Shown: piece by piece, positions 1-64,000 of the stretch
How the letters are laid out: the number at the start of each line of letters is the position of its first letter
How positions within the stretch are numbered: the first letter of the stretch is position 1
NCBI RefSeq assembly: GCF_013408535.1
Contig: NZ_JACBZA010000001.1
Location: 3,308,850-3,372,849, forward strand
Source: Actinopolymorpha cephalotaxi
GTDB taxonomy: Bacteria; Actinomycetota; Actinomycetes; Propionibacteriales; Actinopolymorphaceae
Direction: 5' to 3'
Length of the DNA stretch: 64,000 nt
Notes under the pieces: model-generated
Seen by the model: only the letters and a program-made list of their open reading frames with translations
What the model was told of the DNA's origin: nothing
Database searches by the model: none
Translations under genes and position numbers: made by a program

Positions 1-1
1 C

Positions 2-526
2 ATGCCGGTGGAAATGCTGACCGCCGTACCGCTCCTGGCACAGGCACTCGCGACGTCTGTGACAAGCGACGCCATCATCGTCGCACCCGACCTCGGCGCG
101 GCGAAACTCGCCGAACACTACGCCTCGCTGCTCCATACCCGAGTGGCACTTGTACGCAAGAGCAGAGAAAGCGGATCACGCGTGCGTGCCGAGGAGTTGG
201 TCGGCGCGGTCGTCGGCGCTCCGGCCGTCGTGGTCGACGACATGATCAGCACAGGAGGAACCGTCAGCGCGGCGGTAGAGATTCTGCTGGACCACGGCTC
301 GGCACCAGATGTGGCGGTCGCCGCCACCCACGGCCTGTTGATCGGACCCGCAACAGACCGACTCAGCGCACTTCCGATACAGCGTGTCGTCGTCACAAAC
401 AGCACTGGCCAGCAACAGAACACGATGCCCATCTTTGAGGTGCACTCCATCGCGCCGCTGCTCGCCGACGCCATTGGGCGGCTGCACCGTGGGGAACCGC
501 TCGACGAGTTGCTCGTCCACACGTGA
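2..526 (+). CDS. Ribose-phosphate pyrophosphokinase-like protein, C-terminal part
   Basis: This is the C-terminal half of a PRPP synthetase-type protein. The readable part is 174 residues, against about 310-320 for the family, so the gene very probably begins before the window; the ATG at base 2 is then an internal methionine. The PRPP-binding loop is visible as VVVDDMISTGGT at about residues 77-88, and the C-terminal LADAIGRLHRGEPLDELL segment is typical of the family. These enzymes make PRPP from ribose-5-phosphate and ATP. PRPP synthetase-like paralogues also occur in accessory and dormancy-type gene sets, so a housekeeping role is not certain. The family call is firm; the start is unknown. 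Confidence 0.85.
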   Translation: MPVEMLTAVPLLAQALATSVTSDAIIVAPDLGAAKLAEHYASLLHTRVALVRKSRESGSRVRAEELVGAVVGAPAVVVDDMISTGGTVSAAVEILLDHGSAPDVAVAATHGLLIGPATDRLSALPIQRVVVTNSTGQQQNTMPIFEVHSIAPLLADAIGRLHRGEPLDELLVHT

Positions 527-926
527 CCATGCCACCCAGCGCTGTTGGCGCATGTCTTCACCGCAGACCTCGTGGCCGACCGGGCCGGTGGCCCGGACCG
601 CTCGCTTCGACACCTGCGTGCCAACTCGCTCTGAAAACCCAATTCGCACCCGGCCATTACTCAGGGCCCGTGATCTTCGCGGGAGGGTGCACGCCGCCTA
701 TCCGAGCAAGCCTGTCCCCTGTGCGGTTGCGGGCCTAGCTGGATATTCCGGCCAGATCCCCCTAAGCCGACGCGCGGACTAGCGTGAACGGCGGCCCTGT
801 TGTTGAGCCCATGGCCTGTTGTCCGGGGGCTTCTCGCACCACTTCACGGGGGTAGTCCAGCACCGGGTTGGACAGGCTCTCGTGCCTAGCGTTGTCATCG
901 ACGAGCACCGGCGGGCGGAGGGCGAG
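527..926. other. Intergenic region with no recognisable gene
   Basis: No reading frame here shows a recognisable protein family. Open frames on both strands have no convincing ribosome binding site. A strong GGAGGG lies at the right end and serves the next gene. Nothing else is called. Confidence 0.5.
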
Positions 927-1514
927 ATGGTCAGCAGGGACGTGGTGGTCAGCGTACGGTGCGATACCCGTGAAAGCGCCGCGCAGGCGCTGATCGCGCT
1001 GAAGCGGTGCGCTGAGGCGGGCCGCCTCGACCTGAGAGGTGCGATCGTGTTCGAACGTCGGCCGGACGGTGGTATCCGGATGCCGGACGAACCCGACATG
1101 GTCACCGGGGTCCATACCGGCCGGGGCAGCCTCATCGGCATGATCATGGACATCTTCGGCGGTCCCCTGGGCATGCTGCTGGGGTGGCGAGGCATCGCCG
1201 TCATAGCTGCCGCGGCCGATGTGCGGGCGGCGGAGAAGGCCGGCCAGTCGACCGACTTCCGCGTGTCCGTTCGCTTCGGGAACGCACTCGTGGTGGCTGA
1301 TGTCACCGAATACGACGACACGGTCATCAACGCTGAAATGGCCCGTCTCGGGGGTACCGTGATCCGACGACCTGCCGACTTTGTTCTGGACGAACTGGCC
1401 GCCGCCGAGGATGCGGCGAAGGCCGCAGAGACCGCCGCGTTGCGCGTCCTCCGATGCCAACACAAGGCCGAACGCGTCATGCCATGCCCTAACCCCCAGC
1501 AGTCCGCTGAGTGA
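927..1514 (+). CDS. DUF1269-like protein of unknown function
   Basis: A 195-residue protein resembling the DUF1269 family found in actinobacteria. The ATG was chosen because GGAGGG sits at the right distance upstream; an in-frame ATG 108 bases earlier lacks a site. The N-terminal half has a ferredoxin-like pattern. A glycine-rich hydrophobic segment, about residues 70-98 (GSLIGMIMDIFGGPLGMLLG), is followed by an alpha-helical part. In DUF1269 proteins such a segment is often annotated as a membrane or membrane-associated region. No catalytic motif is visible. It follows the PRPP synthase-like gene on the same strand about 400 bases downstream, so operon membership is uncertain. Function unknown. 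Confidence 0.6.
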   Translation: MVSRDVVVSVRCDTRESAAQALIALKRCAEAGRLDLRGAIVFERRPDGGIRMPDEPDMVTGVHTGRGSLIGMIMDIFGGPLGMLLGWRGIAVIAAAADVRAAEKAGQSTDFRVSVRFGNALVVADVTEYDDTVINAEMARLGGTVIRRPADFVLDELAAAEDAAKAAETAALRVLRCQHKAERVMPCPNPQQSAE

Positions 1515-1656
1515 ACGCCAAGCGAGTCGCCACCCCGCGCTCGCGGGGTGCGGGACTGGGTGCGAAATGCCGTCTGCCAGTGCTCTCCAAGGGGCTGGTG
1601 AGGGTGATCTTGGTGGCATAGCTGCAGGTGAGGGCGTTGTAGACGCTGCATGTGAT

Positions 1657-1702
1657 TCTTCTAATCCGGGTTGTCGGAGGTTCGAATCCTCCCGGGCGCA
1701 CC
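1657..1702 (+). tRNA. 3' half of a tRNA-Arg (anticodon TCT), probable attachment-site scar
   Basis: The sequence from the anticodon loop (CTTCTAA) to the acceptor end is intact tRNA. The T stem-loop reads GGAGG-TTCGAAT-CCTCC, followed by acceptor strand CGGGCGC, discriminator A and CC. The matching 5' half (acceptor GCGCCCG, D arm) is absent upstream. Loss of everything 5' of the anticodon loop is what integration at a tRNA gene leaves at the distal end. The identity TCT is read from the loop only. The fragment should not be functional. Confidence 0.75.
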
Positions 1703-1728
1703 CGTGTGATCTCTCAAGAGATCGGAAT

Positions 1729-1764
1729 GGCCTCGAACCCTCATTGGGTTCGGGGCCGTTTTGG
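1729..1764 (+). terminator. Rho-independent terminator behind the tRNA fragment
   Basis: A near-perfect 12-base stem, GGCCTCGAACCC with GGGTTCGGGGCC, closes a 5-base loop and is followed by GTTTTGGTTT. It lies 27 bases past the tRNA 3' end. It is probably the original terminator of the tRNA gene, which suggests the DNA to the right is the old chromosomal flank. Confidence 0.75.
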
Positions 1765-1779
1765 TTTGGGGCCTGGTGG

Positions 1780-1995
1780 CCGGCCGGTGGGTTTCGGTGA
1801 TGGTGGCCGGCTGGGCGGGTTGGGCGCGTAGCCACTTCTTCGTCGTCTGCTGGAACCGTTCGACCTTGCCGCAGGTAGTGGGGTGGTTGGGGCGGGAGTT
1901 CTTCTGGGCCACGCCCAGCTTGCGTAGCTCGGTTTCCAGCCCGTTGCGGCCCTTCCCGCCGGACAGGCGGGTGGTGAAGACCATGCCGTTGAGCG
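1780..1995 (-). pseudogene. IS481-type transposase remnant (integrase core)
   Basis: On the minus strand the translation contains NGMVFTTRLSGGKGRNGLE, then KVERFQQTTKKWLRAQP. This is the DDE-core region typical of IS481-type transposases in which the catalytic glutamate lies in the KVERF stretch. Both the N-terminal part and the C-terminus are missing. The reading frame runs on into the tRNA fragment without a natural end. It is a decayed copy next to the tRNA scar and probably inactive. Confidence 0.55.
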
Positions 1996-2200
1996 AACCG
2001 GGATAAGATCCCCGCCGGCGGGTTCTCACCTGCCCAGTTCGACCGGATGCTCGACCTGCTGCACGGATACGCCCGCGACTTCCCTGCGAGCGTTAGTGCT
2101 GTGCCATGGGGACCTCAGTCCCAAGCACATATCTTCGTCACCGGCGACGGCACCAACAGCGCGGCCGTACGGGTAAACCGTAACCGCCCAGGCTGTGAGA

Positions 2201-2223
2201 GCACCACCGGTGTGAGGTGGTGT
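2201..2223 (-). terminator. Hairpin after the last gene of the kinase/ABC operon
   Basis: GCACCACC and GGTGGTGT can form an 8-base stem (one G-T pair) around a 7-base loop, 16 bases beyond the stop codon of the last operon gene on the minus strand. There is no T-run, so this is only a possible terminator. Confidence 0.35.
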
Positions 2224-2238
2224 GCCGTCTGCTTCCGG

Positions 2239-3717
2239 CTACCCGGTGCTCCCCCGGTCGTCGAACCGCACCGACCGCAGTTGGTGGATGAGGACGATCA
2301 GCCGCGGACCAACCCGGGCGAGCCGTACCTTGGTCCACGCGTGCAGCATCGCGGTGAGCAGGTCGCACGTCTCCCACAGCAGCACCCGGTCACGGGAGAC
2401 CGGCGACTGTCTCTGGTAGGCGGCGAGGAATCCCTCGCACAGGTCGTCGAGCAACCCCAGGTTGTCAGCAAGCTGCGCGTCTCCCATCGGCTGACCACGC
2501 GCCGCGAGGACGCTGATCCCGATGTCACGCAGCTTCGCCCGGAACCTGCCGAGGTCCAGTGCGGGCTCCGCCATGCAGGATCCGTCGAAGTCGATGAATC
2601 CGATGGAACCGTCGTCAAGCAGGACTTGCGCCGGGCGAAAGTCGTGGTGGACGCAGACCGCCGGATCCTCGGGCAGGGCGCCGGCGTGCTGCCGCATCCG
2701 GGCGATCAGCGGCCGCGCTGCGGGGCGCAGCGCCGGCACCGACTGAGCCAGCCTCGTGATCACCTCGTCGACCTCGTCGACCTCCTCGTCGAATGTCGCC
2801 ACCCGACCGTACTGCGCCCCGCACCCGTGGAGCGCCGCGAGCGCCACCGCCGTCCGGTCGAGTTCGTCCCGCAGCCGCCCGAGCGCCCGGTCACCACCGT
2901 CGGTGATGGCCATCCGGGCGAGTTCCTTCAGTGTCTGCTCGCCCGGTACGGGCCCCTGCACGAGGATCCGTTCCTCCGGCAGGTAAGCCAGCGGTTCGGC
3001 CAGCGTCACCGCCTTGCTGCCGCTCAGCTCGGTGTTCCACAGGGACCGCATCGCCTCCCACGCGGTGGCTCCCTTGTCGCCTTGGTGGGTCTTCAGCACC
3101 ACGGGGTCGGGCAGCGCGCGGTCCGCGTGCTGGTCGGCGTACCCCATCCGGACGACCACTGTGCACCGACTTCCCGGCTTGTAGCGAACGACGTCCGGCG
3201 CGCAGCTCCCGACCTTCACCTCGCCGTAGCCGGCGTCTCGTAGGACGCTCTCGATCAGCCGGCCGGCGGGGTCCGGCTGGACGAGGGACGGCACTGCAGG
3301 GAGCGCCTCGTCGGCCAACTCGACGTGGAGTGCGAGCCGGAGCTCGGGAAGCCGACAGCTCCAGCCCGCCGCACCGAACGGCGCGTCGGCCGCGACGGGC
3401 TGGTCAGTCATCCCGCCCGCGTCCGGCAGATCGGCGGACGGGGGCCAGAGATTGCCGACGAGGATGACGTCGGCTTCGCCACCCTCCGGGCCGGGGTCGA
3501 CCCGGAGTCGGTAGCGCGCCAGCCACTGCGCGCCCTTTGCCCGCAACCGTTGCGGCGTGCAGGACAGCAGGCGGACCCGCCCGTCGGCGATCTCGGGTAC
3601 GTGGCGCCGCAGGGCTGCCTCCACGCGGTCGGGCATCATGCAGGCGGCGAGCCACTCCGGCAACGACGCGAACGCCGTCAGGGAGTCGACCACCATTTCG
3701 TCGTTCAGCGGCATCAT
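2239..3717 (-). CDS. APH-type phosphotransferase (kinase-like protein 1, operon distal)
   Basis: A 492-residue protein of the aminoglycoside phosphotransferase/choline kinase fold. The catalytic loop reads HHDFRPAQ at about residues 357-364: the catalytic Asp is kept, but the usual metal-binding Asn is Gln. The DFG-equivalent IDFD follows at about 375. Near residue 180 is an RYKPGSRCTVVVRM segment, a motif shared by all the kinases of this cluster, probably in the nucleotide-binding N-lobe. The start codon overlaps the stop of the preceding ABC-kinase gene as ATGA, so the two are translationally coupled. Substrate unknown; a small-molecule or glycan kinase role is inferred from fold and context, and antibiotic resistance is not implied. 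Confidence 0.8.
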   Translation of the reverse strand: MMPLNDEMVVDSLTAFASLPEWLAACMMPDRVEAALRRHVPEIADGRVRLLSCTPQRLRAKGAQWLARYRLRVDPGPEGGEADVILVGNLWPPSADLPDAGGMTDQPVAADAPFGAAGWSCRLPELRLALHVELADEALPAVPSLVQPDPAGRLIESVLRDAGYGEVKVGSCAPDVVRYKPGSRCTVVVRMGYADQHADRALPDPVVLKTHQGDKGATAWEAMRSLWNTELSGSKAVTLAEPLAYLPEERILVQGPVPGEQTLKELARMAITDGGDRALGRLRDELDRTAVALAALHGCGAQYGRVATFDEEVDEVDEVITRLAQSVPALRPAARPLIARMRQHAGALPEDPAVCVHHDFRPAQVLLDDGSIGFIDFDGSCMAEPALDLGRFRAKLRDIGISVLAARGQPMGDAQLADNLGLLDDLCEGFLAAYQRQSPVSRDRVLLWETCDLLTAMLHAWTKVRLARVGPRLIVLIHQLRSVRFDDRGSTG

Positions 3718-6700
3718 CGGGTAATCCTCCGTGTCCAGTCGTCGTTGTCGTCGAGCAGTTCGAGCGCGGTTCTCAGCCGGTCGTCCTTGAGCTGCCGGCA
3801 GGCCCGCAGGGCCGTTCGGGCGAGGCTCGCGTCGCGGTGCACGACGACCCGGGCGAGCAGGTCCGGATCAAGCGCCGCCCCCGGCAGGCAGTCCTCGGCG
3901 TAGGCCCGCAGAAACACCCGGCCCAGCTCGTCCAGCAGGGGCCAGGCGGCGGCGCCGGCCGCCTTGGTGCCCGCGAGATGCAGGTGGGCCAGGAACCGCC
4001 CGAGGTCGGCGGCGCGCTCACCACGGTGAACCGTGTCAAGGTCGACCAGTGCCATGTCGCCCGACCCGACCAGAAGCTGTGCCGGGGTGAAGTCGCCGTG
4101 GCACAGGACCTGCTCGGAGTCGGGTACCTCGGCCGTCCCGTCGAGGAGACCGGCAAGGTGCTGGTGCACGTGGTCCGCGACCTCCGGCCACACCTGCCGT
4201 ACGGTGTCGAGGTCACGCCCGACCGCGGTCAGCTCCTCGGCCCGGGAGTACGCCTGGGCGTCGAGGATCTCGCGCCGGTGCAGGGCGGCAAGCACCCGGC
4301 CGGCGGACGCCATCGACTCGAGTGCGGCCCGCGAGGTCGGCGCGGAGCCGGCAGCGGACCAGGCCCACGAACCGGCGCGCATCAGCGGCTCGCCCGGCAC
4401 GGCCTCGGTGAGGAGCAGACGTAGCTTGGGCAGGTAGCCGAACGGGCGGGGCAACCGGAGGCCGTCTGCCGCGGCGGCGAACGGTCCGCCCGGGCTGAGC
4501 GCGTCCAGGGTCGCGGCGATCGCCACGCCGCGACCGCCGTCGTCATACACCTTGCCGTACAGGGAAGTCGGGCCGGCGCCGTCGCCCGGTGGCCGCTCGT
4601 AGCGCAGGACGCAGGCACCCTCGCGCGGGTAGTGCACGACGTGGCTCGACCAGCCGGCGGGGCCGGCACCGGCGAGCTCGGCCAGTGCGCCCGAGTCGAC
4701 GGCACGAGCCAGGCTTGGCAAAGCGGGGTCCAGGGGGAACGGGTGGAGGGCGATCCCGGTCCCCCCGACCACGCCCGCCCACCGTCGCCACGGTCCGGCC
4801 GCAACGGTGTTCTCGACGCGCTCGACCAGTGGCTCCAGGCGCTGCTCGACGTACGCCGTTGCCGCCTGGCGGTCCGGATGGACGCGGGCGACCACAGTGC
4901 GTTCGGGCGTCCAGTCCGCCGTCCCGCCGAGCAGGTTCTCCGCGATCCGCACGACGTACCGCAGAGCGCAGCTTCCGTCAGGGAGGTACCACAGCTTCTC
5001 CACTCGCGCGTCGAGCACCGGGTGCGCCGCCCCGGACGCCAGAAGTGTCTGCTCGACTGCCTGTACGGCGAAAGTCGGATCCGTCGCCTGCCGGAGGTCT
5101 GGCAGTCGGGTGTGCAACGGCTCCGCGAGCATCGACGGCCGGTGAACGCGGCGGGTGGGCTCGAAGCCGTTCCCGGCCGGGTCGCTTCCGGACCCTTCCG
5201 GGTCGCCTCCGGACCCTTCCGGCGGCGTGGTGTACGACGGCCTGGGCCCCTCGACGATCACGCCGTCGACGACCTCCAGAACCCGGTCGGCGAACCGGAT
5301 CAGGTCCGGGTCGTGGGAGATGATGATGGTCGTCCGCCCCCGCATCAGGGTGCGCAGCGCATCGACCACCAGGCGGGTCGACTCCCGGTCGAGGCCGGTC
5401 GTGGGCTCGTCGAGGATGAGGATCGGGCTCTCCCGGATGAACGCCCGGGCGATCGAGAGTCGCTGGCGCTGTCCGCCCGACAGCGTCGTGGCCCGTTCGG
5501 CCAGCTGGGTGTCGTACCCGTCCGGCAGTTCCTCGATGAACCCGTGTGCGTTGGCCGCACGGGCTGCCGCCTGGATGCGTTCGATGGTGGCGTTCTCGAT
5601 GCCGTAGCCGATGTTCTCCGCGACGGTGCCGCTCAGCAGCACCGTGTCCTGGAGGACGAGGCTCACCTGGGCGCGGACGGACGCGAGCGTGAGGCCGCGT
5701 AGGTCGTGCCCGTCGAGAAGCACCGCGCCGCTGGTCGCGTCGTACAGCCGGGGCACCAGCTGCGCGATCGTGCTCTTGCCCGCGCCGCTGTGCCCGACGA
5801 GGGCGACGACCTCCCCGGGCGAAACCTCGAAGTCCACGTCGTGCAGGACCGTCGGCCTGCCGGCAGCTCGTGACCCGTCCGCGTGCTCGGCCGGGTAGTG
5901 GAAACCCACGTGCCGGAAGGTCACGCGCCCCATGAGCCGTGGGGCTGCCACCGCGTCCGGCTCGTCGCGAACGTCGACGCTGCGGTCGAGCAGGTCGTCG
6001 ATGCGCTCCACACTCGCGAAGACCTTGCCGACCTTGTACCATTCGCTGACGATCTTGCGGGCAGGCTTGAACATGTTCCGCAGCAGCAGGATGAACAGCA
6101 CCAACGTGCCGACGGTGATCGCCCGCCGATCCAGCAGGAAGATGCCGATCCAGACGACGGCGGAGATGGCCAGCGCCTCGGCGAGGGCGATGACGAAACT
6201 GAACTGCGCCTGCACGTTCGCGGTCCGCAACGACGCGCGCATGCTCTGTTCGGTCTGGCCGGAAAAGCGCTGGAGGTCGATGGTGCCACGCCCGTAGCTC
6301 TGCACGAGGCGGATTGAGGTGAGCATCTCCTGCGCGGTCGAGGCCAGCTCACCCTCCCGGGTGCGTTGCGTCTTCGATGCGGCCTTGATCCGCCTGGAGA
6401 AGTACTGCGAGATGCCGGCCAGCAGCGGTACGACGCAGAGCGCCACCAGGGCTACGTTCCACGACTGCCACAGCAGGACGGCGAACGTGCCGACCAGAAC
6501 CATCGAGCTGCCGACGATGTTGCTGATCGACGCGACGACGAACTCCTCCAGTACGAGAACATCGCCGGTGACCCGGGTCAGCACGTCACCGGTGCGCTTC
6601 TTGTCGTGGTAGGCCAGCGACAACCGTTGCAGGTGCGAGTACATCGCGACCCGCAGGTTGTAGCCGAGCACCCGGCCGGCTCGCGCCATGCAGACCTCGG

Positions 6701-7031
6701 CGAGTGAGTCGGCCGCGCTGTTGATCGCCGCGATGAGCACGATCGCCAGCGTGAGCACGGCAATCGTCTCGATCCGCACGGACGGGACGAACGCCGGGAT
6801 CCCCCACTCGCGCGGCGTCGGTCGTCCGGACTGCAGGAAGTCGACAAGATAGGCGATCGGGTACGGCTCGGCGATCGCGGTCAGCGCCTCGAATGCCAAC
6901 AGGGCAAGGGCGCCCACGTAGGCACGTCTGCCGCCCTTGAACCGCCGGACGATCCGCACGCTGCGGCGCAGATCGCTGACCTTGCGTTCACTTGGCGGGG
7001 TGTGCGTGCCCCGCGTCATCGTGGAAGTCAC
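3714..7031 (-). CDS. ABC exporter fused to an APH-type kinase domain
   Basis: A 1105-residue fusion. Residues about 20-330 form an exporter-type membrane domain (YDKKR/TGDVLTRVTGD coupling region, several hydrophobic helices). The ATPase domain has Walker A GHSGAGKST near 411-419, LSGGQ near 515 and LILDEP near 537. A low-complexity Glu/Gly/Ser/Asp/Pro linker follows, encoded by 21-base tandem repeats (about residue 610). The remainder is an APH-like domain with catalytic loop HGDFTPAQ (about 975) and VDLD. The GTG start overlaps the previous stop as GTGA; an ATG four codons later is the alternative. Half-transporters of this type dimerise, so the complex would carry two kinase domains on the cytoplasmic side. 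The fusion suggests that phosphorylation and export of one substrate are linked; this is inference. Confidence 0.88.
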   Translation of the reverse strand: MTSTMTRGTHTPPSERKVSDLRRSVRIVRRFKGGRRAYVGALALLAFEALTAIAEPYPIAYLVDFLQSGRPTPREWGIPAFVPSVRIETIAVLTLAIVLIAAINSAADSLAEVCMARAGRVLGYNLRVAMYSHLQRLSLAYHDKKRTGDVLTRVTGDVLVLEEFVVASISNIVGSSMVLVGTFAVLLWQSWNVALVALCVVPLLAGISQYFSRRIKAASKTQRTREGELASTAQEMLTSIRLVQSYGRGTIDLQRFSGQTEQSMRASLRTANVQAQFSFVIALAEALAISAVVWIGIFLLDRRAITVGTLVLFILLLRNMFKPARKIVSEWYKVGKVFASVERIDDLLDRSVDVRDEPDAVAAPRLMGRVTFRHVGFHYPAEHADGSRAAGRPTVLHDVDFEVSPGEVVALVGHSGAGKSTIAQLVPRLYDATSGAVLLDGHDLRGLTLASVRAQVSLVLQDTVLLSGTVAENIGYGIENATIERIQAAARAANAHGFIEELPDGYDTQLAERATTLSGGQRQRLSIARAFIRESPILILDEPTTGLDRESTRLVVDALRTLMRGRTTIIISHDPDLIRFADRVLEVVDGVIVEGPRPSYTTPPEGSGGDPEGSGSDPAGNGFEPTRRVHRPSMLAEPLHTRLPDLRQATDPTFAVQAVEQTLLASGAAHPVLDARVEKLWYLPDGSCALRYVVRIAENLLGGTADWTPERTVVARVHPDRQAATAYVEQRLEPLVERVENTVAAGPWRRWAGVVGGTGIALHPFPLDPALPSLARAVDSGALAELAGAGPAGWSSHVVHYPREGACVLRYERPPGDGAGPTSLYGKVYDDGGRGVAIAATLDALSPGGPFAAAADGLRLPRPFGYLPKLRLLLTEAVPGEPLMRAGSWAWSAAGSAPTSRAALESMASAGRVLAALHRREILDAQAYSRAEELTAVGRDLDTVRQVWPEVADHVHQHLAGLLDGTAEVPDSEQVLCHGDFTPAQLLVGSGDMALVDLDTVHRGERAADLGRFLAHLHLAGTKAAGAAAWPLLDELGRVFLRAYAEDCLPGAALDPDLLARVVVHRDASLARTALRACRQLKDDRLRTALELLDDNDDWTRRITR

Positions 7032-8398
7032 GGCAGTGTTCTTTCCAGCTTGTCGAGACACCGATGTGCCTCCGTGGCGAGTGCACCGGACAGCGGCGAG
7101 CGCGGTGCCCGGGCGAAGGCGCGGAGGGCCTTCCGTTCGAGTGCGACCGCCTCGTACCAACGGGCTTGCAGGCGCGCCACCGGATCGTCCCCGCCACCGC
7201 GTGCGCGGAAGTACGCCGTGAGGAACTCCTCGCCAAGTACCGCGAGAAGGTCGGCGTCCGCCGGTCCGCCGCCGACCAGTCCGCACCGAACCGCCTGCTG
7301 GGTGAGGGATGCGAGGAAGGTGCCAAGGTCGCCGGCGGGGTGCGCGACGCCGCAGTGGTCGAGGTCGAGCATGGCCACCCGGTGACCGTCGAGCAGGAAC
7401 TGGCTCGGCTTGCAGTCGCCGTGCACGAGGCCGTTGTCGTCCGCGTCCGTACGGGAAACGGCGGCCCGCGTCCGGGCGAGTCGCTCGGCCAGGCCCGCCA
7501 GCGTCGCACCCAGCGACTCGTCGACGGAGGCGATCCGGCCCGCGCGGAGCCCGAAGCGACGGACCTCGCGTTCGACCGGCCGCTCCCGCGTGCTGACCAC
7601 CGGGTACGCGTGGAGTTCGGCGACTGCCTGCGCTGCCTGGCGTACCCCGGCGACCGCACTCGCCGCCGACCGCACCCTCCGCCCGGCCCACTGCCGCTCG
7701 AGCGGCACACCGGGCACCGCCGCCTGCACGACCGTCGACAGGTCGGGGAGGTGGGCGACGACCGGCGCCAGCTCGAGTACCCCCTTCGGGGACGGAGCCG
7801 CCTCCAGGGCGCGGCTCTCGCGCGCTACCGCCGACGCCTTGCCGGCGTCGTGGTAGACCTTCACGACGTACGACGTGTCACCGGGAGCGAACTCCATCCA
7901 CAGCGTCGCCCGCTTGCCGGGCCGGTAGCGCAGAAGCCGAACCCTGCAACGAGAATCCCGTGTGCCGGCCTGGCTGCCGAGCGCGTCTCGCATGCGGTGG
8001 GCGAGGACCGCCGGGTCCAGTACGTGCCGCAGCCAGGGCAGGTCCGGGTCGTGGGGAAAGACCGACAGTCGTACGCCGGGAGCGACGACCGGCCCGCCTT
8101 CGTGGACGGCCCCGTCACCGCCGAGCACGTCCTCGCCGAGCAGGTCACCGCGGACGAGGTGTTCGCCGTACTGGTAGAGCACCAGCGCCCGATGGCCGGG
8201 CTCGTACTTCGCGTCCAGCACGTGGCACGCCCGCGCGGACCGGCCGCCGGCACCGCCCAGCGCGGCAGCCAGCCGTGGGCCCATCACGCGAGGCCGCAAC
8301 GCCTCGGCGAACCGGCCCGACTCACTGACGAGCCGGCCGGGCGGTCCGGAGCCGGGCTGGATCGGGCGGACCCTGGTACGGTCCGGAATCTGCGTCAC
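7028..8398 (-). CDS. APH-type phosphotransferase (kinase-like protein 2)
   Basis: A 456-residue APH/choline-kinase-fold protein. The cluster-specific N-lobe motif appears as RYRPGKRATLWMEF. The catalytic loop is HGDCKPSQ at about residue 323 (Asp kept, Asn replaced by Gln), followed by LDLDHCG. It lies between the GT4 gene (4-base overlap ATGA at its start) and the ABC-kinase gene (GTGA at its stop), so it is co-translated with both. Length and motifs are complete, with no sign of decay. Substrate unknown. The repeated occurrence of related but divergent kinases suggests successive steps on related substrates, or structural roles for some of them. Confidence 0.8.
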   Translation of the reverse strand: MTQIPDRTRVRPIQPGSGPPGRLVSESGRFAEALRPRVMGPRLAAALGGAGGRSARACHVLDAKYEPGHRALVLYQYGEHLVRGDLLGEDVLGGDGAVHEGGPVVAPGVRLSVFPHDPDLPWLRHVLDPAVLAHRMRDALGSQAGTRDSRCRVRLLRYRPGKRATLWMEFAPGDTSYVVKVYHDAGKASAVARESRALEAAPSPKGVLELAPVVAHLPDLSTVVQAAVPGVPLERQWAGRRVRSAASAVAGVRQAAQAVAELHAYPVVSTRERPVEREVRRFGLRAGRIASVDESLGATLAGLAERLARTRAAVSRTDADDNGLVHGDCKPSQFLLDGHRVAMLDLDHCGVAHPAGDLGTFLASLTQQAVRCGLVGGGPADADLLAVLGEEFLTAYFRARGGGDDPVARLQARWYEAVALERKALRAFARAPRSPLSGALATEAHRCLDKLERTLP

Positions 8399-9666
8399 GG
8401 GACCACCTCCGTCGCGAGCGGGGTCCGCGGGTCGAAGACCGCCTCCAGCGCGAGCGCCGCGGCCTCGACGTCGTACTCCGACTCGACCGTTCTCCGGCCG
8501 CTCTCCCCCAGCCGGCGCCGCAACTCCGGGTCGGCAACCAGTGCGCCGAGGTGCGCGGCGATCGCGTCCACGTCACCGGGCGGGGCGACCAGGCCGTTCT
8601 CGCCGGACCGGACCAGCTCGGGTACCCCGCCGGTAGCGGTGGTGACGACGGGGACCGCGCAGGCCATCGCCTCCACGAGGACGTTCGGGATTCCGTCGCG
8701 GTCGCCGTCGTCGGTGACGCACGGAGTGAGCACGAACACGTCGGTCCGGGCGAGGGCGTGGGCGATCTCGTCCCGGTCCCGCTCGCCGCGGAACGAGACC
8801 AGGTCGCCCAGCCCGAGCTCGGTGCTGAGCTCGGTCAGTTGGCGGCGCAGCGGGCCGTCGCCGTAGATCTCGCAGCGGAAGCGGTATCCGGCCTCGGCCA
8901 GGGCGGTGCAGGCGCGGAGCAGGTCGGCATAGCCCTTCTTCTCCACCAGCCGGCCGACCGAGACGAGCAGCATGCCCGGGCCGGGGGCCCGGAGGGTGGG
9001 AGTGAAGCGGTCGAGTTCGACGCCGTGGTGGATGACCTTCACCGGCGGCCGAACCGCGGCCGGGACGGTCTTCGCGATGTAGTCGGCGTTGACCTGACAG
9101 CAGGTCACCACGGCGTCGGCCGCGGCCGCCCGCGCGACCAGGCCGGCCGTCGGTATCTGGTACAGGTCCCGTGCGTGGGCGGTGAAGCTGAACGGCAGTC
9201 CGGTGAGTCGGCGGGTGAGCATCCCGACCAGGGCGGGGTCGTGGGCGAAGTGGGCGTGGACGTGCGGCGTCCGCGCACCCGAACGCCGCAGCCGGTACGC
9301 CAACGCCGCCACCACGACGGCGTGGTCGAAGCAACGGATCGCCGAGCAGGTGGCGTACCCCCGGCTCAGTCCCGGGTTGGCCAGGACGTGGAACAGCGTC
9401 GCGACGTAACGCATCGGGTCAGCGGTGAGGACGAGCGCATGGTCGGCGGTCCGCGACCAGCGTGCCCAGAACCCACCGACGTCGAGGAAACGTACCGGCG
9501 CCCGCACCTTGTCAACCTGGGGTTGGCGGCGCTGTTCGCCGGAGTGGGCGAGGCTGACGATGGTGAGCTCACGTCCGCGCCGTTCCATCGCCAGCACCTC
9601 GTCGAGAATGAACGTCTGGGACAGGCGCGGCCAGCTGCGCACGATCAGGATCACGTGTCCAGGCAT
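8395..9666 (-). CDS. GT4-family glycosyltransferase
   Basis: A 423-residue retaining glycosyltransferase of family GT4 (GT-B fold). The N-terminus has SWPRLSQTFILDEV, typical of colanic-acid/exopolysaccharide-type GT4 enzymes. HAHFAHDPALVGML and FTAHARDLYQIP lie in the acceptor lobe. VSVGRLVEKKGYADLL and the EX7E region LVEAMACAVPVV...GGVPELV form the donor site. The ATG was chosen for the GAGGGGG about six bases upstream and gives a 16-base overlap with the preceding gene. A GTG 12 bases downstream, overlapping the stop as GTGA, would match the other overlaps in the operon. It probably adds a sugar to a lipid- or metabolite-linked acceptor; donor and acceptor cannot be read. Confidence 0.85.
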   Translation of the reverse strand: MPGHVILIVRSWPRLSQTFILDEVLAMERRGRELTIVSLAHSGEQRRQPQVDKVRAPVRFLDVGGFWARWSRTADHALVLTADPMRYVATLFHVLANPGLSRGYATCSAIRCFDHAVVVAALAYRLRRSGARTPHVHAHFAHDPALVGMLTRRLTGLPFSFTAHARDLYQIPTAGLVARAAAADAVVTCCQVNADYIAKTVPAAVRPPVKVIHHGVELDRFTPTLRAPGPGMLLVSVGRLVEKKGYADLLRACTALAEAGYRFRCEIYGDGPLRRQLTELSTELGLGDLVSFRGERDRDEIAHALARTDVFVLTPCVTDDGDRDGIPNVLVEAMACAVPVVTTATGGVPELVRSGENGLVAPPGDVDAIAAHLGALVADPELRRRLGESGRRTVESEYDVEAAALALEAVFDPRTPLATEVVP

Positions 9667-11852
9667 CCCAGCCCCCTCTGGAGTGCGCGGGCCACCTCAC
9701 GGGTGCGCGCCGGTCCGTCTGCGCACCGGTGTGGCCCGGTGCCCAGGACGAGTTGTTTCGCGATCTTGAGCCAGGTGTACGCGCCGAACAGCGCGGTGCG
9801 CCCGAGGTCCGGCCGGCCCACCGCCGCGGCGTACTCCTCGAGGAATGCCCGCCGCAACGCGCCCGCGTGTGCCGGGTCGGCCCGCAGGTCGAGGTAGGCG
9901 CAGAAATGCGCCACGTCCAGCGCGGGGTCGCCCATCCGCACCTCGTCCAGGTCGATGACGGTCACGGCGACGTCGACGAGGACGTGGCCCGCGTGGAAGT
10001 CCTTGTGGATCGGTACGTCGGCACCGAGGGGAGTCAGCTGCGCGGCCCGCGCCCAGCCGTCGGCCAGCCGCCAGGCCAGGCCGAGCAGGTCCGGTTCCCG
10101 GTCCGCGACGAGGCTCGCCCACCCCCGGCCGCTGGCGCACTCCGCGCTCAGGTCGAGGCGCCGGGGCAGGATGACGTCGCAGCCGTGCAGCCGAGCCAGC
10201 CAGCGCGCCGCGGCCCGTACGCCCGCGATCGCCGCCATGCCGTCCAGCCGGTCGAGGTGGATGCCGGCACAGTGCCGATAGAGCATCAGCCCACGTTCCA
10301 GTGGCGAGGGCAGCGGCTCGGGTACGCGCAGGGCGCCCTGGCCCTTGAAGGGTCCGTCGGCGAGCGCGCGCAGGTTGGCGTCGGCGAGCGCGGCGCGGTG
10401 CGGATGAACGAACAGCTTGCCGACGAGCTGGGTGGGAACGCCGGGCCGCAGGCCGCGGACGGCGTATCGGAGGACGGTGCGCCGGCCGGGGGCGTGCTTG
10501 ATCAGCCGCGCGGCCGTGACGTCCAGCCTGGCGGGCTCGGCGGCGACCGGGACGAGTTCGGGCCGCAGCGCCCTTGTCATCGCGTGCCGGTCCAGGAGGT
10601 GCCCGGCCAGCGGCGCAGACGTACGTGTCGGGATGGCGGCGACCAGGCGTTCGAGACCGTCGAGCAGGGCAGGAACGCGGCGCCAACCGGACACCTCGAG
10701 GCGGCGGTAGCGCCGAGCCGCGAGCGAAACCAGCGCGAGACTCCGCCACCACGCCAACGCGTCGGGATCGACCCGTCCGGCCCGCCGCTCGTAACCGGCG
10801 ACGAACGCGCGCCCTGCCGCCTCGACGGTGGAGCGTTCGCCCGCGTGTCGAACTCCCTGCCACAGCAGGTGGGCGAGCGCGGCGCCGAGGTCGCGCTCGG
10901 CGTCGCATCGGCAGACACCGTCCAGGTCCAGGAGCGTCAACCGGTTCCCGGCGGCGACGACCTGACCGAGCCGGAACCCCCCGTGTCCGAGGACCTGTTC
11001 CCCGCCCGTGGGCTGCCACGACGAGAGCCGATCGAGCGACGCCGTGAGCCGCCGGCCGACGTACGGATCGGCCTGCCGCGCGGCCGACAGCGATTCGGAG
11101 ACGACCCGGAGTACGTCCGCTCCGGTCCGGTGGGGCGCCGCGACCTGCTGGCCGTGGAGGCGGGCCAGCAGAGTCCCGAGCCGGTATGCCAGCCGCACCC
11201 GCACGCGCGTCGGCACAGTCGGATCGCGGAGCAGGTCGGACAGGCGGTGCCCCTCGACCCCTTCGTGTACGAGGACGGCGTGATCCGGCCAGGTGACAAC
11301 CAGTCGAGCCAGCAGCCAGCGCGGGGCCGCCGTCGCCAACTCCGTGAGTACGGCCGGCACGCCGGGTGCGGCTGTCTCTGCCGTTGTCTCCGCGGCTGTC
11401 TCCGCGGTCGACCGGAACACCTTGGCGTACATCACGTGCACACCGGTGTCGGTCCGGAGCCGGTACCGCAGGACGCAGCGGGACCCGGGGCGGTAACGCA
11501 CCGGTTCAATGACGCAGCCGTGGGCCGCTCCGGCGTCCAGCCGCGCCGCGAGCAGGTCGCCCACCGCCGCCTCGTCGGCGGCTCTGGCCAGGCCCGGCAG
11601 GGCGGGGTCGGCCCGGTAGTCGTGCCGCGTCGACCCGTCCGGTGTCACCTCCCAGGCCGCGAACGTGTCGGTCCCCGCGGGAGAGGTCACCCGGTAGGCG
11701 AGGACGCAGCGTTCGCCCGGCGTCCAGCGTGCGTCGTGTGGGGTGAATCCCGGCGTACGGGAGGCTTCCGCCATCACCTCGCCCAGGTGCGGCAGGGCTG
11801 GATCCAGCCCGGCGAGCAGAGCACCGGTCGTCGTGAAGGCCTCCACGCTCAC
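9651..11852 (-). CDS. Double-lobed APH-like protein with a defective first kinase centre
   Basis: A 733-residue protein with two consecutive APH-like units. Unit one has the RYRPGSRCVLRYRL motif and a catalytic loop HGGFRLGQ (about residue 286), in which the catalytic Asp is Gly, followed by LLDLDGV. Unit two has HKDFHAGH (about 613), with the Asp kept but the last position His, then VIDLDEV. The first unit is therefore predicted to be a pseudokinase. A threonine/alanine/glutamate-rich segment (about residues 149-161) is encoded by three 12-base repeats. The GTG start overlaps the preceding stop as GTGA, with GGAGG upstream; a much longer in-frame extension would run through the previous gene and is rejected. 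It may regulate or scaffold the other kinases; this is inference. Confidence 0.8.
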   Translation of the reverse strand: MSVEAFTTTGALLAGLDPALPHLGEVMAEASRTPGFTPHDARWTPGERCVLAYRVTSPAGTDTFAAWEVTPDGSTRHDYRADPALPGLARAADEAAVGDLLAARLDAGAAHGCVIEPVRYRPGSRCVLRYRLRTDTGVHVMYAKVFRSTAETAAETTAETAAPGVPAVLTELATAAPRWLLARLVVTWPDHAVLVHEGVEGHRLSDLLRDPTVPTRVRVRLAYRLGTLLARLHGQQVAAPHRTGADVLRVVSESLSAARQADPYVGRRLTASLDRLSSWQPTGGEQVLGHGGFRLGQVVAAGNRLTLLDLDGVCRCDAERDLGAALAHLLWQGVRHAGERSTVEAAGRAFVAGYERRAGRVDPDALAWWRSLALVSLAARRYRRLEVSGWRRVPALLDGLERLVAAIPTRTSAPLAGHLLDRHAMTRALRPELVPVAAEPARLDVTAARLIKHAPGRRTVLRYAVRGLRPGVPTQLVGKLFVHPHRAALADANLRALADGPFKGQGALRVPEPLPSPLERGLMLYRHCAGIHLDRLDGMAAIAGVRAAARWLARLHGCDVILPRRLDLSAECASGRGWASLVADREPDLLGLAWRLADGWARAAQLTPLGADVPIHKDFHAGHVLVDVAVTVIDLDEVRMGDPALDVAHFCAYLDLRADPAHAGALRRAFLEEYAAAVGRPDLGRTALFGAYTWLKIAKQLVLGTGPHRCADGPARTREVARALQRGLGCLDT

Positions 11853-13306
11853 TGTGCACCTCCGGCCACGGCGTTCTCGGCCAGCCGGACGGCGCCGTCG
11901 ACGTGGTCCGCCCACTCGGGGTGGTGCACCGGGATCCGCCGGGCGCCGAGCTTGAGCTGGAAGAGCACGGCGAGGTCGTGCGCCCGGGCCAGCCGGACGC
12001 GGTCGCAGGGACCGTACCCGTCGAGGAACGCCGAGATCGCCGGCCGCGCGTCCACATCGAGCGAGGCATGCCACCACGACAGGTCAGCGACGAATTTCCC
12101 CAGGTCGAGCGCGGGTTCCGCGATCGCCGCGCGGTCCAGGTCGAGCAGTCGGAGCTCGCCATGGGTGGCAAGGATGTTGTCGCACTTCAGGTCGCCGTGG
12201 GTCAGGGTCGCGGGTTCGGCCGGGCGGGCGGCCAGACGGTCACCGAGGCGGCTGATGACGTCCCGGATCCGGGTGCCGACCTGTGGGAGCAGGCCCTGGA
12301 TGTGTTCGGCGGCGCGGACGACGGCAGCCAGCTCCGCAGACGCGTCGTACCGCGGCAATATCGGCAACGTCGGGATCGGCGGGTACGCAGGCACCGTTCG
12401 CGACCGCGCGGCATCGGCAGGAACATGCCCCGCGTCGTGCACCACCCGCAGCGCCTGGCCGATCCGGCGGAGGAGGCCGGGCGCCCGCGGGTCGGTCAAC
12501 CGCCGCCAGAGCGGCTCGCCGTCCTCCGCCGCCCACCACGCTGCCTGGTCGGCCTCGACGTACCCGATCGGCCGCGCGGGCCGGACTCCCGGCACCGACG
12601 CCGTCAGTAGGGTGTCCAGCGCCGCCGCGACCGCGATCGCGCGCGCGCCGGTCCCGTCGCGATACGCCTTGAGGAAGGTCTCGCTCGAGGCCGGCGAGCA
12701 CTCCCCCGCCCCTCCGGCGCTTTCGGCCGTCACGACGCGGAGGACGTGCCGCTGACCGGGGCGGTAGCGGATGGTGTGAACCTCCGTGTGTACCTCCGGG
12801 TGAACCTCACGCCCACCCGTCGCGAGCCGACCGGCGAGGCTCGCGGCCGTCGAGGTCACGTAGCCGGGCTCGTAGAGGCGGACGAGCCGCGGGAAGGCAG
12901 GATCGATCGGGGCGATCACGAGCGTGAGGCACCCGTCCGGCGAGGCTGCCACCAGCCGCGTGAAGGGCTCCACCAGACCGCTGGCCTTCGCCTCGCGTTC
13001 CAGTGGCGAAGTCCCGCCGAGGTCGGCCGGAACCATCGACCACGTGACGGCGAGATGGCGGGAAGTGCGGCGGTCCCTTCCCGCATCGAGGGTGTAGTAC
13101 GCGGAGAGCTTGTGGCCTGGTTTGTACTTCGACCGCAGCAGGTGCGGGACAACCAGTCTCGACCGACCCGGCAGGCACTGGTCCAGCAACGGCCCGAGGC
13201 CGTAGGCGAACGGGTCGCTGACGGCCCGGCGGACGCCTTCCAGCCCGAGGTGGCCGGCGACGAGGCGCATGATCTGCCCGGACGCGTGCGAGGAGATGCT
13301 GACCAC
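11849..13306 (-). CDS. APH-type phosphotransferase with canonical catalytic loop
   Basis: A 485-residue APH/choline-kinase-fold protein. It is the only member of the cluster with the canonical loop HGDLKCDN (about residue 368), followed by LLDLDRAA and EPALDLGKF. The N-terminal half has SKYKPGHKLSAYYTL and a second IRYRPGQRHVLRVV motif, so the N-lobe region may be duplicated. A Glu-Val-His-Thr repeat is encoded by three 12-base units before the second motif. The start is GTG with GAGGG six bases upstream, two bases after the stop of the glycosyltransferase gene. This is the best candidate for a fully active kinase in the operon. Substrate unknown. Confidence 0.8.
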   Translation of the reverse strand: MVSISSHASGQIMRLVAGHLGLEGVRRAVSDPFAYGLGPLLDQCLPGRSRLVVPHLLRSKYKPGHKLSAYYTLDAGRDRRTSRHLAVTWSMVPADLGGTSPLEREAKASGLVEPFTRLVAASPDGCLTLVIAPIDPAFPRLVRLYEPGYVTSTAASLAGRLATGGREVHPEVHTEVHTIRYRPGQRHVLRVVTAESAGGAGECSPASSETFLKAYRDGTGARAIAVAAALDTLLTASVPGVRPARPIGYVEADQAAWWAAEDGEPLWRRLTDPRAPGLLRRIGQALRVVHDAGHVPADAARSRTVPAYPPIPTLPILPRYDASAELAAVVRAAEHIQGLLPQVGTRIRDVISRLGDRLAARPAEPATLTHGDLKCDNILATHGELRLLDLDRAAIAEPALDLGKFVADLSWWHASLDVDARPAISAFLDGYGPCDRVRLARAHDLAVLFQLKLGARRIPVHHPEWADHVDGAVRLAENAVAGGAQ

Positions 13307-13308
13307 GG

Positions 13309-14580
13309 TCAGCCCTCGACCAGCAGTTGTGGGTCCCCGACCGAAGCCGGGGCGGGCGCAAGCACCTGCGCTTCGGATTTCGGCCTCACCTGGTCCAGGC
13401 CCGCCAGCAGCCGCTGGGCCGCCACCTCGCGGCCACGCAGGTCCGGTGGATAGTCCGGCGTACGGGCTGCTCCGGTCAGGAGCTTCGCGGCGGCGTCCCC
13501 GAACGCGTCCCCCGCGAGCTGGTCCGGCGGCAGCCAGTGCACCCAACCTCGCTCGGCGAACAACCGCGCCCGCAGCTGCTGCTCCGCGCTCGGACCGCTG
13601 CGCGGCACCAACAGTGCGGGCTTGTTCTGGCTGAGGATCTCGACAGTCGTGTTGTAGCCGGCCATCGCGATGACCAGATCGGCCGCGCCGATATAGCTGA
13701 GCGAATCGGGGACCGAGGTGAGGATGTGGACCGGCAGACCACGGGCACGATCCACAAGCCGGCACCGCTCCTCTTCCGGGAGGAAGGGCCCGGTGACCAG
13801 GACGACGACGCACGGTCTGTCGGTGAGCAAGTTCGGAAGCGACCGCAGCAGGGCGTCGAACAACGGGTAGGCGTCCGCACCACCACCGGCCATCGCAACG
13901 ACGAGGGCCGAGTCGGCAGGCGCCCGGTCGAGGTAGCGCCCGCGCACCTCCGCGGAATACCGGCTCGACTGCGTCGCGCACACGTATCCGCAGTAGCGCA
14001 CGCGCTGGGCCGGGGCCGCCGGCCAGTCGTACTCCGCGGCCACGTCGTACACCTCGCGCGACCCGTAGACGAGCACGTCGTCGTAGTGGCGTTCGATCGT
14101 CTCGAAGGCGCCCTCGAGCCGCCACCTCCGCTGTACGGTCTCAGGGGCGTCGAGGATGTCGCGAAGGCCAAGCACTACCCGCACCGGTCTCGCCCGGGCG
14201 GCTTCCAGGGCGGGCACCAGCTCGCCCATCGCGCCGGTCGGCATGTGGTCGACCAGCAGGACGTCCGGCCGGAACTTCTGGACCGCGCTGCGGATCAGCT
14301 CACGTCGCAGGGCGAGTACGTCGTCGAACGGCGACGCCAGGGCGACCGGTTGCCAAAGGCCGGGGCCGGTTTTCCGGATGCACGGAAGCTTCAGGTAGTC
14401 ATGGCCACCGGAGGGCGTGAAGAACTGGCCCAACGGCGAGTCGGAAATGGTCAGGGTGCTTGCGGGCATGCGAGCGCGGAGGAATTCGGTTGCGAGCAGC
14501 GTCGTACGCCGCATGTGACCCAACCCAAGGCCATCTTGAGAGTAGATGAGCAATCTGGCCTCGTCCGCGCTTTCCGCCAT
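13309..14580 (-). CDS. MurG-like (GT28-type) glycosyltransferase, first gene of the operon
   Basis: A 423-residue GT-B glycosyltransferase resembling the COG4671 group of predicted glycosyltransferases. The N-terminus has YSQDGLGLGHMRRT, the glycine-rich acceptor loop. The C-terminal half has MAGGGADAYPLFDALL and IAMAGYNTTVEILSQNKPALLVPR...EQ, the UDP-sugar binding region seen in GT28 enzymes. The ATG has GGGGAG eight bases upstream; an earlier in-frame ATG lacks this. It is the promoter-proximal gene of the minus-strand cluster, and the next gene starts two bases after its stop. It probably transfers a sugar from a nucleotide donor; the divergent epimerase could supply that donor. Confidence 0.82.
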   Translation of the reverse strand: MAESADEARLLIYSQDGLGLGHMRRTTLLATEFLRARMPASTLTISDSPLGQFFTPSGGHDYLKLPCIRKTGPGLWQPVALASPFDDVLALRRELIRSAVQKFRPDVLLVDHMPTGAMGELVPALEAARARPVRVVLGLRDILDAPETVQRRWRLEGAFETIERHYDDVLVYGSREVYDVAAEYDWPAAPAQRVRYCGYVCATQSSRYSAEVRGRYLDRAPADSALVVAMAGGGADAYPLFDALLRSLPNLLTDRPCVVVLVTGPFLPEEERCRLVDRARGLPVHILTSVPDSLSYIGAADLVIAMAGYNTTVEILSQNKPALLVPRSGPSAEQQLRARLFAERGWVHWLPPDQLAGDAFGDAAAKLLTGAARTPDYPPDLRGREVAAQRLLAGLDQVRPKSEAQVLAPAPASVGDPQLLVEG

Positions 14581-15010
14581 GGCTTCGGCTCCCCGCCTCG
14601 TATGTGCGGTCACGCGACGAGGCCGCCACACATAAATCGGTCGGACGCCACCTTCGCAGCGTCAAGGAACAGTCATATCGTGGAGGCCTGTTGCTTGTCC
14701 TCTCTTTACCTCCAGTTCACCTGGTGGGCTTTTGGCGAGAGCCTGACGAGAAGGTCGGCTGGTCGCTCACTAATCGATGTGGTCGACCAATTGAACGTAC
14801 TGCGCTGCACTTCGACCCCGCATCTGGGTCGCACCCTTTTCCAAGCCTTTGCATTCACCACCTGATGTTCCGCCGGGTCGGTTAGCGTCGACTGAACGAC
14901 TCACCAGCACCACATTCTGGATCACACAACAGGCGTTCGAGCCATGCCGCAAGCTGCATGAATGCTGTATCAAATTCGGGCACCAGCAGTGCAGTAAAGC
15001 TGGAGTGAAG
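14581..15010. promoter_or_regulatory. Divergent intergenic region between the glycosyltransferase operon and the epimerase
   Basis: About 430 bases, somewhat less GC-rich than the flanks, separate two divergently transcribed starts. Both promoters must lie here or inside longer leaders. No clean pair of -35/-10 boxes and no convincing operator palindrome could be read, so only the location is claimed. The length leaves room for long leaders or regulation. Confidence 0.4.
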
Positions 15011-16048
15011 ATGCGATATCTCGTGACAGGGGTCGCCGGGTTCATCGGAAGTCAGGTGGCCGAACGCCTGTTGCCACGCGCGACGGAGCTGATCGGCGTC
15101 GACTGTTTCACCGCAAATTATCCGCGCTCGATGAAGGAGGAGAACCTCCAGATACTTCGATCGAAACCCAATTTTTCCCTGCTGGAGGCCGATCTCGGTG
15201 CTGCAGATCTGCCTGAGCTTCTTTCCGGCGTCGACGTCGTAGTCCACCAGGCCGGCCTTCCCGGTGTGCGGCCTTCCTGGGGGCGGGAGTTCTCCGAGTA
15301 TGTCGCCCACAATGTAGTGGCAACCCAGCGCCTGCTCGAGGCCGCCCGGAACGCGGGTGTCCGTAGATTCGTCTACGCGTCGAGCTCGTCCGTCTACGGC
15401 AATGCCGCGACCTACCCCACCTCCGAGGAGACGCTGCCGCGGCCGTTCAGTCCGTATGGTGTGACGAAGCTCGCTGGCGAGCATCTCTGTAACACTTACG
15501 CCGCCAACTACGGCCTCTCCACGGTCGCCCTTCGGTACTTCACCGTGTACGGGCCGCGCCAACGCCCCGACATGGCGTTCCATCGGTTCGTTGCGGCCGG
15601 GTGCCGGGGTGCGGAGATCAACGTGTACGGCAACGGCGAACAGATACGCGACTTCACCCACGTGGACGACGTCGTACGCGCCAATGTCCTCGCGACCGAG
15701 GCTGATCTGCCGCCCGGGAAGGTGCTCAACATCGCCGGCGGAAGCCGGGCGGACGTCAACACCGTCCTTACGCTGTTGGCCGGACTTGTGCCGACGCCCC
15801 TGCGGGTAACGAGGACCGATCACCAGGCGGGCGATGTCGAGGAGACCTGGGCGAGCTGCGACGAGGCTCGCCGGCTCCTCGGCTGGACACCCAAGGTCGA
15901 ACTTCTGGACGGACTGGCCAGCCAGGTCGACTGGTATCGAGCCCGGCTCGAACCGGTTCTGGCGGCGACCACGAACAGCGATCTGGATCCGGATTTGAGC
16001 GTCGTTCCGGCTCCCGCAGTACGCAAGCCCGCAAAGGCGGGTAGCTGA
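15011..16048 (+). CDS. NAD-dependent sugar-nucleotide epimerase (extended SDR)
   Basis: A 345-residue extended short-chain dehydrogenase of the UDP-glucose/UDP-glucuronate 4-epimerase group. The N-terminus has VTGVAGFIGSQVAE (the NAD-binding GxxGxxG). YASSSSVYG carries the catalytic Ser, and YGVTKLAGE the YxxxK pair. RYFTVYGPRQRPDMAF is typical of UDP-glucuronate 4-epimerase-like enzymes. The ATG has GGAG eight bases upstream. The gene diverges from the glycosyltransferase/kinase operon, so it plausibly supplies its sugar nucleotide. Exact substrate (UDP-Glc, UDP-GlcA or dTDP sugar) cannot be read. The C-terminal tail beyond about residue 310 is low complexity. Confidence 0.87.
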   Translation: MRYLVTGVAGFIGSQVAERLLPRATELIGVDCFTANYPRSMKEENLQILRSKPNFSLLEADLGAADLPELLSGVDVVVHQAGLPGVRPSWGREFSEYVAHNVVATQRLLEAARNAGVRRFVYASSSSVYGNAATYPTSEETLPRPFSPYGVTKLAGEHLCNTYAANYGLSTVALRYFTVYGPRQRPDMAFHRFVAAGCRGAEINVYGNGEQIRDFTHVDDVVRANVLATEADLPPGKVLNIAGGSRADVNTVLTLLAGLVPTPLRVTRTDHQAGDVEETWASCDEARRLLGWTPKVELLDGLASQVDWYRARLEPVLAATTNSDLDPDLSVVPAPAVRKPAKAGS

Positions 16049-16313
16049 ACACCACAAGGAAATACACCCAGCCCCCTGTGACCTCCGGTACGGAACACCC
16101 GCCGCCAAGGTCCGCAGTCGGCAGGCAGACGTCGGATGGGGCTGTGGCGTCGCCTGGAGTTGCTCGGCGACACCGAGCACCTGCGCTGGCTGCGGCGCCG
16201 AACCATCCCTGCCCGAGAGAGCGACACCGGTTGGTCGTCGGCATAGGCGACCACCTGGTGACCGTGGACCTGGCCGATGGAGTGATGCATGCTCGCCGGT
16301 TGCGGTCTTCAGG

Positions 16314-16697
16314 TTATGGGCGGATGTAAACCCATCCTTGCGTTTGGCGCTGGACCAGTTCGGCGACGCCTGAGTTGACCGTGTGGACGCCGGGGATCAG
16401 TTGGCCCGGCGCGATGTCGAGGGCCCGCATCGTGTTCCGGCACGCGACGACGGTCGTCCCGGCGGTGATGGCGGCACGAAGCTCGGCGGCGTGGGGCGAG
16501 TTCTGCAGTACTGCCCCGATGCCGGGGCCATGGACGACGAGTTCGATCGTGCTGTCGGTGAGCTCGGCATGGAGGTTCCGCAGGTTACGAAGTACCGATG
16601 CGTGCTTGTCGGGATCCCCTTCGTCGAGGTGGACGACGACGCTGGCCGGGGCGGTTGCGGTCTGTTCTCTCACTGGGCTGCCTTCTGCGAGTGTCAC
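16314..16697 (-). CDS. DsrE-family protein
   Basis: A 127-residue protein of the DsrE/DsrF-like fold (COG1416 type). It has a VVVHLDEGDPDKHASVLRN opening, an LVVHGPGIGAVL strand-loop and GTTVVACRNTMRALDI with a single Cys at the position where sulfur-relay DsrE proteins carry their thiol. The GTG start overlaps the stop of the upstream CcdA-like gene as GTGA. It is the last gene of a four-to-five-gene minus-strand operon of thiol/disulfide proteins, which supports a role in sulfur transfer or thiol sensing. The precise partner is unknown. Confidence 0.75.
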   Translation of the reverse strand: MTLAEGSPVREQTATAPASVVVHLDEGDPDKHASVLRNLRNLHAELTDSTIELVVHGPGIGAVLQNSPHAAELRAAITAGTTVVACRNTMRALDIAPGQLIPGVHTVNSGVAELVQRQTQGWVYIRP

Positions 16698-17635
16698 GAA
16701 CGGTCAGATGATGCCTGCGGACCGGGGCCGTCGGGGTGGCGGTCGCGGTCGCGGGATTCGGAGGGCTCGGCAGATGGCTGCTCGGCCCGAGACTGAGATG
16801 TTCGAGCGCGTCGGTACGTCCACAGCGCTGCAGCCACGGTGACGCACGCTGGGACCGCCCACGCCGGCACTCCACTCAGCAGGGAGACGATTCGTTCCTG
16901 CGCACCGGCCTCGAGGTCGGTGGTGTCGCCGACGCCGAGTACGCCCGTGATGCCGGCGGTGCCGTCGAAGCGGAGGAAGAGCACGCCGATTGCGATGAAC
17001 AGAACGCCCGACACCAGGGAGGTGGTGTGCACCTGTAGCGGCCCCACACCGAGCATGGTGCCGCGCAGCCAGCGACGGCGCGCCAGGTGGAAACGATCCC
17101 ACAGTGCCGCCAGGACGAACAGCGGCGTAGCCATGCCCAGCGCGTAGACGGCCAGCAGGATGCTGCCACCGACCGGGGAACCCTGCGTGGCGGCCATGGT
17201 GAGGATGGCGCCGAGAGCCGGTCCGGAGCAGAAGCCGGCGAGCCCGTACACGGCGCCGAGGACGGCGATGGACAACCAGCTCCGCCGGTCACCCGCCGAG
17301 GGCCGGTGGGCAAGGCCCTGCAGCCTGCCGGCGAACGGCATCGCGAAGCTACGGCCGAACACCTGCACCAGCCCGAGGGCGATGATGGCCCAGCCGGCAA
17401 TCGAGATCAGCAGTGACCGATGGCCGTAGAAGATCGATGACACCGCGCTCACGCCTGCCCCGAGCGGTACCAGCGTCGCCAGTAGTCCGGCGTAGAAGGC
17501 CAGCGTGCGCAGGAGTTGCGCGGTCCGGGTGGCGAAGGCGTACGCGAAGAACGAGGGCAGGAGCAGCGCGCTGCACGGCGACAGCAGCGCCAGCACGCCG
17601 ACCGCGAACGCGGCGGGCAGGCTGACCTCGCTCAT
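16694..17635 (-). CDS. CcdA/DsbD-like transmembrane thiol-electron carrier
   Basis: A 313-residue integral membrane protein with six to seven hydrophobic segments. The N-terminal LLSPCSALLLPSF and the later GFCSGPALGAI are the two cysteine-containing motifs of CcdA/DsbD-beta proteins, which shuttle electrons across the membrane to extracytoplasmic thioredoxin-like partners. After about residue 260 comes a charged, low-complexity cytoplasmic tail. The ATG overlaps the stop of the DsbA-like gene (ATGA), so the two are coupled. It probably drives the redox cycle of that protein. The DsrE gene follows with a GTGA overlap. Confidence 0.85.
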   Translation of the reverse strand: MSEVSLPAAFAVGVLALLSPCSALLLPSFFAYAFATRTAQLLRTLAFYAGLLATLVPLGAGVSAVSSIFYGHRSLLISIAGWAIIALGLVQVFGRSFAMPFAGRLQGLAHRPSAGDRRSWLSIAVLGAVYGLAGFCSGPALGAILTMAATQGSPVGGSILLAVYALGMATPLFVLAALWDRFHLARRRWLRGTMLGVGPLQVHTTSLVSGVLFIAIGVLFLRFDGTAGITGVLGVGDTTDLEAGAQERIVSLLSGVPAWAVPACVTVAAALWTYRRARTSQSRAEQPSAEPSESRDRDRHPDGPGPQASSDRS

Positions 17636-18378
17636 CCGGGGTTCTTGGCGGCCTCGTCGATGACCTTCGTGAAGGTTTCGAGAGGCTGCGCGCCGATGAC
17701 GAACCGGCCGTTGATCACGAATGCGGGGGTGCCGCTGATTCCGTGCGCCTGGCCGTCGGAGAAGTCGCGTGCCACGGCGTCGGCCACCTGCTGCGACTTC
17801 AGGTCGCGACGAAACTGCGGCATGTCGAGCTTCAGTCGTTTCGCGATGCCGGCAAGGTGGTCCTCGGTCAGCTTGCCGCTGTTCGGGGGCGGTTGGTCGG
17901 CGTACAGCGCGTTGTGGAAGGGCCAGAACTTGCCCTGCATCGCCGCGGCGCGCGCCGCTTTGGCGGCCGTGAGGGACTCCGGGCCGAGGTAGGGGAAGTC
18001 CCGCCACTCGATGCGGAGCGTGCCGTTGTCGACGTACTTTCTGATCAGTTCGGGTTCGGTGTCCCGGGCGAACTTGCCGCAGAAGGGGCACTGGAAGTCG
18101 GAGTAGGCGAACATCACCACCGGCGCGTTCTCCCTGCCGAGCGCGATTGGCGCGCCGGCATTGCCGAGCGGATCTCCGGTAGTGGGACTCGGCGCCGTCG
18201 GGGAGGCGCTCGGTGAGGCCTTCGGCGTGGGGTCGTGCGTGGCTGCGGCGCTGCCCCCGTCGCCGGAGTCCCCGGTCAGTGCGGGGAGCAGCATGACTGC
18301 GGTGAACATGGCGGCGACCGCGGCGATGGCGATCGGCAGAAGCATGCGACCGCGGCTGCCGGGGGTGGGTTCAGACAC
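17632..18378 (-). CDS. DsbA-like membrane-anchored thioredoxin-fold protein
   Basis: A 248-residue protein with an N-terminal hydrophobic anchor (about residues 12-30), a Ser/Pro/Thr-rich spacer (about 35-70) and a DsbA-like domain. The active site is FQCPFCGKF, a CPFC motif; GTPAFVING is the cis-proline loop. The GTG start was chosen for AGGA upstream and overlaps the previous gene by eight bases. It probably forms or isomerises disulfides in exported proteins, with the downstream CcdA-like protein as redox partner. Confidence 0.85.
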   Translation of the reverse strand: MSEPTPGSRGRMLLPIAIAAVAAMFTAVMLLPALTGDSGDGGSAAATHDPTPKASPSASPTAPSPTTGDPLGNAGAPIALGRENAPVVMFAYSDFQCPFCGKFARDTEPELIRKYVDNGTLRIEWRDFPYLGPESLTAAKAARAAAMQGKFWPFHNALYADQPPPNSGKLTEDHLAGIAKRLKLDMPQFRRDLKSQQVADAVARDFSDGQAHGISGTPAFVINGRFVIGAQPLETFTKVIDEAAKNPG

Positions 18379-18868
18379 TGGGCGTCCTTTCCGGGGGCGT
18401 CCGTTCGGGTTGGGCGATGCGGCATTGGCGTTCACCTCGAACGCGTTGGCGCAGCGCCCAGATCAGCAGGCCGACCGCGGCGATCTGCAGAAGCGGCTGC
18501 ACCGGTTGGAACCACGTCATCGCCCCGGCGCTACCGAGGGCGAGGAGGACCACCTTGTTGCAGACCGGGCAACCGACGGCGAAGAAGGTCAGCAGCCCGC
18601 CCGCGTACCCTCCATGCGAGGTCGAAGACCGGACTGCACTGATGGGTGAGACGTACGTCGCCGTCAGCAGCCCCGCCAACGCTGACGACGCAGCGAGCGC
18701 GGGCCAGGCCCACCACGTCGGCGGCACTTCACGGCTGAACAAGGGTGTGTCGATCAGATCGGTCGGGACAGCCACCACAACCGCGAACAGGACAGCCGAG
18801 GCGAAGGCGACGCCCCAACGTCGGACGGGCCACCCCGCCAGCGGGCCGAGAATCCTCTGGGCGGGCAT
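18371..18868 (-). CDS. Membrane protein with a GCPVCNK motif
   Basis: A 165-residue protein with about four hydrophobic segments. FFAVGCPVCNKVVLL carries a CxxC pair at the edge of a membrane helix, which suggests a redox or metal-binding site. The final 25 residues are charged and proline-rich. The ATG follows the stop of the ArsR-rhodanese gene by two bases, and its own stop overlaps the DsbA-like gene, so it belongs to the thiol operon. Similar small proteins occur beside DsbA/CcdA genes in actinobacteria, but no function is assigned to this one. Confidence 0.65.
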   Translation of the reverse strand: MPAQRILGPLAGWPVRRWGVAFASAVLFAVVVAVPTDLIDTPLFSREVPPTWWAWPALAASSALAGLLTATYVSPISAVRSSTSHGGYAGGLLTFFAVGCPVCNKVVLLALGSAGAMTWFQPVQPLLQIAAVGLLIWALRQRVRGERQCRIAQPERTPPERTPSV

Positions 18869-18870
18869 GC

Positions 18871-19542
18871 TCAGGCTCCCGCTTCCACCGGGAGACCCCG
18901 CAGTCGCCACTCCAGCAGCCCGTCCTGAAGGCGTCGCGCCTGCCTGCCTTCGGCACGGAGCAGCCGTACGGCGTCGTGGGCCAGGACGCAGTAGGCGCCG
19001 CGGCAATAGGCCACGATGTCGGTGTCGACCTCCAGGGTGTTCATCCGTTCGGCGACCTCGCCGAAGGGCACCGACACCGCACCCGGGATATGTCCGGCGG
19101 CGTACTCCTCTGGCGGGCGCACGTCGAGCAGGAGCACGTCACCGGCGGCCAACCGCTCGAGGAGCTCCTCCCTCGTCACCTCCTCGACGTCGCCGAGCCC
19201 GCTCACGCCGAGGTAGGCATCCAGCGCCTTGTCCACATCAGCGGAGTGCTCGCGGGCGACGGCCTGCATCGAGGCGTACAGGGTGGCCACATCCTGGCCG
19301 GCGAGGCTGTAGTAAATCTTCGTGCCCTCCCGGCGAGTCCTGACCAGGTTGGAGATCTTGAGTACCTGCAGGTGCGCCGACGCGGTGCTCAGGCCGAGGC
19401 CGGCCTCCCGAGCGAGGGAGTCGACCGTGCGCTCTCCCTGACTCAGCAGATCGATGAGCTCAAGGCGTTTCGCGCTGGCGAACGCCTTCCCCACGACGGC
19501 CAGCTGGTCGAAGAGCGCTGCTCTGCGGTTCGAATCGGGCAT
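18871..19542 (-). CDS. ArsR-family regulator fused to a rhodanese domain
   Basis: A 223-residue protein. Residues about 10-95 are an ArsR-type winged helix (KRLELIDLLSQGERTVDSLA, then STASAHLQVLKISNLV). Residues about 115-215 are a rhodanese domain, with LLLDVRPPEEYAAGHIPGA and active-site loop YCRGAYCVLA, whose first Cys is the persulfide-carrying residue and whose second may allow a disulfide. The ATG has GGAGG upstream; longer frames are rejected. Regulator-rhodanese fusions of this kind are thought to sense sulfane sulfur. It is first in the thiol operon and probably controls it. Confidence 0.85.
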   Translation of the reverse strand: MPDSNRRAALFDQLAVVGKAFASAKRLELIDLLSQGERTVDSLAREAGLGLSTASAHLQVLKISNLVRTRREGTKIYYSLAGQDVATLYASMQAVAREHSADVDKALDAYLGVSGLGDVEEVTREELLERLAAGDVLLLDVRPPEEYAAGHIPGAVSVPFGEVAERMNTLEVDTDIVAYCRGAYCVLAHDAVRLLRAEGRQARRLQDGLLEWRLRGLPVEAGA

Positions 19543-19549
19543 CCGTCCT

Positions 19550-19563
19550 CCAGAAATCTCTGG
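19550..19563 (-). promoter_or_regulatory. Palindrome next to the ArsR-rhodanese start, possible operator
   Basis: CCAGAAATCTCTGG has 5-base arms (CCAGA/TCTGG) around a 4-base centre and overlaps the start of the ribosome binding site of the regulator gene. Its position would suit autorepression. It is short and could be chance. Confidence 0.3.
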
Positions 19564-19789
19564 AATACCGTACAACGGCCGTCCGTCGTTCGTCCCACGG
19601 GTGCGAACTTGTCGAGGCCCACCGTCGTCCACGTGGCTGCGGCTCGCAGATGGAGCGAACCAACGTCTCGCAGGTGGGAGTCCGGGAGGAGTCGGCGGTG
19701 GGCTCGCGTCTTCGTTCCGCCCCGTTTGCCCGGGGCAGGGACGCCGGGTCGTCGGGAGGCGGCCTATTCCGACCGGACCGGGAGGGCTC

Positions 19790-20088
19790 ATGGGTACGTC
19801 GGCGTCGCCTCGGGGGTTGTCGTCGGCGCAGGCGCGCGCCCTCCTGGACCAGGTGGGGCCGAACGCGGTTCCGGAGGAACGGCCGAGCGTTCTCGTCCGG
19901 GCCGTACGGAGGCTGTGGGCGCCGGTCCCCTGGATGCTCGAGGCCACCATCGTGCTCGAGCTGGCTCTGGCCAAGTGGCTGGAAGCCGGCATCGTCGGTT
20001 CGTCGCCGTGGGCGTTGGTGCGTTCGCCACCGATCTTGTCAAGGTGCCGGCCTTCCGTGCTCTCGGCATGCACCAGGCGGGACGGTGA
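19790..20088 (+). pseudogene. Internally deleted P-type cation ATPase
   Basis: From an ATG with GGGAGGG upstream, the frame reads GLSSAQARALLDQVGPNAVP, then RRLWAPVPWMLEATIVLELA and LAKWLEAGIV. These are the N-terminal segments of proton-pumping type P-type ATPases. After about 75 codons the similarity breaks. In another frame the DNA then gives AFATDLVKVPAFRALGMHQ and a stop, which looks like the extreme C-terminus of the same family. Almost the whole catalytic core is missing. It is a remnant produced by one large internal deletion. Confidence 0.6.
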
Positions 20089-20104
20089 CCTGCCGTGCAC
20101 CGGC

Positions 20105-20314
20105 TCAGGCCTTCGCCTCCGGCGCCGCGGAGAGGAAGAGGTCCTGCAGGTCCTCGTCGGCGCGGTCGAGACTGTGTGACACGGCCGTCAGGTGGGTCAG
20201 CAGCTCGGGGCAACCGCCGTTGGTCTTCATCATCTCGATCGCGCACTCGAGTTGGCCGCGTGCGCGTTTGATGCGGATCAGCGCGTCGCTTGCCGGCTGT
20301 GGCTTGATCTGCAT
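20105..20314 (-). CDS. Short CsoR-family protein lacking the second thiol
   Basis: A 69-residue CsoR/FrmR-type protein: IKRARGQLECAIEMM and NGGCPELLTHLTAVSHSLDRA match the first two helices. Compared with the regulator further right, about 18 residues carrying the second conserved Cys and the His/Gly position are absent (DRA joins directly to DEDLQDLFLS). Cys35 matches the first ligand; Cys24 is extra. Copper coordination by the CsoR Cys-His-Cys set is therefore not possible. The ATG is chosen for AAGGAGG seven bases upstream. It may be a degenerate or specialised regulator. Confidence 0.7.
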   Translation of the reverse strand: MQIKPQPASDALIRIKRARGQLECAIEMMKTNGGCPELLTHLTAVSHSLDRADEDLQDLFLSAAPEAKA

Positions 20315-20378
20315 GTCCGACACCTCCTTGCGTAAGACGTGGGTGGCAACTTGACCGACACGGTGAACGACCGGGCTG

Positions 20379-20969
20379 TCATGCGGACCGTCCCGTGGGC
20401 AGCCGGCCGAGGACGGTCTCGGCGGTGGGTTCGTCGCCCCGGTTGTAGGGCAGGCGGGCCAGCAGGCGACCCATCATGCAGTTGTCGGTGGCCCCGGCGA
20501 ACGTCAGGCCGGCGCCGACGAACACGGCGAGCGCAAGCATCCACGGCACCAGCAGGCTGGTCAGCGTTCCGAGGAGGACGAGAAGGCCGGCGGCCAGGCG
20601 TACCTGCCGCTCGATGGCCCACCGTCGGCGCCCGTGGACGACGTCGCCGCCGGCCGTGGCGAAGGCGGGCACGCCGCCGTCCAGGACGTGCAGGCCGTCC
20701 ATGCCGGCTGCGGCGAGGCGCTTCCTCGCCTGATCGGCCCGGACGCCGGACTGGCACACGAGCACGACCCGGTGGCCGAGGCGTTCACGCAACTGGTCGG
20801 CGTGCTCGTCGAGAAGTCGGAGCGGCACGTTGTACGAACCCCGGATGTGCGCGGACTCGAACTCCGCAGGAGTGCGTACGTCGACGACGGTCACCGCATC
20901 GGCACGGTGGGGGTCGGCTAGCCAGCCGGCAACCGTCGTCGCGTCGACCTGATGCGTTGCCTGAGTCAT
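20379..20969 (-). CDS. YgaP-like rhodanese with C-terminal membrane segment
   Basis: A 196-residue protein. Residues about 10-105 are a rhodanese domain, with TVVDVRTPAEFESAHIRGS and active-site loop VCQSGVRADQA. Residues about 120-165 hold two hydrophobic helices of the DUF2892 type, as in YgaP. It probably transfers sulfane sulfur at the membrane. The ATG has AGGA upstream; a GTG 12 bases earlier is less likely. Its first 18 codons and about 45 bases of leader are repeated in inverted orientation near 22.4-22.5 kb. It lies between the short CsoR-like gene and the CstR-like gene. Confidence 0.85.
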   Translation of the reverse strand: MTQATHQVDATTVAGWLADPHRADAVTVVDVRTPAEFESAHIRGSYNVPLRLLDEHADQLRERLGHRVVLVCQSGVRADQARKRLAAAGMDGLHVLDGGVPAFATAGGDVVHGRRRWAIERQVRLAAGLLVLLGTLTSLLVPWMLALAVFVGAGLTFAGATDNCMMGRLLARLPYNRGDEPTAETVLGRLPTGRSA

Positions 20970-21013
20970 GTGGATCCTCACGGGTTCTCAGTGTCAAGCC
21001 CGGCTTTGCGGGC
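20919..21013 (-). repeat. Inverted duplication, left arm
   Basis: On the minus strand this arm contains GCCCGCAAAGCCGGGCT, then a spacer and the first 18 codons of the YgaP-like gene. The right arm, on the plus strand near 22.4-22.5 kb, has the same order with scattered differences. The two arms face each other around the CstR-like and GntR genes. Confidence 0.7.
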
Positions 21014-21109
21014 GGAATCGTAACTGTCGTTGATGAGCGCGACCTGCCTTTAGTCGGAGCCGCAGCAGTCCAGACGTCGCCGTCGGATAGATCGTCCAGG
21101 CGTTCGCGG

Positions 21110-21529
<420 letters not shown>

Positions 21530-21562
21530 TCAAACCCGCGGTACCGGCAAGGAGTGTCGACT

Positions 21563-22399
21563 ATGGCTGGACCTGAGGGCACCACTCGCGGAGATCCGAC
21601 GTCTCGGGGGGTTGACCGCACAAGCGCCCTACCTCTCTGGGCCCAGATCTACGACGACCTGCGTCGTCGACTCGACGCCGGCGCGTTCACCGCCGCGTTT
21701 CCGGGAGAACTCTCCCTCGTACGCGAGTACGGCGTAAGCAGACATACCGTGCGCGAAGCACTGCGCAAGCTACGCAGTGAAGGACTCGTCACCGCTGAAC
21801 GAGGACGCTCCCCCATGCCCGTCCAACCCGCCGAGATCGAACAGCCCCTGGGGACCCTCTACAGCCTGTTCGCCTCCGTGGAGGCAGCTGGGCACACCCA
21901 GCACAGCGTCGTAATGGCACTCGACATCCGCGCCGACGGAGTCGTCACCACCCGCCTTGGCCTGGAGGAGTCCACCCCCCTCCTGTACCTAGCTCGCCTA
22001 CGCCTTGCCGACAGCGAACCGCTTGCGATCGACCGGGTCTGGTTGCCCGCCAGCATCGCTGCCCCCCTACTCGAAGCCGACTTCGCCAACACTGCCCTGT
22101 ACCACGAACTCGACACGCGCTGTGGGACACGCCTGTCCAGAGGTCACGAACGCCTCCGCGCTGTCATACCTACTCCAGCGGAGCAAGAACTGCTCGACAT
22201 GCCCGAGGGCACCGCAGCGTTCGCAATTGACAGGCTCGCGTATTCGGTCGATCGGGCCGTCGAATGGCGTCAAACCCTGGTGCGCGGAGACCGCTTCGGA
22301 GTTACGTCGGGCTTTTCCGCGCGCAGTGGACACCTCATCGTTACAGGCGGCCGGGATACGAACAACGAGAACGGGCCGTCAGCACTACTCCTGAGCTGA
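21563..22399 (+). CDS. GntR-family regulator, HutC subfamily
   Basis: A 278-residue regulator. Residues about 25-90 form the GntR winged helix (FPGELSLVREYGVSRHTVREALRKLRSEG). Residues about 110-255 match the UTRA effector domain (LEESTPLLYLARLRLADSEPLAIDRVWLP, then TAFAIDRLAYSVDRAVEWRQTLVRGDRF). The ATG is chosen for AAGGAG eight bases upstream. It diverges from the CstR-like gene and lies between the arms of the inverted duplication. No sugar- or amine-metabolism gene is next to it, so its ligand cannot be inferred; it may have arrived with the rearrangement. Confidence 0.85.
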   Translation: MAGPEGTTRGDPTSRGVDRTSALPLWAQIYDDLRRRLDAGAFTAAFPGELSLVREYGVSRHTVREALRKLRSEGLVTAERGRSPMPVQPAEIEQPLGTLYSLFASVEAAGHTQHSVVMALDIRADGVVTTRLGLEESTPLLYLARLRLADSEPLAIDRVWLPASIAAPLLEADFANTALYHELDTRCGTRLSRGHERLRAVIPTPAEQELLDMPEGTAAFAIDRLAYSVDRAVEWRQTLVRGDRFGVTSGFSARSGHLIVTGGRDTNNENGPSALLLS

Positions 22400-22415
22400 C
22401 CGGCCACTCGACTCT

Positions 22416-22516
22416 GCCCGCAAAGCCGGGCTCGACACCAAGACCCCGTAAGGAAACCCAATGACCCAGGCAAGCCACCAGCTCGACGCACCGACCGTCA
22501 CCGGCCGGCTCGCGTG
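22416..22516 (+). repeat. Inverted duplication, right arm
   Basis: Starts with GCCCGCAAAGCCGGGCT, identical to the left arm over 17 bases, and continues with diverged leader sequence and an 18-codon copy of the rhodanese N-terminus. It stops at the start of the TauE gene. The order rhodanese start then TauE suggests that a full rhodanese gene once preceded TauE here. Confidence 0.7.
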
Positions 22517-22517
22517 A
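22461..22517 (+). pseudogene. 18-codon rhodanese remnant, now a leader ORF for TauE
   Basis: The frame reads MTQASHQLDAPTVTGRLA and stop; 13 of 18 residues match the start of the YgaP-like protein. AAGGA lies upstream of its ATG, so it is probably translated. Its TGA overlaps the GTG start of the TauE gene as GTGA, and TauE has no ribosome binding site of its own. The remnant may therefore couple translation of TauE. Confidence 0.6.
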
Positions 22518-23296
22518 CCGCGGCACTCCTGCTCGGGCTGCTCATCGGCGTCCTGCTGGGGCTGCTGGGCGGAGGCGGTTCGATCTTGGCCGTTCCCGCC
22601 CTGGTCTACGGCGTGGGAATGCCGCTGCGCACCGCGATCCCCACCTCCCTGCTCGTCGTGGGCGTCTCCGCGCTCACCGGCCTCATCCCACGCCTGCGGA
22701 CCGGGCAGATCCAGTGGCGGATCGCCGCGGTGTTCGGCCTCTCTGGCGCGGCAGCCGCCTTCGGCGGTGCCGCTGTCAACCGACTGTTGCCCCCGTGGGT
22801 CGTACTCGCCGGTTTCGCCGTCCTGATGGTCGCCGCCGGTCTACGCATGCTGCGCGAACCCTCCGACACCGGTGGCGCCTGTGCCCTGCCCGGTGGTGGC
22901 GTCCACTGGCAGACCTGCCTGCCCAAGGCCATCGCCACCGGAGCCGTTGTCGGCTTCCTCACCGGCCTGTTCGGCGTCGGCGGCGGCTTCCTCATCGTTC
23001 CCGCGCTCGTGCTACTCCTCGGCCTGCCGATGACAGCGGCGGTCGGCACCTCGCTGGTCATCGTCGCCGTGAACGCCGCCGCCGGGTTCGTCGCCTACGC
23101 CGGCCAGGTCACCCTCGACTACACCCTCACCGCCGCGTTCGCCGGAAGTGCGATCGTCGGCTCCCTCGTCGCCGGACGGGCCGCCACGCGACTGAACGCC
23201 GGCCGGCTACGCCGCTGGTTCGCCTACCTCGTCCTCGCCGTCGCGGCCCTCGTCGTCGTACTCCTGATCATCGACCCCGCCGCCATCGAAAAGTAG
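22514..23296 (+). CDS. TauE/SafE-family sulfite or sulfur-compound permease
   Basis: A 260-residue membrane protein with about eight hydrophobic segments. Two glycine-rich repeats, LLGLLGGGGSILAVPALVY near the N-terminus and TGLFGVGGGFLIVPALVLL in the middle, are the hallmark of the TauE/SafE family. Members in cst-type operons are proposed to export sulfite or take up organosulfur compounds. The GTG start overlaps the remnant ORF in front of it (GTGA). The cluster context, with rhodaneses and a persulfide dioxygenase that makes sulfite, favours sulfite export. This is inference. Confidence 0.88.
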   Translation: MTAALLLGLLIGVLLGLLGGGGSILAVPALVYGVGMPLRTAIPTSLLVVGVSALTGLIPRLRTGQIQWRIAAVFGLSGAAAAFGGAAVNRLLPPWVVLAGFAVLMVAAGLRMLREPSDTGGACALPGGGVHWQTCLPKAIATGAVVGFLTGLFGVGGGFLIVPALVLLLGLPMTAAVGTSLVIVAVNAAAGFVAYAGQVTLDYTLTAAFAGSAIVGSLVAGRAATRLNAGRLRRWFAYLVLAVAALVVVLLIIDPAAIEK

Positions 23297-23433
23297 CGGC
23301 TATCGCTGCAGGGACGGCCCGCTCCTGGTGTGGTTGCCGTGCATCTACGGCACCGCCGCGTGAACCTGCCTTTCGTAAGGAACTCCTCAGCGGCGGAGCG
23401 CCTGCCGTCTGCCCGACCACCTCGAACCTGGAA

Positions 23434-23447
23434 TACCCCCCGGGGTG
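23434..23447 (+). promoter_or_regulatory. CsoR/CstR-type operator, first site before the rhodanese gene
   Basis: TACCCCCCGGGGTG, a GC-tract palindrome of the CsoR-family type, lies about 70 bases upstream of the rhodanese start and just before a TTGACT that could be a -35 element. Confidence 0.65.
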
Positions 23448-23468
23448 TTACGGTTGACTCTGGTCGGG

Positions 23469-23482
23469 TACCCCGGTGGGTA
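23469..23482 (+). promoter_or_regulatory. CsoR/CstR-type operator, second site before the rhodanese gene
   Basis: TACCCCGGTGGGTA, spaced 35 bases from the first site (about three helical turns centre to centre). It lies downstream of TTGACT, where a bound repressor would block the promoter. Together with the site at the CstR-like gene this defines a probable regulon. Confidence 0.7.
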
Positions 23483-23516
23483 TCCTGGAAGGACCGACGA
23501 GAGGAGCAGCGAGACC

Positions 23517-23861
23517 ATGGCCCCGAACCGCCCAGACGCCACGCCCGAGGTCGACCTTGATCAGCTTGCCGCCGCACTCGGCTCCGGCGCGGCCCTGATC
23601 GATGTTCGCGAGATGAACGAATACGTCGCCGGGCATGTACCAGGTGCCGTGCTCATCCCGATGGGCCAACTTCCTACTCGGCTGGGCGAACTCACCAAAC
23701 ACGCCCCCATCTATGTCATTTGCGCCTCCGGCAACCGCAGCGCCGCGATGACCGACTTCCTCAACCGGACCGGCTTCGACGCGTACTCCGTCGCCGGCGG
23801 CACCAAGGGCTGGGCCCACTCCCGTCGGCCGGTCGACACCGGCATGCCACGACATGCCTGA
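23517..23861 (+). CDS. Single-domain rhodanese
   Basis: A 114-residue rhodanese-fold protein. ALIDVREMNEYVAGHVPGAV is the entry motif, and the active-site loop is VICASGNRSAAM with the catalytic Cys at about residue 68. The ATG is preceded by GAGGAG. It would move sulfane sulfur between persulfide carriers. Two operator-like palindromes lie in its promoter region, and the persulfide dioxygenase gene follows 43 bases downstream, so the two are probably one transcript under the CstR-like repressor. Confidence 0.87.
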   Translation: MAPNRPDATPEVDLDQLAAALGSGAALIDVREMNEYVAGHVPGAVLIPMGQLPTRLGELTKHAPIYVICASGNRSAAMTDFLNRTGFDAYSVAGGTKGWAHSRRPVDTGMPRHA

Positions 23862-23904
23862 CAGCCCGACCTCCACCAGCCGACACATACGTGCGGAGAC
23901 CGAC

Positions 23905-25308
23905 ATGACCCAGACCACCAGCGCCCGTACAAGCAACACCAAGCTGAGCGTGCTCCCCCTCGAGACCCCCACTTTGGGAGACCGCAGCTACGTCGTTCAC
24001 GACGGCCAAGTCGCGTTCGTGGTGGATCCCCAGCGCGACATCGATCGGGTCCTCGAACTACTCGAACACCACCGGGTTCGGTTGACCCACGTGTTCGAGA
24101 CCCACATCCACAACGACTACGTCACCGGCGGTCTCGCCCTTGCGCGCAGGACCGGCGCCACCTACATGGTCAACGGTGACGACGACGTGTCGTTCGACCG
24201 AACCCCTGTTCGCGACGGGCAGATCGTGCAGGTCGGCGACCGGATGCGCGTCACTGCGGTGGCCACGCCCGGCCACACCTACACCCACCTGTCATACGTG
24301 CTTCACGACCAGCAGGTCGGCGAGCAGGTCGCGGTCTTCTCCGGCGGTTCACTCCTGTACGGCGCGACCGGCCGACCCGACCTCCTGGGAGCAGACCACA
24401 CCCACCAGCTGGTCCGCCTCCAACACGCGTCGGCGCACGAACTCGCCACGAAATTGCCGGAATCCGCCGAGCTGTACCCGACGCACGGATTCGGTTCCTT
24501 CTGCTCGGCCACCCAGTCCGACGCGACGGCATCAACCATCGGGCAGGAGAAGATCAGCAATCCGGTCCTGACCCAGGACGAGGAGACCTACGTCCGCGAA
24601 CTGCTGGCGGGCCTTGGCGCATACCCGGCCTACTACGCCCACATGGCACCTGCGAACGCGGCCGGCCCGTCCGAGCCGGACCTGTCCCCGCCCACTCCGG
24701 CGGATCCGGACGAGGTACGACGCAGGATCGAGGCCGGAGAGTGGGTTGTCGACCTGCGCAACCGGACCCTGTTCGCAGCCGGCCACGTACCCGGCAGCCT
24801 CAACTTCGGCGTCGACGGAGGCTTCGCCACCTACCTCGGATGGCTCATCGAGTGGGGCACACCTCTCACCCTCCTCGGCGAGACCGCCGACGACGTGGCG
24901 ACCGCGCAACGCGAACTCGTCCGCATCGGCATAGATCGTCCAGCGGCTGCCGCGACCGGCCGGCCCGAGGACTGGACCAGCCACGACCTCGCGAGCTTTC
25001 CCACCGCCACCTTCGCCGACCTGGCCCAGGTGCGCCATCACCGGCCGGTGACGGTGCTGGACGTCCGCCGGGCCGACGAGTACGCCGCCGCGCGCATCGA
25101 GGGCGCGATCAACATCCCCATCCACGAACTCCCCCGCCGACTGGCCGACGTGCCCGCGGGCGAGGTGTGGGTGCACTGCGCCGGCGGCTACCGAGCCTCG
25201 GTTGCCGCGTCCCTGCTCGACGCGGCCGGTCATCCGCTGGTCGCCATCGACGACAGCTTCGACAACGCCCGCAAGGTCGGGTTGCACCTCGTCGGCCCCG
25301 ACAGCTGA
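23905..25308 (+). CDS. CstB-like persulfide dioxygenase with rhodanese domains
   Basis: A 467-residue fusion. The N-terminal metallo-beta-lactamase domain has ETHIHNDYVTGG, the reduced metal motif of ETHE1-type non-haem iron dioxygenases, plus GHTYTHLSY and YPTHGFGSFC. Two rhodanese-like repeats follow: the first (about 270-360) has no active-site Cys; the second (about 380-460) has VHCAGGYRAS. This is the CstB arrangement. The enzyme would oxidise low-molecular-weight persulfides to sulfite and thiol or thiosulfate. The ATG has GGAG upstream; an earlier in-frame start overlapping the rhodanese gene is less likely. It is the key enzyme of the sulfide-detoxification cluster. Confidence 0.88.
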   Translation: MTQTTSARTSNTKLSVLPLETPTLGDRSYVVHDGQVAFVVDPQRDIDRVLELLEHHRVRLTHVFETHIHNDYVTGGLALARRTGATYMVNGDDDVSFDRTPVRDGQIVQVGDRMRVTAVATPGHTYTHLSYVLHDQQVGEQVAVFSGGSLLYGATGRPDLLGADHTHQLVRLQHASAHELATKLPESAELYPTHGFGSFCSATQSDATASTIGQEKISNPVLTQDEETYVRELLAGLGAYPAYYAHMAPANAAGPSEPDLSPPTPADPDEVRRRIEAGEWVVDLRNRTLFAAGHVPGSLNFGVDGGFATYLGWLIEWGTPLTLLGETADDVATAQRELVRIGIDRPAAAATGRPEDWTSHDLASFPTATFADLAQVRHHRPVTVLDVRRADEYAAARIEGAINIPIHELPRRLADVPAGEVWVHCAGGYRASVAASLLDAAGHPLVAIDDSFDNARKVGLHLVGPDS

Positions 25309-25329
25309 TGAAGCAACGGAGCGCAGCGA

Positions 25330-26664
25330 GTGAACGCCACACCTGACAACGGGATCTCCAAGCCGGCAACGGGCGACGCGTCCGGACGTGTCGAGCTGGG
25401 GCTGCGCCAGAACCTGCCCCAGTTCGCGCTCCTGGTCGCGGTCAACGCCCTGGTCGGCGGGATGCTCGGACAGGAACGCACGGTGGTACCGCTGCTGGGC
25501 AAGGAGGTCTTCGGCCTGCCCGGCTACACCGCCGGCCTCACCTTCATCCTCGTCTTCGGCCTGGCCAAGGCAGCCACCAACTACTTCGCCGGCACCTGGA
25601 TGGACAGGTGGGGACGCAAACCCGTCCTCGTGGCGGGCTGGATCGTCGCGATCCCGGTACCACTGCTGCTGATCTGGGCGCCGTCATGGGGCTGGGTGAT
25701 CGCGGCCAACCTGCTGCTGGGGATCAGCCAGGGCATGACCTGGTCCACCACGGTGGTGATGAAGATCGACCTCGTCGGCCCAGCGCGTAGGGGTTTGGCG
25801 ATGGGGTTGAACGAGGCTGCCGGATACGCGGCGGTCGCGGCCACCGCCCTGGCCACCGGCTACATCGCCCAGGCCTACGGGCTGCGCCCGGAGCCGTTCT
25901 TCCTCGGAATCGCGTTCGCCGCCCTCGGCCTCGGCCTCTCGACGCTGGTGGTCAAGGAGACCCGCGAGCACGCCCGGCTGGAGGCCGCCCACCACGTGGC
26001 CCGCGCCGACGGCCGGCACGACCACCTGCACAGCGAGCTGACCAACCGGGAGGTGTTCAGCCAGACCAGCTTCCGCGAACCCGCGCTCTCCTCGGCGAGC
26101 CAGGCCGGCCTGGTGAACAACCTCAACGACGGCCTCGCCTGGGGACTGTTTCCGATCATCTTCGCCGCAGCCGGTCTGTCCGTCGCCAAGATCGGGATCC
26201 TCGCCGCGCTCTACCCCGCAGTGTGGGGGCTCGGGCAGCTGGTCACCGGCGCCCTCTCCGACCGGCTCGGCCGCAAGTGGATGATCGTGGCGGGCATGCT
26301 GCTGCAGGCGGTCGCGCTCGCAGTCATCGCCGCCGTCACCGGGTTCTGGCTGTGGGCGATCGCCGCCGTCCTGCTCGGCGCCGGCACCGCCATGGTCTAC
26401 CCCACGCTGCTGGCTTCCATCGGCGACGTCGCCCACCCCGCCTGGCGCGCCCGAGCCGTCGGCGTCTACCGGCTCTGGCGCGACGGCGGATTCGCCGTCG
26501 GCGCATTGTTGGCAGGTGTGGTCGCCGACACCCTCGGCGTACGCACCGCCGTCTGGGTCGTCTCCGGCCTCACCGCCCTGTCCGGGCTGGTCGTCGCGAT
26601 CCGCATGTACGAGACGCACCACCGGCCCACAGACATCGCGCCGGAAGGAGCGGTGCATGAGTGA
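25330..26664 (+). CDS. MFS transporter of the persulfide cluster
   Basis: A 444-residue major facilitator with twelve predicted helices. The inter-helix motif WMDRWGRKPVLVAGW is the MFS signature, and ALSDRLGRKWMIVAGM repeats it in the second half. A charged, His-rich central loop (about 205-245: REHARLEAAHHVARADGRHDHLH) could bind metal. The GTG start has GGAG upstream, 21 bases after the dioxygenase stop, so it is in the same operon. Substrate unknown; export of a sulfur compound is a guess from context. Confidence 0.8.
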   Translation: MNATPDNGISKPATGDASGRVELGLRQNLPQFALLVAVNALVGGMLGQERTVVPLLGKEVFGLPGYTAGLTFILVFGLAKAATNYFAGTWMDRWGRKPVLVAGWIVAIPVPLLLIWAPSWGWVIAANLLLGISQGMTWSTTVVMKIDLVGPARRGLAMGLNEAAGYAAVAATALATGYIAQAYGLRPEPFFLGIAFAALGLGLSTLVVKETREHARLEAAHHVARADGRHDHLHSELTNREVFSQTSFREPALSSASQAGLVNNLNDGLAWGLFPIIFAAAGLSVAKIGILAALYPAVWGLGQLVTGALSDRLGRKWMIVAGMLLQAVALAVIAAVTGFWLWAIAAVLLGAGTAMVYPTLLASIGDVAHPAWRARAVGVYRLWRDGGFAVGALLAGVVADTLGVRTAVWVVSGLTALSGLVVAIRMYETHHRPTDIAPEGAVHE

Positions 26665-26715
26665 CCGCGCCGCCAAATACGCCCTCTTCACCGAGTTCGC
26701 CGCCGTCGGCGGTTT
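26657..26715 (+). pseudogene. N-terminal remnant of a second ArsR-rhodanese regulator
   Basis: An ATG with GGAG upstream, overlapping the end of the MFS gene by eight bases, begins MSDRAAKYALFTEFAAVG. This matches the start of ArsR-rhodanese fusions, including the one at about 19.5 kb. After about 18 codons the similarity stops and the frame runs into the tail of the convergent MASE1 gene. The rest of the regulator has been deleted. Confidence 0.5.
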
Positions 26716-26745
26716 GGAGTCCGTCGTTCTGACCGTCGTAGACCG

Positions 26746-27756
26746 CTACGAACCGTCATCGGCCCTGGCGTGCGTCCTCCCGCCCCGCGAAGTGGCTGGA
26801 TCTGTCCGGGGCCGCAACCTTTGGTCGATCGTTCTCACGGCCTCGTAGAGAACTCCGGCGGCGTACCGGATCTGTTCGTGTGCAGCGTCGCGTTGCATAG
26901 TGGTCGCGGCGAGGATGAAAGCGGTCAGAGCCGTAGTCCCAATGAGGGTCTCGACGGTTACCACGTTTGCGGCCAGGGGTTCGTGCGCGAACGGGCCAAG
27001 TCTTTGCAGCGCGGCGAAAATCGTCATGGCTGAGACGACCATGACCGACAGGGCCGCACCCGCCACTCGGAAGCGCACCGCGGCCCAGACAACGCAGGGG
27101 ATGGCGAGGAATAACAAGTCTGTCGAGCTGTGGATCACCACGAGCATGACCACAATAATGACGACCGTGAGGGCGGCGCCCTCAATTATTCGGCGTCGGT
27201 CTACGCTGTGCGGCCGCCGGGCCCGAACAATGACGAGCAAGGACGGGGTGACGACGAGCACCCCCATCATGTAACTCAACCACCACAGGAACCACGTCGT
27301 ACCGAAGTTGTGCGTCGTCTCCAGACCGGACAAGACGAAGGTGGCAACGCTCGTGGACGCAATGATCGTGGCCCCGACAAAGGCTCCCAGAAACACCAAC
27401 GCCAGTACATCCCTCGGCTGGTCCATTTCCACCCGGAATCCGACCCTGTGGAGCAGCATGTAAGCACACAGCAGTCCGAGGGCTGTCGCTGCCGCAAGAG
27501 TCACCGACGCGGTTGGTGGACGCCCGAGGGACGTGTTGATGACGAAGGAGCCGATCACGATCCCAGGCCAGACCCGCGGGCCCAAGGCAAGCAGAGCAGC
27601 CAGCCCCACACCAGTCGGAGCCCACAACATACTGACCCGCCAGCCACCCACCACCTGGGAAGGCACGACGTGCGTGGCGGCAGAGTAGATTGCTGCGATT
27701 GCCAGGATCTGAAGACCGGCGACCACACGGTTTCTCGTTATTGACCCGTGAAGCAC
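26746..27756 (-). CDS. Orphan MASE1-type membrane sensor domain protein
   Basis: A 336-residue protein with about eight hydrophobic helices and MASE1-like features (VSMLWAPTGVGLAALLALGPRVWPGI near the start, and a WFLWWLSYMMGVLVVTPSLLV segment). MASE1 normally precedes a histidine kinase, PAS or GGDEF output domain. Here the protein ends about 55 residues after the last helix without any output domain. It may be a truncated sensor or act through a partner. The 3' end lies at a junction with a regulator remnant, which favours truncation by rearrangement. Confidence 0.75.
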   Translation of the reverse strand: MLHGSITRNRVVAGLQILAIAAIYSAATHVVPSQVVGGWRVSMLWAPTGVGLAALLALGPRVWPGIVIGSFVINTSLGRPPTASVTLAAATALGLLCAYMLLHRVGFRVEMDQPRDVLALVFLGAFVGATIIASTSVATFVLSGLETTHNFGTTWFLWWLSYMMGVLVVTPSLLVIVRARRPHSVDRRRIIEGAALTVVIIVVMLVVIHSSTDLLFLAIPCVVWAAVRFRVAGAALSVMVVSAMTIFAALQRLGPFAHEPLAANVVTVETLIGTTALTAFILAATTMQRDAAHEQIRYAAGVLYEAVRTIDQRLRPRTDPATSRGGRTHARADDGS

Positions 27757-27867
27757 GCTTCCAAAGCATACTCATCACGCCAATCGACCCCACCCCGAGA
27801 TCCAAGGTCATCCAGGTAAACCAGACGGCGCACTGGCGGAGGAATTTACCTGCCGCATTACTGGGTA

Positions 27868-28143
27868 TTATCTTCTTTTGGGTGTGGGTGGCGCCCAATC
27901 AGGTTTGTAGTCCGGATGTTCGTTGTAGATCGCTGTGAGGGTTTTGACTGCGATGAGGTATGCGTGTGCGAATGGACTCTGCTCGTCTATCGCTTCGTGG
28001 TACAGGAGGACGATGGATCGCCTTGCCGCGCACGTTTTGAGGATGCGTTCAAGTTCCGGCTGACTCATCGTGAGGTGGTAGGCCTTCCTGGCCAGGTGCT
28101 TGTCCTCTTCGATGCGAGCGAGCAGGAAGCGGTCCACACTCAT
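27868..28143 (-). CDS. DUF6221-like small protein
   Basis: A 91-residue protein with the pattern of the actinobacterial DUF6221 family: FLLARIEEDKHLARKA at the start, then RILKTCAARRSIVLLYHEA in the middle and a terminal YNEHPDYKPDW. These small proteins are common on actinobacterial prophages and mobile regions; function unknown. No enzymatic motif is visible. It stands alone between the MASE1 gene and truncated genes. Confidence 0.65.
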   Translation of the reverse strand: MSVDRFLLARIEEDKHLARKAYHLTMSQPELERILKTCAARRSIVLLYHEAIDEQSPFAHAYLIAVKTLTAIYNEHPDYKPDWAPPTPKRR

Positions 28144-28380
28144 GCGATCAGGCTAGGCGTCATCCACTCGTGGTAGGCCGGTGATTCGACGAGGCGGGGG
28201 GTCGGCGGCCTCCGCGAATCTCGCGTGGGCCGCCGATTCCACCGGCCCCCAGGTGAGGCGATCGCCCACTGACCGTACGGTGCCGCATAAGCACGGCGCC
28301 CAGAGCAGCAGCAGCAGCCGCCGCCAGCGCGCCGCCGACGGCAAGACCGGTGTTGGCGCCGGACTAGGTGGCCGGTGCGT

Positions 28381-28704
28381 TTACACGACTTGTCCTCGAC
28401 CGCCTGTGGCGGAGCGTGCACCCCAGTGGACGTCGACCTCCTGCAGGCCGATCAGGTCGGCGTCGAGCGCCCGGATCGTGGCCGCGGTGCGGTCGAGGTC
28501 GAAAACGTTGTCCTGGCCAAGCCCGGCATGAATGTTGTACGTCGCCACCCGCAGCTGGACGGTGCTTCCGGCGGAGGTGACGTTGGAGTCGGCCGGGGTC
28601 GTGAAGGTGGCCGCCGTGGCGGCGGGTGCGGCACATACTCCCGTCACGGCCGCCAGGCCGGCGCCGACGAGGACGCTGCGTCGGGATACGAGGGGATTGT
28701 TCAT
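28381..28704 (-). pseudogene. Truncated secreted endonuclease/exonuclease/phosphatase protein
   Basis: The ATG (GGAG upstream) begins a Tat-type signal (SRRSVLVGAGLAAVTG, then AAPAATAA). The mature part reads LRVATYNIHAGLG and IRALDADLIGLQEVDVHW, the first two motifs of the EEP superfamily with the metal-binding Glu. The frame ends after 107 residues with a short unrelated tail; the rest of the roughly 250-residue domain is missing. About 20 bases further on, the minus strand encodes a TGANTG-like motif, a hydrophobic stretch and basic residues, possibly the cell-wall anchor of the original protein. A large internal deletion is likely. Confidence 0.65.
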
Positions 28705-28776
28705 GTCGACTCCACAGTTCTGGTCATGGCGGGGAGCCCGGCGATCAGATGCCGCCGGTGCGGGTCAGCTTCAGGG

Positions 28777-30548
28777 TCAGCGGCCCGTGTAGGAGAGTCG
28801 GCGGGCACGCGGCACTTCTACGTCGCCGCGTGGCGAGAGAAGCCAGACCGGATTGCCGAAGCCCAGAAGCACGTCCCCTGCGTCGCGGACTTCTACGCGT
28901 AGGTAGCGCCCGTTCTCCCGCTCCAGCTGGAACCTCAGCCGGCCTGAGGCGAACGACGAGACAGGGTAGGTGTGCCGGGTGACCGCGGGCGTCGTCTGGC
29001 CGGTGCGATCGCACTCCCCCACCACGACCTGCACTGTCGAGTCCTCCGGCAAATTGTTCGCCACGATGTCGACAGGCAGGCGAGTCGCTGAGGTCCGTAC
29101 GACCCGGCCCATCGCCCGCCGACCGCCCACCGCGAGGTCGAGCTGCCCGGTCGGCCACAGCCGTTGGTGGTACCACCACGCCTGCCCGGCGGCCAGCGCG
29201 GTGAGGAGGTCCCGTGCCTGACGCGATTCCGCCCACACCGCGGTGGTGTAAAGATGCGGCTTTCCCTGCCAGTCACGGCCGCCGTGGTCGTCGACCTGAC
29301 TGGTTGCCGTCAGGAAGATCGCGTTCCGGGCCGCGACGTCGTATTGGTCGATCCGGTCACGGATCACCGTGAAATCGCCGTCGGCGTTGGCAATTTCGAT
29401 CAGGTCGGCTCCCAGGGCGCGGCCGGTGACGAGCTCGCCGGGGTTGATGGGCGGGTGGTTGTACTGCACGAGCGCTCCACGCTCGTGGTACCAGCGCACC
29501 ATCGCCTCGGCTGCCTCGACCGAGTTGTCGAGGACAGGCGCCTTGCCCCTCGGTGGGTACGGGTAGAGCTCGAAGTCCTCCATGAACACGTTCATGTGAC
29601 GCACCATCGACACCTCCGCGGACAGAAGCTGAGTCACGCCCGGGCACCTGCTGCGCAGTTGCCGCATCAGGTCGCGCCGGGTGCGCACCGGCCAGCGGAG
29701 CGGGTCGCGCGTACGGTCGAAGCGCAAACGGTCGAACACCCCGGACGCGGTGGCGCCGTTGCGCGCCCGTACACCGAACCGAACCCGGGCGAGCCCGGAG
29801 TCCTCGGCCACCAGGTCCGGCCAGAACGCCCGGACGTCGTCGACGGGGTGGATGGCCAGCCGCTGCCAGACACCGTCGGACGCGACCGCCACGACGCCGG
29901 TCAGTGGGTCGGCCAGGCGGCGTCCGGCCGTGGCCGCGAGCCGGTACTCCAGCACATAGACACCCGCGGGCCGACCGGCCGTCGCGGGACGGTAGGACGT
30001 CTCCAACTGCACGACGAGTTCGGCGTCGGGCCCGACCCGTTCGCCGAGTACGTCGATCGTCAACGTGGTGTCGGACAGGTCGGTCGAGTAGAAACTGTTG
30101 CCGGCCTTCGCCCACAGGAACGAGGCCCCCCACTCGGCCTCCGGTCCGGACGCACTGACCCGCAACGCCTTGCCGGGCTCGTCCGGGCTGTGCGGGTCGT
30201 CCACGAAGGCATGATCGGCATCGGCAAGTGCGCCGTCGTTCTGCACGAACCACTGCAGGCCGCCACCTTCGTCGGTGCCGTCGAACGCGATCCCGTCGTA
30301 ATAGCCGTACGCCTCCATCCGCCAGTCGTGGTCGGTCCACCAGACCACATCGATGTCGTTGCGTACGGCCTGCTCGAGCTGGGCCATCATGCCACCGCCA
30401 CCGCCACCGGCGGCCCAGCTACCACCCTCGCTGAAACAGGAGTGCGTGTGCAGCACCATGCTCACCGGACGGCCGCTCGCTGCCCCTGTCGCCGCATCGT
30501 CGGCGAACGCCGCCGGGGTTGTCGCCGAGCCCACCGCCGCGGTGACGC
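28777..30548 (-). pseudogene. PHP-type metallohydrolase, 5' end lost to an insertion sequence
   Basis: About 590 codons remain. The start has the second half of a signal peptide (VGSATTPAAFADDA), then VLHTHSCFSEG and VVWWTDHDWRM, the His-x-His and His-Asp metal motifs of PHP-like phosphoesterases. The middle is a beta-rich domain; later segments (VQYNHPPINPGE, ADLIEIANADGD) continue the PHP fold. The initiation codon and first part of the signal peptide are absent: at the junction the sequence changes to the 3' end of an IS481 transposase gene. The protein was probably secreted. The truncated EEP gene follows 72 bases downstream. Confidence 0.7.
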
Positions 30549-30852
30549 CTAGGTGTTGCGGGTCATGACGTTGGTGACGGTCTGGTGGAGGCGTGAGGCG
30601 GGTGGTTGGTCGCCGGCGGCGGTGTGGGCTCGATGGTAGTTGTAGTGGATGTTCCACACGCTGATGGCCTGCGCACGCTGGGTTTCGCTGGTCCACACGC
30701 GGGCGTAGAGGAGTTCTTCGGCAAGGGTGCGCTGATAGCGCTCGACTTTGCCGTTGTGGCGGGGTGTGTAGGGGCGGGTGCGCTGGTGGCGTGAGGCGAA
30801 CGCGGTCGCCGTGCGCACGAACGCCCGGCCCGGTAGTTCGCGCCGTTGAGTT
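30549..30852 (-). pseudogene. IS481-family transposase, C-terminal fragment with frameshift
   Basis: The minus strand encodes TRPYTPRHNGKVERYQRTLA and EELLYARVWTSETQRAQA, the end of an IS481-type DDE transposase including the catalytic Glu. Slightly upstream the matching LNGANYRAG is in another frame, so one base has been lost near 30.83 kb. The N-terminal two thirds are absent. The fragment's stop codon marks the junction with the PHP gene. Confidence 0.75.
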
Positions 30853-30873
30853 CCTAAGGGATGTCAAGCTCGT

Positions 30874-32268
30874 TCAGGCTGCTCCGGGTGTCGTAGCGTG
30901 GGTGGTGGACGGGCCGGTTGACGGAGCGCGTGGCGACTCCTTACTTCGCCGGTCCGTTCCTGCGTTCGTGGTGGTTCGGCGCCTGGCCCGCAGGTCCTTG
31001 GGGATCGCGTAACGCTCGGCGATGATCGTTCGGGCTTGGTCGATAGTGACTGCGCTGCCGTCGACGTCGCGCAGTTGGTAGGGCTGCCCGGCGCGCCAGC
31101 AGGCGATGATCCGGGTGAGCAGGGTCGTGGCGATGTGGCAGAGCGCAGAGTTGTGGTGCTTGCCGGCGTTGACCATGAGCCGGTGGTATTTCGCGGCCAG
31201 GGTGGGGTCGATCCGGCGGGCTTGGCTGGCGGCCATGAAGAGGGCTTGGCGCAGAACGGCGTCGCCGCGCTTGGTGGGGCCGCCGTGGCGTCCGGTGAGT
31301 CCGGAGGAGTCGAGGATCGGCACCAAGCCGGTGAACGCACGGGCGCCCGCGAGTGAGTCGAAGCGGTTCGGGTCGCCGAGGCGGCCGAGGATCGCGGCTG
31401 CGGTGATGGTGGCAACGCCCGGGGCGGAGGTCAGGATGCCGTTCGGGTCGGCGGCCTTGAGCACCAGCGTGGCCCGCTCGTCGAGGTCCTTGAGCTCCTC
31501 GCTCAGCTGCAGTGCGAGGCGGGCTTCGATCGCGATGTCCTCGGCCAGGTCGGGGTAGTCCAGTTCACCGTCGGACCACAGCTCGAGGGTTTCCCTGGCG
31601 GCGGCCAGCAGTGCGTCGGCGTGTGGTTCACCCCAGGCGCCGCGGGAGTGCCGGTGACAGAACCGAGCCAGCCGGACGCGGCCGAGACGCTTGACGACGT
31701 GGGGGTCGGCGTATCCGGCGGCGAGGAACTTCAACACGGTGCGGTTGCCCAGGTCGGCGCCGATCGCGGAGTGCCATGCCGGGCCGAGCAGCTCCAGTAG
31801 CGTGTCCAACCGGGCCAGGCTCTGGGTGCGGCGATGGACCAGTGTGGAGTGCAGCTTCGCTGCACGCTTGAGCGCATCGCCGGGTCCGAGGCCCTGTTCG
31901 AGGTGCAGCCCGTCCGGGTGCAGCATCGGTAGTCTGGCCAGCAGCTGGGAGTCCAGCCGATCGCTCTTGGTGTGTTTGGCGTAGTAGTTGCGCAGGTCCG
32001 CCGACCGCTCCGGCGGCACGAGCACGACCCGGGCGCCTTTGCGCCGGAACCAGGCGGCCAGCGGGACCCAGGCGTTACGGGTGGGCTCCATCACCACCAG
32101 CACCTCGCCCGGGTCGGCGTCGTCGGGCAGGCTCGACCACAGCTGGTCCAGGTCGGGTGGGGTGGTGCGGAAACGTCGGCCTGACCAGATCAATCGGCCT
32201 TGCTCATCGGCAAGGCTGACCTGATGCGCAGCCCGACACGCGACGTCGATGCCTAGGCGAAGCGGCAC
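30874..32268 (-). CDS. IS110-family transposase, apparently intact
   Basis: A 464-residue DEDD transposase. RLGIDVACRAAH at the start and KSDRLDSQLLARL carry acidic residues of the RuvC-like N-terminal domain. The C-terminal domain contains SAPGVATITAAAILG, then GLVPILDSSG, the transposase_20 region with its catalytic Ser. GTG is chosen for GGAG upstream. IS110 elements have no clear terminal inverted repeats, so the element ends were not defined. The reading frame is complete and could be active. It interrupts IS481 debris on its left. Confidence 0.88.
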   Translation of the reverse strand: MPLRLGIDVACRAAHQVSLADEQGRLIWSGRRFRTTPPDLDQLWSSLPDDADPGEVLVVMEPTRNAWVPLAAWFRRKGARVVLVPPERSADLRNYYAKHTKSDRLDSQLLARLPMLHPDGLHLEQGLGPGDALKRAAKLHSTLVHRRTQSLARLDTLLELLGPAWHSAIGADLGNRTVLKFLAAGYADPHVVKRLGRVRLARFCHRHSRGAWGEPHADALLAAARETLELWSDGELDYPDLAEDIAIEARLALQLSEELKDLDERATLVLKAADPNGILTSAPGVATITAAAILGRLGDPNRFDSLAGARAFTGLVPILDSSGLTGRHGGPTKRGDAVLRQALFMAASQARRIDPTLAAKYHRLMVNAGKHHNSALCHIATTLLTRIIACWRAGQPYQLRDVDGSAVTIDQARTIIAERYAIPKDLRARRRTTTNAGTDRRSKESPRAPSTGPSTTHATTPGAA

Positions 32269-32607
32269 TTCCAGCTCCTTCTCATGACGACAGCAGTGCG
32301 ACACCGACTGCCTGCTGCCGACCGAGAACGACCGCACCGGACATTCGCTAACAGGGATCCGCCGCGGGCGTTCTCGACGGTCGCCGGGTTCCTAACAGGG
32401 CGGCCCTTTCTCCGGCAGAGGCCCCGCTCACCAACGTGATCAACAGGCAAGGAGTCGCGAGGCGCGCTCCGATCGGTGAAGCAACGACGGTGAGCAGGTG
32501 CCGGACCCGTCGATCCTCACACCGCCGGCCGGACAATCCGGGGACCTTCGAGCTTCACCCAGCTTGAATGTCGGTGACCAGGCGAACGATCCGGGCGATG
32601 CTGAGGT
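32269..32607. other. Region between IS110 and IS3 elements
   Basis: No gene is recognised. The left part is presumably the 5' flank of the IS110 element, which in this family often carries a structured guide-RNA region; this was not resolved by eye. No promoter or repeat could be supported. Confidence 0.35.
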
Positions 32608-32641
32608 TGCCCCGCTTTGACGGACAGGGGTGATGGCTTGG

Positions 32642-33530
32642 TCAGGCTATCTGCGTGGTGAGCTGCTCGGCGTTGGCGTGTTCGTACTCGGTGGGTGTCT
32701 GGTAGCCCAGTGCGGAGTGGAGTCTGGTGCCGTTGTACCAGGCGATGTAGTCGACGATGGCGTGGCGGGCGTGGGCTCGGGTCGGCCAGGGCTGGGTGTC
32801 GAGGCATTCGCCCTTGAGTGAGGCGAAGAACGACTCGGCCAGGGCGTTGTCCCAGCACTGCCCGGTCCGGCCCACCGACAGCCGGACGTCGTAGTCGACG
32901 GCCAGGTCAGCGAAGGTAGTCGAGGTGTACTGACAGCCTCTGTCGGAGTGAAAGATCACCCCAGCTTCAGGATCACGGGCCGCGATCGCGTTGGTCAGTG
33001 CGTCAGCGACCAGGCTGGTGCGCAGGTGGTCGGCGATGGCGTGGCCGACGACCTTGCGGGAGGAGATGTCGATGACGGTGGCCAGGTACAGCCAGCCTTC
33101 CCAGGTGCGCACGTAGGTGATGTCGCCGCACCAGCGGGCGTTGAGTGCGCCGGCGTCGACGGTGAAGTCCCGGCGGATCAGGTCCGCCCGGGCGGCCGCG
33201 TCCGGATCGGGGATGGTGGTCTTCTTCCACCGTTCGGTGTCCGCCCGGCCAGGGCGGCTTCGCGCATCAGCCGGGCCACCCGTTTCCTGCCGTGCCGCCT
33301 GCCGCACCGGCGTAGTTCGGCGTGGACCCGCGGGGCGCCGTAACGGCCCTTGGACGCGGCGTGCACCTGGGTGATCTGCGCGGTCAGCTCGACGTCTTGG
33401 CGCGCTCGGGCAGATGGGCGGCCGGTGCGGTGGGCGTAGTAGGCGGCACGGGAGACCTCCAGCAACTCACACGCCCGTTTGACGTGTGGTCACAGGCCTT
33501 CTCCGCCTCGATGAACGGGTACACGTTCAC
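32642..33530 (-). pseudogene. IS3-family orfB transposase with two frameshifts
   Basis: The product is spread over three frames. VYPFIEAEKA starts in the first. LLEVSRAAYYAHRTGRPSA to RVARLMREAALAG (HTH_21 region) follows in a second. KKTTIPDPDAAARADLIRRD to the end is in a third, with the integrase core DITYVRTWEGWLYLATVID, FHSDRGCQYTS and NALAESFFASLKGE (DDE residues). Frameshifts lie near 33.49 and 33.24 kb. The transposase cannot be made as one protein. Confidence 0.85.
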
Positions 33531-33841
33531 CGGGTCTCCTTCGCGAAGAAAGCCGTTGCCCGCTTGAGGATCTCCACATCCTCCTTCAACCGCCGGTTGT
33601 CCCTGCGCAGCTGCGCCAGCTCCTCCCGCTCCACGCTGGTCAGCCCGCCATCGACCCGCTCCCCGGCGTCACGTTCGGCCTGCTTGACCCACTCCCGCAC
33701 CGCGGTCTCGGTCAGATCGAAATCCTTCGCGACCTGACCCGCCGTCCGGTCACCACGCCGGCACAACTCAACGATCTCGGCCTTGAACTCCGGCGTGAAC
33801 GAGCGGCGCGGGCGCGGCTGCTTCTTGCCCATGCTCTCCAT
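33527..33841 (-). CDS. IS3-family orfA protein
   Basis: A 104-residue HTH protein: RRSFTPEFKAEIVELCRRGD and KDFDLTETAVREWVKQAE form the helix-turn-helix, and ELAQLRRDNRRLKEDVEILK is the leucine-zipper coiled coil. This is the standard upstream frame of IS3 elements, which supplies the N-terminus of the OrfAB transposase by frameshifting. Its stop overlaps the orfB start region (GTGA). It is intact, but its partner is frameshifted. Confidence 0.85.
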   Translation of the reverse strand: MESMGKKQPRPRRSFTPEFKAEIVELCRRGDRTAGQVAKDFDLTETAVREWVKQAERDAGERVDGGLTSVEREELAQLRRDNRRLKEDVEILKRATAFFAKETR

Positions 33842-34041
33842 GGTCCGACATCCTTCCCCAGGACCGAAGCCCTGATCTTGGATGTCCGTCAAACCGGGTC
33901 AGCTCCAGAGCTCCCAGACCTGCTAAGCGGTCTCTTCGGCAGATGGGCCTGCCTCGAGCATGGCGGCGCATGCATTGAATCTCGTTGGCCGCTCCGTCGG
34001 AGCGAGAACGCCCTACTCACTTAATGTCGACTAGACATTTC

Positions 34042-36816
34042 TCACAGCATTGACAACCGAGCCCCATGTTCTTCTGCATTGTTCAATGCCTCCCGGATCC
34101 GCTGGTCCTCGCCACTGCCCGTGGTTGGCAGCCGCAGAAGCGGCATCTGATAGATCCCCAGAATATCGTTCTTGAGCGCGTCTCGTCGTAGTTGATCCGG
34201 GTTGTTCTCGTGGAAGGCGAAGCCGTCGACCTCGATAGCCAGTAACGATTGCTTGGTCACTCGATTGAATACAACAAAGTCAACCGACGCGCGATGCTGA
34301 ACGTATGCCTGCTGCTCGGGGTTGAGGCGGCTCACGTCGGGCAAGAGGTTTCGCAGTAGGACCTGACTACGCGCCGTTAGATGCATGTACAGCGGCTCGG
34401 CCAGAATATCGTGCAACCCGGTCCAGATGATATCTTCGGACTTGTATTTCAACTCCTTCCTCAACCGTGCCGCCAATGGTCGTAGCCGTTCCGAATATTC
34501 TCCGTAGAGCAGGTCGAACATTGAAATCACCGCGCTGTCCACGACCTCCTCGCCGGGGTTGTGGTAGCGAATATAACCGACCAGATCACTGATGTGGCGG
34601 CTAGCGGGCAGCATATCTTTGTTCGTTACTAGTATGAACTGCTGAACTGCTCGCGACACCGCTACGTTGATCATCCGTGGGTCGTCAACGAAAGAAAGTC
34701 CAGTTCTTCCACGCCATGTCTCATCCAGAACCGTGGTAAAGATGACTACCTCCTTCTGTCGGCCCTGGAACCTGTGTATAGTATCGGCCTCACTCTGGTC
34801 GAGCACATCGGATGCCTTGCTGGCCTGCAGCCGGTATGGCGTCGTGACGCCGATATTGGTGGATTCAACGCCAGGGCAAACCGTCGGGATTACTTCGCTG
34901 GCGATAACATCGATCTCACGTTGGTTCGAGCGTCCTCCGCCACGGTGCTGGCGCATGTGGTTACCCTCGACCGTGCGCACCACGATCATCGGCCGCTTGC
35001 GGCCGCTCATCGTATACGGAATGAGTTTGCCTTCATAGAATTTCTCGTTGCAGAACCCGATGATCGATGGATCACACCGGTAATGCTCGCGTAATAGAAC
35101 TCTCGGGAGACGGTCACCGTACAGCTCCGACAGGGAAGCTAAGAGGTTGTTCTTACAGTCATACGCAGGACTCGGTGGGACGAGCCGGGTTGGCACCTCG
35201 GATGGAATGGGTGACAGTTGTTTCTGGTCGCCAACCACGATGAGGTTCCGGCAAGCTGACATCGCTAGCCCTGCCAGCACGACGTCAACCTGCGAAGACT
35301 CATCGATGATGAGGTAATCGAGCAGGTATCCGGGCGCCATGCTGCGCCGCAATGAATGACAGGTGCTCAGCAGAAGCGGATAGTCCTCGGCAAATTCGCT
35401 AAATTTCGTGCCCAGTTTGTACGTCTCCTCGTTATACGTTGTGCAGGCCAGGTTTCGGTATCGAGCTCCGAGCTCGGCATGTAACATCTGGATCGAAAGT
35501 TTCTGTTGATCATCAGCTAGCTTATTGAAGTTGCCTCGCCGAAGTTGGCTCTCGACCCGTTCAACTTCTATCTGAAGCTCGGAAATTCGCTTGTTGTAGA
35601 ACGCCTGCTGCAGCCGGAGCACCACTCTAGTGTCATCAGGGTCGAGGTCGCGCAAGGATCCATACCGGAAGTACTTTCGGATCCGCCGCACCAGGCCCGG
35701 GCGTACACCGGCGCGTTCCATTTCGCTGTCGACTAGGTAATCGAGAATCCGATCGGATGAGCGGCGTAGCAGCGAACGCCCCGTCAACTGGGGGACCTCA
35801 TCACGCATGAGGTGCTGTTCGAAGTGCCGCCACTCCAATGAGTAGGCGTCGAGCAACTGACGCAGCTCGGCTCGGCTGCGTTCGGCGTCCTGGAGCCGGC
35901 GCAGTCGTCCATCCACATCGGCCAACCGTTCAGGGTCTGGCGGGTCCGGGGCACTGGCAACGAACTGCCTGACCTGACTGTTGCGGCTCAGTTGTCCGGT
36001 AAAGAATACTGCTCGCTTGCCTCGACGGCCGAGATTGGCGATCATATGTCCAAAGCCGAGTTCATCGAGCTTTTCCCGTACATTGTCGACGGCGGCATTG
36101 CCGAACGAGACCACGCCAACGGTCTCGTGCCGGACTGCGATGATATTGGCGATCAGGTTCAGGATTGTTTCGGTCTTGCCAGTACCAGGTGGTCCCTCAA
36201 TGACCGAGATGGAATTGGTGAGGCCATTCTCCACCGCTTGGCGCTGACTCAGGTTGCAGCGGAACGGGAAGATGGGGGCGGCAGCCGGAGGCCGGGACTT
36301 GATCGGTGCGGCGACAAGGAAAGTACTGAGGGCGCTGTCAGGGTGGACGAAGCCGAGTTCATCGTATGGCTGCCTGAGCGGATCGTCGTCGCCGAGACTA
36401 AAAGCGACAGACCGCCAGTAGTTCAGCACGTCGGCCGCGTCCGAAGCGTGGGTTGCCGAGGTAAGGATTCTGACCTGCGAGGCCGGATACGTCCGGTAGT
36501 TTTCACCGTTCTGCTTCCGGTAAAAGACCCGCGACCGTGACTCATCGGCGTCAGTGAAGGTCACGACCTCAGTCGCGCCTTGCCAGATGCTGCCGCTAAC
36601 CTCGACCTTGGCTTCATCCGGGATCACCATACGTCGGGGATCGCGGAGGATCCGTACGCGACCCAGCCTGTACGTGTAGGGCTTGCGGTTGTTCTTGAAG
36701 GTTATGACGAACCGCGAGGCCTGCCGCTCGTAGCCGGAAACCTCCCACGTCTTATCCTCGAACGGTCCTGTCTCGCTTGCTCGAATCAACACGATCTCAC
36801 GGTGTGGATCGATCAC
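34042..36816 (-). CDS. SF1 (UPF1-like) helicase with C-terminal nuclease-like domain
   Basis: A 924-residue protein. The first 190 residues form a non-helicase N-terminal region. Helicase motifs follow: GPPGTGKTE (about 206), LIIDESSQVD (about 501), GDQKQLSPIP, REHYRCDPSIIGFCNEKFYE, TIHRFQGRQKEV and NVAVSRAVQQFIL, the order of AAA_11/AAA_12 UPF1-type helicases. Long charged helices are inserted between motifs I and II. The C-terminus (about 845-900: VDFVVFNR, AIEVDGFAFHENN, RRDALKNDIL) matches a DUF2726/Vsr-like PD-(D/E)XK nuclease. GTG is chosen for GGGGGG four bases upstream. It stands alone between IS elements, and its DNA is less GC-rich than the surroundings, so it was probably acquired by transfer. 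A role in phage or plasmid defence is inferred. Confidence 0.85.
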   Translation of the reverse strand: MIDPHREIVLIRASETGPFEDKTWEVSGYERQASRFVITFKNNRKPYTYRLGRVRILRDPRRMVIPDEAKVEVSGSIWQGATEVVTFTDADESRSRVFYRKQNGENYRTYPASQVRILTSATHASDAADVLNYWRSVAFSLGDDDPLRQPYDELGFVHPDSALSTFLVAAPIKSRPPAAAPIFPFRCNLSQRQAVENGLTNSISVIEGPPGTGKTETILNLIANIIAVRHETVGVVSFGNAAVDNVREKLDELGFGHMIANLGRRGKRAVFFTGQLSRNSQVRQFVASAPDPPDPERLADVDGRLRRLQDAERSRAELRQLLDAYSLEWRHFEQHLMRDEVPQLTGRSLLRRSSDRILDYLVDSEMERAGVRPGLVRRIRKYFRYGSLRDLDPDDTRVVLRLQQAFYNKRISELQIEVERVESQLRRGNFNKLADDQQKLSIQMLHAELGARYRNLACTTYNEETYKLGTKFSEFAEDYPLLLSTCHSLRRSMAPGYLLDYLIIDESSQVDVVLAGLAMSACRNLIVVGDQKQLSPIPSEVPTRLVPPSPAYDCKNNLLASLSELYGDRLPRVLLREHYRCDPSIIGFCNEKFYEGKLIPYTMSGRKRPMIVVRTVEGNHMRQHRGGGRSNQREIDVIASEVIPTVCPGVESTNIGVTTPYRLQASKASDVLDQSEADTIHRFQGRQKEVVIFTTVLDETWRGRTGLSFVDDPRMINVAVSRAVQQFILVTNKDMLPASRHISDLVGYIRYHNPGEEVVDSAVISMFDLLYGEYSERLRPLAARLRKELKYKSEDIIWTGLHDILAEPLYMHLTARSQVLLRNLLPDVSRLNPEQQAYVQHRASVDFVVFNRVTKQSLLAIEVDGFAFHENNPDQLRRDALKNDILGIYQMPLLRLPTTGSGEDQRIREALNNAEEHGARLSML

Positions 36817-36929
36817 GTTACCCCCCGTATGCGACCTGATCGGGAGTGTACGGAAACTGCCCACAGGTCACAAGAAGTCGATCCCGATGCTCAGCCTCTA
36901 GCGGGAAGTACGGACACCTCCGACGAGCA

Positions 36930-37345
<416 letters not shown>

Positions 37346-37697
37346 CCTTCAGCCAATGCGCCAACCACTGGAACGGCTCCAGCACACGTTCGAGGACGAA
37401 CCACGCATCACTGTGTCCTATCTCCCCCGGAATCGGTCTCCCCAAATTCTGGGAAGCGGAGGGATTCGGCCCAAGAACATCCGCCACGTGCGCTTGCGTT
37501 TCTTATGGTTGCGCCGCCGGATGCGACGGGCCTCGGTGGCTTGCCGGCCTGCCCGGCCGACATCCACCCGCTCCTGTATCAGCACGTGGGCAAGGTCTTC
37601 GTGAAGACGGTTCAACGTCGTGGTCCCTTGTGCTGTGGAGGTTCCTGTGTCGGATGTCGCAGCATCAAGGGAGGGCGCGGGCAACGACGGCACCCAG
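37346..37697. other. Region without a recognisable gene
   Basis: Open frames exist on both strands but none matches a family known to me or has a good ribosome binding site. It may be old mobile-element debris next to the IS3 remnant. Confidence 0.4.
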
Positions 37698-38390
37698 TCA
37701 GACCGGAATGTGGTCGGCGACAACCTGGGCCCAGCGCCGGTAGCCGGCCGCCGAAAGATGGAATCGGTCCGTCGCGAAGAAGTGCCGCGGCGGGACTTCG
37801 GTCGTCGTGACCCAGGTCGTGCGTGGGCGCGTCCGGCAGATGTTGCGCGAGACCTCGTCGAGTGCCTCCGCCCGAGCGGTCAGCACCCGGCCTAGGGCCG
37901 TGGGGACCGACGGAAACAGTGCGAACGGCGGGAGGCCGGCCACGATCACGTGGCCGGAGCGCTCCATGAGATCGTCGACGATGGCCGCCAGGTCCGCGGC
38001 CCACTCGTCGAGGTGCCGGCCGCTCATGACGTCGTTGGCGCCGGCCAGGAGGACAGCCGCATCGAGCTCCTCGCCGGTCTGCGACAGTAGCCGGTAGCGG
38101 ATCCGGCGCGCGGTGGCGCCGAACTGGCCGATCACCTGCCACTGCACAGGCCGCTGGGTGCGCGCGGTCAGCTCACGGGCGAGCCACCCGGTGAAACTCT
38201 CGTCATGGTTGTCGACCCCGCACCCTGCCGCCGTGGAGTCGCCGAGGACGGCGACGCGGTAGGGCCGGCGTGTCATGGACGTTCCGACCGTGCCGGTGGT
38301 CGGCCCGGCCGCCGGCGGGGCCATCTTGATGGTGGTCTTGAGCCACAAGCCCTGCATCGTGGCGATCGGCCGGTCCAATGCCTTCATCAT
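37698..38390 (-). CDS. SGNH/GDSL hydrolase
   Basis: A 230-residue hydrolase of the SGNH superfamily. Block I is AVLGDSTAAGCGVD with the nucleophilic Ser, block II has GQFGATA (oxyanion Gly), block III GANDVMSG (Asn) and block V ATDRFHLSAAGY (the Asp-x-x-His pair). No signal peptide is evident, so it is probably cytoplasmic and may act as an esterase or lipase. The ATG overlaps the stop of the preceding DUF2867-like gene as ATGA, so the pair is co-translated. It is probably controlled by the divergent TetR regulator. Confidence 0.87.
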   Translation of the reverse strand: MMKALDRPIATMQGLWLKTTIKMAPPAAGPTTGTVGTSMTRRPYRVAVLGDSTAAGCGVDNHDESFTGWLARELTARTQRPVQWQVIGQFGATARRIRYRLLSQTGEELDAAVLLAGANDVMSGRHLDEWAADLAAIVDDLMERSGHVIVAGLPPFALFPSVPTALGRVLTARAEALDEVSRNICRTRPRTTWVTTTEVPPRHFFATDRFHLSAAGYRRWAQVVADHIPV

Positions 38391-38890
38391 CGGCTCGGCA
38401 CCTTGCTGCGGACCTTGCCCGCCGCGATCCGGGTCGCCGCCTTGCGCAGAACGCCGGGCACGAGCCGGCGATGCAGCACCGACAGCGGAGGCCAGACCAG
38501 GAGCGCCGGCCAGTGGTCGTAGCGCAGAAATGTTCCCAGAGCCACGCTGTCGCTGGTCGCTTGGACGACGAGATTGGCAGCCACGAACCAAGATCTGGCC
38601 TCGAGTCGAATCCATTCGTCACCCTGCTCGCCGATCTGCCAGCCGGCCACGGTGTCCGCCGAGGCGGTCCGGCTGAGCCGCAGGCCAAGCAGCCCTCGCC
38701 ACACGAACAGCTCGATGACGTCGGGTGTGTCACCAAACATCACCCGGGCCCACTGTTCGACTGTTGCGGCAGCGTTGGTCGGAAGTACGAAGTGGTCGGC
38801 GTAATCGATCCGGGACAGGGAGCTGAGGGTACGCACCGTCGCGGGCAGACGTTCGGCCCCGACGGTGCTGACGGCGGCGCCTACGCTCAT
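38387..38890 (-). CDS. DUF2867-like protein
   Basis: A 167-residue protein with the pattern of DUF2867 (ADHFVLPTNAAATVEQWARVMF near the start, then LFVWRGLLGLRL, and SWFVAANLVVQ in the beta-rich middle). The ATG has GGAG eight bases upstream; a longer in-frame start would run into the operator region. It is coupled to the SGNH hydrolase gene. Function unknown; the pairing and the divergent TetR gene suggest a small stress- or lipid-responsive unit. Confidence 0.6.
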   Translation of the reverse strand: MSVGAAVSTVGAERLPATVRTLSSLSRIDYADHFVLPTNAAATVEQWARVMFGDTPDVIELFVWRGLLGLRLSRTASADTVAGWQIGEQGDEWIRLEARSWFVAANLVVQATSDSVALGTFLRYDHWPALLVWPPLSVLHRRLVPGVLRKAATRIAAGKVRSKVPSR

Positions 38891-38912
38891 GGGGCCAGCT
38901 CCATTCGTATTA

Positions 38913-38924
38913 TACGGTGCCGTA
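38913..38924. promoter_or_regulatory. TetR-type palindrome 1
   Basis: TACGGTGCCGTA is a perfect 12-base palindrome (TACGG-TG-CCGTA), 23 bases upstream of the DUF2867-like start. A related site lies about 30 bases to the right. Confidence 0.65.
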
Positions 38925-38943
38925 CATTGCCACTGTAGCAAGG

Positions 38944-38963
38944 TTGTACGGTGGCGTATACAA
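38944..38963. promoter_or_regulatory. TetR-type palindrome 2
   Basis: TTGTACGGTGGCGTATACAA has 5-base outer arms (TTGTA/TACAA) around a TACGGTGGCGTA core that differs from palindrome 1 by one base. It lies 21 bases upstream of the tetR-type gene. The two sites probably let the regulator control both divergent promoters. Confidence 0.65.
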
Positions 38964-38983
38964 CAAAGACGAGGTGAGACGTA

Positions 38984-39577
38984 GTGGCTGCCACCCGCAC
39001 GCCCCGCGACAGGTGGATCGAGGAGGGCCTGCTGGTCTTGGCCGAGGGCGGCCCGGACGCGGTCCGGGTCGAAGTGCTCGCGAAGCGGCTCGGCGTCACC
39101 AAGGGCGGTTTCTACGGCTTCTTCGACGACCGTGACGCGCTGCTGCGCGCAATGCTCGACCTGTGGGAGCGCGAGAGCACGGACGAGGTGATCTCGCGCG
39201 TCCAGCGTGAAGGTGGCGACCCACGCAGCCAGATCCAGCGGGCCGGTGTGCTCACGTTCTCGAGCGACCGGTTGCTACCGATCGACCTCGCGATCCGCAC
39301 CTGGGCGCGGCGTGATGAGGCGGTCGCCGAGCGGCTGCACTCGGTGGACAACCGACGGATGGCGCTGCTGCGCCAGATGATCGGCACCTTCTGTTCGGAC
39401 CCGGACGAGATCGAGGCCCGCGCCCTGCTCGCCTTCTGCATGGCGATCGGCGTGCACTTCCTGACCGCCGATCACGAGCAGCGCAGCCGGAGTGAAGTTG
39501 CGCAGCGCGCAGTCGACCTGTTGTTCGATCGCGCACCCCGCTCCGCGACGGCCGAAACGGCGGCACGCAAGCCCTGA
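38984..39577 (+). CDS. TetR-family transcriptional regulator
   Basis: A 197-residue regulator. The N-terminal helix-turn-helix reads AKRLGVTKGGFYGFFDDRDALL, a typical TetR recognition region. The helical remainder (about 70-190) is the ligand and dimer domain and cannot be matched to a ligand. The GTG start has GAGGTGAG upstream. It diverges from the DUF2867/SGNH pair over two palindromes, so it is probably their repressor and its own. Confidence 0.88.
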   Translation: MAATRTPRDRWIEEGLLVLAEGGPDAVRVEVLAKRLGVTKGGFYGFFDDRDALLRAMLDLWERESTDEVISRVQREGGDPRSQIQRAGVLTFSSDRLLPIDLAIRTWARRDEAVAERLHSVDNRRMALLRQMIGTFCSDPDEIEARALLAFCMAIGVHFLTADHEQRSRSEVAQRAVDLLFDRAPRSATAETAARKP

Positions 39578-39729
39578 CAGGGCTGTTCCGGGAGCACGTC
39601 AAAGAATGACGGCAGCAACTTCGCCGGATGCTGCGTGAATGTTCGGCGAATCCTCGCTCTCGCCGGCCGACGCTCGTCCGAGACCAACCCGTAAAGTCGG
39701 AATGCACTCATCCCAACACTGGAGGTTCC

Positions 39730-40023
39730 ATGCCCAAGGGCTACTGGGTCAGCGTGTACCGCACCATTTCAGACCCTGAGAAGCTGGATGCCTACAACAA
39801 GCTGGCCGCTCCGGCCGTCAAGGCCGGGGGCGGTCGGACCTTCGTGCGCGGCGGTCGGGTCGTGGCGCATGACGCCGGAATCGCCGAGCGCACCATCCTG
39901 GTCGAGTTCGACAGCTTCGAGCAGGCCGTCGCGGCGCACGAGAGTGCGGCCTACCAGGAGGCACTGGTCGCCCTCTCCGACGGCGTCGAGCGCGACTTCC
40001 GCATCGTCGAAGGCATCGACTGA
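39730..40023 (+). CDS. DUF1330 protein
   Basis: A 97-residue dimeric alpha-beta barrel-like protein of the DUF1330 family. GYWVSVYRTISDPEKLDAYN, FVRGGRVV and ILVEFDSFEQAVAAHES are the family motifs. The ATG is preceded by TGGAGG. It lies 150 bases after the tetR-type gene and may share its transcript. Function of the family is not established. A strong hairpin follows its stop. Confidence 0.82.
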   Translation: MPKGYWVSVYRTISDPEKLDAYNKLAAPAVKAGGGRTFVRGGRVVAHDAGIAERTILVEFDSFEQAVAAHESAAYQEALVALSDGVERDFRIVEGID

Positions 40024-40049
40024 TCGAGGTCCGGTCGCGGCGTCGTCAT

Positions 40050-40083
40050 GCCCTGTACGCAGACGGACGTCTGCGTACAGGGC
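40050..40083. terminator. Bidirectional hairpin terminator
   Basis: GCCCTGTACGCAGAC and GTCTGCGTACAGGGC form a perfect 15-base stem with a 4-base loop. It lies between the convergent DUF1330 and epimerase genes and can serve both strands. No U-tract is present, which is common in high-GC actinomycetes. Confidence 0.8.
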
Positions 40084-40096
40084 AGTGGTGCCGTTC

Positions 40097-40942
40097 CTAC
40101 TGGGTTCGCCAGCTGTAGCTGGGGGTCCAACCGAACAACGCCTTCATCTTGGCGCAGTCGAAGGCCGACCTCGGGTCCTCGTAATCGCCGGCGAAGCGGT
40201 CGTAGCCGTCGTAGTACTCAGCCATCAGCTCGCGCAGTCCCCGCTTCGCCCGGGTGTCGGCCGCTGCGATCAGACAGACTTCGTGACCGCTGCTCGTCCC
40301 TTCCAGCGCCGCGCGATAGGCGGTGCCGACGTCCCGGGCGTCGATGTAGCTCCAGAAGTTCCCCTTGCTACGGCCCGGGTCTTCCCACTCGTCGACGAAC
40401 CGGTCGTAGCTGTCCGGCGGAATGACGTTGTTGATCCGGAGCCCCACCCAGGCCGTCTGCGGATAGCGGACCGCGAGCGAGTCCGCGATCACCTCGCTGA
40501 GGTACTTGCTCAGCGCGTATGCGTTCGGGGACGGGTGCCGCTCGGTCTCGTCGAACGGGATCTGCGTCGGCACTGTGCCCTCGGTCAGCAGGCCGGTCGC
40601 CATCTCACTCGAGGCGTACACGACTCGCGAGACCCCGAGGTCGCCCGCTGCCTGCATGAGGTTGTGGGCACTCAGTACGTTGTTGTCGAAGACGTCGACC
40701 TGCGCCTGGCCGCTCGGAGCCGGGTTCGCCGCGAGGTGACAGATGCCGTCCGGACGGAACTGGAACAACGCGTCGTACACCTTGCCCGCATCGGTGAGAT
40801 CGACCCTGCAGAACTGTCCGGGCAGCTCCAGCTCCGGCCTGTTGACGACGTCGAAATTCACGACCTCGTGGCCTGCCTCCGCCAGGAGGCGAACGACCCA
40901 CTGTCCGGCCCGTCCCGTTCCGCCCGTCACGACAACTCGCAC
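40097..40942 (-). CDS. NAD-dependent epimerase/dehydratase
   Basis: A 281-residue extended SDR. VVVTGGTGRAGQWVVRLL is the NAD-binding loop, VVYASSEMATG holds the catalytic Ser region, and NAYALSKYLSE the YxxxK pair. VGLRINNVIPPDSYDRF lies in the substrate domain. GTG is chosen for GGGAG upstream; an ATG 15 bases earlier is possible. It diverges from an alpha-galactosidase gene, which hints at a sugar substrate. Members of this group also include uronate dehydrogenases; the exact reaction cannot be read. Confidence 0.82.
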   Translation of the reverse strand: MRVVVTGGTGRAGQWVVRLLAEAGHEVVNFDVVNRPELELPGQFCRVDLTDAGKVYDALFQFRPDGICHLAANPAPSGQAQVDVFDNNVLSAHNLMQAAGDLGVSRVVYASSEMATGLLTEGTVPTQIPFDETERHPSPNAYALSKYLSEVIADSLAVRYPQTAWVGLRINNVIPPDSYDRFVDEWEDPGRSKGNFWSYIDARDVGTAYRAALEGTSSGHEVCLIAAADTRAKRGLRELMAEYYDGYDRFAGDYEDPRSAFDCAKMKALFGWTPSYSWRTQ

Positions 40943-41075
40943 CTGAAGAACTCCCATCCATCGCTTCGCCGGATCGACCGTAGCTCAGCACCGGTGTTGA
41001 CACCACCGCGGAGGTACGCGCGCAAGTCTTCACGCGAACCGGCCATGATCCGCAGGACAGCCCTAGAATCCTCCG

Positions 41076-42809
41076 GTGACACTCGTCGATGCCACCACCG
41101 TCCTACCTCACCTCACTCTGCTGCGTCTCGGGCCCGGCACCGGCCTGAGCACCGAACCGGCCACCGAGGTCGGCGTCCCGGTGACGCTGACGGCCCCCGC
41201 AGGGGCCGAGCTGAGTGTGCGGATCGAGGCCGAGCTCGGCGACGCCGTCGGATACTGGCACCCGAGTCAGGGGTCGATGCGGACACTGCCCGCCGACTGG
41301 GCCGGTCGGGTGGTCACCAGTCTGGTCCACTCGGCACCGATGGGGGTGCTCTACAACGCCGACGGTCAGGTCCTGTTCGGCTGGGCCGCCGATCGGCCGG
41401 TCGACGAGCTGACGATCCGGTACGGCGTGTCGGAGGAGCACAAGACCTTCGCTGTCGAGTTCCACTCCCCCGCCGCCGGTGAGCAGCGACTCCAGCTGGT
41501 GCTGGATGCAGCCGGCGGGTCCGTGGCGGAGGTTGTCCAGCGGCTGGCGGGCTGGATGTCGGGCCGGATCGAAGCGCCGGCTCTCACGGCACCAAAGCTG
41601 GCACTCGAACCCGTTTACTCGACCTGGTACACCTTCACCCAGGACATCAACGCCGACGTGATCGAGTCCGAGGCGGCTCTTGCGGTGCCGATGGGGTGCC
41701 GCACAGTGTTCATCGACGACGGCTGGCAGCGCCTGGCCGTCGGACGCGGCTATCAAGGCTGCGGCGACTGGGTGCCCGACCCCGACAAGTTCCCCGACCT
41801 GCTGGCCCATGTTCGACGCGTCCGCGCGCTCGGTGCCGGTGTCGTGCTCTGGGTGGCTCCGCTACTGCTGGGCACGAACAGCGACGCGTACGCCAATCTG
41901 GCCGAGTACGCCACCCAGAGGCGGGCGCCGGACGACTGCTTCGTACTCGACCCGCGGCACCGCGAGGTCCGCGAGCACCTCGCCGACGTCTGCCTGCGCC
42001 TGGTCACCGACTACGAGATCGACGGCCTCAAGATCGACTTCCTGGACACCGCGATGCGCTATCAAGGTACGCCACCGGTCGGCGACATCCACGACGTCGG
42101 TGAGGCGATGGCGGCCCTGCTCGGTCTGCTCCGGACCAGGCTGGACCAGGCGGGCCACGGCGACGTCGTGTTCGAGTTCCGTCAGCCGTACGTAAGCCCT
42201 GCCATCGCCCGCTTCGGGCAGATCCTGCGGGCCGGTGACTGCCCGGCGGATGCGGTGGTCAACCTGCGCTCCACCGTCGACTGCCGGCTGCTGTCCGCCG
42301 GGCAGGTCGTCCACTCCGACCCGATGATGTGGAGCCCTGGCGGTGGGCCGGAGGCGGTGGCGCAGCAGGTCTACGCCGGCTTGTTCTCCGTACCGCAGAT
42401 CTCGATGCGGCTCGCCGACCTGCCGGCCGACCAGGCCGAGGCGCTCACCGGGCTGGTCGGCTGGTGGCGGGACCTGGCCCCGGTGGTACTGGAAGGCAGC
42501 ATCGAGGTCACCGGAACCGAACGCGGCTACACCACCGTCCGCGCCGTTCACGACGCCCTCGGCCGCGCGGTGGTCGGGGTCTACGCCCCGGTCGTGGTCG
42601 ACCTCGAAGCCGACCTCCCCAGCGAGGTCACGCTGGTGAACGCCACCGCTGCCTCGTCGGTCGTGGTCCGCACCCGTACTCGCTCGATCACCGCGGTGGT
42701 GCTCCGTTCGCCGAGCGCGACCGACGTCGGCGCTGTCGGCCCATCCGCTGCCGACCTCGTGGAGTTGCCCATCGCACCGTACGGCAGTGCAGTCCTGACC
42801 CTCGGTTGA
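41076..42809 (+). CDS. Alpha-galactosidase-like glycoside hydrolase (GH36/melibiase)
   Basis: A 577-residue glycosidase. The N-terminal 180 residues are beta-sandwich. The barrel has EPVYSTWYTFTQDINADVI, CRTVFIDDGWQ and DGLKIDFLDT with the nucleophile Asp (about 322). RAGDCPADAVVNLRS supplies the probable acid/base Asp (about 390), followed by HSDPMMW. The domain is GH36-like. The GTG start has a weak upstream site. No signal peptide is present, so it acts inside the cell on imported alpha-galactosides. No transporter is adjacent. Confidence 0.85.
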   Translation: MTLVDATTVLPHLTLLRLGPGTGLSTEPATEVGVPVTLTAPAGAELSVRIEAELGDAVGYWHPSQGSMRTLPADWAGRVVTSLVHSAPMGVLYNADGQVLFGWAADRPVDELTIRYGVSEEHKTFAVEFHSPAAGEQRLQLVLDAAGGSVAEVVQRLAGWMSGRIEAPALTAPKLALEPVYSTWYTFTQDINADVIESEAALAVPMGCRTVFIDDGWQRLAVGRGYQGCGDWVPDPDKFPDLLAHVRRVRALGAGVVLWVAPLLLGTNSDAYANLAEYATQRRAPDDCFVLDPRHREVREHLADVCLRLVTDYEIDGLKIDFLDTAMRYQGTPPVGDIHDVGEAMAALLGLLRTRLDQAGHGDVVFEFRQPYVSPAIARFGQILRAGDCPADAVVNLRSTVDCRLLSAGQVVHSDPMMWSPGGGPEAVAQQVYAGLFSVPQISMRLADLPADQAEALTGLVGWWRDLAPVVLEGSIEVTGTERGYTTVRAVHDALGRAVVGVYAPVVVDLEADLPSEVTLVNATAASSVVVRTRTRSITAVVLRSPSATDVGAVGPSAADLVELPIAPYGSAVLTLG

Positions 42810-42937
42810 GTCGCCGCCGAACCCGAGCGAACCGACCGACATGCCGCACCAGTGAGGCGGAACTACTGGTCCCGCTCGGTGCGGCGCGTCTTCGGGGGTA
42901 GCGCGGCCTTCATGGATGCACCCTGAGGGGCTACGAC

Positions 42938-44164
42938 TCAGTGCAGCGAATCGGCGTAGGAGTGCGGCGGCAGCAGGTCGAGGCCGTCGGGGTTGTTCAG
43001 GTGACCGGGGCCGCTTCCGGGCGCTCCCTTGTGTCCGTACTGCCACACGATCCGGTTCTTCTTCGGGTCGACGACGATGACACGGTCGTTCGCGTCGTCG
43101 TTGAGGATGATGTCGCCGTTCGGCAGTGGGAGTGCGAGCGACGGCTTGGACAGCCCGCGCGCGCCTCCATGCCGGAAGCGCCATAGCACCTTGCCCGACT
43201 TGTCGAACAGCAGCACCTGGCCCGGGTCGGAGTAGTCGACAGTGAGGTAGGCGTTCGGCCCGTAGCGGTTGGTGTCGGAAGGGTAGGTCACGCCGGGCGG
43301 GTGGGTCGACCAGAAGACGTGCCCATGCTGGTCGATCTCGTCCACCCAGTCACCGTTGATCTCGGTGATGAGGAAGTGGCCGTTGCCCAGCGGGAACATC
43401 CCGTTCGGACTGCCGTACTGCCGGGGCGGGTTGTGCACACAGGTCCCCGGCAGCCCTGCATGCCAGAGCACTCCGCTGCTGCGCGGGAACATCTCGAGGA
43501 CCCGGCAGTTCATGATGTCGGCCACGACGACGTTCCCCGAGCGCAGCATCATCGCGTCGTCAGGGTGGTGCAGGCGTGACGTTCCGCCGCCCGGTTTGTT
43601 CAGTCTGCCGTGGCGCCACACGATCCTGTGCCGCGCCACGTCGACGACGGTGACAACCTGGGAGTCCTCCTCGGTGACGATGATCTGACGGCCGTCCGGA
43701 CTGAAGAACGCGTCGTCGGGCACCGGGAACTTCTGGCCTGGTGCAAGGTCGCCTTTCCGCGGGAACTGCCAGCGCACTCTGCCCTGCGGGTCGACCACGA
43801 GAACGCGGTTGTTGTCCCGGTCCGCGATCAGGACCGGCCCGGGAAGCACGCTCGGGTCCGACCCGGGCGCGAGGTGGCCGGCACCGGCGCGCGACACCCG
43901 AAGCAGCGGGAGGGCCGGCGTGGACGAGCCCTTCGCCCGGGTTGGCGAGGGCGAGGGCGTTGCCGGCACTCCCCTGGCCGCCCGCGCTGCCTCGCCGACG
44001 TTCCTGGACGGGGTGGCCCGTCGCCCTGGCGGTGAGTGCGTGGTGGCGGACTCGGCGCGCGAACACGCTCCCAGCGCCACAAGGAGGGCGACCGTACATC
44101 CGACTGCTGCCACGCGGCGCGGGACCGCGCCTCCAGCCGCACCACGGCGCGATGACCCCATCAT
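42938..44164 (-). CDS. Beta-propeller lipoprotein (NHL/PQQ-like repeats)
   Basis: A 408-residue exported lipoprotein. The signal peptide ends in a lipobox (VALLVALGAC); a Thr/Pro/Ser-rich spacer follows. From about residue 90 on, repeats of the type ADRDNNRVLVVDPQGRVRWQ, then VTVVDVARHRIVWRHG and ILNDDANDRVIVVDPKKNRI form a six- or seven-bladed propeller. The start ATG is placed before the signal peptide; an in-frame extension is rejected. The protein would be anchored outside the membrane and could bind a ligand or partner. A second propeller lipoprotein diverges from it 189 bases away. Confidence 0.82.
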   Translation of the reverse strand: MMGSSRRGAAGGAVPRRVAAVGCTVALLVALGACSRAESATTHSPPGRRATPSRNVGEAARAARGVPATPSPSPTRAKGSSTPALPLLRVSRAGAGHLAPGSDPSVLPGPVLIADRDNNRVLVVDPQGRVRWQFPRKGDLAPGQKFPVPDDAFFSPDGRQIIVTEEDSQVVTVVDVARHRIVWRHGRLNKPGGGTSRLHHPDDAMMLRSGNVVVADIMNCRVLEMFPRSSGVLWHAGLPGTCVHNPPRQYGSPNGMFPLGNGHFLITEINGDWVDEIDQHGHVFWSTHPPGVTYPSDTNRYGPNAYLTVDYSDPGQVLLFDKSGKVLWRFRHGGARGLSKPSLALPLPNGDIILNDDANDRVIVVDPKKNRIVWQYGHKGAPGSGPGHLNNPDGLDLLPPHSYADSLH

Positions 44165-44353
44165 GGCCGCATCGTTCACCAGTTTCCTGGGTGGCTGCGC
44201 GCGGGGTCGACGTCGCCACTTTCGGGGCCCGTCGGCGCCTCGATCGTCCGGCTTGGCGACGACACGTGTGAGATGTCGGATTCCGCTGTGGGTGGTCACC
44301 GCGCCGCGACCCCCGGCCGGGGTGCGCGGGGCGTATGGCCATACCGTTGGCGC

Positions 44354-45394
44354 GTGCGTAAGGCGACGAGCCTGGTGCTGACCGCGGCCGTTCTGGTGGC
44401 CGGCGCCGGGTGCACTTCATCGACGAGGGCGGCCAACGTCCGCCCCTCGCCGACGTCAACCAGGGCGACGCCGACCCGATCGCCGAGCAACCTCCCGCAC
44501 CCGCCGGCGCCATCCTCGCCCGCGCGACTGGTTGCCCGCCGGGTTCGTTGGCGGTTGCCTCATGCCGTTTCCCGCCCGGTGGGGATGACACTGGGAAACC
44601 GCTGCCTGGTGCTGGGTGGGCTGGCCCCAGGTGATGTATCCACCGCGGCCGTGACCTCCCTCGACCCGCCCACCAGGGCCGTCCGGCCGGCTGGACAGCT
44701 GGCGGCGGCGGTGCACGACGCCGCGGGTGCCGTGATCCACGGGAAGGCGTTCCTGTTCGGCGGAGGAGCCGGCTCCAGCGTGTCGACCGTCCAGGTCTGG
44801 AGTGGCGGCTCGACCCACATCGCCGGACACCTGCCCAGCCCCCGTTCGGATGCGGCAGCGGCAACGTCCGGCGGTAGGGCGTACGTGCTCGGCGGTTACG
44901 ACGGCCGGCAGCTGACAGCGAGCGTGCTGGCCACCGGAGACGGCGCCAGGTTCGACACCGCGGGTCGGCTCGCCCAGCCCGTCCGCTACCCCGCGGTCAC
45001 CGCATTGCGAGGGCAACTGTGGGTGGCGGGAGGACTGCTCGGCGCCACCGAGAGCAACGCCGGGGCGCAGACCAGCGACGTGCAACGCTTCGACCCGGCC
45101 ACCGGACACTCCAGAGTGGTGGGTCACCTTCCGGTCCGTTTGGCGCACGCCGCCGCGTTCGTCGAAGGTGGGCAGGTCTACGTGGCCGGCGGCAAGGTGA
45201 ACGGGACTCCGCAAGCGTCGATCTACCGGATCGACCCGAGCAACGGCAAGGTCACCGTGGCCGGGAAGCTGCCCGGACCGCGCGCCGACGCCGGGGTGTG
45301 CACCGCCGATGGCACCACATGGCTGCTCGGTGGAGAACTGGGCGGCGCGAGCGCCTTGCTGGACACCGTGGTAGCGGTGTCAACCCGGCATTGA
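44354..45394 (+). CDS. Kelch-like beta-propeller lipoprotein
   Basis: A 346-residue exported lipoprotein. GTG is placed just before a short signal peptide with lipobox VAGAGC. After a Pro/Thr/Ser-rich spacer come kelch-type repeats with paired glycines, for example HGKAFLFGGGAGSSVSTVQV, GRAYVLGGYDGRQ, GQLWVAGGLLG, GQVYVAGGKVNG and GTTWLLGGELGG. It forms a divergent pair with the NHL-type lipoprotein. The two may be partners at the cell surface; no enzymatic residues are recognised. Confidence 0.8.
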   Translation: MRKATSLVLTAAVLVAGAGCTSSTRAANVRPSPTSTRATPTRSPSNLPHPPAPSSPARLVARRVRWRLPHAVSRPVGMTLGNRCLVLGGLAPGDVSTAAVTSLDPPTRAVRPAGQLAAAVHDAAGAVIHGKAFLFGGGAGSSVSTVQVWSGGSTHIAGHLPSPRSDAAAATSGGRAYVLGGYDGRQLTASVLATGDGARFDTAGRLAQPVRYPAVTALRGQLWVAGGLLGATESNAGAQTSDVQRFDPATGHSRVVGHLPVRLAHAAAFVEGGQVYVAGGKVNGTPQASIYRIDPSNGKVTVAGKLPGPRADAGVCTADGTTWLLGGELGGASALLDTVVAVSTRH

Positions 45395-45606
45395 CGGGCC
45401 GAACCGAACCTCGGGAACGAACGGATTGTCGGCGCCGTAACACTCGCCGGGTCGCTACGACTCGCGCTGACGCTCCACGGCGATTCGAGCGGTCTTGCTC
45501 CTGACATCGCCGGCCGGCTGGCCGCGTGTAGCGTCACCTCGACGCACCCTCACTTCGCCGTGCCGGCCCGGCCCGGTAGCGCGCATCGCACAGGAAGGAC
45601 CGCGAC

Positions 45607-47025
45607 ATGACGAACGCCGACGACCTGCGTGGCCAACTGACCGCGGACCTGCAAAGGCTGTGCACCGAGCACGAGGTGCCCGGTGCCTCGGTGGCGGTTC
45701 TCGTCGACGGCGAGGTCGTGGAGGCGACGTTCGGGGTGGTCAATGTCCGCACGGGCGTCCCGGTCACCCCCGACACGTTGTTCATGATCCAGTCGATCAC
45801 CAAGATCCTCACCGCGACCCTGGCCATGCAACTCGTCGACGCGGGACTCGTCGAGCTCGACGATCCGATCCACCATCACCTGCCCCAGTTCCACACCGCT
45901 GATCGTGAGGTCAGCAGCCGGGTGACGGTCCGCCACCTGCTCACCCACACCGGCGGCTTCGCGGGCGATCTCTGGGCGGCGACGACGTCGGGACCGGATG
46001 CCCTGCAGCGCTTCGTCGAGGACCTCGTCTCCGACGCCCCTCAGTACAGCGAGCCGGGGGAACAGTTCTCCTACTGCAACGCCGGTTTCGGCGTGCTCGG
46101 CCGGCTTGTCGAGGTGAAACGCGGAGTGACCTACGAAGAGGCCGTCCGCCGCTACCTCGCGGAGCCGCTCGCCGTCGACGAACTGGCCTTCTCCGCGGAC
46201 CAGGCGCTGGCATTTCGTACCGCGATCGGCCATGTGCACCCGAAGCCGGACTCGGCCCTCCGCCCGCTCCGGCACTGGGCGGTGATGCCGCCGTCCAACC
46301 CGGCCGCGGGAAACCAGCTGGCGATGTCGGCCCGCGGCCTGCTAGCCGTCGCACGGATGCACCTCAACGACGGACGCTCCCCCGATGGTTCAGCGGTCCT
46401 GTCCGAGGCGTCGACCCGGCTGATGCGCGAGCGGCAGGTCGACCATCCCGCCGCGCTCGGCGCACCCAGCAGCCATGGTCTTGGCTGGTGGCTCCAGCGC
46501 GACCGGCTCGCCGAACACGGCGGCGGCGCCACCGGAGTCGCCGCGATGCTGCGGACCGCACCCCAGCATGGCCTCGCCGCGGTGGTGCTCACCAACGCCG
46601 AGTCCGGCGGCGCCATCGTCGACGACCTGCTCGAGCCCGTCTTCGCCGAGCGCGCGGACCTGCCCCAGGCTCCCGGGCTCTCGACGCCCGACGCCGGCAC
46701 CCGCGTCGCCGACCCGCACCCGTACCTCGGCCACTTCGACTCCCGGCAGAACCGGCTCGAGGTCACCCAGCTGGACGACGGCCGGTTCTGGCTCACCACC
46801 GTCCCGCAGGGCGAATCCCTGGAGTTCGCCGCACTGGCCGGCACCACCGCGACCAGCCAGGCGTACGAGCTTCGACCCGTGAACGCCGACACTTTCGCTA
46901 ACTCCTTCGTCGTGATCGGCGACACGGGGCGGGCGACGTATCCGGTCGAGTTTCTCGGCCGGGACGACCACGACTGTGCCCGCTTCCTGTTCTTCGGCGG
47001 CCGAGCCGTCCCGCGTTCTGACTGA
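45607..47025 (+). CDS. Serine beta-lactamase-family hydrolase (class C/esterase type)
   Basis: A 472-residue protein of the beta-lactamase family (PF00144 type). The Ser-x-x-Lys motif is QSITK at about residue 60; the Tyr-x-Asn motif is SYCNAG at about 157. The third motif is probably HGGGATG near 306. A C-terminal beta domain (about 370-470) is extra. The ATG has GGAAGGAC upstream. Without a signal peptide it is probably a cytoplasmic esterase or D-amino-peptidase rather than a resistance enzyme. Confidence 0.85.
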   Translation: MTNADDLRGQLTADLQRLCTEHEVPGASVAVLVDGEVVEATFGVVNVRTGVPVTPDTLFMIQSITKILTATLAMQLVDAGLVELDDPIHHHLPQFHTADREVSSRVTVRHLLTHTGGFAGDLWAATTSGPDALQRFVEDLVSDAPQYSEPGEQFSYCNAGFGVLGRLVEVKRGVTYEEAVRRYLAEPLAVDELAFSADQALAFRTAIGHVHPKPDSALRPLRHWAVMPPSNPAAGNQLAMSARGLLAVARMHLNDGRSPDGSAVLSEASTRLMRERQVDHPAALGAPSSHGLGWWLQRDRLAEHGGGATGVAAMLRTAPQHGLAAVVLTNAESGGAIVDDLLEPVFAERADLPQAPGLSTPDAGTRVADPHPYLGHFDSRQNRLEVTQLDDGRFWLTTVPQGESLEFAALAGTTATSQAYELRPVNADTFANSFVVIGDTGRATYPVEFLGRDDHDCARFLFFGGRAVPRSD

Positions 47026-47029
47026 TCAA

Positions 47030-47055
47030 CGCCGGCCACCAGGACATGGCCGGCG
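47030..47055. terminator. Hairpin between convergent genes
   Basis: CGCCGGCCA and TGGCCGGCG form a perfect 9-base stem around an 8-base loop, five bases after the hydrolase stop and before the convergent MFS gene's end. Probably terminates both. Confidence 0.6.
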
Positions 47056-47107
47056 TGGGCGCTCAACCCGCCGTGGCGTTACGGCGACTTCCCCGTCAAG
47101 CCACGGC

Positions 47108-48301
47108 TCAGCCTGTCGGAACCGGAAGTACCGCCGGATCCGCAGTCCCCTTCTTGGTGGTGATCCGGCCGCCGAGGGAAATGATCAGGAGACCGGCGAG
47201 AGTGAGCGCTGCGCTGGCGACGAAGATGCCGCGTTGACCGAGGGCGGTGATCGAGCCGAACGCGATGATGGGTCCGGAGACGATGGAGCCGATGCGTCGG
47301 GTGTTCATGTAGAGGCCGGTGGACAGGCCGGGTCTGGGAATCATCCGCTGGAACAGAGTTAGGCCGACCCCGCCTATCCCGGCGAAGGACCACGCGTTGA
47401 GCGGTTGGAGAGCGATCAACGCGACTGGGCCGGCTGCGAAGGCGAGGCCGAGGTAGTAGGCAATGCCGGCGAGGCAACTGGTAGCGATCAGCCCGAGGCT
47501 GGAGAAGCGTTCGGTGAGCCGCCCGATGCCGATCAGGGCCGGCACTTCGAGCGCCGCCGCGACGCCCAGGGCGATGCCGGCCCACATGCCGTCGAGTCGC
47601 ATGGTTTCGGTGACGTAGACGGTGAGGATGGTCATGCCGGTGGCGTTGGTGGCCTGCAGCAGCACGAAGGCGGCAGTGATGAGCACGACCCCCGCGCGGC
47701 CGACGGGCGGTTCGTCCCGCGCCGGCGGAGCCGCCGCCGGGTGGGCGCCGGACGTCTGGGCGACGCGCCCCTGACTGATCATGATCAACGTGGTGACGAT
47801 GTTCAGCACGGCGACGGCGGCGATGGCCAGGAGGACGGCGCGGTTGCCGAACCAGCCGATGATGAAGGTGGCCAGTGGAGGTCCGGCGATCCAGGCGACG
47901 GAGACGATGGCGCGGGTGTTGACGACGTCGGCGGGGCGGGCTCCGGAGTGGCGGAGGTGAGCGTAAAGCATCGAGCTGCCCACGCCGGCGGGTCCGCCGA
48001 TCACGATCAGGGCGATGGTGGCCAGCTGGAGCGAGGTGACCGTCGCGAGCACGGCGGCGAGAAGCACCGTCAACACGCCGCAGGCCAGCATGGGGCCGAG
48101 GTAGTCGTGCTTCCTGTCGGCGTACGCGGGGAGCAGCAGGGAGGCGATGAAGCCGCCGGCGTTGTAGATGGCGAGCACCCAGCCGACCTCGGCGGTGGTA
48201 GCACCGTAGAGGGTGACCAGGATCAGCGCCAGGGCGGGGCTGAGGAATGCGATCTGCAGTCCCCACAACAGCGCCGAGGACGGCACAAGCAGACGTCTCA
48301 C
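47108..48301 (-). CDS. MFS transporter, sugar-efflux type
   Basis: A 397-residue major facilitator with twelve hydrophobic segments. The N-terminus (LLWGLQIAFLSPALALILVTLYGATTAEVGWVL) and the central VYVTETMRLDGMWAGIALG resemble SetA/SetB-like sugar efflux transporters. GTG is the start, with AAGGA upstream. Substrate not determined. It is transcribed towards the beta-lactamase-family gene, with a hairpin between them. Confidence 0.78.
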   Translation of the reverse strand: MRRLLVPSSALLWGLQIAFLSPALALILVTLYGATTAEVGWVLAIYNAGGFIASLLLPAYADRKHDYLGPMLACGVLTVLLAAVLATVTSLQLATIALIVIGGPAGVGSSMLYAHLRHSGARPADVVNTRAIVSVAWIAGPPLATFIIGWFGNRAVLLAIAAVAVLNIVTTLIMISQGRVAQTSGAHPAAAPPARDEPPVGRAGVVLITAAFVLLQATNATGMTILTVYVTETMRLDGMWAGIALGVAAALEVPALIGIGRLTERFSSLGLIATSCLAGIAYYLGLAFAAGPVALIALQPLNAWSFAGIGGVGLTLFQRMIPRPGLSTGLYMNTRRIGSIVSGPIIAFGSITALGQRGIFVASAALTLAGLLIISLGGRITTKKGTADPAVLPVPTG

Positions 48302-48437
48302 AGAGATCCTTCGGGTTTGCTCAGGCGTCGCACGTCAGCCGGGTTGGACGGTCGGCAGGAGCAGGCAGATGTTGGGCGGCTGTTCGCGAGACAGCGATGC
48401 GGTCGATTTCGGTACGCCGGTCCCGTTGAGAATGCCG

Positions 48438-49325
48438 TCACTCCTCGGGGATGGGCCGGCCGAAGCTCTCCAGGGTGATGTCGTCCGGCTCGGGTCCGCC
48501 GCGGCGGCCGGTCTCGAGCGCGTCGATCGCGGCCAGCTGGTCCTCGGTGAGGTTGAAATCGAAGACGTCGAGGTTCTCCGCGATGCGGGCCGGCTTGGTC
48601 GACTTCGGGATGACGGAACGGCCTTGCTGGATACCCCAGCGCAGCATCACCTGCGCCGGCGACTTGCCGTGGGCGGCAGCGATCTCGCCGATGACCGGGT
48701 CGCTGAGGGTGCTGGTGTGCTCTCCGTCGCGGTAGAAGGTGATGCCACCGATCGGTGACCAGGCCTGGGTGAGGATGCCGTGCTCGGCGCCGAGGTCCTG
48801 AACCTGCCGCTGCTGGAAGTAGGGATGAACCTCGATCTGGTTGACCGCCGGCACCACCGACGCGACCTCGAGGAGTCGGGTGAGATGGCCGACCATGAAG
48901 TTGGAGACACCGATGGCTCGGACCTTGCCGTCAGCGAGCAGCGTCTCCAACGCCCGATAGGCTTCCAGGGTCGCGTCGAACTTCGTCGGCAACGCCTGGT
49001 GCAGGATCAGTAGGTCGATCTCGTCGACGCCGAGCTTGCGAGCCGACTTCTCGAAGCCGTGCAGGGTCTGGTCGTAACCGTAGTCGCTGATCCAGATCTT
49101 GGTCTCCACGAACACCTCCGACCGGTTCAGGTCGGAGGCGGCGATGGCCTCGCCGACCTGCCGCTCGTTCCCGTACGCGGCGGCGGTGTCGATGTGCCGG
49201 TAGCCCGCCTCCAGTGCCGCCGTGACGGCAGCCCGGGTCTCCTCCGGCGGGGTCTGGAACACCCCGAGACCGATGGCGGGAAGGGTGACGCCGTTGTTCA
49301 GCGTCAGGGTCGAAATGCCAGGCAT
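48438..49325 (-). CDS. Aldo/keto reductase
   Basis: A 295-residue NADPH-dependent aldo/keto reductase of the 2,5-diketo-D-gluconate reductase-like group. GYRHIDTAAAYGNERQVG holds the catalytic Asp and Tyr, KIWISDYGYD the Lys region, DLLILHQAL the His, and VIPKSTKPARIAENLDVFDF the NADPH-binding segment. ATG chosen with AAGAGA upstream. The gene ends 136 bases before the MFS start on the same strand. An XRE-type regulator gene lies just upstream on the same strand. Confidence 0.88.
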   Translation of the reverse strand: MPGISTLTLNNGVTLPAIGLGVFQTPPEETRAAVTAALEAGYRHIDTAAAYGNERQVGEAIAASDLNRSEVFVETKIWISDYGYDQTLHGFEKSARKLGVDEIDLLILHQALPTKFDATLEAYRALETLLADGKVRAIGVSNFMVGHLTRLLEVASVVPAVNQIEVHPYFQQRQVQDLGAEHGILTQAWSPIGGITFYRDGEHTSTLSDPVIGEIAAAHGKSPAQVMLRWGIQQGRSVIPKSTKPARIAENLDVFDFNLTEDQLAAIDALETGRRGGPEPDDITLESFGRPIPEE

Positions 49326-49404
49326 GGTGATCTCTTTCTTCGTGCGGGTGGTAGAGCCTGTCCAGGAGGCGGGCCACTGATGAACGGCCACCCACCTCTC
49401 CCCG

Positions 49405-50286
49405 TCAGTCGGTCACATCGACTGTGCCGGACGCTTGGGTAGCCGCCCAGGTGGCAAGAAGCTGCAACTGTTCCTCGGCCGGGGAGCCGGGGTCGGCGGT
49501 GTAGGCGATGAGGACCAGGCCGTCGCCGGGCAGCTCGAGTGCGTTGCCGGTCAACTCGATGTCCCCGATGACCCGGTTGTGGAGGCGCTTGCGGGTGGTG
49601 CGGTGCAGGCGGACGTTCTGCCGCGCCCATCGGGTGACGAACTCGTCGCTGCGGGTCGACAGCTCACCGATCAAGTCACTCAGGGCGCGGTCGCGGACGT
49701 CGCGTCCGGCCTGCATCCGCAGTGCCCCGACCGTATCGTCGGCGACGAGGTCCCAGTCCGTGAAAAAGCCGCGCGAGTGCGGGTCGAGGAACAGGTAGCG
49801 AGCCACGTTCAGCGGCAGTTTGTCCTCGTCGAGGGCGCCGCCGTAGAGGGCGCGGCACAGATCGTTGGCGGCGAGGATGTCCATCCGCGGCGTCCGTACG
49901 TAGGCCGGGATGCCACTCATGCCGTGCAGGATCGACATCACCGCATCTCGAGGGCCAGACGTCGGCTTGGCCCGCCGGGTACGGCGGGGGCGAGGCGGAA
50001 CGGTGTTGCGGGCCAGGTCGAGCAGGTGCTGGTGCTCGGCGTCATCGAGGCGGAGTGCCCGGGCGACCGCGTCCAGTACGTCCTCCGAGGCGCCGGCCAG
50101 ATGGCCGCGTTCCAGGCGGGAGTAGTAGTCGACGCTCACGCCAGCCAACAGGGCGACCTCTTCACGTCGCAGGCCCTTCACCCGGCGATACCCGCCAGAA
50201 ACGGGCAAGCCGACCTGTTCCTGGGTAAGCCGGGCACGGCGGCTCGCCAGGAAGTCCCGTACGTCATGTTGCAGTTCCACACCCAC
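49405..50286 (-). CDS. XRE-family regulator with MmyB-like ligand domain
   Basis: A 293-residue regulator. The N-terminal HTH reads VKGLRREEVALLAGVSVDYY and SRLERGHLAGASEDVLDAVA. The C-terminal domain (about 110-285) is the MmyB-like PAS-related ligand-binding domain, with DILAANDLCRALYGG, FLDPHSRGFFTDWD and LHRTTRKRLHNRVIGDIEL. The start is uncertain: two GTG codons, six bases apart, are possible. Such regulators commonly control a neighbouring oxidoreductase, here the aldo/keto reductase 79 bases downstream, which is the likely target. Confidence 0.82.
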   Translation of the reverse strand: MGVELQHDVRDFLASRRARLTQEQVGLPVSGGYRRVKGLRREEVALLAGVSVDYYSRLERGHLAGASEDVLDAVARALRLDDAEHQHLLDLARNTVPPRPRRTRRAKPTSGPRDAVMSILHGMSGIPAYVRTPRMDILAANDLCRALYGGALDEDKLPLNVARYLFLDPHSRGFFTDWDLVADDTVGALRMQAGRDVRDRALSDLIGELSTRSDEFVTRWARQNVRLHRTTRKRLHNRVIGDIELTGNALELPGDGLVLIAYTADPGSPAEEQLQLLATWAATQASGTVDVTD

Positions 50287-50464
50287 GACCGTAGAACCCG
50301 AGCCGCCAGGTGAACCAGGACCTGCCAGTACACGGAACAGCAGGTCCTCCCGCACGCACCGAGGCGTCGACGAGGCCGGCCGGGATGTCTTCACGTACAT
50401 AACAGGCAGCACCTCAGTCCACCCGGGCCGGCGGGCCGCCGGCGCTGCCAAGCTTGGTGGGCGG

Positions 50465-50895
50465 ATGCTCCGTGATCTCCACGACCTCACCGCAGGTCAC
50501 CCCCTCGCCGCCGGAGACGAATGTGTCACTCATGGCGACGCGGGAGACAACAAGACCGTCTTCCGGGACGGATGCCCAATCGTTTTCATCGACTGGGACT
50601 TCGCCCGGCCAGGGAAACGAATCGACGATGTCGGCTACATGGCCTGGAGTTGGTCCGTCTACCCCGTCGATCAGATCCCGATCTCCGATCAGGCCGAGCA
50701 GGTCCGTGACGTGCGCGACGGCTACGGCTACCCCTGGACCGACGAACTCGTACAGGCAATGCTTCATCAGCAGACTGTTCTGATCGACGAGGAGTCAGCG
50801 CTCCTCGTCAACCCCGCATTGCCGGCCGCCCGAAGAGCTCAAGCGCAGCAAGCGATCCGGTGGGCAGCCGGACGTGAACGTGAGTTCTGGTACGC
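50465..50895 (+). pseudogene. APH-type phosphotransferase, C-terminal fragment
   Basis: The frame reads ECVTHGDAGDNKTVFRDGCP, then IVFIDWDFARPGKRIDDVGYMAW, the catalytic loop (HGDAGDNK) and DFG-equivalent (IDWD) of an APH-fold kinase, then the C-terminal helices to about codon 143. The N-lobe is missing. The frame stays open antisense to the next gene, which has no meaning. It is unrelated in detail to the kinases of the 2-14 kb operon. Confidence 0.65.
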
Positions 50896-52075
50896 CGCCG
50901 AGGAACGCGGCCAGCCTGTCCGTCTCCGCCCCGATCGACTCGCGGGTCCTGCGAGGCAGCCGACGGAACGTCTCGACGTCGACGAGCAGCCGGCGCCCCT
51001 TCCGCTCGTGTCTCCACACGCCTTCGATCCGACCGTCGACGAGGAGTACGGGAGACACCCAGCCCTGCAGCCGGTAGATGCGGGTTCGGTGGCGCGGGTC
51101 GAGCGCCGGTGTGCCCGGCCCGGGCCTGGATCGGGGTCCCACCCGTCGGGACGCGCACACCGTCCACTGGTCGAAACCAGGAAGAAGGCGTACGACCTCC
51201 GACGGCTCGGTCGCTGCCAGCTTGGCCACCTGGTCGGCGAGCATCCAGTACGGCTCGCCTTCGACATCGACCTCGGTGACCTGATCCTCGACCAGCGCCA
51301 GCATCCTGGTCGCCTCACGCCGGGTCGCACCCCACCAGCCCGCAAGGTCAACAGGCGTGGCAGGTCCGTACGCCCCGAGGAACCTTCGTACGATCTCGGC
51401 CATCGCCGCATCCTCGGCCGGGCGTACTGGAGCCGCGCCGATCCAGGTGTCCGGATGGGTGAACCGGACCCGCTGCCCTGCGCTTGGAGCGAAGCACAAC
51501 CTGCCCAGGAACGAAGCCGGCTTCAGCGCACCTCCCCAGCCACCCTGCAACGACTCCCCCGCGGCGACCGACCCGCTGAGCCGGCTCACCTCCGCGGCCA
51601 ACTCCAGCCGTGTCAGCAACCTCCCACGAAGCGCATGACCCACCAGCTCGGCCAGCTCGTGCATGAGCGGGTCATGCATCGAGTACATCGGCCAGCCGTC
51701 GCGGTAGGTGCCGAGCGCCGCGAGCCACACGCCGAGATCGCGTGCGGGCAGCACATGCAGCGTGCCGCGCATCGCCCACAGCTTCACCAACGTGCGCTGA
51801 CCCCACAAGGCCTCTCGGACATCCTCGAGCGCCAGCCCGTCGACCCTTGCCCCCAACGAGAGTTCGACACTCGACATCACCTGGGCGTGCAGCCCACCCA
51901 TCCTCGCCACGACGTCGACAAGCCCTGCTGGGGTCGCACGCTCGAGGAGGTGCTGGCGCCGCATCCTCCACGCCAGCACCTGCTCCCACCTCACCGCCGT
52001 AGACAAGGGAACGCCACCCTGCTGCTCCTGAACCTGGGGACGAAGGCCGGAGCGGGATGCAGCGGCCGAGGTCAT
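50795..52075 (-). CDS. Winged-helix DNA-binding protein (HTH_42/AlkX type)
   Basis: A protein of up to 426 residues of the winged-helix family PF06224, related to AlkX/YcaQ DNA-repair glycosylases. LGLHAQVMSSVELSLGARV-like, LVKLWAMRGTLHVLPARDL, the GWPMY segment and LLPGFDQWTVC are family features; the last includes the conserved Asp near the end of the fold. The start is uncertain (ATG or a TTG about 24 codons later). The last 23 residues are encoded by DNA antisense to the phosphotransferase fragment, so the natural stop may have been lost in a rearrangement. Confidence 0.75.
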   Translation of the reverse strand: MTSAAASRSGLRPQVQEQQGGVPLSTAVRWEQVLAWRMRRQHLLERATPAGLVDVVARMGGLHAQVMSSVELSLGARVDGLALEDVREALWGQRTLVKLWAMRGTLHVLPARDLGVWLAALGTYRDGWPMYSMHDPLMHELAELVGHALRGRLLTRLELAAEVSRLSGSVAAGESLQGGWGGALKPASFLGRLCFAPSAGQRVRFTHPDTWIGAAPVRPAEDAAMAEIVRRFLGAYGPATPVDLAGWWGATRREATRMLALVEDQVTEVDVEGEPYWMLADQVAKLAATEPSEVVRLLPGFDQWTVCASRRVGPRSRPGPGTPALDPRHRTRIYRLQGWVSPVLLVDGRIEGVWRHERKGRRLLVDVETFRRLPRRTRESIGAETDRLAAFLGGVPELTFTSGCPPDRLLRLSSSGGRQCGVDEER

Positions 52076-52222
52076 CGACTACTCACCACCGCGCCCTGGG
52101 CCCGCCGCGCCGCGACCGAGGTGAGCCAGATCGATGCCATCACCGGACCGTACAAGCCGGCACCGACACCACAGCAGGTTCGACATGCGTGCGCCGGACG
52201 AGGACACCGGTCTCCGCAGTGC

Positions 52223-53152
52223 TCACCCCAGGAGGCTCTGTCGCCAGCTGGGATGTGCGGGGTGCCAGCCCAGTTCGCGCTTGGCCTTGGCGTTGGATGC
52301 GCCGCGGAGCTCTGTCATGAGGACGACGCCGGCTGGTCCGGCGGCCAGCCGGCCGACGAACCGCGGTACGCGCATCGGCTGCTTGGCACCAAGCATCTCC
52401 GCCAGCGCGGGCAGCCATTCGGCGACCGGGGCGGGGTCGTCATCGACGATGTTGTAGACACCGCGACCGCCGTTCTCCACGGCTGCGACCGTGGCCTCGG
52501 CGGCGTCGGCGATGTGGATGAACGACCACACCCCGCCGCCGTCGCCGACGACCGGGAACTTGCGTGTGCGGACCAGCTCGACCTGCTGGGAGCCCGGCGC
52601 CATTGAGGTGCCGGGTCCGTAGAACCCGCCGTAGCGCAGCACGATCCCTTCGGTCCAGGTGGCGCCCAGCACCGCCTTCTCCAGGTGCTTGATCGCGGCG
52701 ATCATCGGGGCCATCGCGGGGATCGGTGAGTTCTCCAGCGGGTCCTGTTCGGTCTTGACCGGTCCGCCGGTCCGCGCGTAGGTGAACGCGCCGTTGCTCT
52801 GGGCGATGAACCGTCGTACTCCCGTGGCGCGTGCGGCCGCGAGCAGGTTGTCGGTGCCCTCGATCCGCAGCCGGTCGGTGGCGGCGAAGCTGCGTTCGAA
52901 ATGGCGGGTGTCGACGTGCCCGATGGCGGTCAGCTGGTGAACGATCACCTCCGGTGCCGCCTCGCGCACGGCCGTCTCGACCTGCGCGCGATCGAGCGCA
53001 TCGGCCATGACCGGTACCGCACCCAGCTGTGACGCCCTGGCCTTGCTGGACTCGCTGCGGATCATGGCGAACACCTCGTGCCCCGCGGCGACCAGGCGCG
53101 GCACCAGTTCCTTCCCCAGCGCTCCGGTCGCTCCTGCCACCAGCACTCTCAT
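52223..53152 (-). CDS. NAD(P)-dependent epimerase/dehydratase family protein
   Basis: A 309-residue atypical or extended SDR. VLVAGATGALGKELVPRLV is the nucleotide-binding loop. VRRFIAQSNGAF replaces the usual Ser motif, and no clear YxxxK is seen, which fits atypical SDRs. The ATG has GGAG upstream. The gene lies downstream of the sigma factor gene on the same strand (85 bases apart) and could be its target or in its operon. Substrate unknown. Confidence 0.82.
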   Translation of the reverse strand: MRVLVAGATGALGKELVPRLVAAGHEVFAMIRSESSKARASQLGAVPVMADALDRAQVETAVREAAPEVIVHQLTAIGHVDTRHFERSFAATDRLRIEGTDNLLAAARATGVRRFIAQSNGAFTYARTGGPVKTEQDPLENSPIPAMAPMIAAIKHLEKAVLGATWTEGIVLRYGGFYGPGTSMAPGSQQVELVRTRKFPVVGDGGGVWSFIHIADAAEATVAAVENGGRGVYNIVDDDPAPVAEWLPALAEMLGAKQPMRVPRFVGRLAAGPAGVVLMTELRGASNAKAKRELGWHPAHPSWRQSLLG

Positions 53153-53237
53153 CGTCGGCTCCTTGCTGTCCGGTTCGGATGTGCCACCTGAACCGGATGG
53201 CCCACCGATTCCTGACAGGAGCCGAAGGTGATGCCCG

Positions 53238-54239
53238 TCACATCACGAGCAGGGGCTCCCCGTGGCCGGCCGCCGCCCATTGCTCGGTCGCGCGTTCGAG
53301 CTTGTCGGGGTTGGCCTGGGTACGGCAGGCAGCGATCCCCTCGGCGGTGACCTCCAGGCACATGATCGCGACGACCCGGCCTTCCACGACGGCCACGACG
53401 GCGGGTTCGCCGTTGGCAATCCAGGCATGTATCTCGTACGAGCCGCCGACCATGGCGCGCTTGGCCTCGGTGGGCTTGAACATGGCCCACACGAACTTCG
53501 CGACCGCGACGGCTCCCTCGAACGCCTTGGTGCGCGCGGGAATCTTCCCTCCGCCGTCGCCGATGGAGATGGCGTCCTTGGTGAGCAGGCGTACGAGCTC
53601 ATCGGTCCGGCCACTGGTGGCGGCCGCGAGGAACTCCTCGACGATCCGCTGGGCGGCGGCCCGGTCGATCTCTTTGCGGGCTTTGCCGTGCGCGACGTGC
53701 TTCTTGGCACGGTGGAAGATCTGCTGACTGGCGGCCTCGGTGATGTCGAGGATCTCGGCGATCTCCCGATGCGGGTAGTCGAAGGCCTCCCGCAACACGT
53801 ACACCGCCCGTTCGTTGGGAGACAGGCGCTCCATGAGGGTGAGGACGGCGTACGACACCGATTCGCGCTGCTCGGCGGTGTCGGCCGGTCCGAGCAGCGG
53901 GTCGCCGGCCAGCACCGGCTCGGGGAGCCATCGGCCCACGTAGGTCTCGCGGCGTGCCCGCGCGGAGGTGAGCTGGTTGAGGCACAGGTTGGTGAGCACC
54001 TTCGTCAGCCAGGCCTCGGGGACCTCGATGCGGTCGACGTCGGTGGCGTGCCATCGCAGGAACGTCTCCTGCACGACGTCCTGTGCCTCGTGCGCGGAGC
54101 CGAGGAGGCGGTAGGCGATGGCCTCCAGACGCGGCCTCGATCGCTCGAACCGGTCGACGTCGCTCGGTGTCAACGGCACCGCCTGATCGTACCCAGGATC
54201 CGGCACTGGCGAGGTGCAGCGCCCGCGCAGGCGAAGCAT
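53238..54239 (-). CDS. ECF sigma factor, SigJ type with SnoaL-like C-terminal domain
   Basis: A 333-residue sigma factor. Region 2 contains LEAIAYRLLGSAHEAQDVVQ and ETFLRWHATD. Region 4 contains MERLSPNERAVYVLREAFDY and the HTH REIAEILDITEAASQQIFHR. From about residue 205 a SnoaL-like domain (VEEFLAAATSGRTDELVRLL and CLEVTAEGIAACRTQANPDK) is fused, as in ECF41/SigJ sigma factors, where it replaces an anti-sigma factor. The ATG has AAGGGA upstream. ECF41 genes usually stand next to an oxidoreductase or carboxymuconolactone decarboxylase gene they control; the adjacent epimerase-like gene is the candidate here. Confidence 0.87.
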   Translation of the reverse strand: MLRLRGRCTSPVPDPGYDQAVPLTPSDVDRFERSRPRLEAIAYRLLGSAHEAQDVVQETFLRWHATDVDRIEVPEAWLTKVLTNLCLNQLTSARARRETYVGRWLPEPVLAGDPLLGPADTAEQRESVSYAVLTLMERLSPNERAVYVLREAFDYPHREIAEILDITEAASQQIFHRAKKHVAHGKARKEIDRAAAQRIVEEFLAAATSGRTDELVRLLTKDAISIGDGGGKIPARTKAFEGAVAVAKFVWAMFKPTEAKRAMVGGSYEIHAWIANGEPAVVAVVEGRVVAIMCLEVTAEGIAACRTQANPDKLERATEQWAAAGHGEPLLVM

Positions 54240-54334
54240 TGTTCCCTTGTCACGGATTCGGCACGGTTGTGAGCGCCCCCCTTCCAGGGTGAGTCCGTAC
54301 GGCTGCATGATCGGTGCCCGGGAGGCACACAAGT

Positions 54335-54901
54335 TCAGCGCCTGGTCTCGTACCTGGTCAGGAGTACGCCGCCGGGAAACGTCCGGGTCTCCACCAGGTT
54401 CAGGTTCACCCAGTTGTCCAGGGCCGTGAAGAACGGCGCCCCACCGCCCACCAGGACCGGGTGGGTGACGATCGCGTACTCGTCGATCAGCCCGGCCCGC
54501 ATCGCCGCCGCGGCGAGGGTGGCGCCGCCGATGTCCATCGGACCGCCGTCCTCGGACTTGAGCCGGGTGATCTCGGCGACAGCGTCGCCGGTGACCAGGC
54601 GGGCGTTCCAGTCGACCGGGATGGTCTTGGAGGAGAACACCGCCTTCGGCATGTCCCGCCAGCGGCCGGCGAACTCGACATGCGCCGGTGTGGCGCCCGG
54701 CTGCTGGTCGGCGGTCGGCCAGTGGGAGCTCATCGTCTCCCACAGTCTGCGCCCGTAGAGCGCAAGGCCCGTCGCCGCCACCCGATCTGACCACCACTGG
54801 AACTGCTCGTCGCTCGGCACGCCCCAGCCGAGGTCGTCTCCGGGCGCGGCGACGTAGCCGTCCAGGCTCACGCTCATGCCGAAGGTCAGGGTTCGCGTCA
54901 T
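54335..54901 (-). CDS. Dihydrofolate reductase/RibD C-terminal-like protein
   Basis: A 188-residue protein of the RibD C-terminal/DHFR-like family. TFGMSVSLDGYVAAPGDDLG is the N-terminal signature, LYGRRLWETMSSHWP and IGGATLAAAAMRAGLIDEYA follow in order. Members bind NADPH; their natural substrates are mostly unknown. The gene ends 95 bases before the sigma factor start on the same strand and may be co-transcribed. Confidence 0.85.
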   Translation of the reverse strand: MTRTLTFGMSVSLDGYVAAPGDDLGWGVPSDEQFQWWSDRVAATGLALYGRRLWETMSSHWPTADQQPGATPAHVEFAGRWRDMPKAVFSSKTIPVDWNARLVTGDAVAEITRLKSEDGGPMDIGGATLAAAAMRAGLIDEYAIVTHPVLVGGGAPFFTALDNWVNLNLVETRTFPGGVLLTRYETRR

Positions 54902-55091
54902 CTCATCACTTCCTCGTAACGGCGGCCTCCTCCGGCCAACCTGTCACCTCTGCTACGAACGCCCGTCCCAGGATCCGACAGGCTGCCGGGAGAAAGTTCT
55001 CATGGGGCCTCCGTCGGGCGTACGGAAAGGGAACCACAACCCGGCACCTCTACTGGGCAGCAGCGCCGTGACCGGCGATCGGCGGAGCGTT

Positions 55092-56033
55092 CTAGGCAGG
55101 GATCCACAAGAAGACGAACGCGACCCCCAGCGCGGCGGAGAGGACGGCCAGTCTGCGGATCGTCGGTCTGTGGCTGAGGACCACATACGCCAGCCACAGC
55201 AGCGGGGAGAGAGTGAGCTGTGCCGGGAGGACCCGGCGTGGCAGTACCTCTCCACGCGTGGTCAGGTACACGGTGAGCAGCACGGCCGCCGTCCAGCACA
55301 GGATCCCGAGAATCCGTACGACGGCCGGGCCAAATCTCACTGCGGTGGTCCGAACTCCGGCTGCGCGGTCGGCGTCGACGTCGATGACCACGGTCGGCAG
55401 GTACAGAGCGGCAGCGGTCAGGAAGCCTGTGATCGCAAGCGAAACCGGGTACTCCCAGACCGGCCGCGTCAGGCACCATCCGCCCATCGGACCGAGCACG
55501 CCCACCGCGAGCGCGTTGCATCCCACGTCCCAGACCGGGCGGCCCTTCAGCCGAACCGGCGGTGCGCTGTAGATCCAGCCGAGGGCCAGAACCCCGGCCA
55601 GACCGAGGGTGAAGATCAAACCACCACCCCACGCCGCGAGCAGACATGCCGCGCCCCCGGCGGAGGCCGCGCACCCGAGGAGTTGTCGCCTTCCGAGCCG
55701 GCCTCGTACGTGTGGTGAGTGCCGGCGCCGTTCGTTGAGGCGATCCGTCTCGACGTCGAAGGCGTCGTTCACAGCCAGTACTGACGCCCACAGCAACGGG
55801 CCGGCAGCGATCAGCGCCGCCACATATCGTCCGGGCTGCGGGCCGGCCGCGGGTTCACCCGGGGCCTGGTGAGCGATGAACAATCCCATGACCACCGGCA
55901 CCATCGACACCGGCCAGAACCATGGACGGGTCAGCTCGAACAGCGTCCGGAGAGTGCCCAACCGCGCGGTGTCGACTGTGAGTTCACTGACGGGCCGTGG
56001 GCGGGCATGAACGACCTGGCGAGATGCGTGCAT
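55092..56033 (-). CDS. UbiA-family prenyltransferase
   Basis: A 313-residue membrane prenyltransferase with eight or nine hydrophobic helices. The two Asp-rich motifs are NDAFDVETDRLNER (about residue 90) and VIDVDADRAAG (about 230), which bind the prenyl diphosphate through Mg2+. The start is uncertain: an ATG 105 bases earlier is also in frame. It could act in menaquinone, haem or a dedicated lipid pathway; nothing adjacent decides this. Confidence 0.85.
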   Translation of the reverse strand: MHASRQVVHARPRPVSELTVDTARLGTLRTLFELTRPWFWPVSMVPVVMGLFIAHQAPGEPAAGPQPGRYVAALIAAGPLLWASVLAVNDAFDVETDRLNERRRHSPHVRGRLGRRQLLGCAASAGGAACLLAAWGGGLIFTLGLAGVLALGWIYSAPPVRLKGRPVWDVGCNALAVGVLGPMGGWCLTRPVWEYPVSLAITGFLTAAALYLPTVVIDVDADRAAGVRTTAVRFGPAVVRILGILCWTAAVLLTVYLTTRGEVLPRRVLPAQLTLSPLLWLAYVVLSHRPTIRRLAVLSAALGVAFVFLWIPA

Positions 56034-56188
56034 GCGTCGACTCTTCAACGTGTCGCGCCCGCTTGGGTCCCCGAGGAGAGGGAGTGCGTCATCCGTAGGA
56101 GGGACTCCAGACTCCGCTGGTGCCTTCCTTCTCGTCATCGTCCTGGCGTCCCAGCGGGCTGTCGGTGGTGGCTGGGAAGGTTCGCGGC

Positions 56189-56770
56189 ATGAAAGAGAAG
56201 CTGTGGTCGAACCTCCGCGCCACCCGGGAGGCGTTCGTATGGAAGCTGGAAGGGCTGGGCGAGTACGACCTGCGCAGGCCGATGACCCCGACGGGTACGA
56301 ACCTGCTTGGGCTGATGAAGCACGTCGCGGCGGAGGAGTACGGCTACCTGGGCGAGGTCTTCGGACGCCCGGCTCCGGAGCAGCTTGCCTGTTTCATTGA
56401 TGGTTCGGTCTGGGAGGGCGCCGACATGTGGGCCACCCCGGACGAGAGCTCGGAGTACATCATGGGCTTCTACCGCCGCGCCTGCGCACACGCGGACGAG
56501 ACGATCGCGACGCTGGAGTTGGATGCGGTCGGGTCGGTGCCGTGGTGGAACGAAGGTGAGCGGGAGACGACGCTCGGCGCGATTCTGGTCCTGATGGTGT
56601 CGGAGACCGCACGCCACGTCGGGCATGTCGACATCGTGCGCGAGTTGATCGACGGCAGGGCCGGAGGCAGGCCGAACGCCACTTCACTCCCCGACACAGA
56701 CGACTGGGACTGGGGGGAATGGGTGGCCCGCCTGGAAACTGCTGCCCGCACCGCCGCCGGACGGCAGTAG
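56189..56770 (+). CDS. DinB/DUF664-family protein
   Basis: A 193-residue four-helix-bundle protein of the DinB-like superfamily. The three metal ligands are visible: His in LMKHVAAEEYGYLG, and the two His of ETARHVGHVDIVRELI. Members are metal-dependent thiol-transferase-like enzymes, for example mycothiol-dependent. The ATG has AAGG nine bases upstream; an in-frame start 23 codons earlier is rejected. The double-UvrA gene begins 55 bases downstream on the same strand. Confidence 0.83.
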   Translation: MKEKLWSNLRATREAFVWKLEGLGEYDLRRPMTPTGTNLLGLMKHVAAEEYGYLGEVFGRPAPEQLACFIDGSVWEGADMWATPDESSEYIMGFYRRACAHADETIATLELDAVGSVPWWNEGERETTLGAILVLMVSETARHVGHVDIVRELIDGRAGGRPNATSLPDTDDWDWGEWVARLETAARTAAGRQ

Positions 56771-56825
56771 CGGTCGGCGGCAGCCCGGCACTAGGGTCGC
56801 GCGAGCGAGAGGCAGGGAGAGTGGC

Positions 56826-59800
56826 TTGAGGGTTTCCGGTGCCGCCGAGCACAATCTGCGGGACGTCGACGTGACCTTCGGCCCGGGGTTGACCGCCGTC
56901 GTCGGCGTCTCCGGGTCGGGGAAGTCCTCGCTGGCGTTCGATGTCGTCTACAACGAGGCGCGGCGGCGGTTCGTCGAGACGCTCGCACTCGGGCGGGGCC
57001 GGGCACGCGTACCGGCCGCGAACGTCCGCCGCATCGACGGGCTCGGGCCGGCGGTGTCGGTCGCCCAGAACGTGCTCAACCTCAACCCCGCGTCCACGGT
57101 GGCGACGTCGGTCGGCCTTCATCCGTTCGTGCGGATTCTCTATGCCCGCTTCGCCGACGTCACCTGCCCACGCTGTTCCACACCTGTCCGCGCGGTGCCG
57201 GAAGAACAACGGCTGACGATCGCGCTGGACATGCTCCAGGACGCGAACGCTCTCGCCGTCGAGGTCGCCATCGTGCACGGGCGGCACGGCAGTCATGCGC
57301 GCCTGCTCAGCGGCCTGCGCGGCGTCTTCGACCACGTGACGATCGACGGCCGGCGGTGGGCGGCCAAGAGGTCGAGCACGATCCCTCGGCTCGACCCGGC
57401 GACGGCGCACGACATCGTGGTGCGGGTCGCCACCCTGCACGCCGGAATGCCGGCCGCGGAGGTCCGTGCGACGCTCGAGCACGCCGATGCGCTGGGCACG
57501 CCCGAGGTACGCCTGGGCGGTACGCCGGTGCTGCGCGCGCCGATCTGCCCAAGCTGCGGTGCGTGGGTTCGGCCACTCGAGCCTTCGGCGTTTCGCAACG
57601 CGGAGGTGGACACGTCGTCGCATCGCATCGCCGGCATCACCCTGACCGAACTGCTGGCCCGCTCGGTGGGTGAGGTGCTGCGGTTCGTCGAGCAGCTACC
57701 GGTCGGGGTTCGCGCGGCGAGGGTTCGAGACGAGATGCTGCGGCGGCTGCGGCCGCTGGCCACGCTGGGACTGGGCCATCTCAGCCTCGACCGGTCGATG
57801 CCGTCCCTGTCACGCGGGGAGGAGCAGCGGACCCGGCTCGCCATCGTGCTGGGAGGCCGGCTCGAGGACCTGCTGCACGTCCTCGACGAGCCGACCATCG
57901 GGCTGCACCACACCGATCTCGAGCGGCTCCTCGACGCCATCGCGTCGTTGCCGGGCCCGGTGCTGATGGTCGAACACGACCGCACCGCCATCGCGATGGC
58001 CGACGAGGTGGTCGAGATCGGCCCTGCCGGAGGACGCGGCGGCGGCGAACTCGTCTTCCAGGGTTCACCCGCCGCGCTGTGGCGCTCCGACACCGCGTCC
58101 GGCCGCGGCTTCTCCGCGTCGACCCGTGCCCCGCGTACGCCCCGCACGATCGGGGATCGGCGTGTCGGCATCACCGGCGCCAATCTGCGTAACCTGTGCG
58201 ACGTCGACTGCGAGATCCCGCTCGGGGCACTCACCGTCATCACCGGCCCATCAGGAGCAGGCAAGACCACGCTCGCTCGTGACGTGCTGCTGGCCTCCCT
58301 GCGAGAGCACGCACCGGTGGGGTGCGCCACGTTCGACGCACCGGCTGTGCGCACGGTGGCCGTCGACCAGAAGCCTCTTGGCAACAACCCGCGTTCGAAC
58401 CCCGCGACCTACACGAAGGTGTTCGACCGGATCCGCGACGTGTTCGCGAACGAGACCGGGCGACCGGCGTCGGAGTTCACGTTCAACCGACCCGAAGGGG
58501 CTTGCCCGGACTGCGAGGGGATGGGGTCGGTCGCCGTCGGCCTCAGCGACCTGGCGCCCATCTGGGTACCGTGCGAGACCTGCGAGGGCAGCCGGTACCG
58601 GCCCGAGGTCCTCCAATCAACGTGGCAAGGCCGGTCGATCGCCGACGTGCTGGAGTTGAGCGTGGACGAGGCCGCCGCGCTGTTCGCCGAGCATCCGCCG
58701 GTGACGCGCGTACTCCGGACCCTGCAGGAGGTCGGGCTCGGCTACGTCACGCTCGGGCAACCCTCACCCAGCCTGTCCGGAGGCGAGGCGCAGCGCGTAC
58801 GGCTCGCTCGCGAGGTGACCAAGGCCAGGACCGGGGATCTCGTACTGCTCGACGAGCCCACCACCGGGCTTCACCCCGCCGACCTGGGCCGGCTCCTGAC
58901 CGTGCTGGACAGGCTGACGGTCAACGGCTGCACGGTGGTCGTCGTCGAACACCAGGCCGACGTGATCGCCGCCGCCGACTGGCGCATCGACCTCGGCCCC
59001 GGCGGTGGCCCAGCCGGCGGCCGGCTGCAGCACTGCGGCCCTCCCGTCGCCGAGAAACAACCGACGGTGAGGCCTCGTGCCACGCCGCGGGCCGGCCGGC
59101 GGTCCAGCGACGCCGTACGCGTACGGGGCGCCCGCGCCCACAACCTGCAGGGTGTCGACGTGGACTTCGCCAAGGGCCGGTTCACGGTCGTGACCGGTGT
59201 GTCGGGCTCCGGAAAGTCGTCGCTGGTCCGCGATGTCCTGGCGGCCGAGGCCGACCGGCGGCTGCTGGAGTGCCTGTCGGTCTACGAGCGCCAGTCGGTA
59301 CGTGAAGGCCCGGAAGCTCCGGTCGACTCACTCAGCGGGCTGGGCCCGACGATGACCATCAACGCTTCCGGCACGATTGCCGACGCCGGAGGCCCCGGTC
59401 GCTGGGATGCCGCCCGGACGACCGTCGGCCGGTCCAGCGACCTCGACCGCCTCATTTCCCTCGTCCTGGCACGCGCCGGTGTGCGCTCATGCCTCGCATG
59501 CGGTGGCGACAACGTTCGCCGTTCCGCACCGACGCCGGAAGCTGTGTGGGCATGCGGCGACTGCGCGACGAGCGCGGTGCCGATCGAGCCGCGTCATCTC
59601 ATGGGCTCGCCCGCCGCCGTCTGCCCGCGGTGCGTGGGCCTCGGCGTCGAGCGCGAGTACGACTGGGAGCGCGTGATCGTTCGCCCCGACGTACCGCTGG
59701 CCACCGGCGTCTTCGGTGGCAGCCTGGCCTGGTTCCGCGCCGGGCGCGCCGGCATCGCCGGGTTCGACGCGACGTTGGCCGCGTCCGCCCGACGTCATCG

Positions 59801-61526
59801 ATTCGACCCGCGTACGACGCCGTGGTCGAAGATGAGCGACGAGGCCCGTCACGCGGTGCTGTTCGGCGAGCACGACAGCACCGACGAGTTCTCCCAGACC
59901 TCCCGGGTGGGCCTGAACCACTGGGCCCAGTCGGACCTGGGTGGCACGGAGACCACGGTGTTCGCCTGCCGGGAGTGCGGCGGCAAGCGGGTACGCGCTG
60001 CCTACCTGGCGATCCGTCTAGCGAGTCGCGACCGCCACGACCTGTTCTCGGCGCCGTTCGCCGAACTCGAAGGCGTACTGACGTCGATGGCCGAGCCGGA
60101 CGACCAGCACGCGGCCGACGCGCGCACCGTTGCGTTGCATCGCCTCGGCTTCCTGCGATCGGTCGGGCTCGGCTACCTCAACCTGAACAGAGCGACCTGG
60201 TCGCTGTCCGCGGGCGAGGCGCAGCGGGTCAAGCTGGCGTCGGTGCTCGGTGGCGGCCTCGTCGGCATGACCATCCTGTTGGACGAGCCGAGCCGCGGCC
60301 TGCACCCGGCAGAGGTGGGCGCACTCGCCAAGACCCTGACCGAGCTGCGCGACGCCGGCAACACCGTCATCGCCGTCGAACACGACCCCACCCTCATCCG
60401 CGCCGCCGACGACGTCTTGGAGATCGGCCCTGGTCCAGGACGAGCCGGCGGGCGCGTCGTCGACCTCGCGAGTGAGGAGTCGGTCACCCGGGCTGTACGC
60501 GACGGAAGAGTGTCGGTGCCTCGCCGCGAACGGCGGCGCGAGACGACGGAGTGGATGCACGTCACCGGTGCTCGCGAGAACAACCTGTGCGGCCTCGACG
60601 TACGGATCCCGCTCGGCGTACAGGTCGGCGTCTGCGGGGTGTCCGGCTCCGGGAAGTCCTCACTCGTCGTCGACACCATCGCGCTGGGTTTGGCGCGACC
60701 GAAGACCAACATCGCCGGTGTCGGCGTCATCCGCGTCCAGCCGGGGCTCCACGACGCCATCTCCGGCGCGCCCGCCCGCACGGTCGTCGCCGACCAGGCC
60801 CACGCCGAGATCACCTCCCCCGGCATGTTCCTCGGACTCGTCAACGCGGTCCGCAAGGCGTTCGCCGCGAGTGAAGTGGCTCGGGAGCAGGGCATCACGA
60901 CCAAGGACCTCACCTACGGCTGCGATGCCTGCCGCGGCAAGGGGACCTGGCAGGAGGGCATGTCGTTCCTGCCGTCGGTGACCCAGACCTGCGAGGCGTG
61001 CGGCGGTTCCGGCTACCGCCGCGAGGTCGCCGCCCTCGTCGAGCGGGGCCGAACCCTCGCCGGCATCGAAGCCCTCACCATCAGTGAACTCCTGCAGGAG
61101 TGGGGCGACATCGACGCCGTACGCCGCGCCGGTGACGCCGCCGTCGCGCTCGGCCTCGGCTATCTGATCGTCCGCCAACCCGGTTGGAGCCTCTCCGGAG
61201 GCGAAGCCCAACGGCTCAAGCTCACCAAGGAACTCGCCCGCCCCACCAAGGCGGGCAGCCTCTACGTACTCGACGAGCCGTCCGTCGGCCTGCAGGTGAC
61301 CGACGTCGCGGTGCTCGCCCGCACCCTCGACACGATCATCGAGGCAGGCAACACCATCCTGGTCGTCGAGCACGATCCTCTCCTGCTCGCGACCTGCGAC
61401 TGGCTCATCGAGCTCGGTCCCGGCGCCGGACCCGACGGTGGCGAGATCGTCTTCGCCGGCACGCCCGAACAGCTCGCCGAGGCCGGCACCGCAACCGCGC
61501 CGTACGTCCGTGAGGTCCTCGCATGA
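56826..61526 (+). CDS. Double UvrA-like protein (four ABC ATPase domains)
   Basis: A 1566-residue protein made of two UvrA-like units in tandem. Walker A loops lie near residues 27 (GVSGSGKSS), 473 (GPSGAGKTT), 790 and 1271. Signature/Walker B pairs are SRGEEQRTRL...LDEPTIGLHH (about 328), LSGGEAQRVRL...LDEPTTGLHP (651), LSAGEAQRVKL...LDEPSRGLHP (1126) and LSGGEAQRLKL...LDEPSVGLQV (1455). CxxC zinc pairs occur in each unit (about 112, 240, 559, 888, 1048, 1365). Normal UvrA is about 940 residues; each unit here is about 780, as in UvrA2/DrrC-type paralogues that lack the UvrB-binding region. The start is TTG with AGGGAGAG upstream. It is translationally coupled to the following toroid gene. 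DNA-lesion or drug-DNA recognition is likely, repair with UvrB is doubtful. Confidence 0.88.
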   Translation: MRVSGAAEHNLRDVDVTFGPGLTAVVGVSGSGKSSLAFDVVYNEARRRFVETLALGRGRARVPAANVRRIDGLGPAVSVAQNVLNLNPASTVATSVGLHPFVRILYARFADVTCPRCSTPVRAVPEEQRLTIALDMLQDANALAVEVAIVHGRHGSHARLLSGLRGVFDHVTIDGRRWAAKRSSTIPRLDPATAHDIVVRVATLHAGMPAAEVRATLEHADALGTPEVRLGGTPVLRAPICPSCGAWVRPLEPSAFRNAEVDTSSHRIAGITLTELLARSVGEVLRFVEQLPVGVRAARVRDEMLRRLRPLATLGLGHLSLDRSMPSLSRGEEQRTRLAIVLGGRLEDLLHVLDEPTIGLHHTDLERLLDAIASLPGPVLMVEHDRTAIAMADEVVEIGPAGGRGGGELVFQGSPAALWRSDTASGRGFSASTRAPRTPRTIGDRRVGITGANLRNLCDVDCEIPLGALTVITGPSGAGKTTLARDVLLASLREHAPVGCATFDAPAVRTVAVDQKPLGNNPRSNPATYTKVFDRIRDVFANETGRPASEFTFNRPEGACPDCEGMGSVAVGLSDLAPIWVPCETCEGSRYRPEVLQSTWQGRSIADVLELSVDEAAALFAEHPPVTRVLRTLQEVGLGYVTLGQPSPSLSGGEAQRVRLAREVTKARTGDLVLLDEPTTGLHPADLGRLLTVLDRLTVNGCTVVVVEHQADVIAAADWRIDLGPGGGPAGGRLQHCGPPVAEKQPTVRPRATPRAGRRSSDAVRVRGARAHNLQGVDVDFAKGRFTVVTGVSGSGKSSLVRDVLAAEADRRLLECLSVYERQSVREGPEAPVDSLSGLGPTMTINASGTIADAGGPGRWDAARTTVGRSSDLDRLISLVLARAGVRSCLACGGDNVRRSAPTPEAVWACGDCATSAVPIEPRHLMGSPAAVCPRCVGLGVEREYDWERVIVRPDVPLATGVFGGSLAWFRAGRAGIAGFDATLAASARRHRFDPRTTPWSKMSDEARHAVLFGEHDSTDEFSQTSRVGLNHWAQSDLGGTETTVFACRECGGKRVRAAYLAIRLASRDRHDLFSAPFAELEGVLTSMAEPDDQHAADARTVALHRLGFLRSVGLGYLNLNRATWSLSAGEAQRVKLASVLGGGLVGMTILLDEPSRGLHPAEVGALAKTLTELRDAGNTVIAVEHDPTLIRAADDVLEIGPGPGRAGGRVVDLASEESVTRAVRDGRVSVPRRERRRETTEWMHVTGARENNLCGLDVRIPLGVQVGVCGVSGSGKSSLVVDTIALGLARPKTNIAGVGVIRVQPGLHDAISGAPARTVVADQAHAEITSPGMFLGLVNAVRKAFAASEVAREQGITTKDLTYGCDACRGKGTWQEGMSFLPSVTQTCEACGGSGYRREVAALVERGRTLAGIEALTISELLQEWGDIDAVRRAGDAAVALGLGYLIVRQPGWSLSGGEAQRLKLTKELARPTKAGSLYVLDEPSVGLQVTDVAVLARTLDTIIEAGNTILVVEHDPLLLATCDWLIELGPGAGPDGGEIVFAGTPEQLAEAGTATAPYVREVLA

Positions 61527-62557
61527 ATGCGCTGCTGTTCGCCGACCCGTCACCGTCTCTGCGCTGGCGCGCCGCGGTCGAGCTCGACGGCGCTCCGGAG
61601 GACGACGAGGAAGTCAGGGCCTGGCGCACCGAGATCGACCGGAGCGAGAACGTCCGGCAGCTCCTGGTGCAGCTGGCGACGGCCCGCCGGCCGCTGAACG
61701 CCGGATACCTGCTGTGCCGACTGGCCCACCTCGGCTATCGGGGACCCGAACTCGCCACCGCGGTCGAGAGTCTGTTCACTCTGCAGCAGCCCGACGGGTC
61801 CTGGCCCGTGGGCTTCGACGACGAGGACGAGCGACCCGCACTCTCGTCGACGAGGGAACCCCCTCGGGAGTCCGCCCCGTCCGACGGACCGCGGTTCGTC
61901 ACCACGCACACCGTCGTGCCGTTGCGGGGCATCGCCGCTGCCGGGTTCGCCACCGACCCGCGTGCCGAGCGCGCCTACGACTGGCTCGAAAGCGTACGGT
62001 TACCCGACGGTTCCTGGCCGGCCGGACCGAAGGCGGACTTCGGGAAGGACGGCCGCCCCTCCCTACCCGAACCCGAGTACCGCCGGCTCACCCGAGGCGC
62101 CGGGTGCCGCTCGGCCACGACGGGGGCGGTGGCCTGCCTCGCATTGCACCCCGACCGCAACCGAAGCGACACCGCCCGTATCGGTGTCGACCACCTCCTC
62201 GCCCGCGAGACCCGAGACGAGTCGGCGCTCGGCTGGGAGGTCTCCCGCCTGGTCGGACTCGAACGCCACCAGGGACAGGTCACCTTCTACGTCACCTTCG
62301 ACCCCGCGTTCGTCCTCGACCTCGCCTCCCGATGCGGCGTCTCCCCCGAGGACCGGCGAGTACGAGAGCTGGTCGCCTACCTGGAGAGCCTGCGCGGGCC
62401 GTACGGCCTCTGGCCGCACCACGCCCACCCGCAGCTGTCCCGCTGGCTGACGTTCGACCTCGAATGCAGCCTCCGCCGGCTCGCTGCCGGCGACTGGACC
62501 GGCAACGAGGACCCGGCCACCTTCACCCCCTACAGAAGAGGACCGCGCCGCTACTGA
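61523..62557 (+). CDS. Alpha-toroid protein with QW-type repeats (prenyltransferase/squalene-cyclase-like)
   Basis: A 344-residue protein with alpha/alpha-toroid repeats. LQQPDGSWPVGF (about 90) and VRLPDGSWPAGP (about 157) are QW-like repeats, and the regularly spaced helices are leucine- and alanine-rich. The acidic DxDD catalytic motif of squalene-hopene cyclases is not seen, so cyclase activity is doubtful. The ATG overlaps the UvrA stop as ATGA, so the two proteins are made together. It may be a binding or scaffold partner of the double UvrA; this is inference. Confidence 0.75.
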   Translation: MNALLFADPSPSLRWRAAVELDGAPEDDEEVRAWRTEIDRSENVRQLLVQLATARRPLNAGYLLCRLAHLGYRGPELATAVESLFTLQQPDGSWPVGFDDEDERPALSSTREPPRESAPSDGPRFVTTHTVVPLRGIAAAGFATDPRAERAYDWLESVRLPDGSWPAGPKADFGKDGRPSLPEPEYRRLTRGAGCRSATTGAVACLALHPDRNRSDTARIGVDHLLARETRDESALGWEVSRLVGLERHQGQVTFYVTFDPAFVLDLASRCGVSPEDRRVRELVAYLESLRGPYGLWPHHAHPQLSRWLTFDLECSLRRLAAGDWTGNEDPATFTPYRRGPRRY

Positions 62558-62637
62558 CACAAGCCTGCGAATCACGCCAGGGTGGGTGCCGGCTGCCTAC
62601 GAAACGCCGCCGGGACAGGTCGGCCGAACGCGGCCCT

Positions 62638-63273
62638 TCAGAGCAGTCCTCTGAAGTCAAACCCCCGAACCCGTGCGCGGCGGCGGGCGTCCTCGACGAC
62701 AGAGGCGACCAGGTCTCCGTAGGCCGCCAGGAGCAGCAGGAACCCCACTGCCTCGTCGTCGAGGGCACTCCGCCGGCCGGCGTAGATGTTCAGGCTCGCC
62801 CGCAGGTCGCGGCCGGGTACGGGCATCACCACCATGGGACAGCTGAGCATGCAGGCGACCGGCGGGCGGGCCGCGGCACGTGCGAAGGCGGGCCACCGGG
62901 GGTCGTGTGCCACGTCGCGAACGTGGTACACCATGTCGTCGAGGATGGCGTCCACACACGGGCCCGAGGCCAGCGCGTACTGCACCTCGTCCGCCTGACG
63001 AGCACTCTCATGGCTGGCTGCACAGGTCCAGAACCGGTCCGCACTCGCCAGGGTGACGCTGGCCCACACCGGTCCGCTCGGCACCCGAACGGCGATCTCG
63101 ACGACCGCGTCCAGACGATGCAGGCCTCCGGCCGGACGACGGCTGCCGCCGACATCCTCGAAGGCGGCCACCAGAACTCGCATGGCCGCAGGCGTAGGGG
63201 TGGCGAATGGAGTTGGCACGACGGCCGCCCTTCGTACTGGCGTAACCAACGCCCTGGGCGGCTGGATGCTCAA
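62638..63273 (-). CDS. GAF-domain protein
   Basis: A protein of up to 211 residues dominated by a GAF-like sensor domain (about 45-195): LASADRFWTCAASHESARQA, then DEVQYALASGPCVDAI, PPVACMLSCPMVV and LRASLNIYAGRRSALDDEA. No ANTAR or output domain follows. The start is uncertain: TTG at the left or an ATG 30 codons later. It lies downstream of a DevS-type histidine kinase gene on the same strand and may be a partner signalling protein. Confidence 0.72.
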   Translation of the reverse strand: MSIQPPRALVTPVRRAAVVPTPFATPTPAAMRVLVAAFEDVGGSRRPAGGLHRLDAVVEIAVRVPSGPVWASVTLASADRFWTCAASHESARQADEVQYALASGPCVDAILDDMVYHVRDVAHDPRWPAFARAAARPPVACMLSCPMVVMPVPGRDLRASLNIYAGRRSALDDEAVGFLLLLAAYGDLVASVVEDARRRARVRGFDFRGLL

Positions 63274-63347
63274 CCGTGCATCGAATGTACTCCGTGAGCA
63301 CGGATGTGGAAGCCCTTCGACCCGGTGACAAGGAGCTGCCCCGAAGG

Positions 63348-64000
63348 TCAGTCACGCAGGACCGGGACCCACCACACCAACCGGGTCCCGCCGCTGGACC
63401 TGGGCTCGGACAGGCAGGAGCCTTCGAGCCGCTCGGCACGGTGAGCGAGGTTGGCGAGGCCGCTTCTGCGTGCGGGGTCCGCGGCGATGCCGATGCCGTC
63501 GTCCTCGACATGGAGTTCGAGCCTGCGGCTGGCGGCGTCGAGGACGACGCGAACCTCCACCGAGGTCGCCCGCGCATGCCGCGCGACGTTCGTCAGCGCC
63601 TCACGGAGGGCGGACTGCAGGTCCGGGTGGAGCGACTCGGGCACAACGGTGTCCAGCGGACCGTCCATGGTGATCCGCGGCTCGAAACCCAACGGGACGG
63701 CGAGTTCGTCGGTGATGTCGAGCAGTCGGCGCCGCAGCGTCGGTGGACCGCCGGCCTCCTGCAGAAAGAAGATCGCCTTGCGGACTTCGCGGATGGTGGC
63801 GTCAAGGTCCTCGACGTATCGCTGGATGCGTTCGATCACATCGGGACGGGTCGACCTGCGCGCAACTCCCTGCAGGCCGAGGCCGATCGCGAACATCCGC
63901 TGGATCACCTGGTCGTGCAGGTCACGCGCGATCCGGTCGCGGTCCTCCAGTACCGCGAGCCGCCGACGCTCGTCCTGCGTACGTACGTAGTGCAGCGCGA
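63348..64000 (-). CDS. Sensor histidine kinase (DevS/DosS-like), C-terminal part
   Basis: The last 217 residues of a two-component kinase whose gene begins beyond the window. ARDLHDQVIQRMFAIGLGLQ is the HisKA_3 box with the phosphorylated His. ALREALTNVARHARATSVEV is the N box, and VEDDGIGIAADPARRSGLAN the G1 region of the ATPase domain. The end GGTRLVWWVPV matches DevS/DosS-type kinases. The GAF and other sensor domains would lie outside. It is read in the same direction as the GAF-protein gene 74 bases downstream. Confidence 0.88.
   Translation of the reverse strand, partial: ALHYVRTQDERRRLAVLEDRDRIARDLHDQVIQRMFAIGLGLQGVARRSTRPDVIERIQRYVEDLDATIREVRKAIFFLQEAGGPPTLRRRLLDITDELAVPLGFEPRITMDGPLDTVVPESLHPDLQSALREALTNVARHARATSVEVRVVLDAASRRLELHVEDDGIGIAADPARRSGLANLAHRAERLEGSCLSEPRSSGGTRLVWWVPVLRD

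What the first reader, a model, noticed from the sequence alone, without database searches (positions are those of the whole stretch)
2239..14580. Seven-gene operon combining five APH-type kinase proteins, two glycosyltransferases and an ABC exporter
Seen: seven minus-strand genes with overlaps or 2-base gaps throughout; five of them contain APH-fold units (six units in total), one fused to an ABC exporter; the other two are a GT28-like and a GT4 glycosyltransferase; a sugar-nucleotide epimerase gene diverges. Known: APH folds phosphorylate small molecules; exporters with this domain order move lipids, glycans or peptides. Inferred: a pathway that builds, phosphorylates and exports a glycoside or glycolipid. 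I do not know a described system with this composition.
Basis: partly seen in the sequence, partly recalled or inferred. Interest (0 to 1): 0.88.

Follow-up and report, generated by a model that had tools for sequence, protein, structure and literature searches.

The report
Kinase-rich polysaccharide assembly and export operon
A soil bacterium carries an enlarged version of a widespread but apparently unstudied gene set, in which sugar-joining enzymes, an export pump and several small-molecule-type kinases most likely build, phosphorylate and export a surface sugar chain.

Summary
Seven minus-strand genes (14580-2239) in an Actinopolymorpha chromosome form one compact operon: a GT28-like and a GT4 glycosyltransferase, an MsbA-like exporter fused to an APH unit, and four more APH-fold proteins, six APH units in all. 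Each unit is its own old lineage; one (C1) is a conserved pseudokinase. It elaborates a six-gene cluster: GT28-like, GT4, GT4b, ABC exporter, APH1, APH2. Of 46 basal loci with enough sequence, 43 have GT4, GT4b, ABC and an APH. The same six genes, same order, lie on Escherichia plasmids, followed by an alginate-export-family protein and a sugar-nucleotide dehydrogenase. This points to an exported, uronic-acid-containing polysaccharide. Best explanation: an ABC-exporter-dependent glycan pathway whose APH-fold kinases phosphorylate the glycan, possibly as an export licence. Kinase and exporter fused apparently twice; where F is missing (A. pittospori), kinase E has lost catalytic residues. Kinase substrates and the lipid carrier are unknown. 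My searches of open-licence papers found no description.

The parts
13309..14580 (-). Gene A: GT28-like glycosyltransferase, GT-B fold, 423 aa
   Evidence: Pfam Glyco_tran_28_C 2.2e-09; AlphaFold model pLDDT 68, Foldseek top hits include MurG and UDP-GlcNAc 2-epimerases
11849..13306 (-). Gene B: APH-fold kinase, 485 aa, HGDLKCDN and DLD intact (Asn-type)
   Evidence: Pfam APH 7.9e-14; motif table
9651..11852 (-). Gene C: two APH units in one protein, 733 aa
   Evidence: Pfam APH, two stretches
10593..11564 (-). Unit C1: conserved pseudokinase (catalytic Asp replaced by Gly or Ala); limits approximate
   Evidence: HGG or HGA in 7 of 8 orthologous units examined; the eighth (relict L125 copy) keeps Asp but lacks the conserved His
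9654..10580 (-). Unit C2: kinase unit HKDFHAGH, groups with APH2-type kinases of family f21 and Escherichia; limits approximate
   Evidence: motifs; tree clade 99/97
8395..9666 (-). Gene D: GT4 glycosyltransferase, 423 aa
   Evidence: Pfam Glycos_transf_1 1.5e-37
7028..8398 (-). Gene E: APH-fold kinase, 456 aa, with an extra N-lobe-like domain in front of the complete kinase
   Evidence: AlphaFold model pLDDT 89, pTM 0.90; motifs
3714..7031 (-). Gene F: ABC exporter (MsbA-like half-transporter) fused to an APH unit, 1105 aa
   Evidence: Pfam ABC_membrane and ABC_tran; NCBIfam MsbA 411 bits, below cut-off; APH unit by BLAST, profile and motifs
3717..5174 (-). C-terminal APH unit of F, HGDFTPAQ and DLD intact; upper limit approximate
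2239..3717 (-). Gene G: APH-fold kinase, 492 aa, HHDFRPAQ and DFD intact
   Evidence: Pfam APH 6.9e-12
15011..16048 (+). Gene H: divergent sugar-nucleotide epimerase, most like PDB 6zl6 and MoeE5 (both recalled to be UDP-glucuronate 4-epimerases)
   Evidence: Pfam Epimerase; phmmer against PDB 1.9e-79 and 8.8e-69; same gene beside A in L001, L003, L043, L044, L046 and L122, not in L002 or L034
14581..15010 (.). Intergenic region between A and H, 430 bp, GC 0.57, partly conserved; likely divergent promoter region (inferred)
   Evidence: alignment of 5 Actinopolymorpha genomes; no consensus sigma-70 promoter; no Rfam match

Best explanation
The operon encodes an ABC-exporter-dependent glycan pathway. 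A and D, with UDP-uronic acid supplied by a UDP-glucose dehydrogenase and the epimerase H, build a uronic-acid-containing chain on a membrane acceptor in the cytoplasm. The APH-fold kinases put phosphate on that glycan. The MsbA-like exporter F, carrying its own kinase unit, then moves the product out. By analogy with WbdD, the phosphate may cap the chain and license export. Actinopolymorpha and relatives carry an elaborated form: five kinase units with intact catalytic residues plus one pseudokinase (C1), without the second GT4 (GT4b) of the basal cluster. SHOWN by sequence: gene order and conservation, catalytic residues, ABC-kinase fusion, the same basal cluster with an alginate-export-family protein and a sugar-nucleotide dehydrogenase in Escherichia. 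INFERRED: that the product is a polysaccharide with uronic acid; that the kinases act on the glycan. SPECULATIVE: that phosphorylation ends the chain and is needed for export.
For: Synteny: of basal loci with at least 7.5 kb downstream of A, GT4 + GT4b + ABC + at least one APH in 34 of 37 (order) and 9 of 9 (phylum); two or more APH genes in 34 of 37 and 9 of 9. The Escherichia plasmid has A, GT4, GT4b, ABC, APH1, APH2, Alginate_exp (PF13372) and a UDPG_MGDP_dh dehydrogenase in a row; the stretch from A through the alginate-export gene is found at 99% or more in 18 of 5426 E. coli genomes, all on plasmids. Its APH1 falls in the actinobacterial APH1 clade (97/89) and its APH2 in a clade with f21 APH2 and the window's C2 (99/97). 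A sugar dehydrogenase lies within the fetched stretch (up to 20 kb) in 15 of 37 and 1 of 9 loci. More distant relatives sit near an alginate-lyase-family gene and an alginate-export gene or a polysaccharide lyase. H matches MoeE5 and 6zl6. The kinase units fused to exporters in the elaborated clusters (F clade, 100/99) and in basal loci L078 and L080 (inside the APH1 clade, 96/92) lie apart, so fusion most simply arose twice. In A. pittospori no F orthologue is found (best genome-wide match 37%, ABC part only), and its E lacks the conserved Lys, catalytic Asp and Gln, its B one Asp. The 17 APH1-position and 17 APH2-position units taken from 17 basal loci all keep the HxD and DxD aspartates. 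[quoted passage not shown]
Against: No gene for an initiating transferase or lipid carrier was recognised in the operon. Actinobacteria have no alginate-type outer membrane, so the alginate-export clue comes from distant relatives (33% identity in A). The dehydrogenase is near only 16 of 46 basal loci. The Rhizobium, Sulfitobacter and Azospirillum plasmid clusters examined have A and D but no APH hit, so the glycosyltransferases can work without these kinases. The exporter is not of the Wzm/Wzt type. Kinase folds nearest to E in PDB are small-molecule or peptide kinases; no substrate was tested. 10 of 17 basal APH1-position units have Arg where the ATP-lysine is expected (that column may be misaligned). 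In L034 both A and G fall in two pieces, so that copy may be damaged.
Confidence: 0.5

Rival explanations
1. Phosphoglycolipid pathway: A and D glycosylate a membrane lipid with one or a few sugars, the kinases phosphorylate the head group (as heptose kinases do for LPS core), and F flips the finished lipid.
For: F is nearest to MsbA, Sav1866 and P-glycoprotein type exporters. D matches, among others, PimB'- and MshA-type GT4 enzymes. An inositol-phosphate synthase gene (Pfam) lies beside the cluster in L034, and what looks like one, partly masked, in L003 (by eye).
Against: Alginate-export, alginate-lyase-family and polysaccharide lyase genes in distant versions point to a longer chain. No inositol-phosphate synthase match in the window or in the fetched Actinopolymorpha loci.
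Confidence: 0.25
2. The APH proteins do not act on the glycan: they supply sugar phosphates for nucleotide-sugar synthesis, or regulate the exporter.
For: Maltokinase and glucosamine kinase are among the structural matches (ranks 39-50), and their catalytic motif likewise carries Gln in place of Asn (recalled). C1 is a conserved pseudokinase, and kinase-exporter fusion suits regulation too.
Against: The glucosamine-kinase signature is absent from all five proteins. No nucleotidyltransferase gene is in the operon. Five intact kinase units of old, separate lineages are more than precursor supply needs.
Confidence: 0.13
3. Aminoglycoside-like or other small glycoside, made as an inactive phosphate and exported (streptomycin logic, recalled).
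For: APH fold, GT4 and exporter together; Foldseek and profile matches include antibiotic kinases.
Against: A-like genes with this neighbourhood occur in 16 of 40 genera of the order sample and on Escherichia plasmids. No aminocyclitol gene was recognised in the operon. The alginate-export and polysaccharide lyase neighbours do not fit.
Confidence: 0.06
4. RiPP pathway with LxmK- or TvaE-like peptide kinases (class V lanthipeptide or thioamitide type).
For: Best NCBIfam hit of B, C, E and G is LxmK (25-46 bits). Foldseek rank 1 for E is TvaE, and LxmK ranks 7. The cacaoidin cluster combines such a kinase with glycosyltransferases and ABC transporters (PMC8068269, passages).
Against: LxmK cut-off is 315 bits. 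No HopA1 (LxmY-type) family member in 8 of 9 genomes that hold the cluster, the own genome included. No short ORF that I could see conserved in the A-H gap (by eye).
Confidence: 0.04

Closest known systems
WbdD-dependent, ABC-transporter-dependent O-polysaccharide assembly (E. coli O9a; PMC3482155, passages)
   Same: Cytoplasmic glycosyltransferases, a kinase-fold enzyme that phosphorylates the glycan, and an ABC exporter that depends on that mark (in the present system the last two are inferred).
   Different: Exporter here is an MsbA-like half-transporter, not Wzm/Wzt; kinases are APH-fold and sometimes fused to the exporter; no methyltransferase in the operon; glycosyltransferases are GT28-like and GT4.
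MsbA / PglK-type flippases
   Same: Domain order ABC_membrane then ABC_tran; NCBIfam MsbA scores 411 bits.
   Different: Below the MsbA cut-off of 602 and the PglK cut-off of 1000; carries a C-terminal APH unit.
Basal GT28-GT4-GT4b-ABC-APH1-APH2 cluster (unnamed, found here)
   Same: A, D, ABC, an APH2-related kinase (C2), shared neighbourhood, Gln/His-type catalytic motif in most units.
   Different: Window lacks GT4b, has six APH units instead of usually two, and kinase genes sit between A, D and the exporter.
Escherichia plasmid version (L132)
   Same: The six basal genes in the basal order.
   Different: Adds an alginate-export-family protein and a sugar-nucleotide dehydrogenase; only two kinases; window-type extra units absent.
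Glucosamine kinase / maltokinase family (PMC6520443, passages)
   Same: APH-like C-lobe and an N-terminal cap of helices and three antiparallel strands, resembling the extra N-lobe of E (compared by description, not superposed).
   Different: Glucosamine-kinase signature absent; no trehalose or glycogen gene in the operon.

Membership tests
Basal GT28-GT4-GT4b-ABC-APH-APH cluster | GT28-like A, a D-type GT4 and an MsbA-like exporter on one strand | tested here: met
Basal GT28-GT4-GT4b-ABC-APH-APH cluster | Second GT4 (GT4b) | tested here: not met
   No GT4b-best hit in the fetched elaborated loci; not searched genome-wide
Basal GT28-GT4-GT4b-ABC-APH-APH cluster | APH1 and APH2 kinases | tested here: inconclusive
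   C2 joins the clade of f21 and Escherichia APH2 (99/97); no window unit joins the APH1 clade
ABC-transporter-dependent polysaccharide (Wzm/Wzt, WbdD) | Wzm/Wzt-type exporter with carbohydrate-binding module | tested here: not met
   F has ABC_membrane PF00664 and ABC_tran, no such module reported
ABC-transporter-dependent polysaccharide (Wzm/Wzt, WbdD) | Kinase phosphorylates the glycan end and is needed for export | not testable with these tools
   needs biochemistry and mutants
MsbA equivalog | NCBIfam TIGR02203 score of 602 bits or more | tested here: not met
   411.4 bits
APH family (Pfam PF01636) | Score above the curated cut-off | tested here: met
   B, C, E, G over 23.2 bits; F C-terminal unit not reported by Pfam at window level, but the genome search gives 47.3 bits there
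Class V lanthipeptide (LxmK/LxmX/LxmY) | LxmK equivalog score of 315 bits or more | tested here: not met
   25-46 bits
Class V lanthipeptide (LxmK/LxmX/LxmY) | HopA1-domain LxmY in the genome | tested here: not met
   absent from own genome and from 8 of 9 genomes searched
Actinobacterial glucosamine kinase | Q-x2-RE-x2-YA signature | tested here: not met
   not found in B, C, E, F, G with the pattern Q..RE..[YA]A
Known anti-phage defence system | PADLOC match beyond a generic ABC ATPase | tested here: not met
   only mad3 and mad8, best stretches in the ATPase part of F

The most novel reading that the evidence does not exclude
A fourth, undescribed route of bacterial polysaccharide export besides Wzx/Wzy, Wzm/Wzt and synthase-dependent routes: an MsbA-like half-transporter moves a uronic-acid-containing glycan that APH-fold kinases have phosphorylated, with kinase and exporter sometimes in one protein. 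The route is shared by Actinomycetota of more than one class and Escherichia plasmids, and Actinopolymorpha carries a six-unit kinase version with a dedicated pseudokinase.
Probability: 0.3. Interest if true: 0.88.

Novelty: new variant of a known kind. Interest (0 to 1): 0.72.

Why it matters
It gives a concrete, testable role to many 'aminoglycoside phosphotransferase family' proteins that are probably not resistance enzymes, and links them to envelope sugar export. If phosphorylation licenses export, the ABC-kinase fusion would be a direct physical coupling of glycan modification and transport. It also unites actinobacterial genes and a plasmid-borne Escherichia cluster under one system whose product could be identified in harmless actinomycetes.

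Tried and rejected
Rejected: (1) RiPP reading: LxmK scores far below cut-off, HopA1 absent in 8 of 9 genomes, no short ORF seen conserved in the A-H gap. (2) Glucosamine kinase reading: signature absent. (3) Defence system: PADLOC hits only F, in its ATPase part. (4) RNA element: no Rfam match in 1-20000; no promoter match (0 found, 0.3 expected) and one terminator-like site against 3.3 expected. (5) Novelty of the tandem N-lobe: sequence support for a second N-lobe is fair in C1, E and F of the window (E 5e-6 to 1e-4; best of 380 shuffles 0.0024), weak in window B and in G, and weak in some E orthologues (L002, L003); it is clear in the AlphaFold model of E. Published glucosamine kinase and maltokinases have a similar N-terminal cap (PMC6520443, passages), so I do not claim it as new.

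Led nowhere: paper searches on composition, on redA/redB in Rhizobium, on COG4671 (50), on Actinopolymorpha (51, listing only). Protein A has no PDB relative by profile and its model is only pLDDT 68. E has no convincing PDB relative by single sequence; the kinase profile matches 22 PDB sequences, best a corramycin phosphotransferase at 6e-10. Foldseek does not fix the kinase substrate.

Rows dropped before counts: one order locus (G341) was not scanned; six of 43 order loci and seven of 16 phylum loci had less than 7.5 kb downstream of A and were left out. One of the 37 is a second, distant locus of the elaborated genome G328. The eight elaborated genomes and G432 were not in these counts. 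In one search the basal units come from 17 loci chosen for the tree, not all scanned, and L073_2804 is counted as APH1 by position only. In one search, L125 and L002 units were left out of the tree. The gene caller for fetched loci was my own script, so starts there are approximate.
Full report
WHAT IS THERE. The window lies in a 6.86 Mb single-contig Actinopolymorpha genome (G000:C1:3308850-3372849; genus from 94% identity of gene A to A. rutila and 'same genus' labels). Seven minus-strand genes run from 14580 to 2239 with junctions of +2, -4, -16, -4, -4 and -4 bases: A GT28-like (423 aa), B APH (485), C two APH units (733), D GT4 (423), E APH (456), F ABC exporter plus APH unit (1105), G APH (492). 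Gene H diverges at 15011-16048. Pfam supports each assignment except the APH unit of F, which rests on similarity to E, C and G, a profile made here, intact motifs and the genome-level PF01636 search (47.3 bits at that place). APH genes are common in this genome (105 match segments), but five in one 12.3 kb stretch is far above that background. Ka/Ks against two congeners is 0.13-0.54 for whole genes.

CONSERVATION. The collection scan with A returned three loci: A. rutila (94%), A. pittospori (71%) and Phycicoccus sp. Soil748 (60%). A. pittospori has A-E without F and G next to it. G432 has A, both C-type units, D, E, two F-type kinases and G, but A and one C-type unit lie on the other strand. 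In 391 genomes of the order, 51 have an A-like protein at 1e-10: eight at 60% identity or more (six Actinopolymorpha including the own genome, G317, G328), the others at about 32-38%. In 396 genomes of the phylum 18 match, the own genome included; one is G432 (51%), the others are at 35-40%.

THE BASAL CLUSTER. The distant A-like proteins are not isolated. I fetched their surroundings and scanned them with profiles. Of 37 order loci with at least 7.5 kb downstream of A, 36 have the D-type GT4, 34 a second GT4 (GT4b), 36 an MsbA-like exporter, 37 at least one and 34 at least two APH genes; 15 have a UDP-glucose-dehydrogenase-type gene in the fetched stretch. All nine phylum loci with enough sequence have D, GT4b, exporter and two APH genes; one has the dehydrogenase. 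The exception G108 (L051) has a different gene order. The usual order is A, GT4, GT4b, exporter, APH1, APH2. The window cluster is thus an elaborated relative without GT4b and with six APH units.

THE ESCHERICHIA VERSION. Plasmid searches with A gave 275 records, 223 of them Rhizobium or Sinorhizobium. On an Escherichia IncF plasmid the six basal genes lie in the basal order, followed by a PF13372 alginate-export-family protein and a nucleotide-sugar dehydrogenase. Identities: A 33% to the window A, GT4 31% to D, GT4b 43% to a basal GT4b, exporter 32% to F. The stretch from A through the alginate-export gene is present at 99% or more in 18 of 5426 E. coli genomes, always on plasmids. The Escherichia APH1 falls inside the actinobacterial APH1 clade (97/89); its APH2 joins the f21 APH2 kinases and, one step out, the window's C2 (99/97). 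The three Rhizobium-, Sulfitobacter- and Azospirillum-type loci scanned have A and D, another exporter and no APH hit. A Sinorhizobium version lies near a polysaccharide lyase. A Candidatus Manganitrophus plasmid has A, GT4, an alginate-lyase-family gene, two phosphotransferases and an alginate-export gene. These neighbours are why I favour a polysaccharide over a small glycoside.

THE KINASES. A tree of 81 units gives each of B, C1, C2, E, F and G its own strongly supported clade spanning Actinopolymorpha and other genera: six old paralogues kept together, not a recent expansion. Catalytic residues: in the B, C2, E, F and G units examined (7, 8, 8, 9, 5) the HxD and DxD aspartates are kept apart from three decayed cases (A. 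pittospori E and B, and the relict own-genome C2). C1 has HGG or HGA in seven of eight, so it is a conserved pseudokinase. All 34 basal units examined keep these aspartates. Gln or His stands where classical APH enzymes have Asn (recalled) in most units; Asn is kept in all seven B units and one Manganitrophus unit, and three units have Leu, Lys or Glu. The AlphaFold model of E (pLDDT 89) shows an extra N-lobe-like domain before a complete kinase; a similar N-terminal cap is described for glucosamine kinase and maltokinases (PMC6520443, passages). The 50 listed Foldseek matches are peptide, steroid, methylthioribose, choline, sugar and antibiotic kinases at query TM 0.36-0.52, so the fold does not name the substrate.

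KINASE-EXPORTER COUPLING. Fused ABC-APH proteins occur in the elaborated clusters (window, L001, L003 twice, L034, L043, L044, L046, L072) and in basal clusters L078 and L080. The fused kinases belong to different clades, so fusion most simply happened twice. In G317 the two parts are separate genes. In A. pittospori a genome search finds no F orthologue (best 37%), and its E lacks Lys, catalytic Asp and Gln while B lacks one Asp. G was not searched genome-wide there.

URONIC ACID. H is closest to PDB 6zl6 and MoeE5, which I recall as UDP-glucuronate 4-epimerases. The own genome has a dehydrogenase 51% identical to the cluster type. Together with dehydrogenase genes in 16 of 46 basal loci this suggests UDP-glucuronate or UDP-galacturonate as donor; it is inference.

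MECHANISM. I commit to an ABC-exporter-dependent glycan pathway with cytoplasmic phosphorylation by APH-fold kinases (0.5). The nearest worked example is WbdD, where phosphorylation of the chain end is essential for export (PMC3482155, passages); a 2024 study shows that terminators differ among such pathways (PMC11231755, abstract and outline). The exporter family and kinase family differ, so this is 'works like', not membership. A phosphoglycolipid is the main rival (0.25); an inositol-phosphate synthase gene beside L034, and a partly masked one by eye beside L003, would fit it, but none was found in the window or the Actinopolymorpha loci.

NOVELTY. Among the families listed, no NCBIfam equivalog cut-off is reached by the window's seven proteins and H (best 25 shown for D, F and H), by four proteins of one basal cluster (best 25 shown for its exporter), or by A, both kinases and the export protein of the Escherichia cluster; the Escherichia dehydrogenase passes a subfamily cut-off. 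The paper searches aimed at the composition found no description; the library holds open-licence papers only. I therefore rate it a new variant of a known kind (ABC-dependent glycan export with a kinase mark), with a bolder reading of a distinct export route at 0.3.

Noticed in passing
G000:C1:5005929-5009668 (L125:6929-10668): A relict second copy of genes B and C (about 61% identical) in the same genome; its C units have lost conserved catalytic residues. Next to it lies an F420H2-dependent quinone reductase gene; a similar gene, by eye, flanks the A. pittospori cluster.
   Followed up: partly
L085, L086, L088, L131, L133 (Rhizobium, Sulfitobacter, Azospirillum, Sinorhizobium plasmids): A and D homologues with ABC importer genes, adenylate cyclase or dehydrogenase genes, and in four of the five an unusual long ABC exporter; by eye those of L086 and L088 end in a cyclic-nucleotide-binding-like domain. 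Annotated redA/redB in R. etli CIAT 652.
   Followed up: partly
L132 / L134 (Escherichia IncF plasmid): Eight-gene cluster (GT28-like, two GT4, ABC, two APH, alginate export, sugar dehydrogenase); the 15 listed E. coli records with it come from crow, beef, lettuce, cattle or other animal sources and one human. Its APH genes are annotated as aminoglycoside phosphotransferase family but sit in a sugar-export operon.
   Followed up: partly
L073 and L074: Sulfotransferase-type genes directly downstream of basal clusters in two phylum-level genomes (Pfam-tested in L073 only), suggesting sulfated products there.
   Followed up: no
L003:484-4119: Phycicoccus has a second ABC-APH fusion on the opposite strand, beside a protein kinase gene.
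   Followed up: partly
window 30874-36864: An IS110-type transposase gene and a lower-GC helicase/DUF2726 gene (56% GC in 34001-36000), possibly a recently acquired stretch.
   Followed up: no
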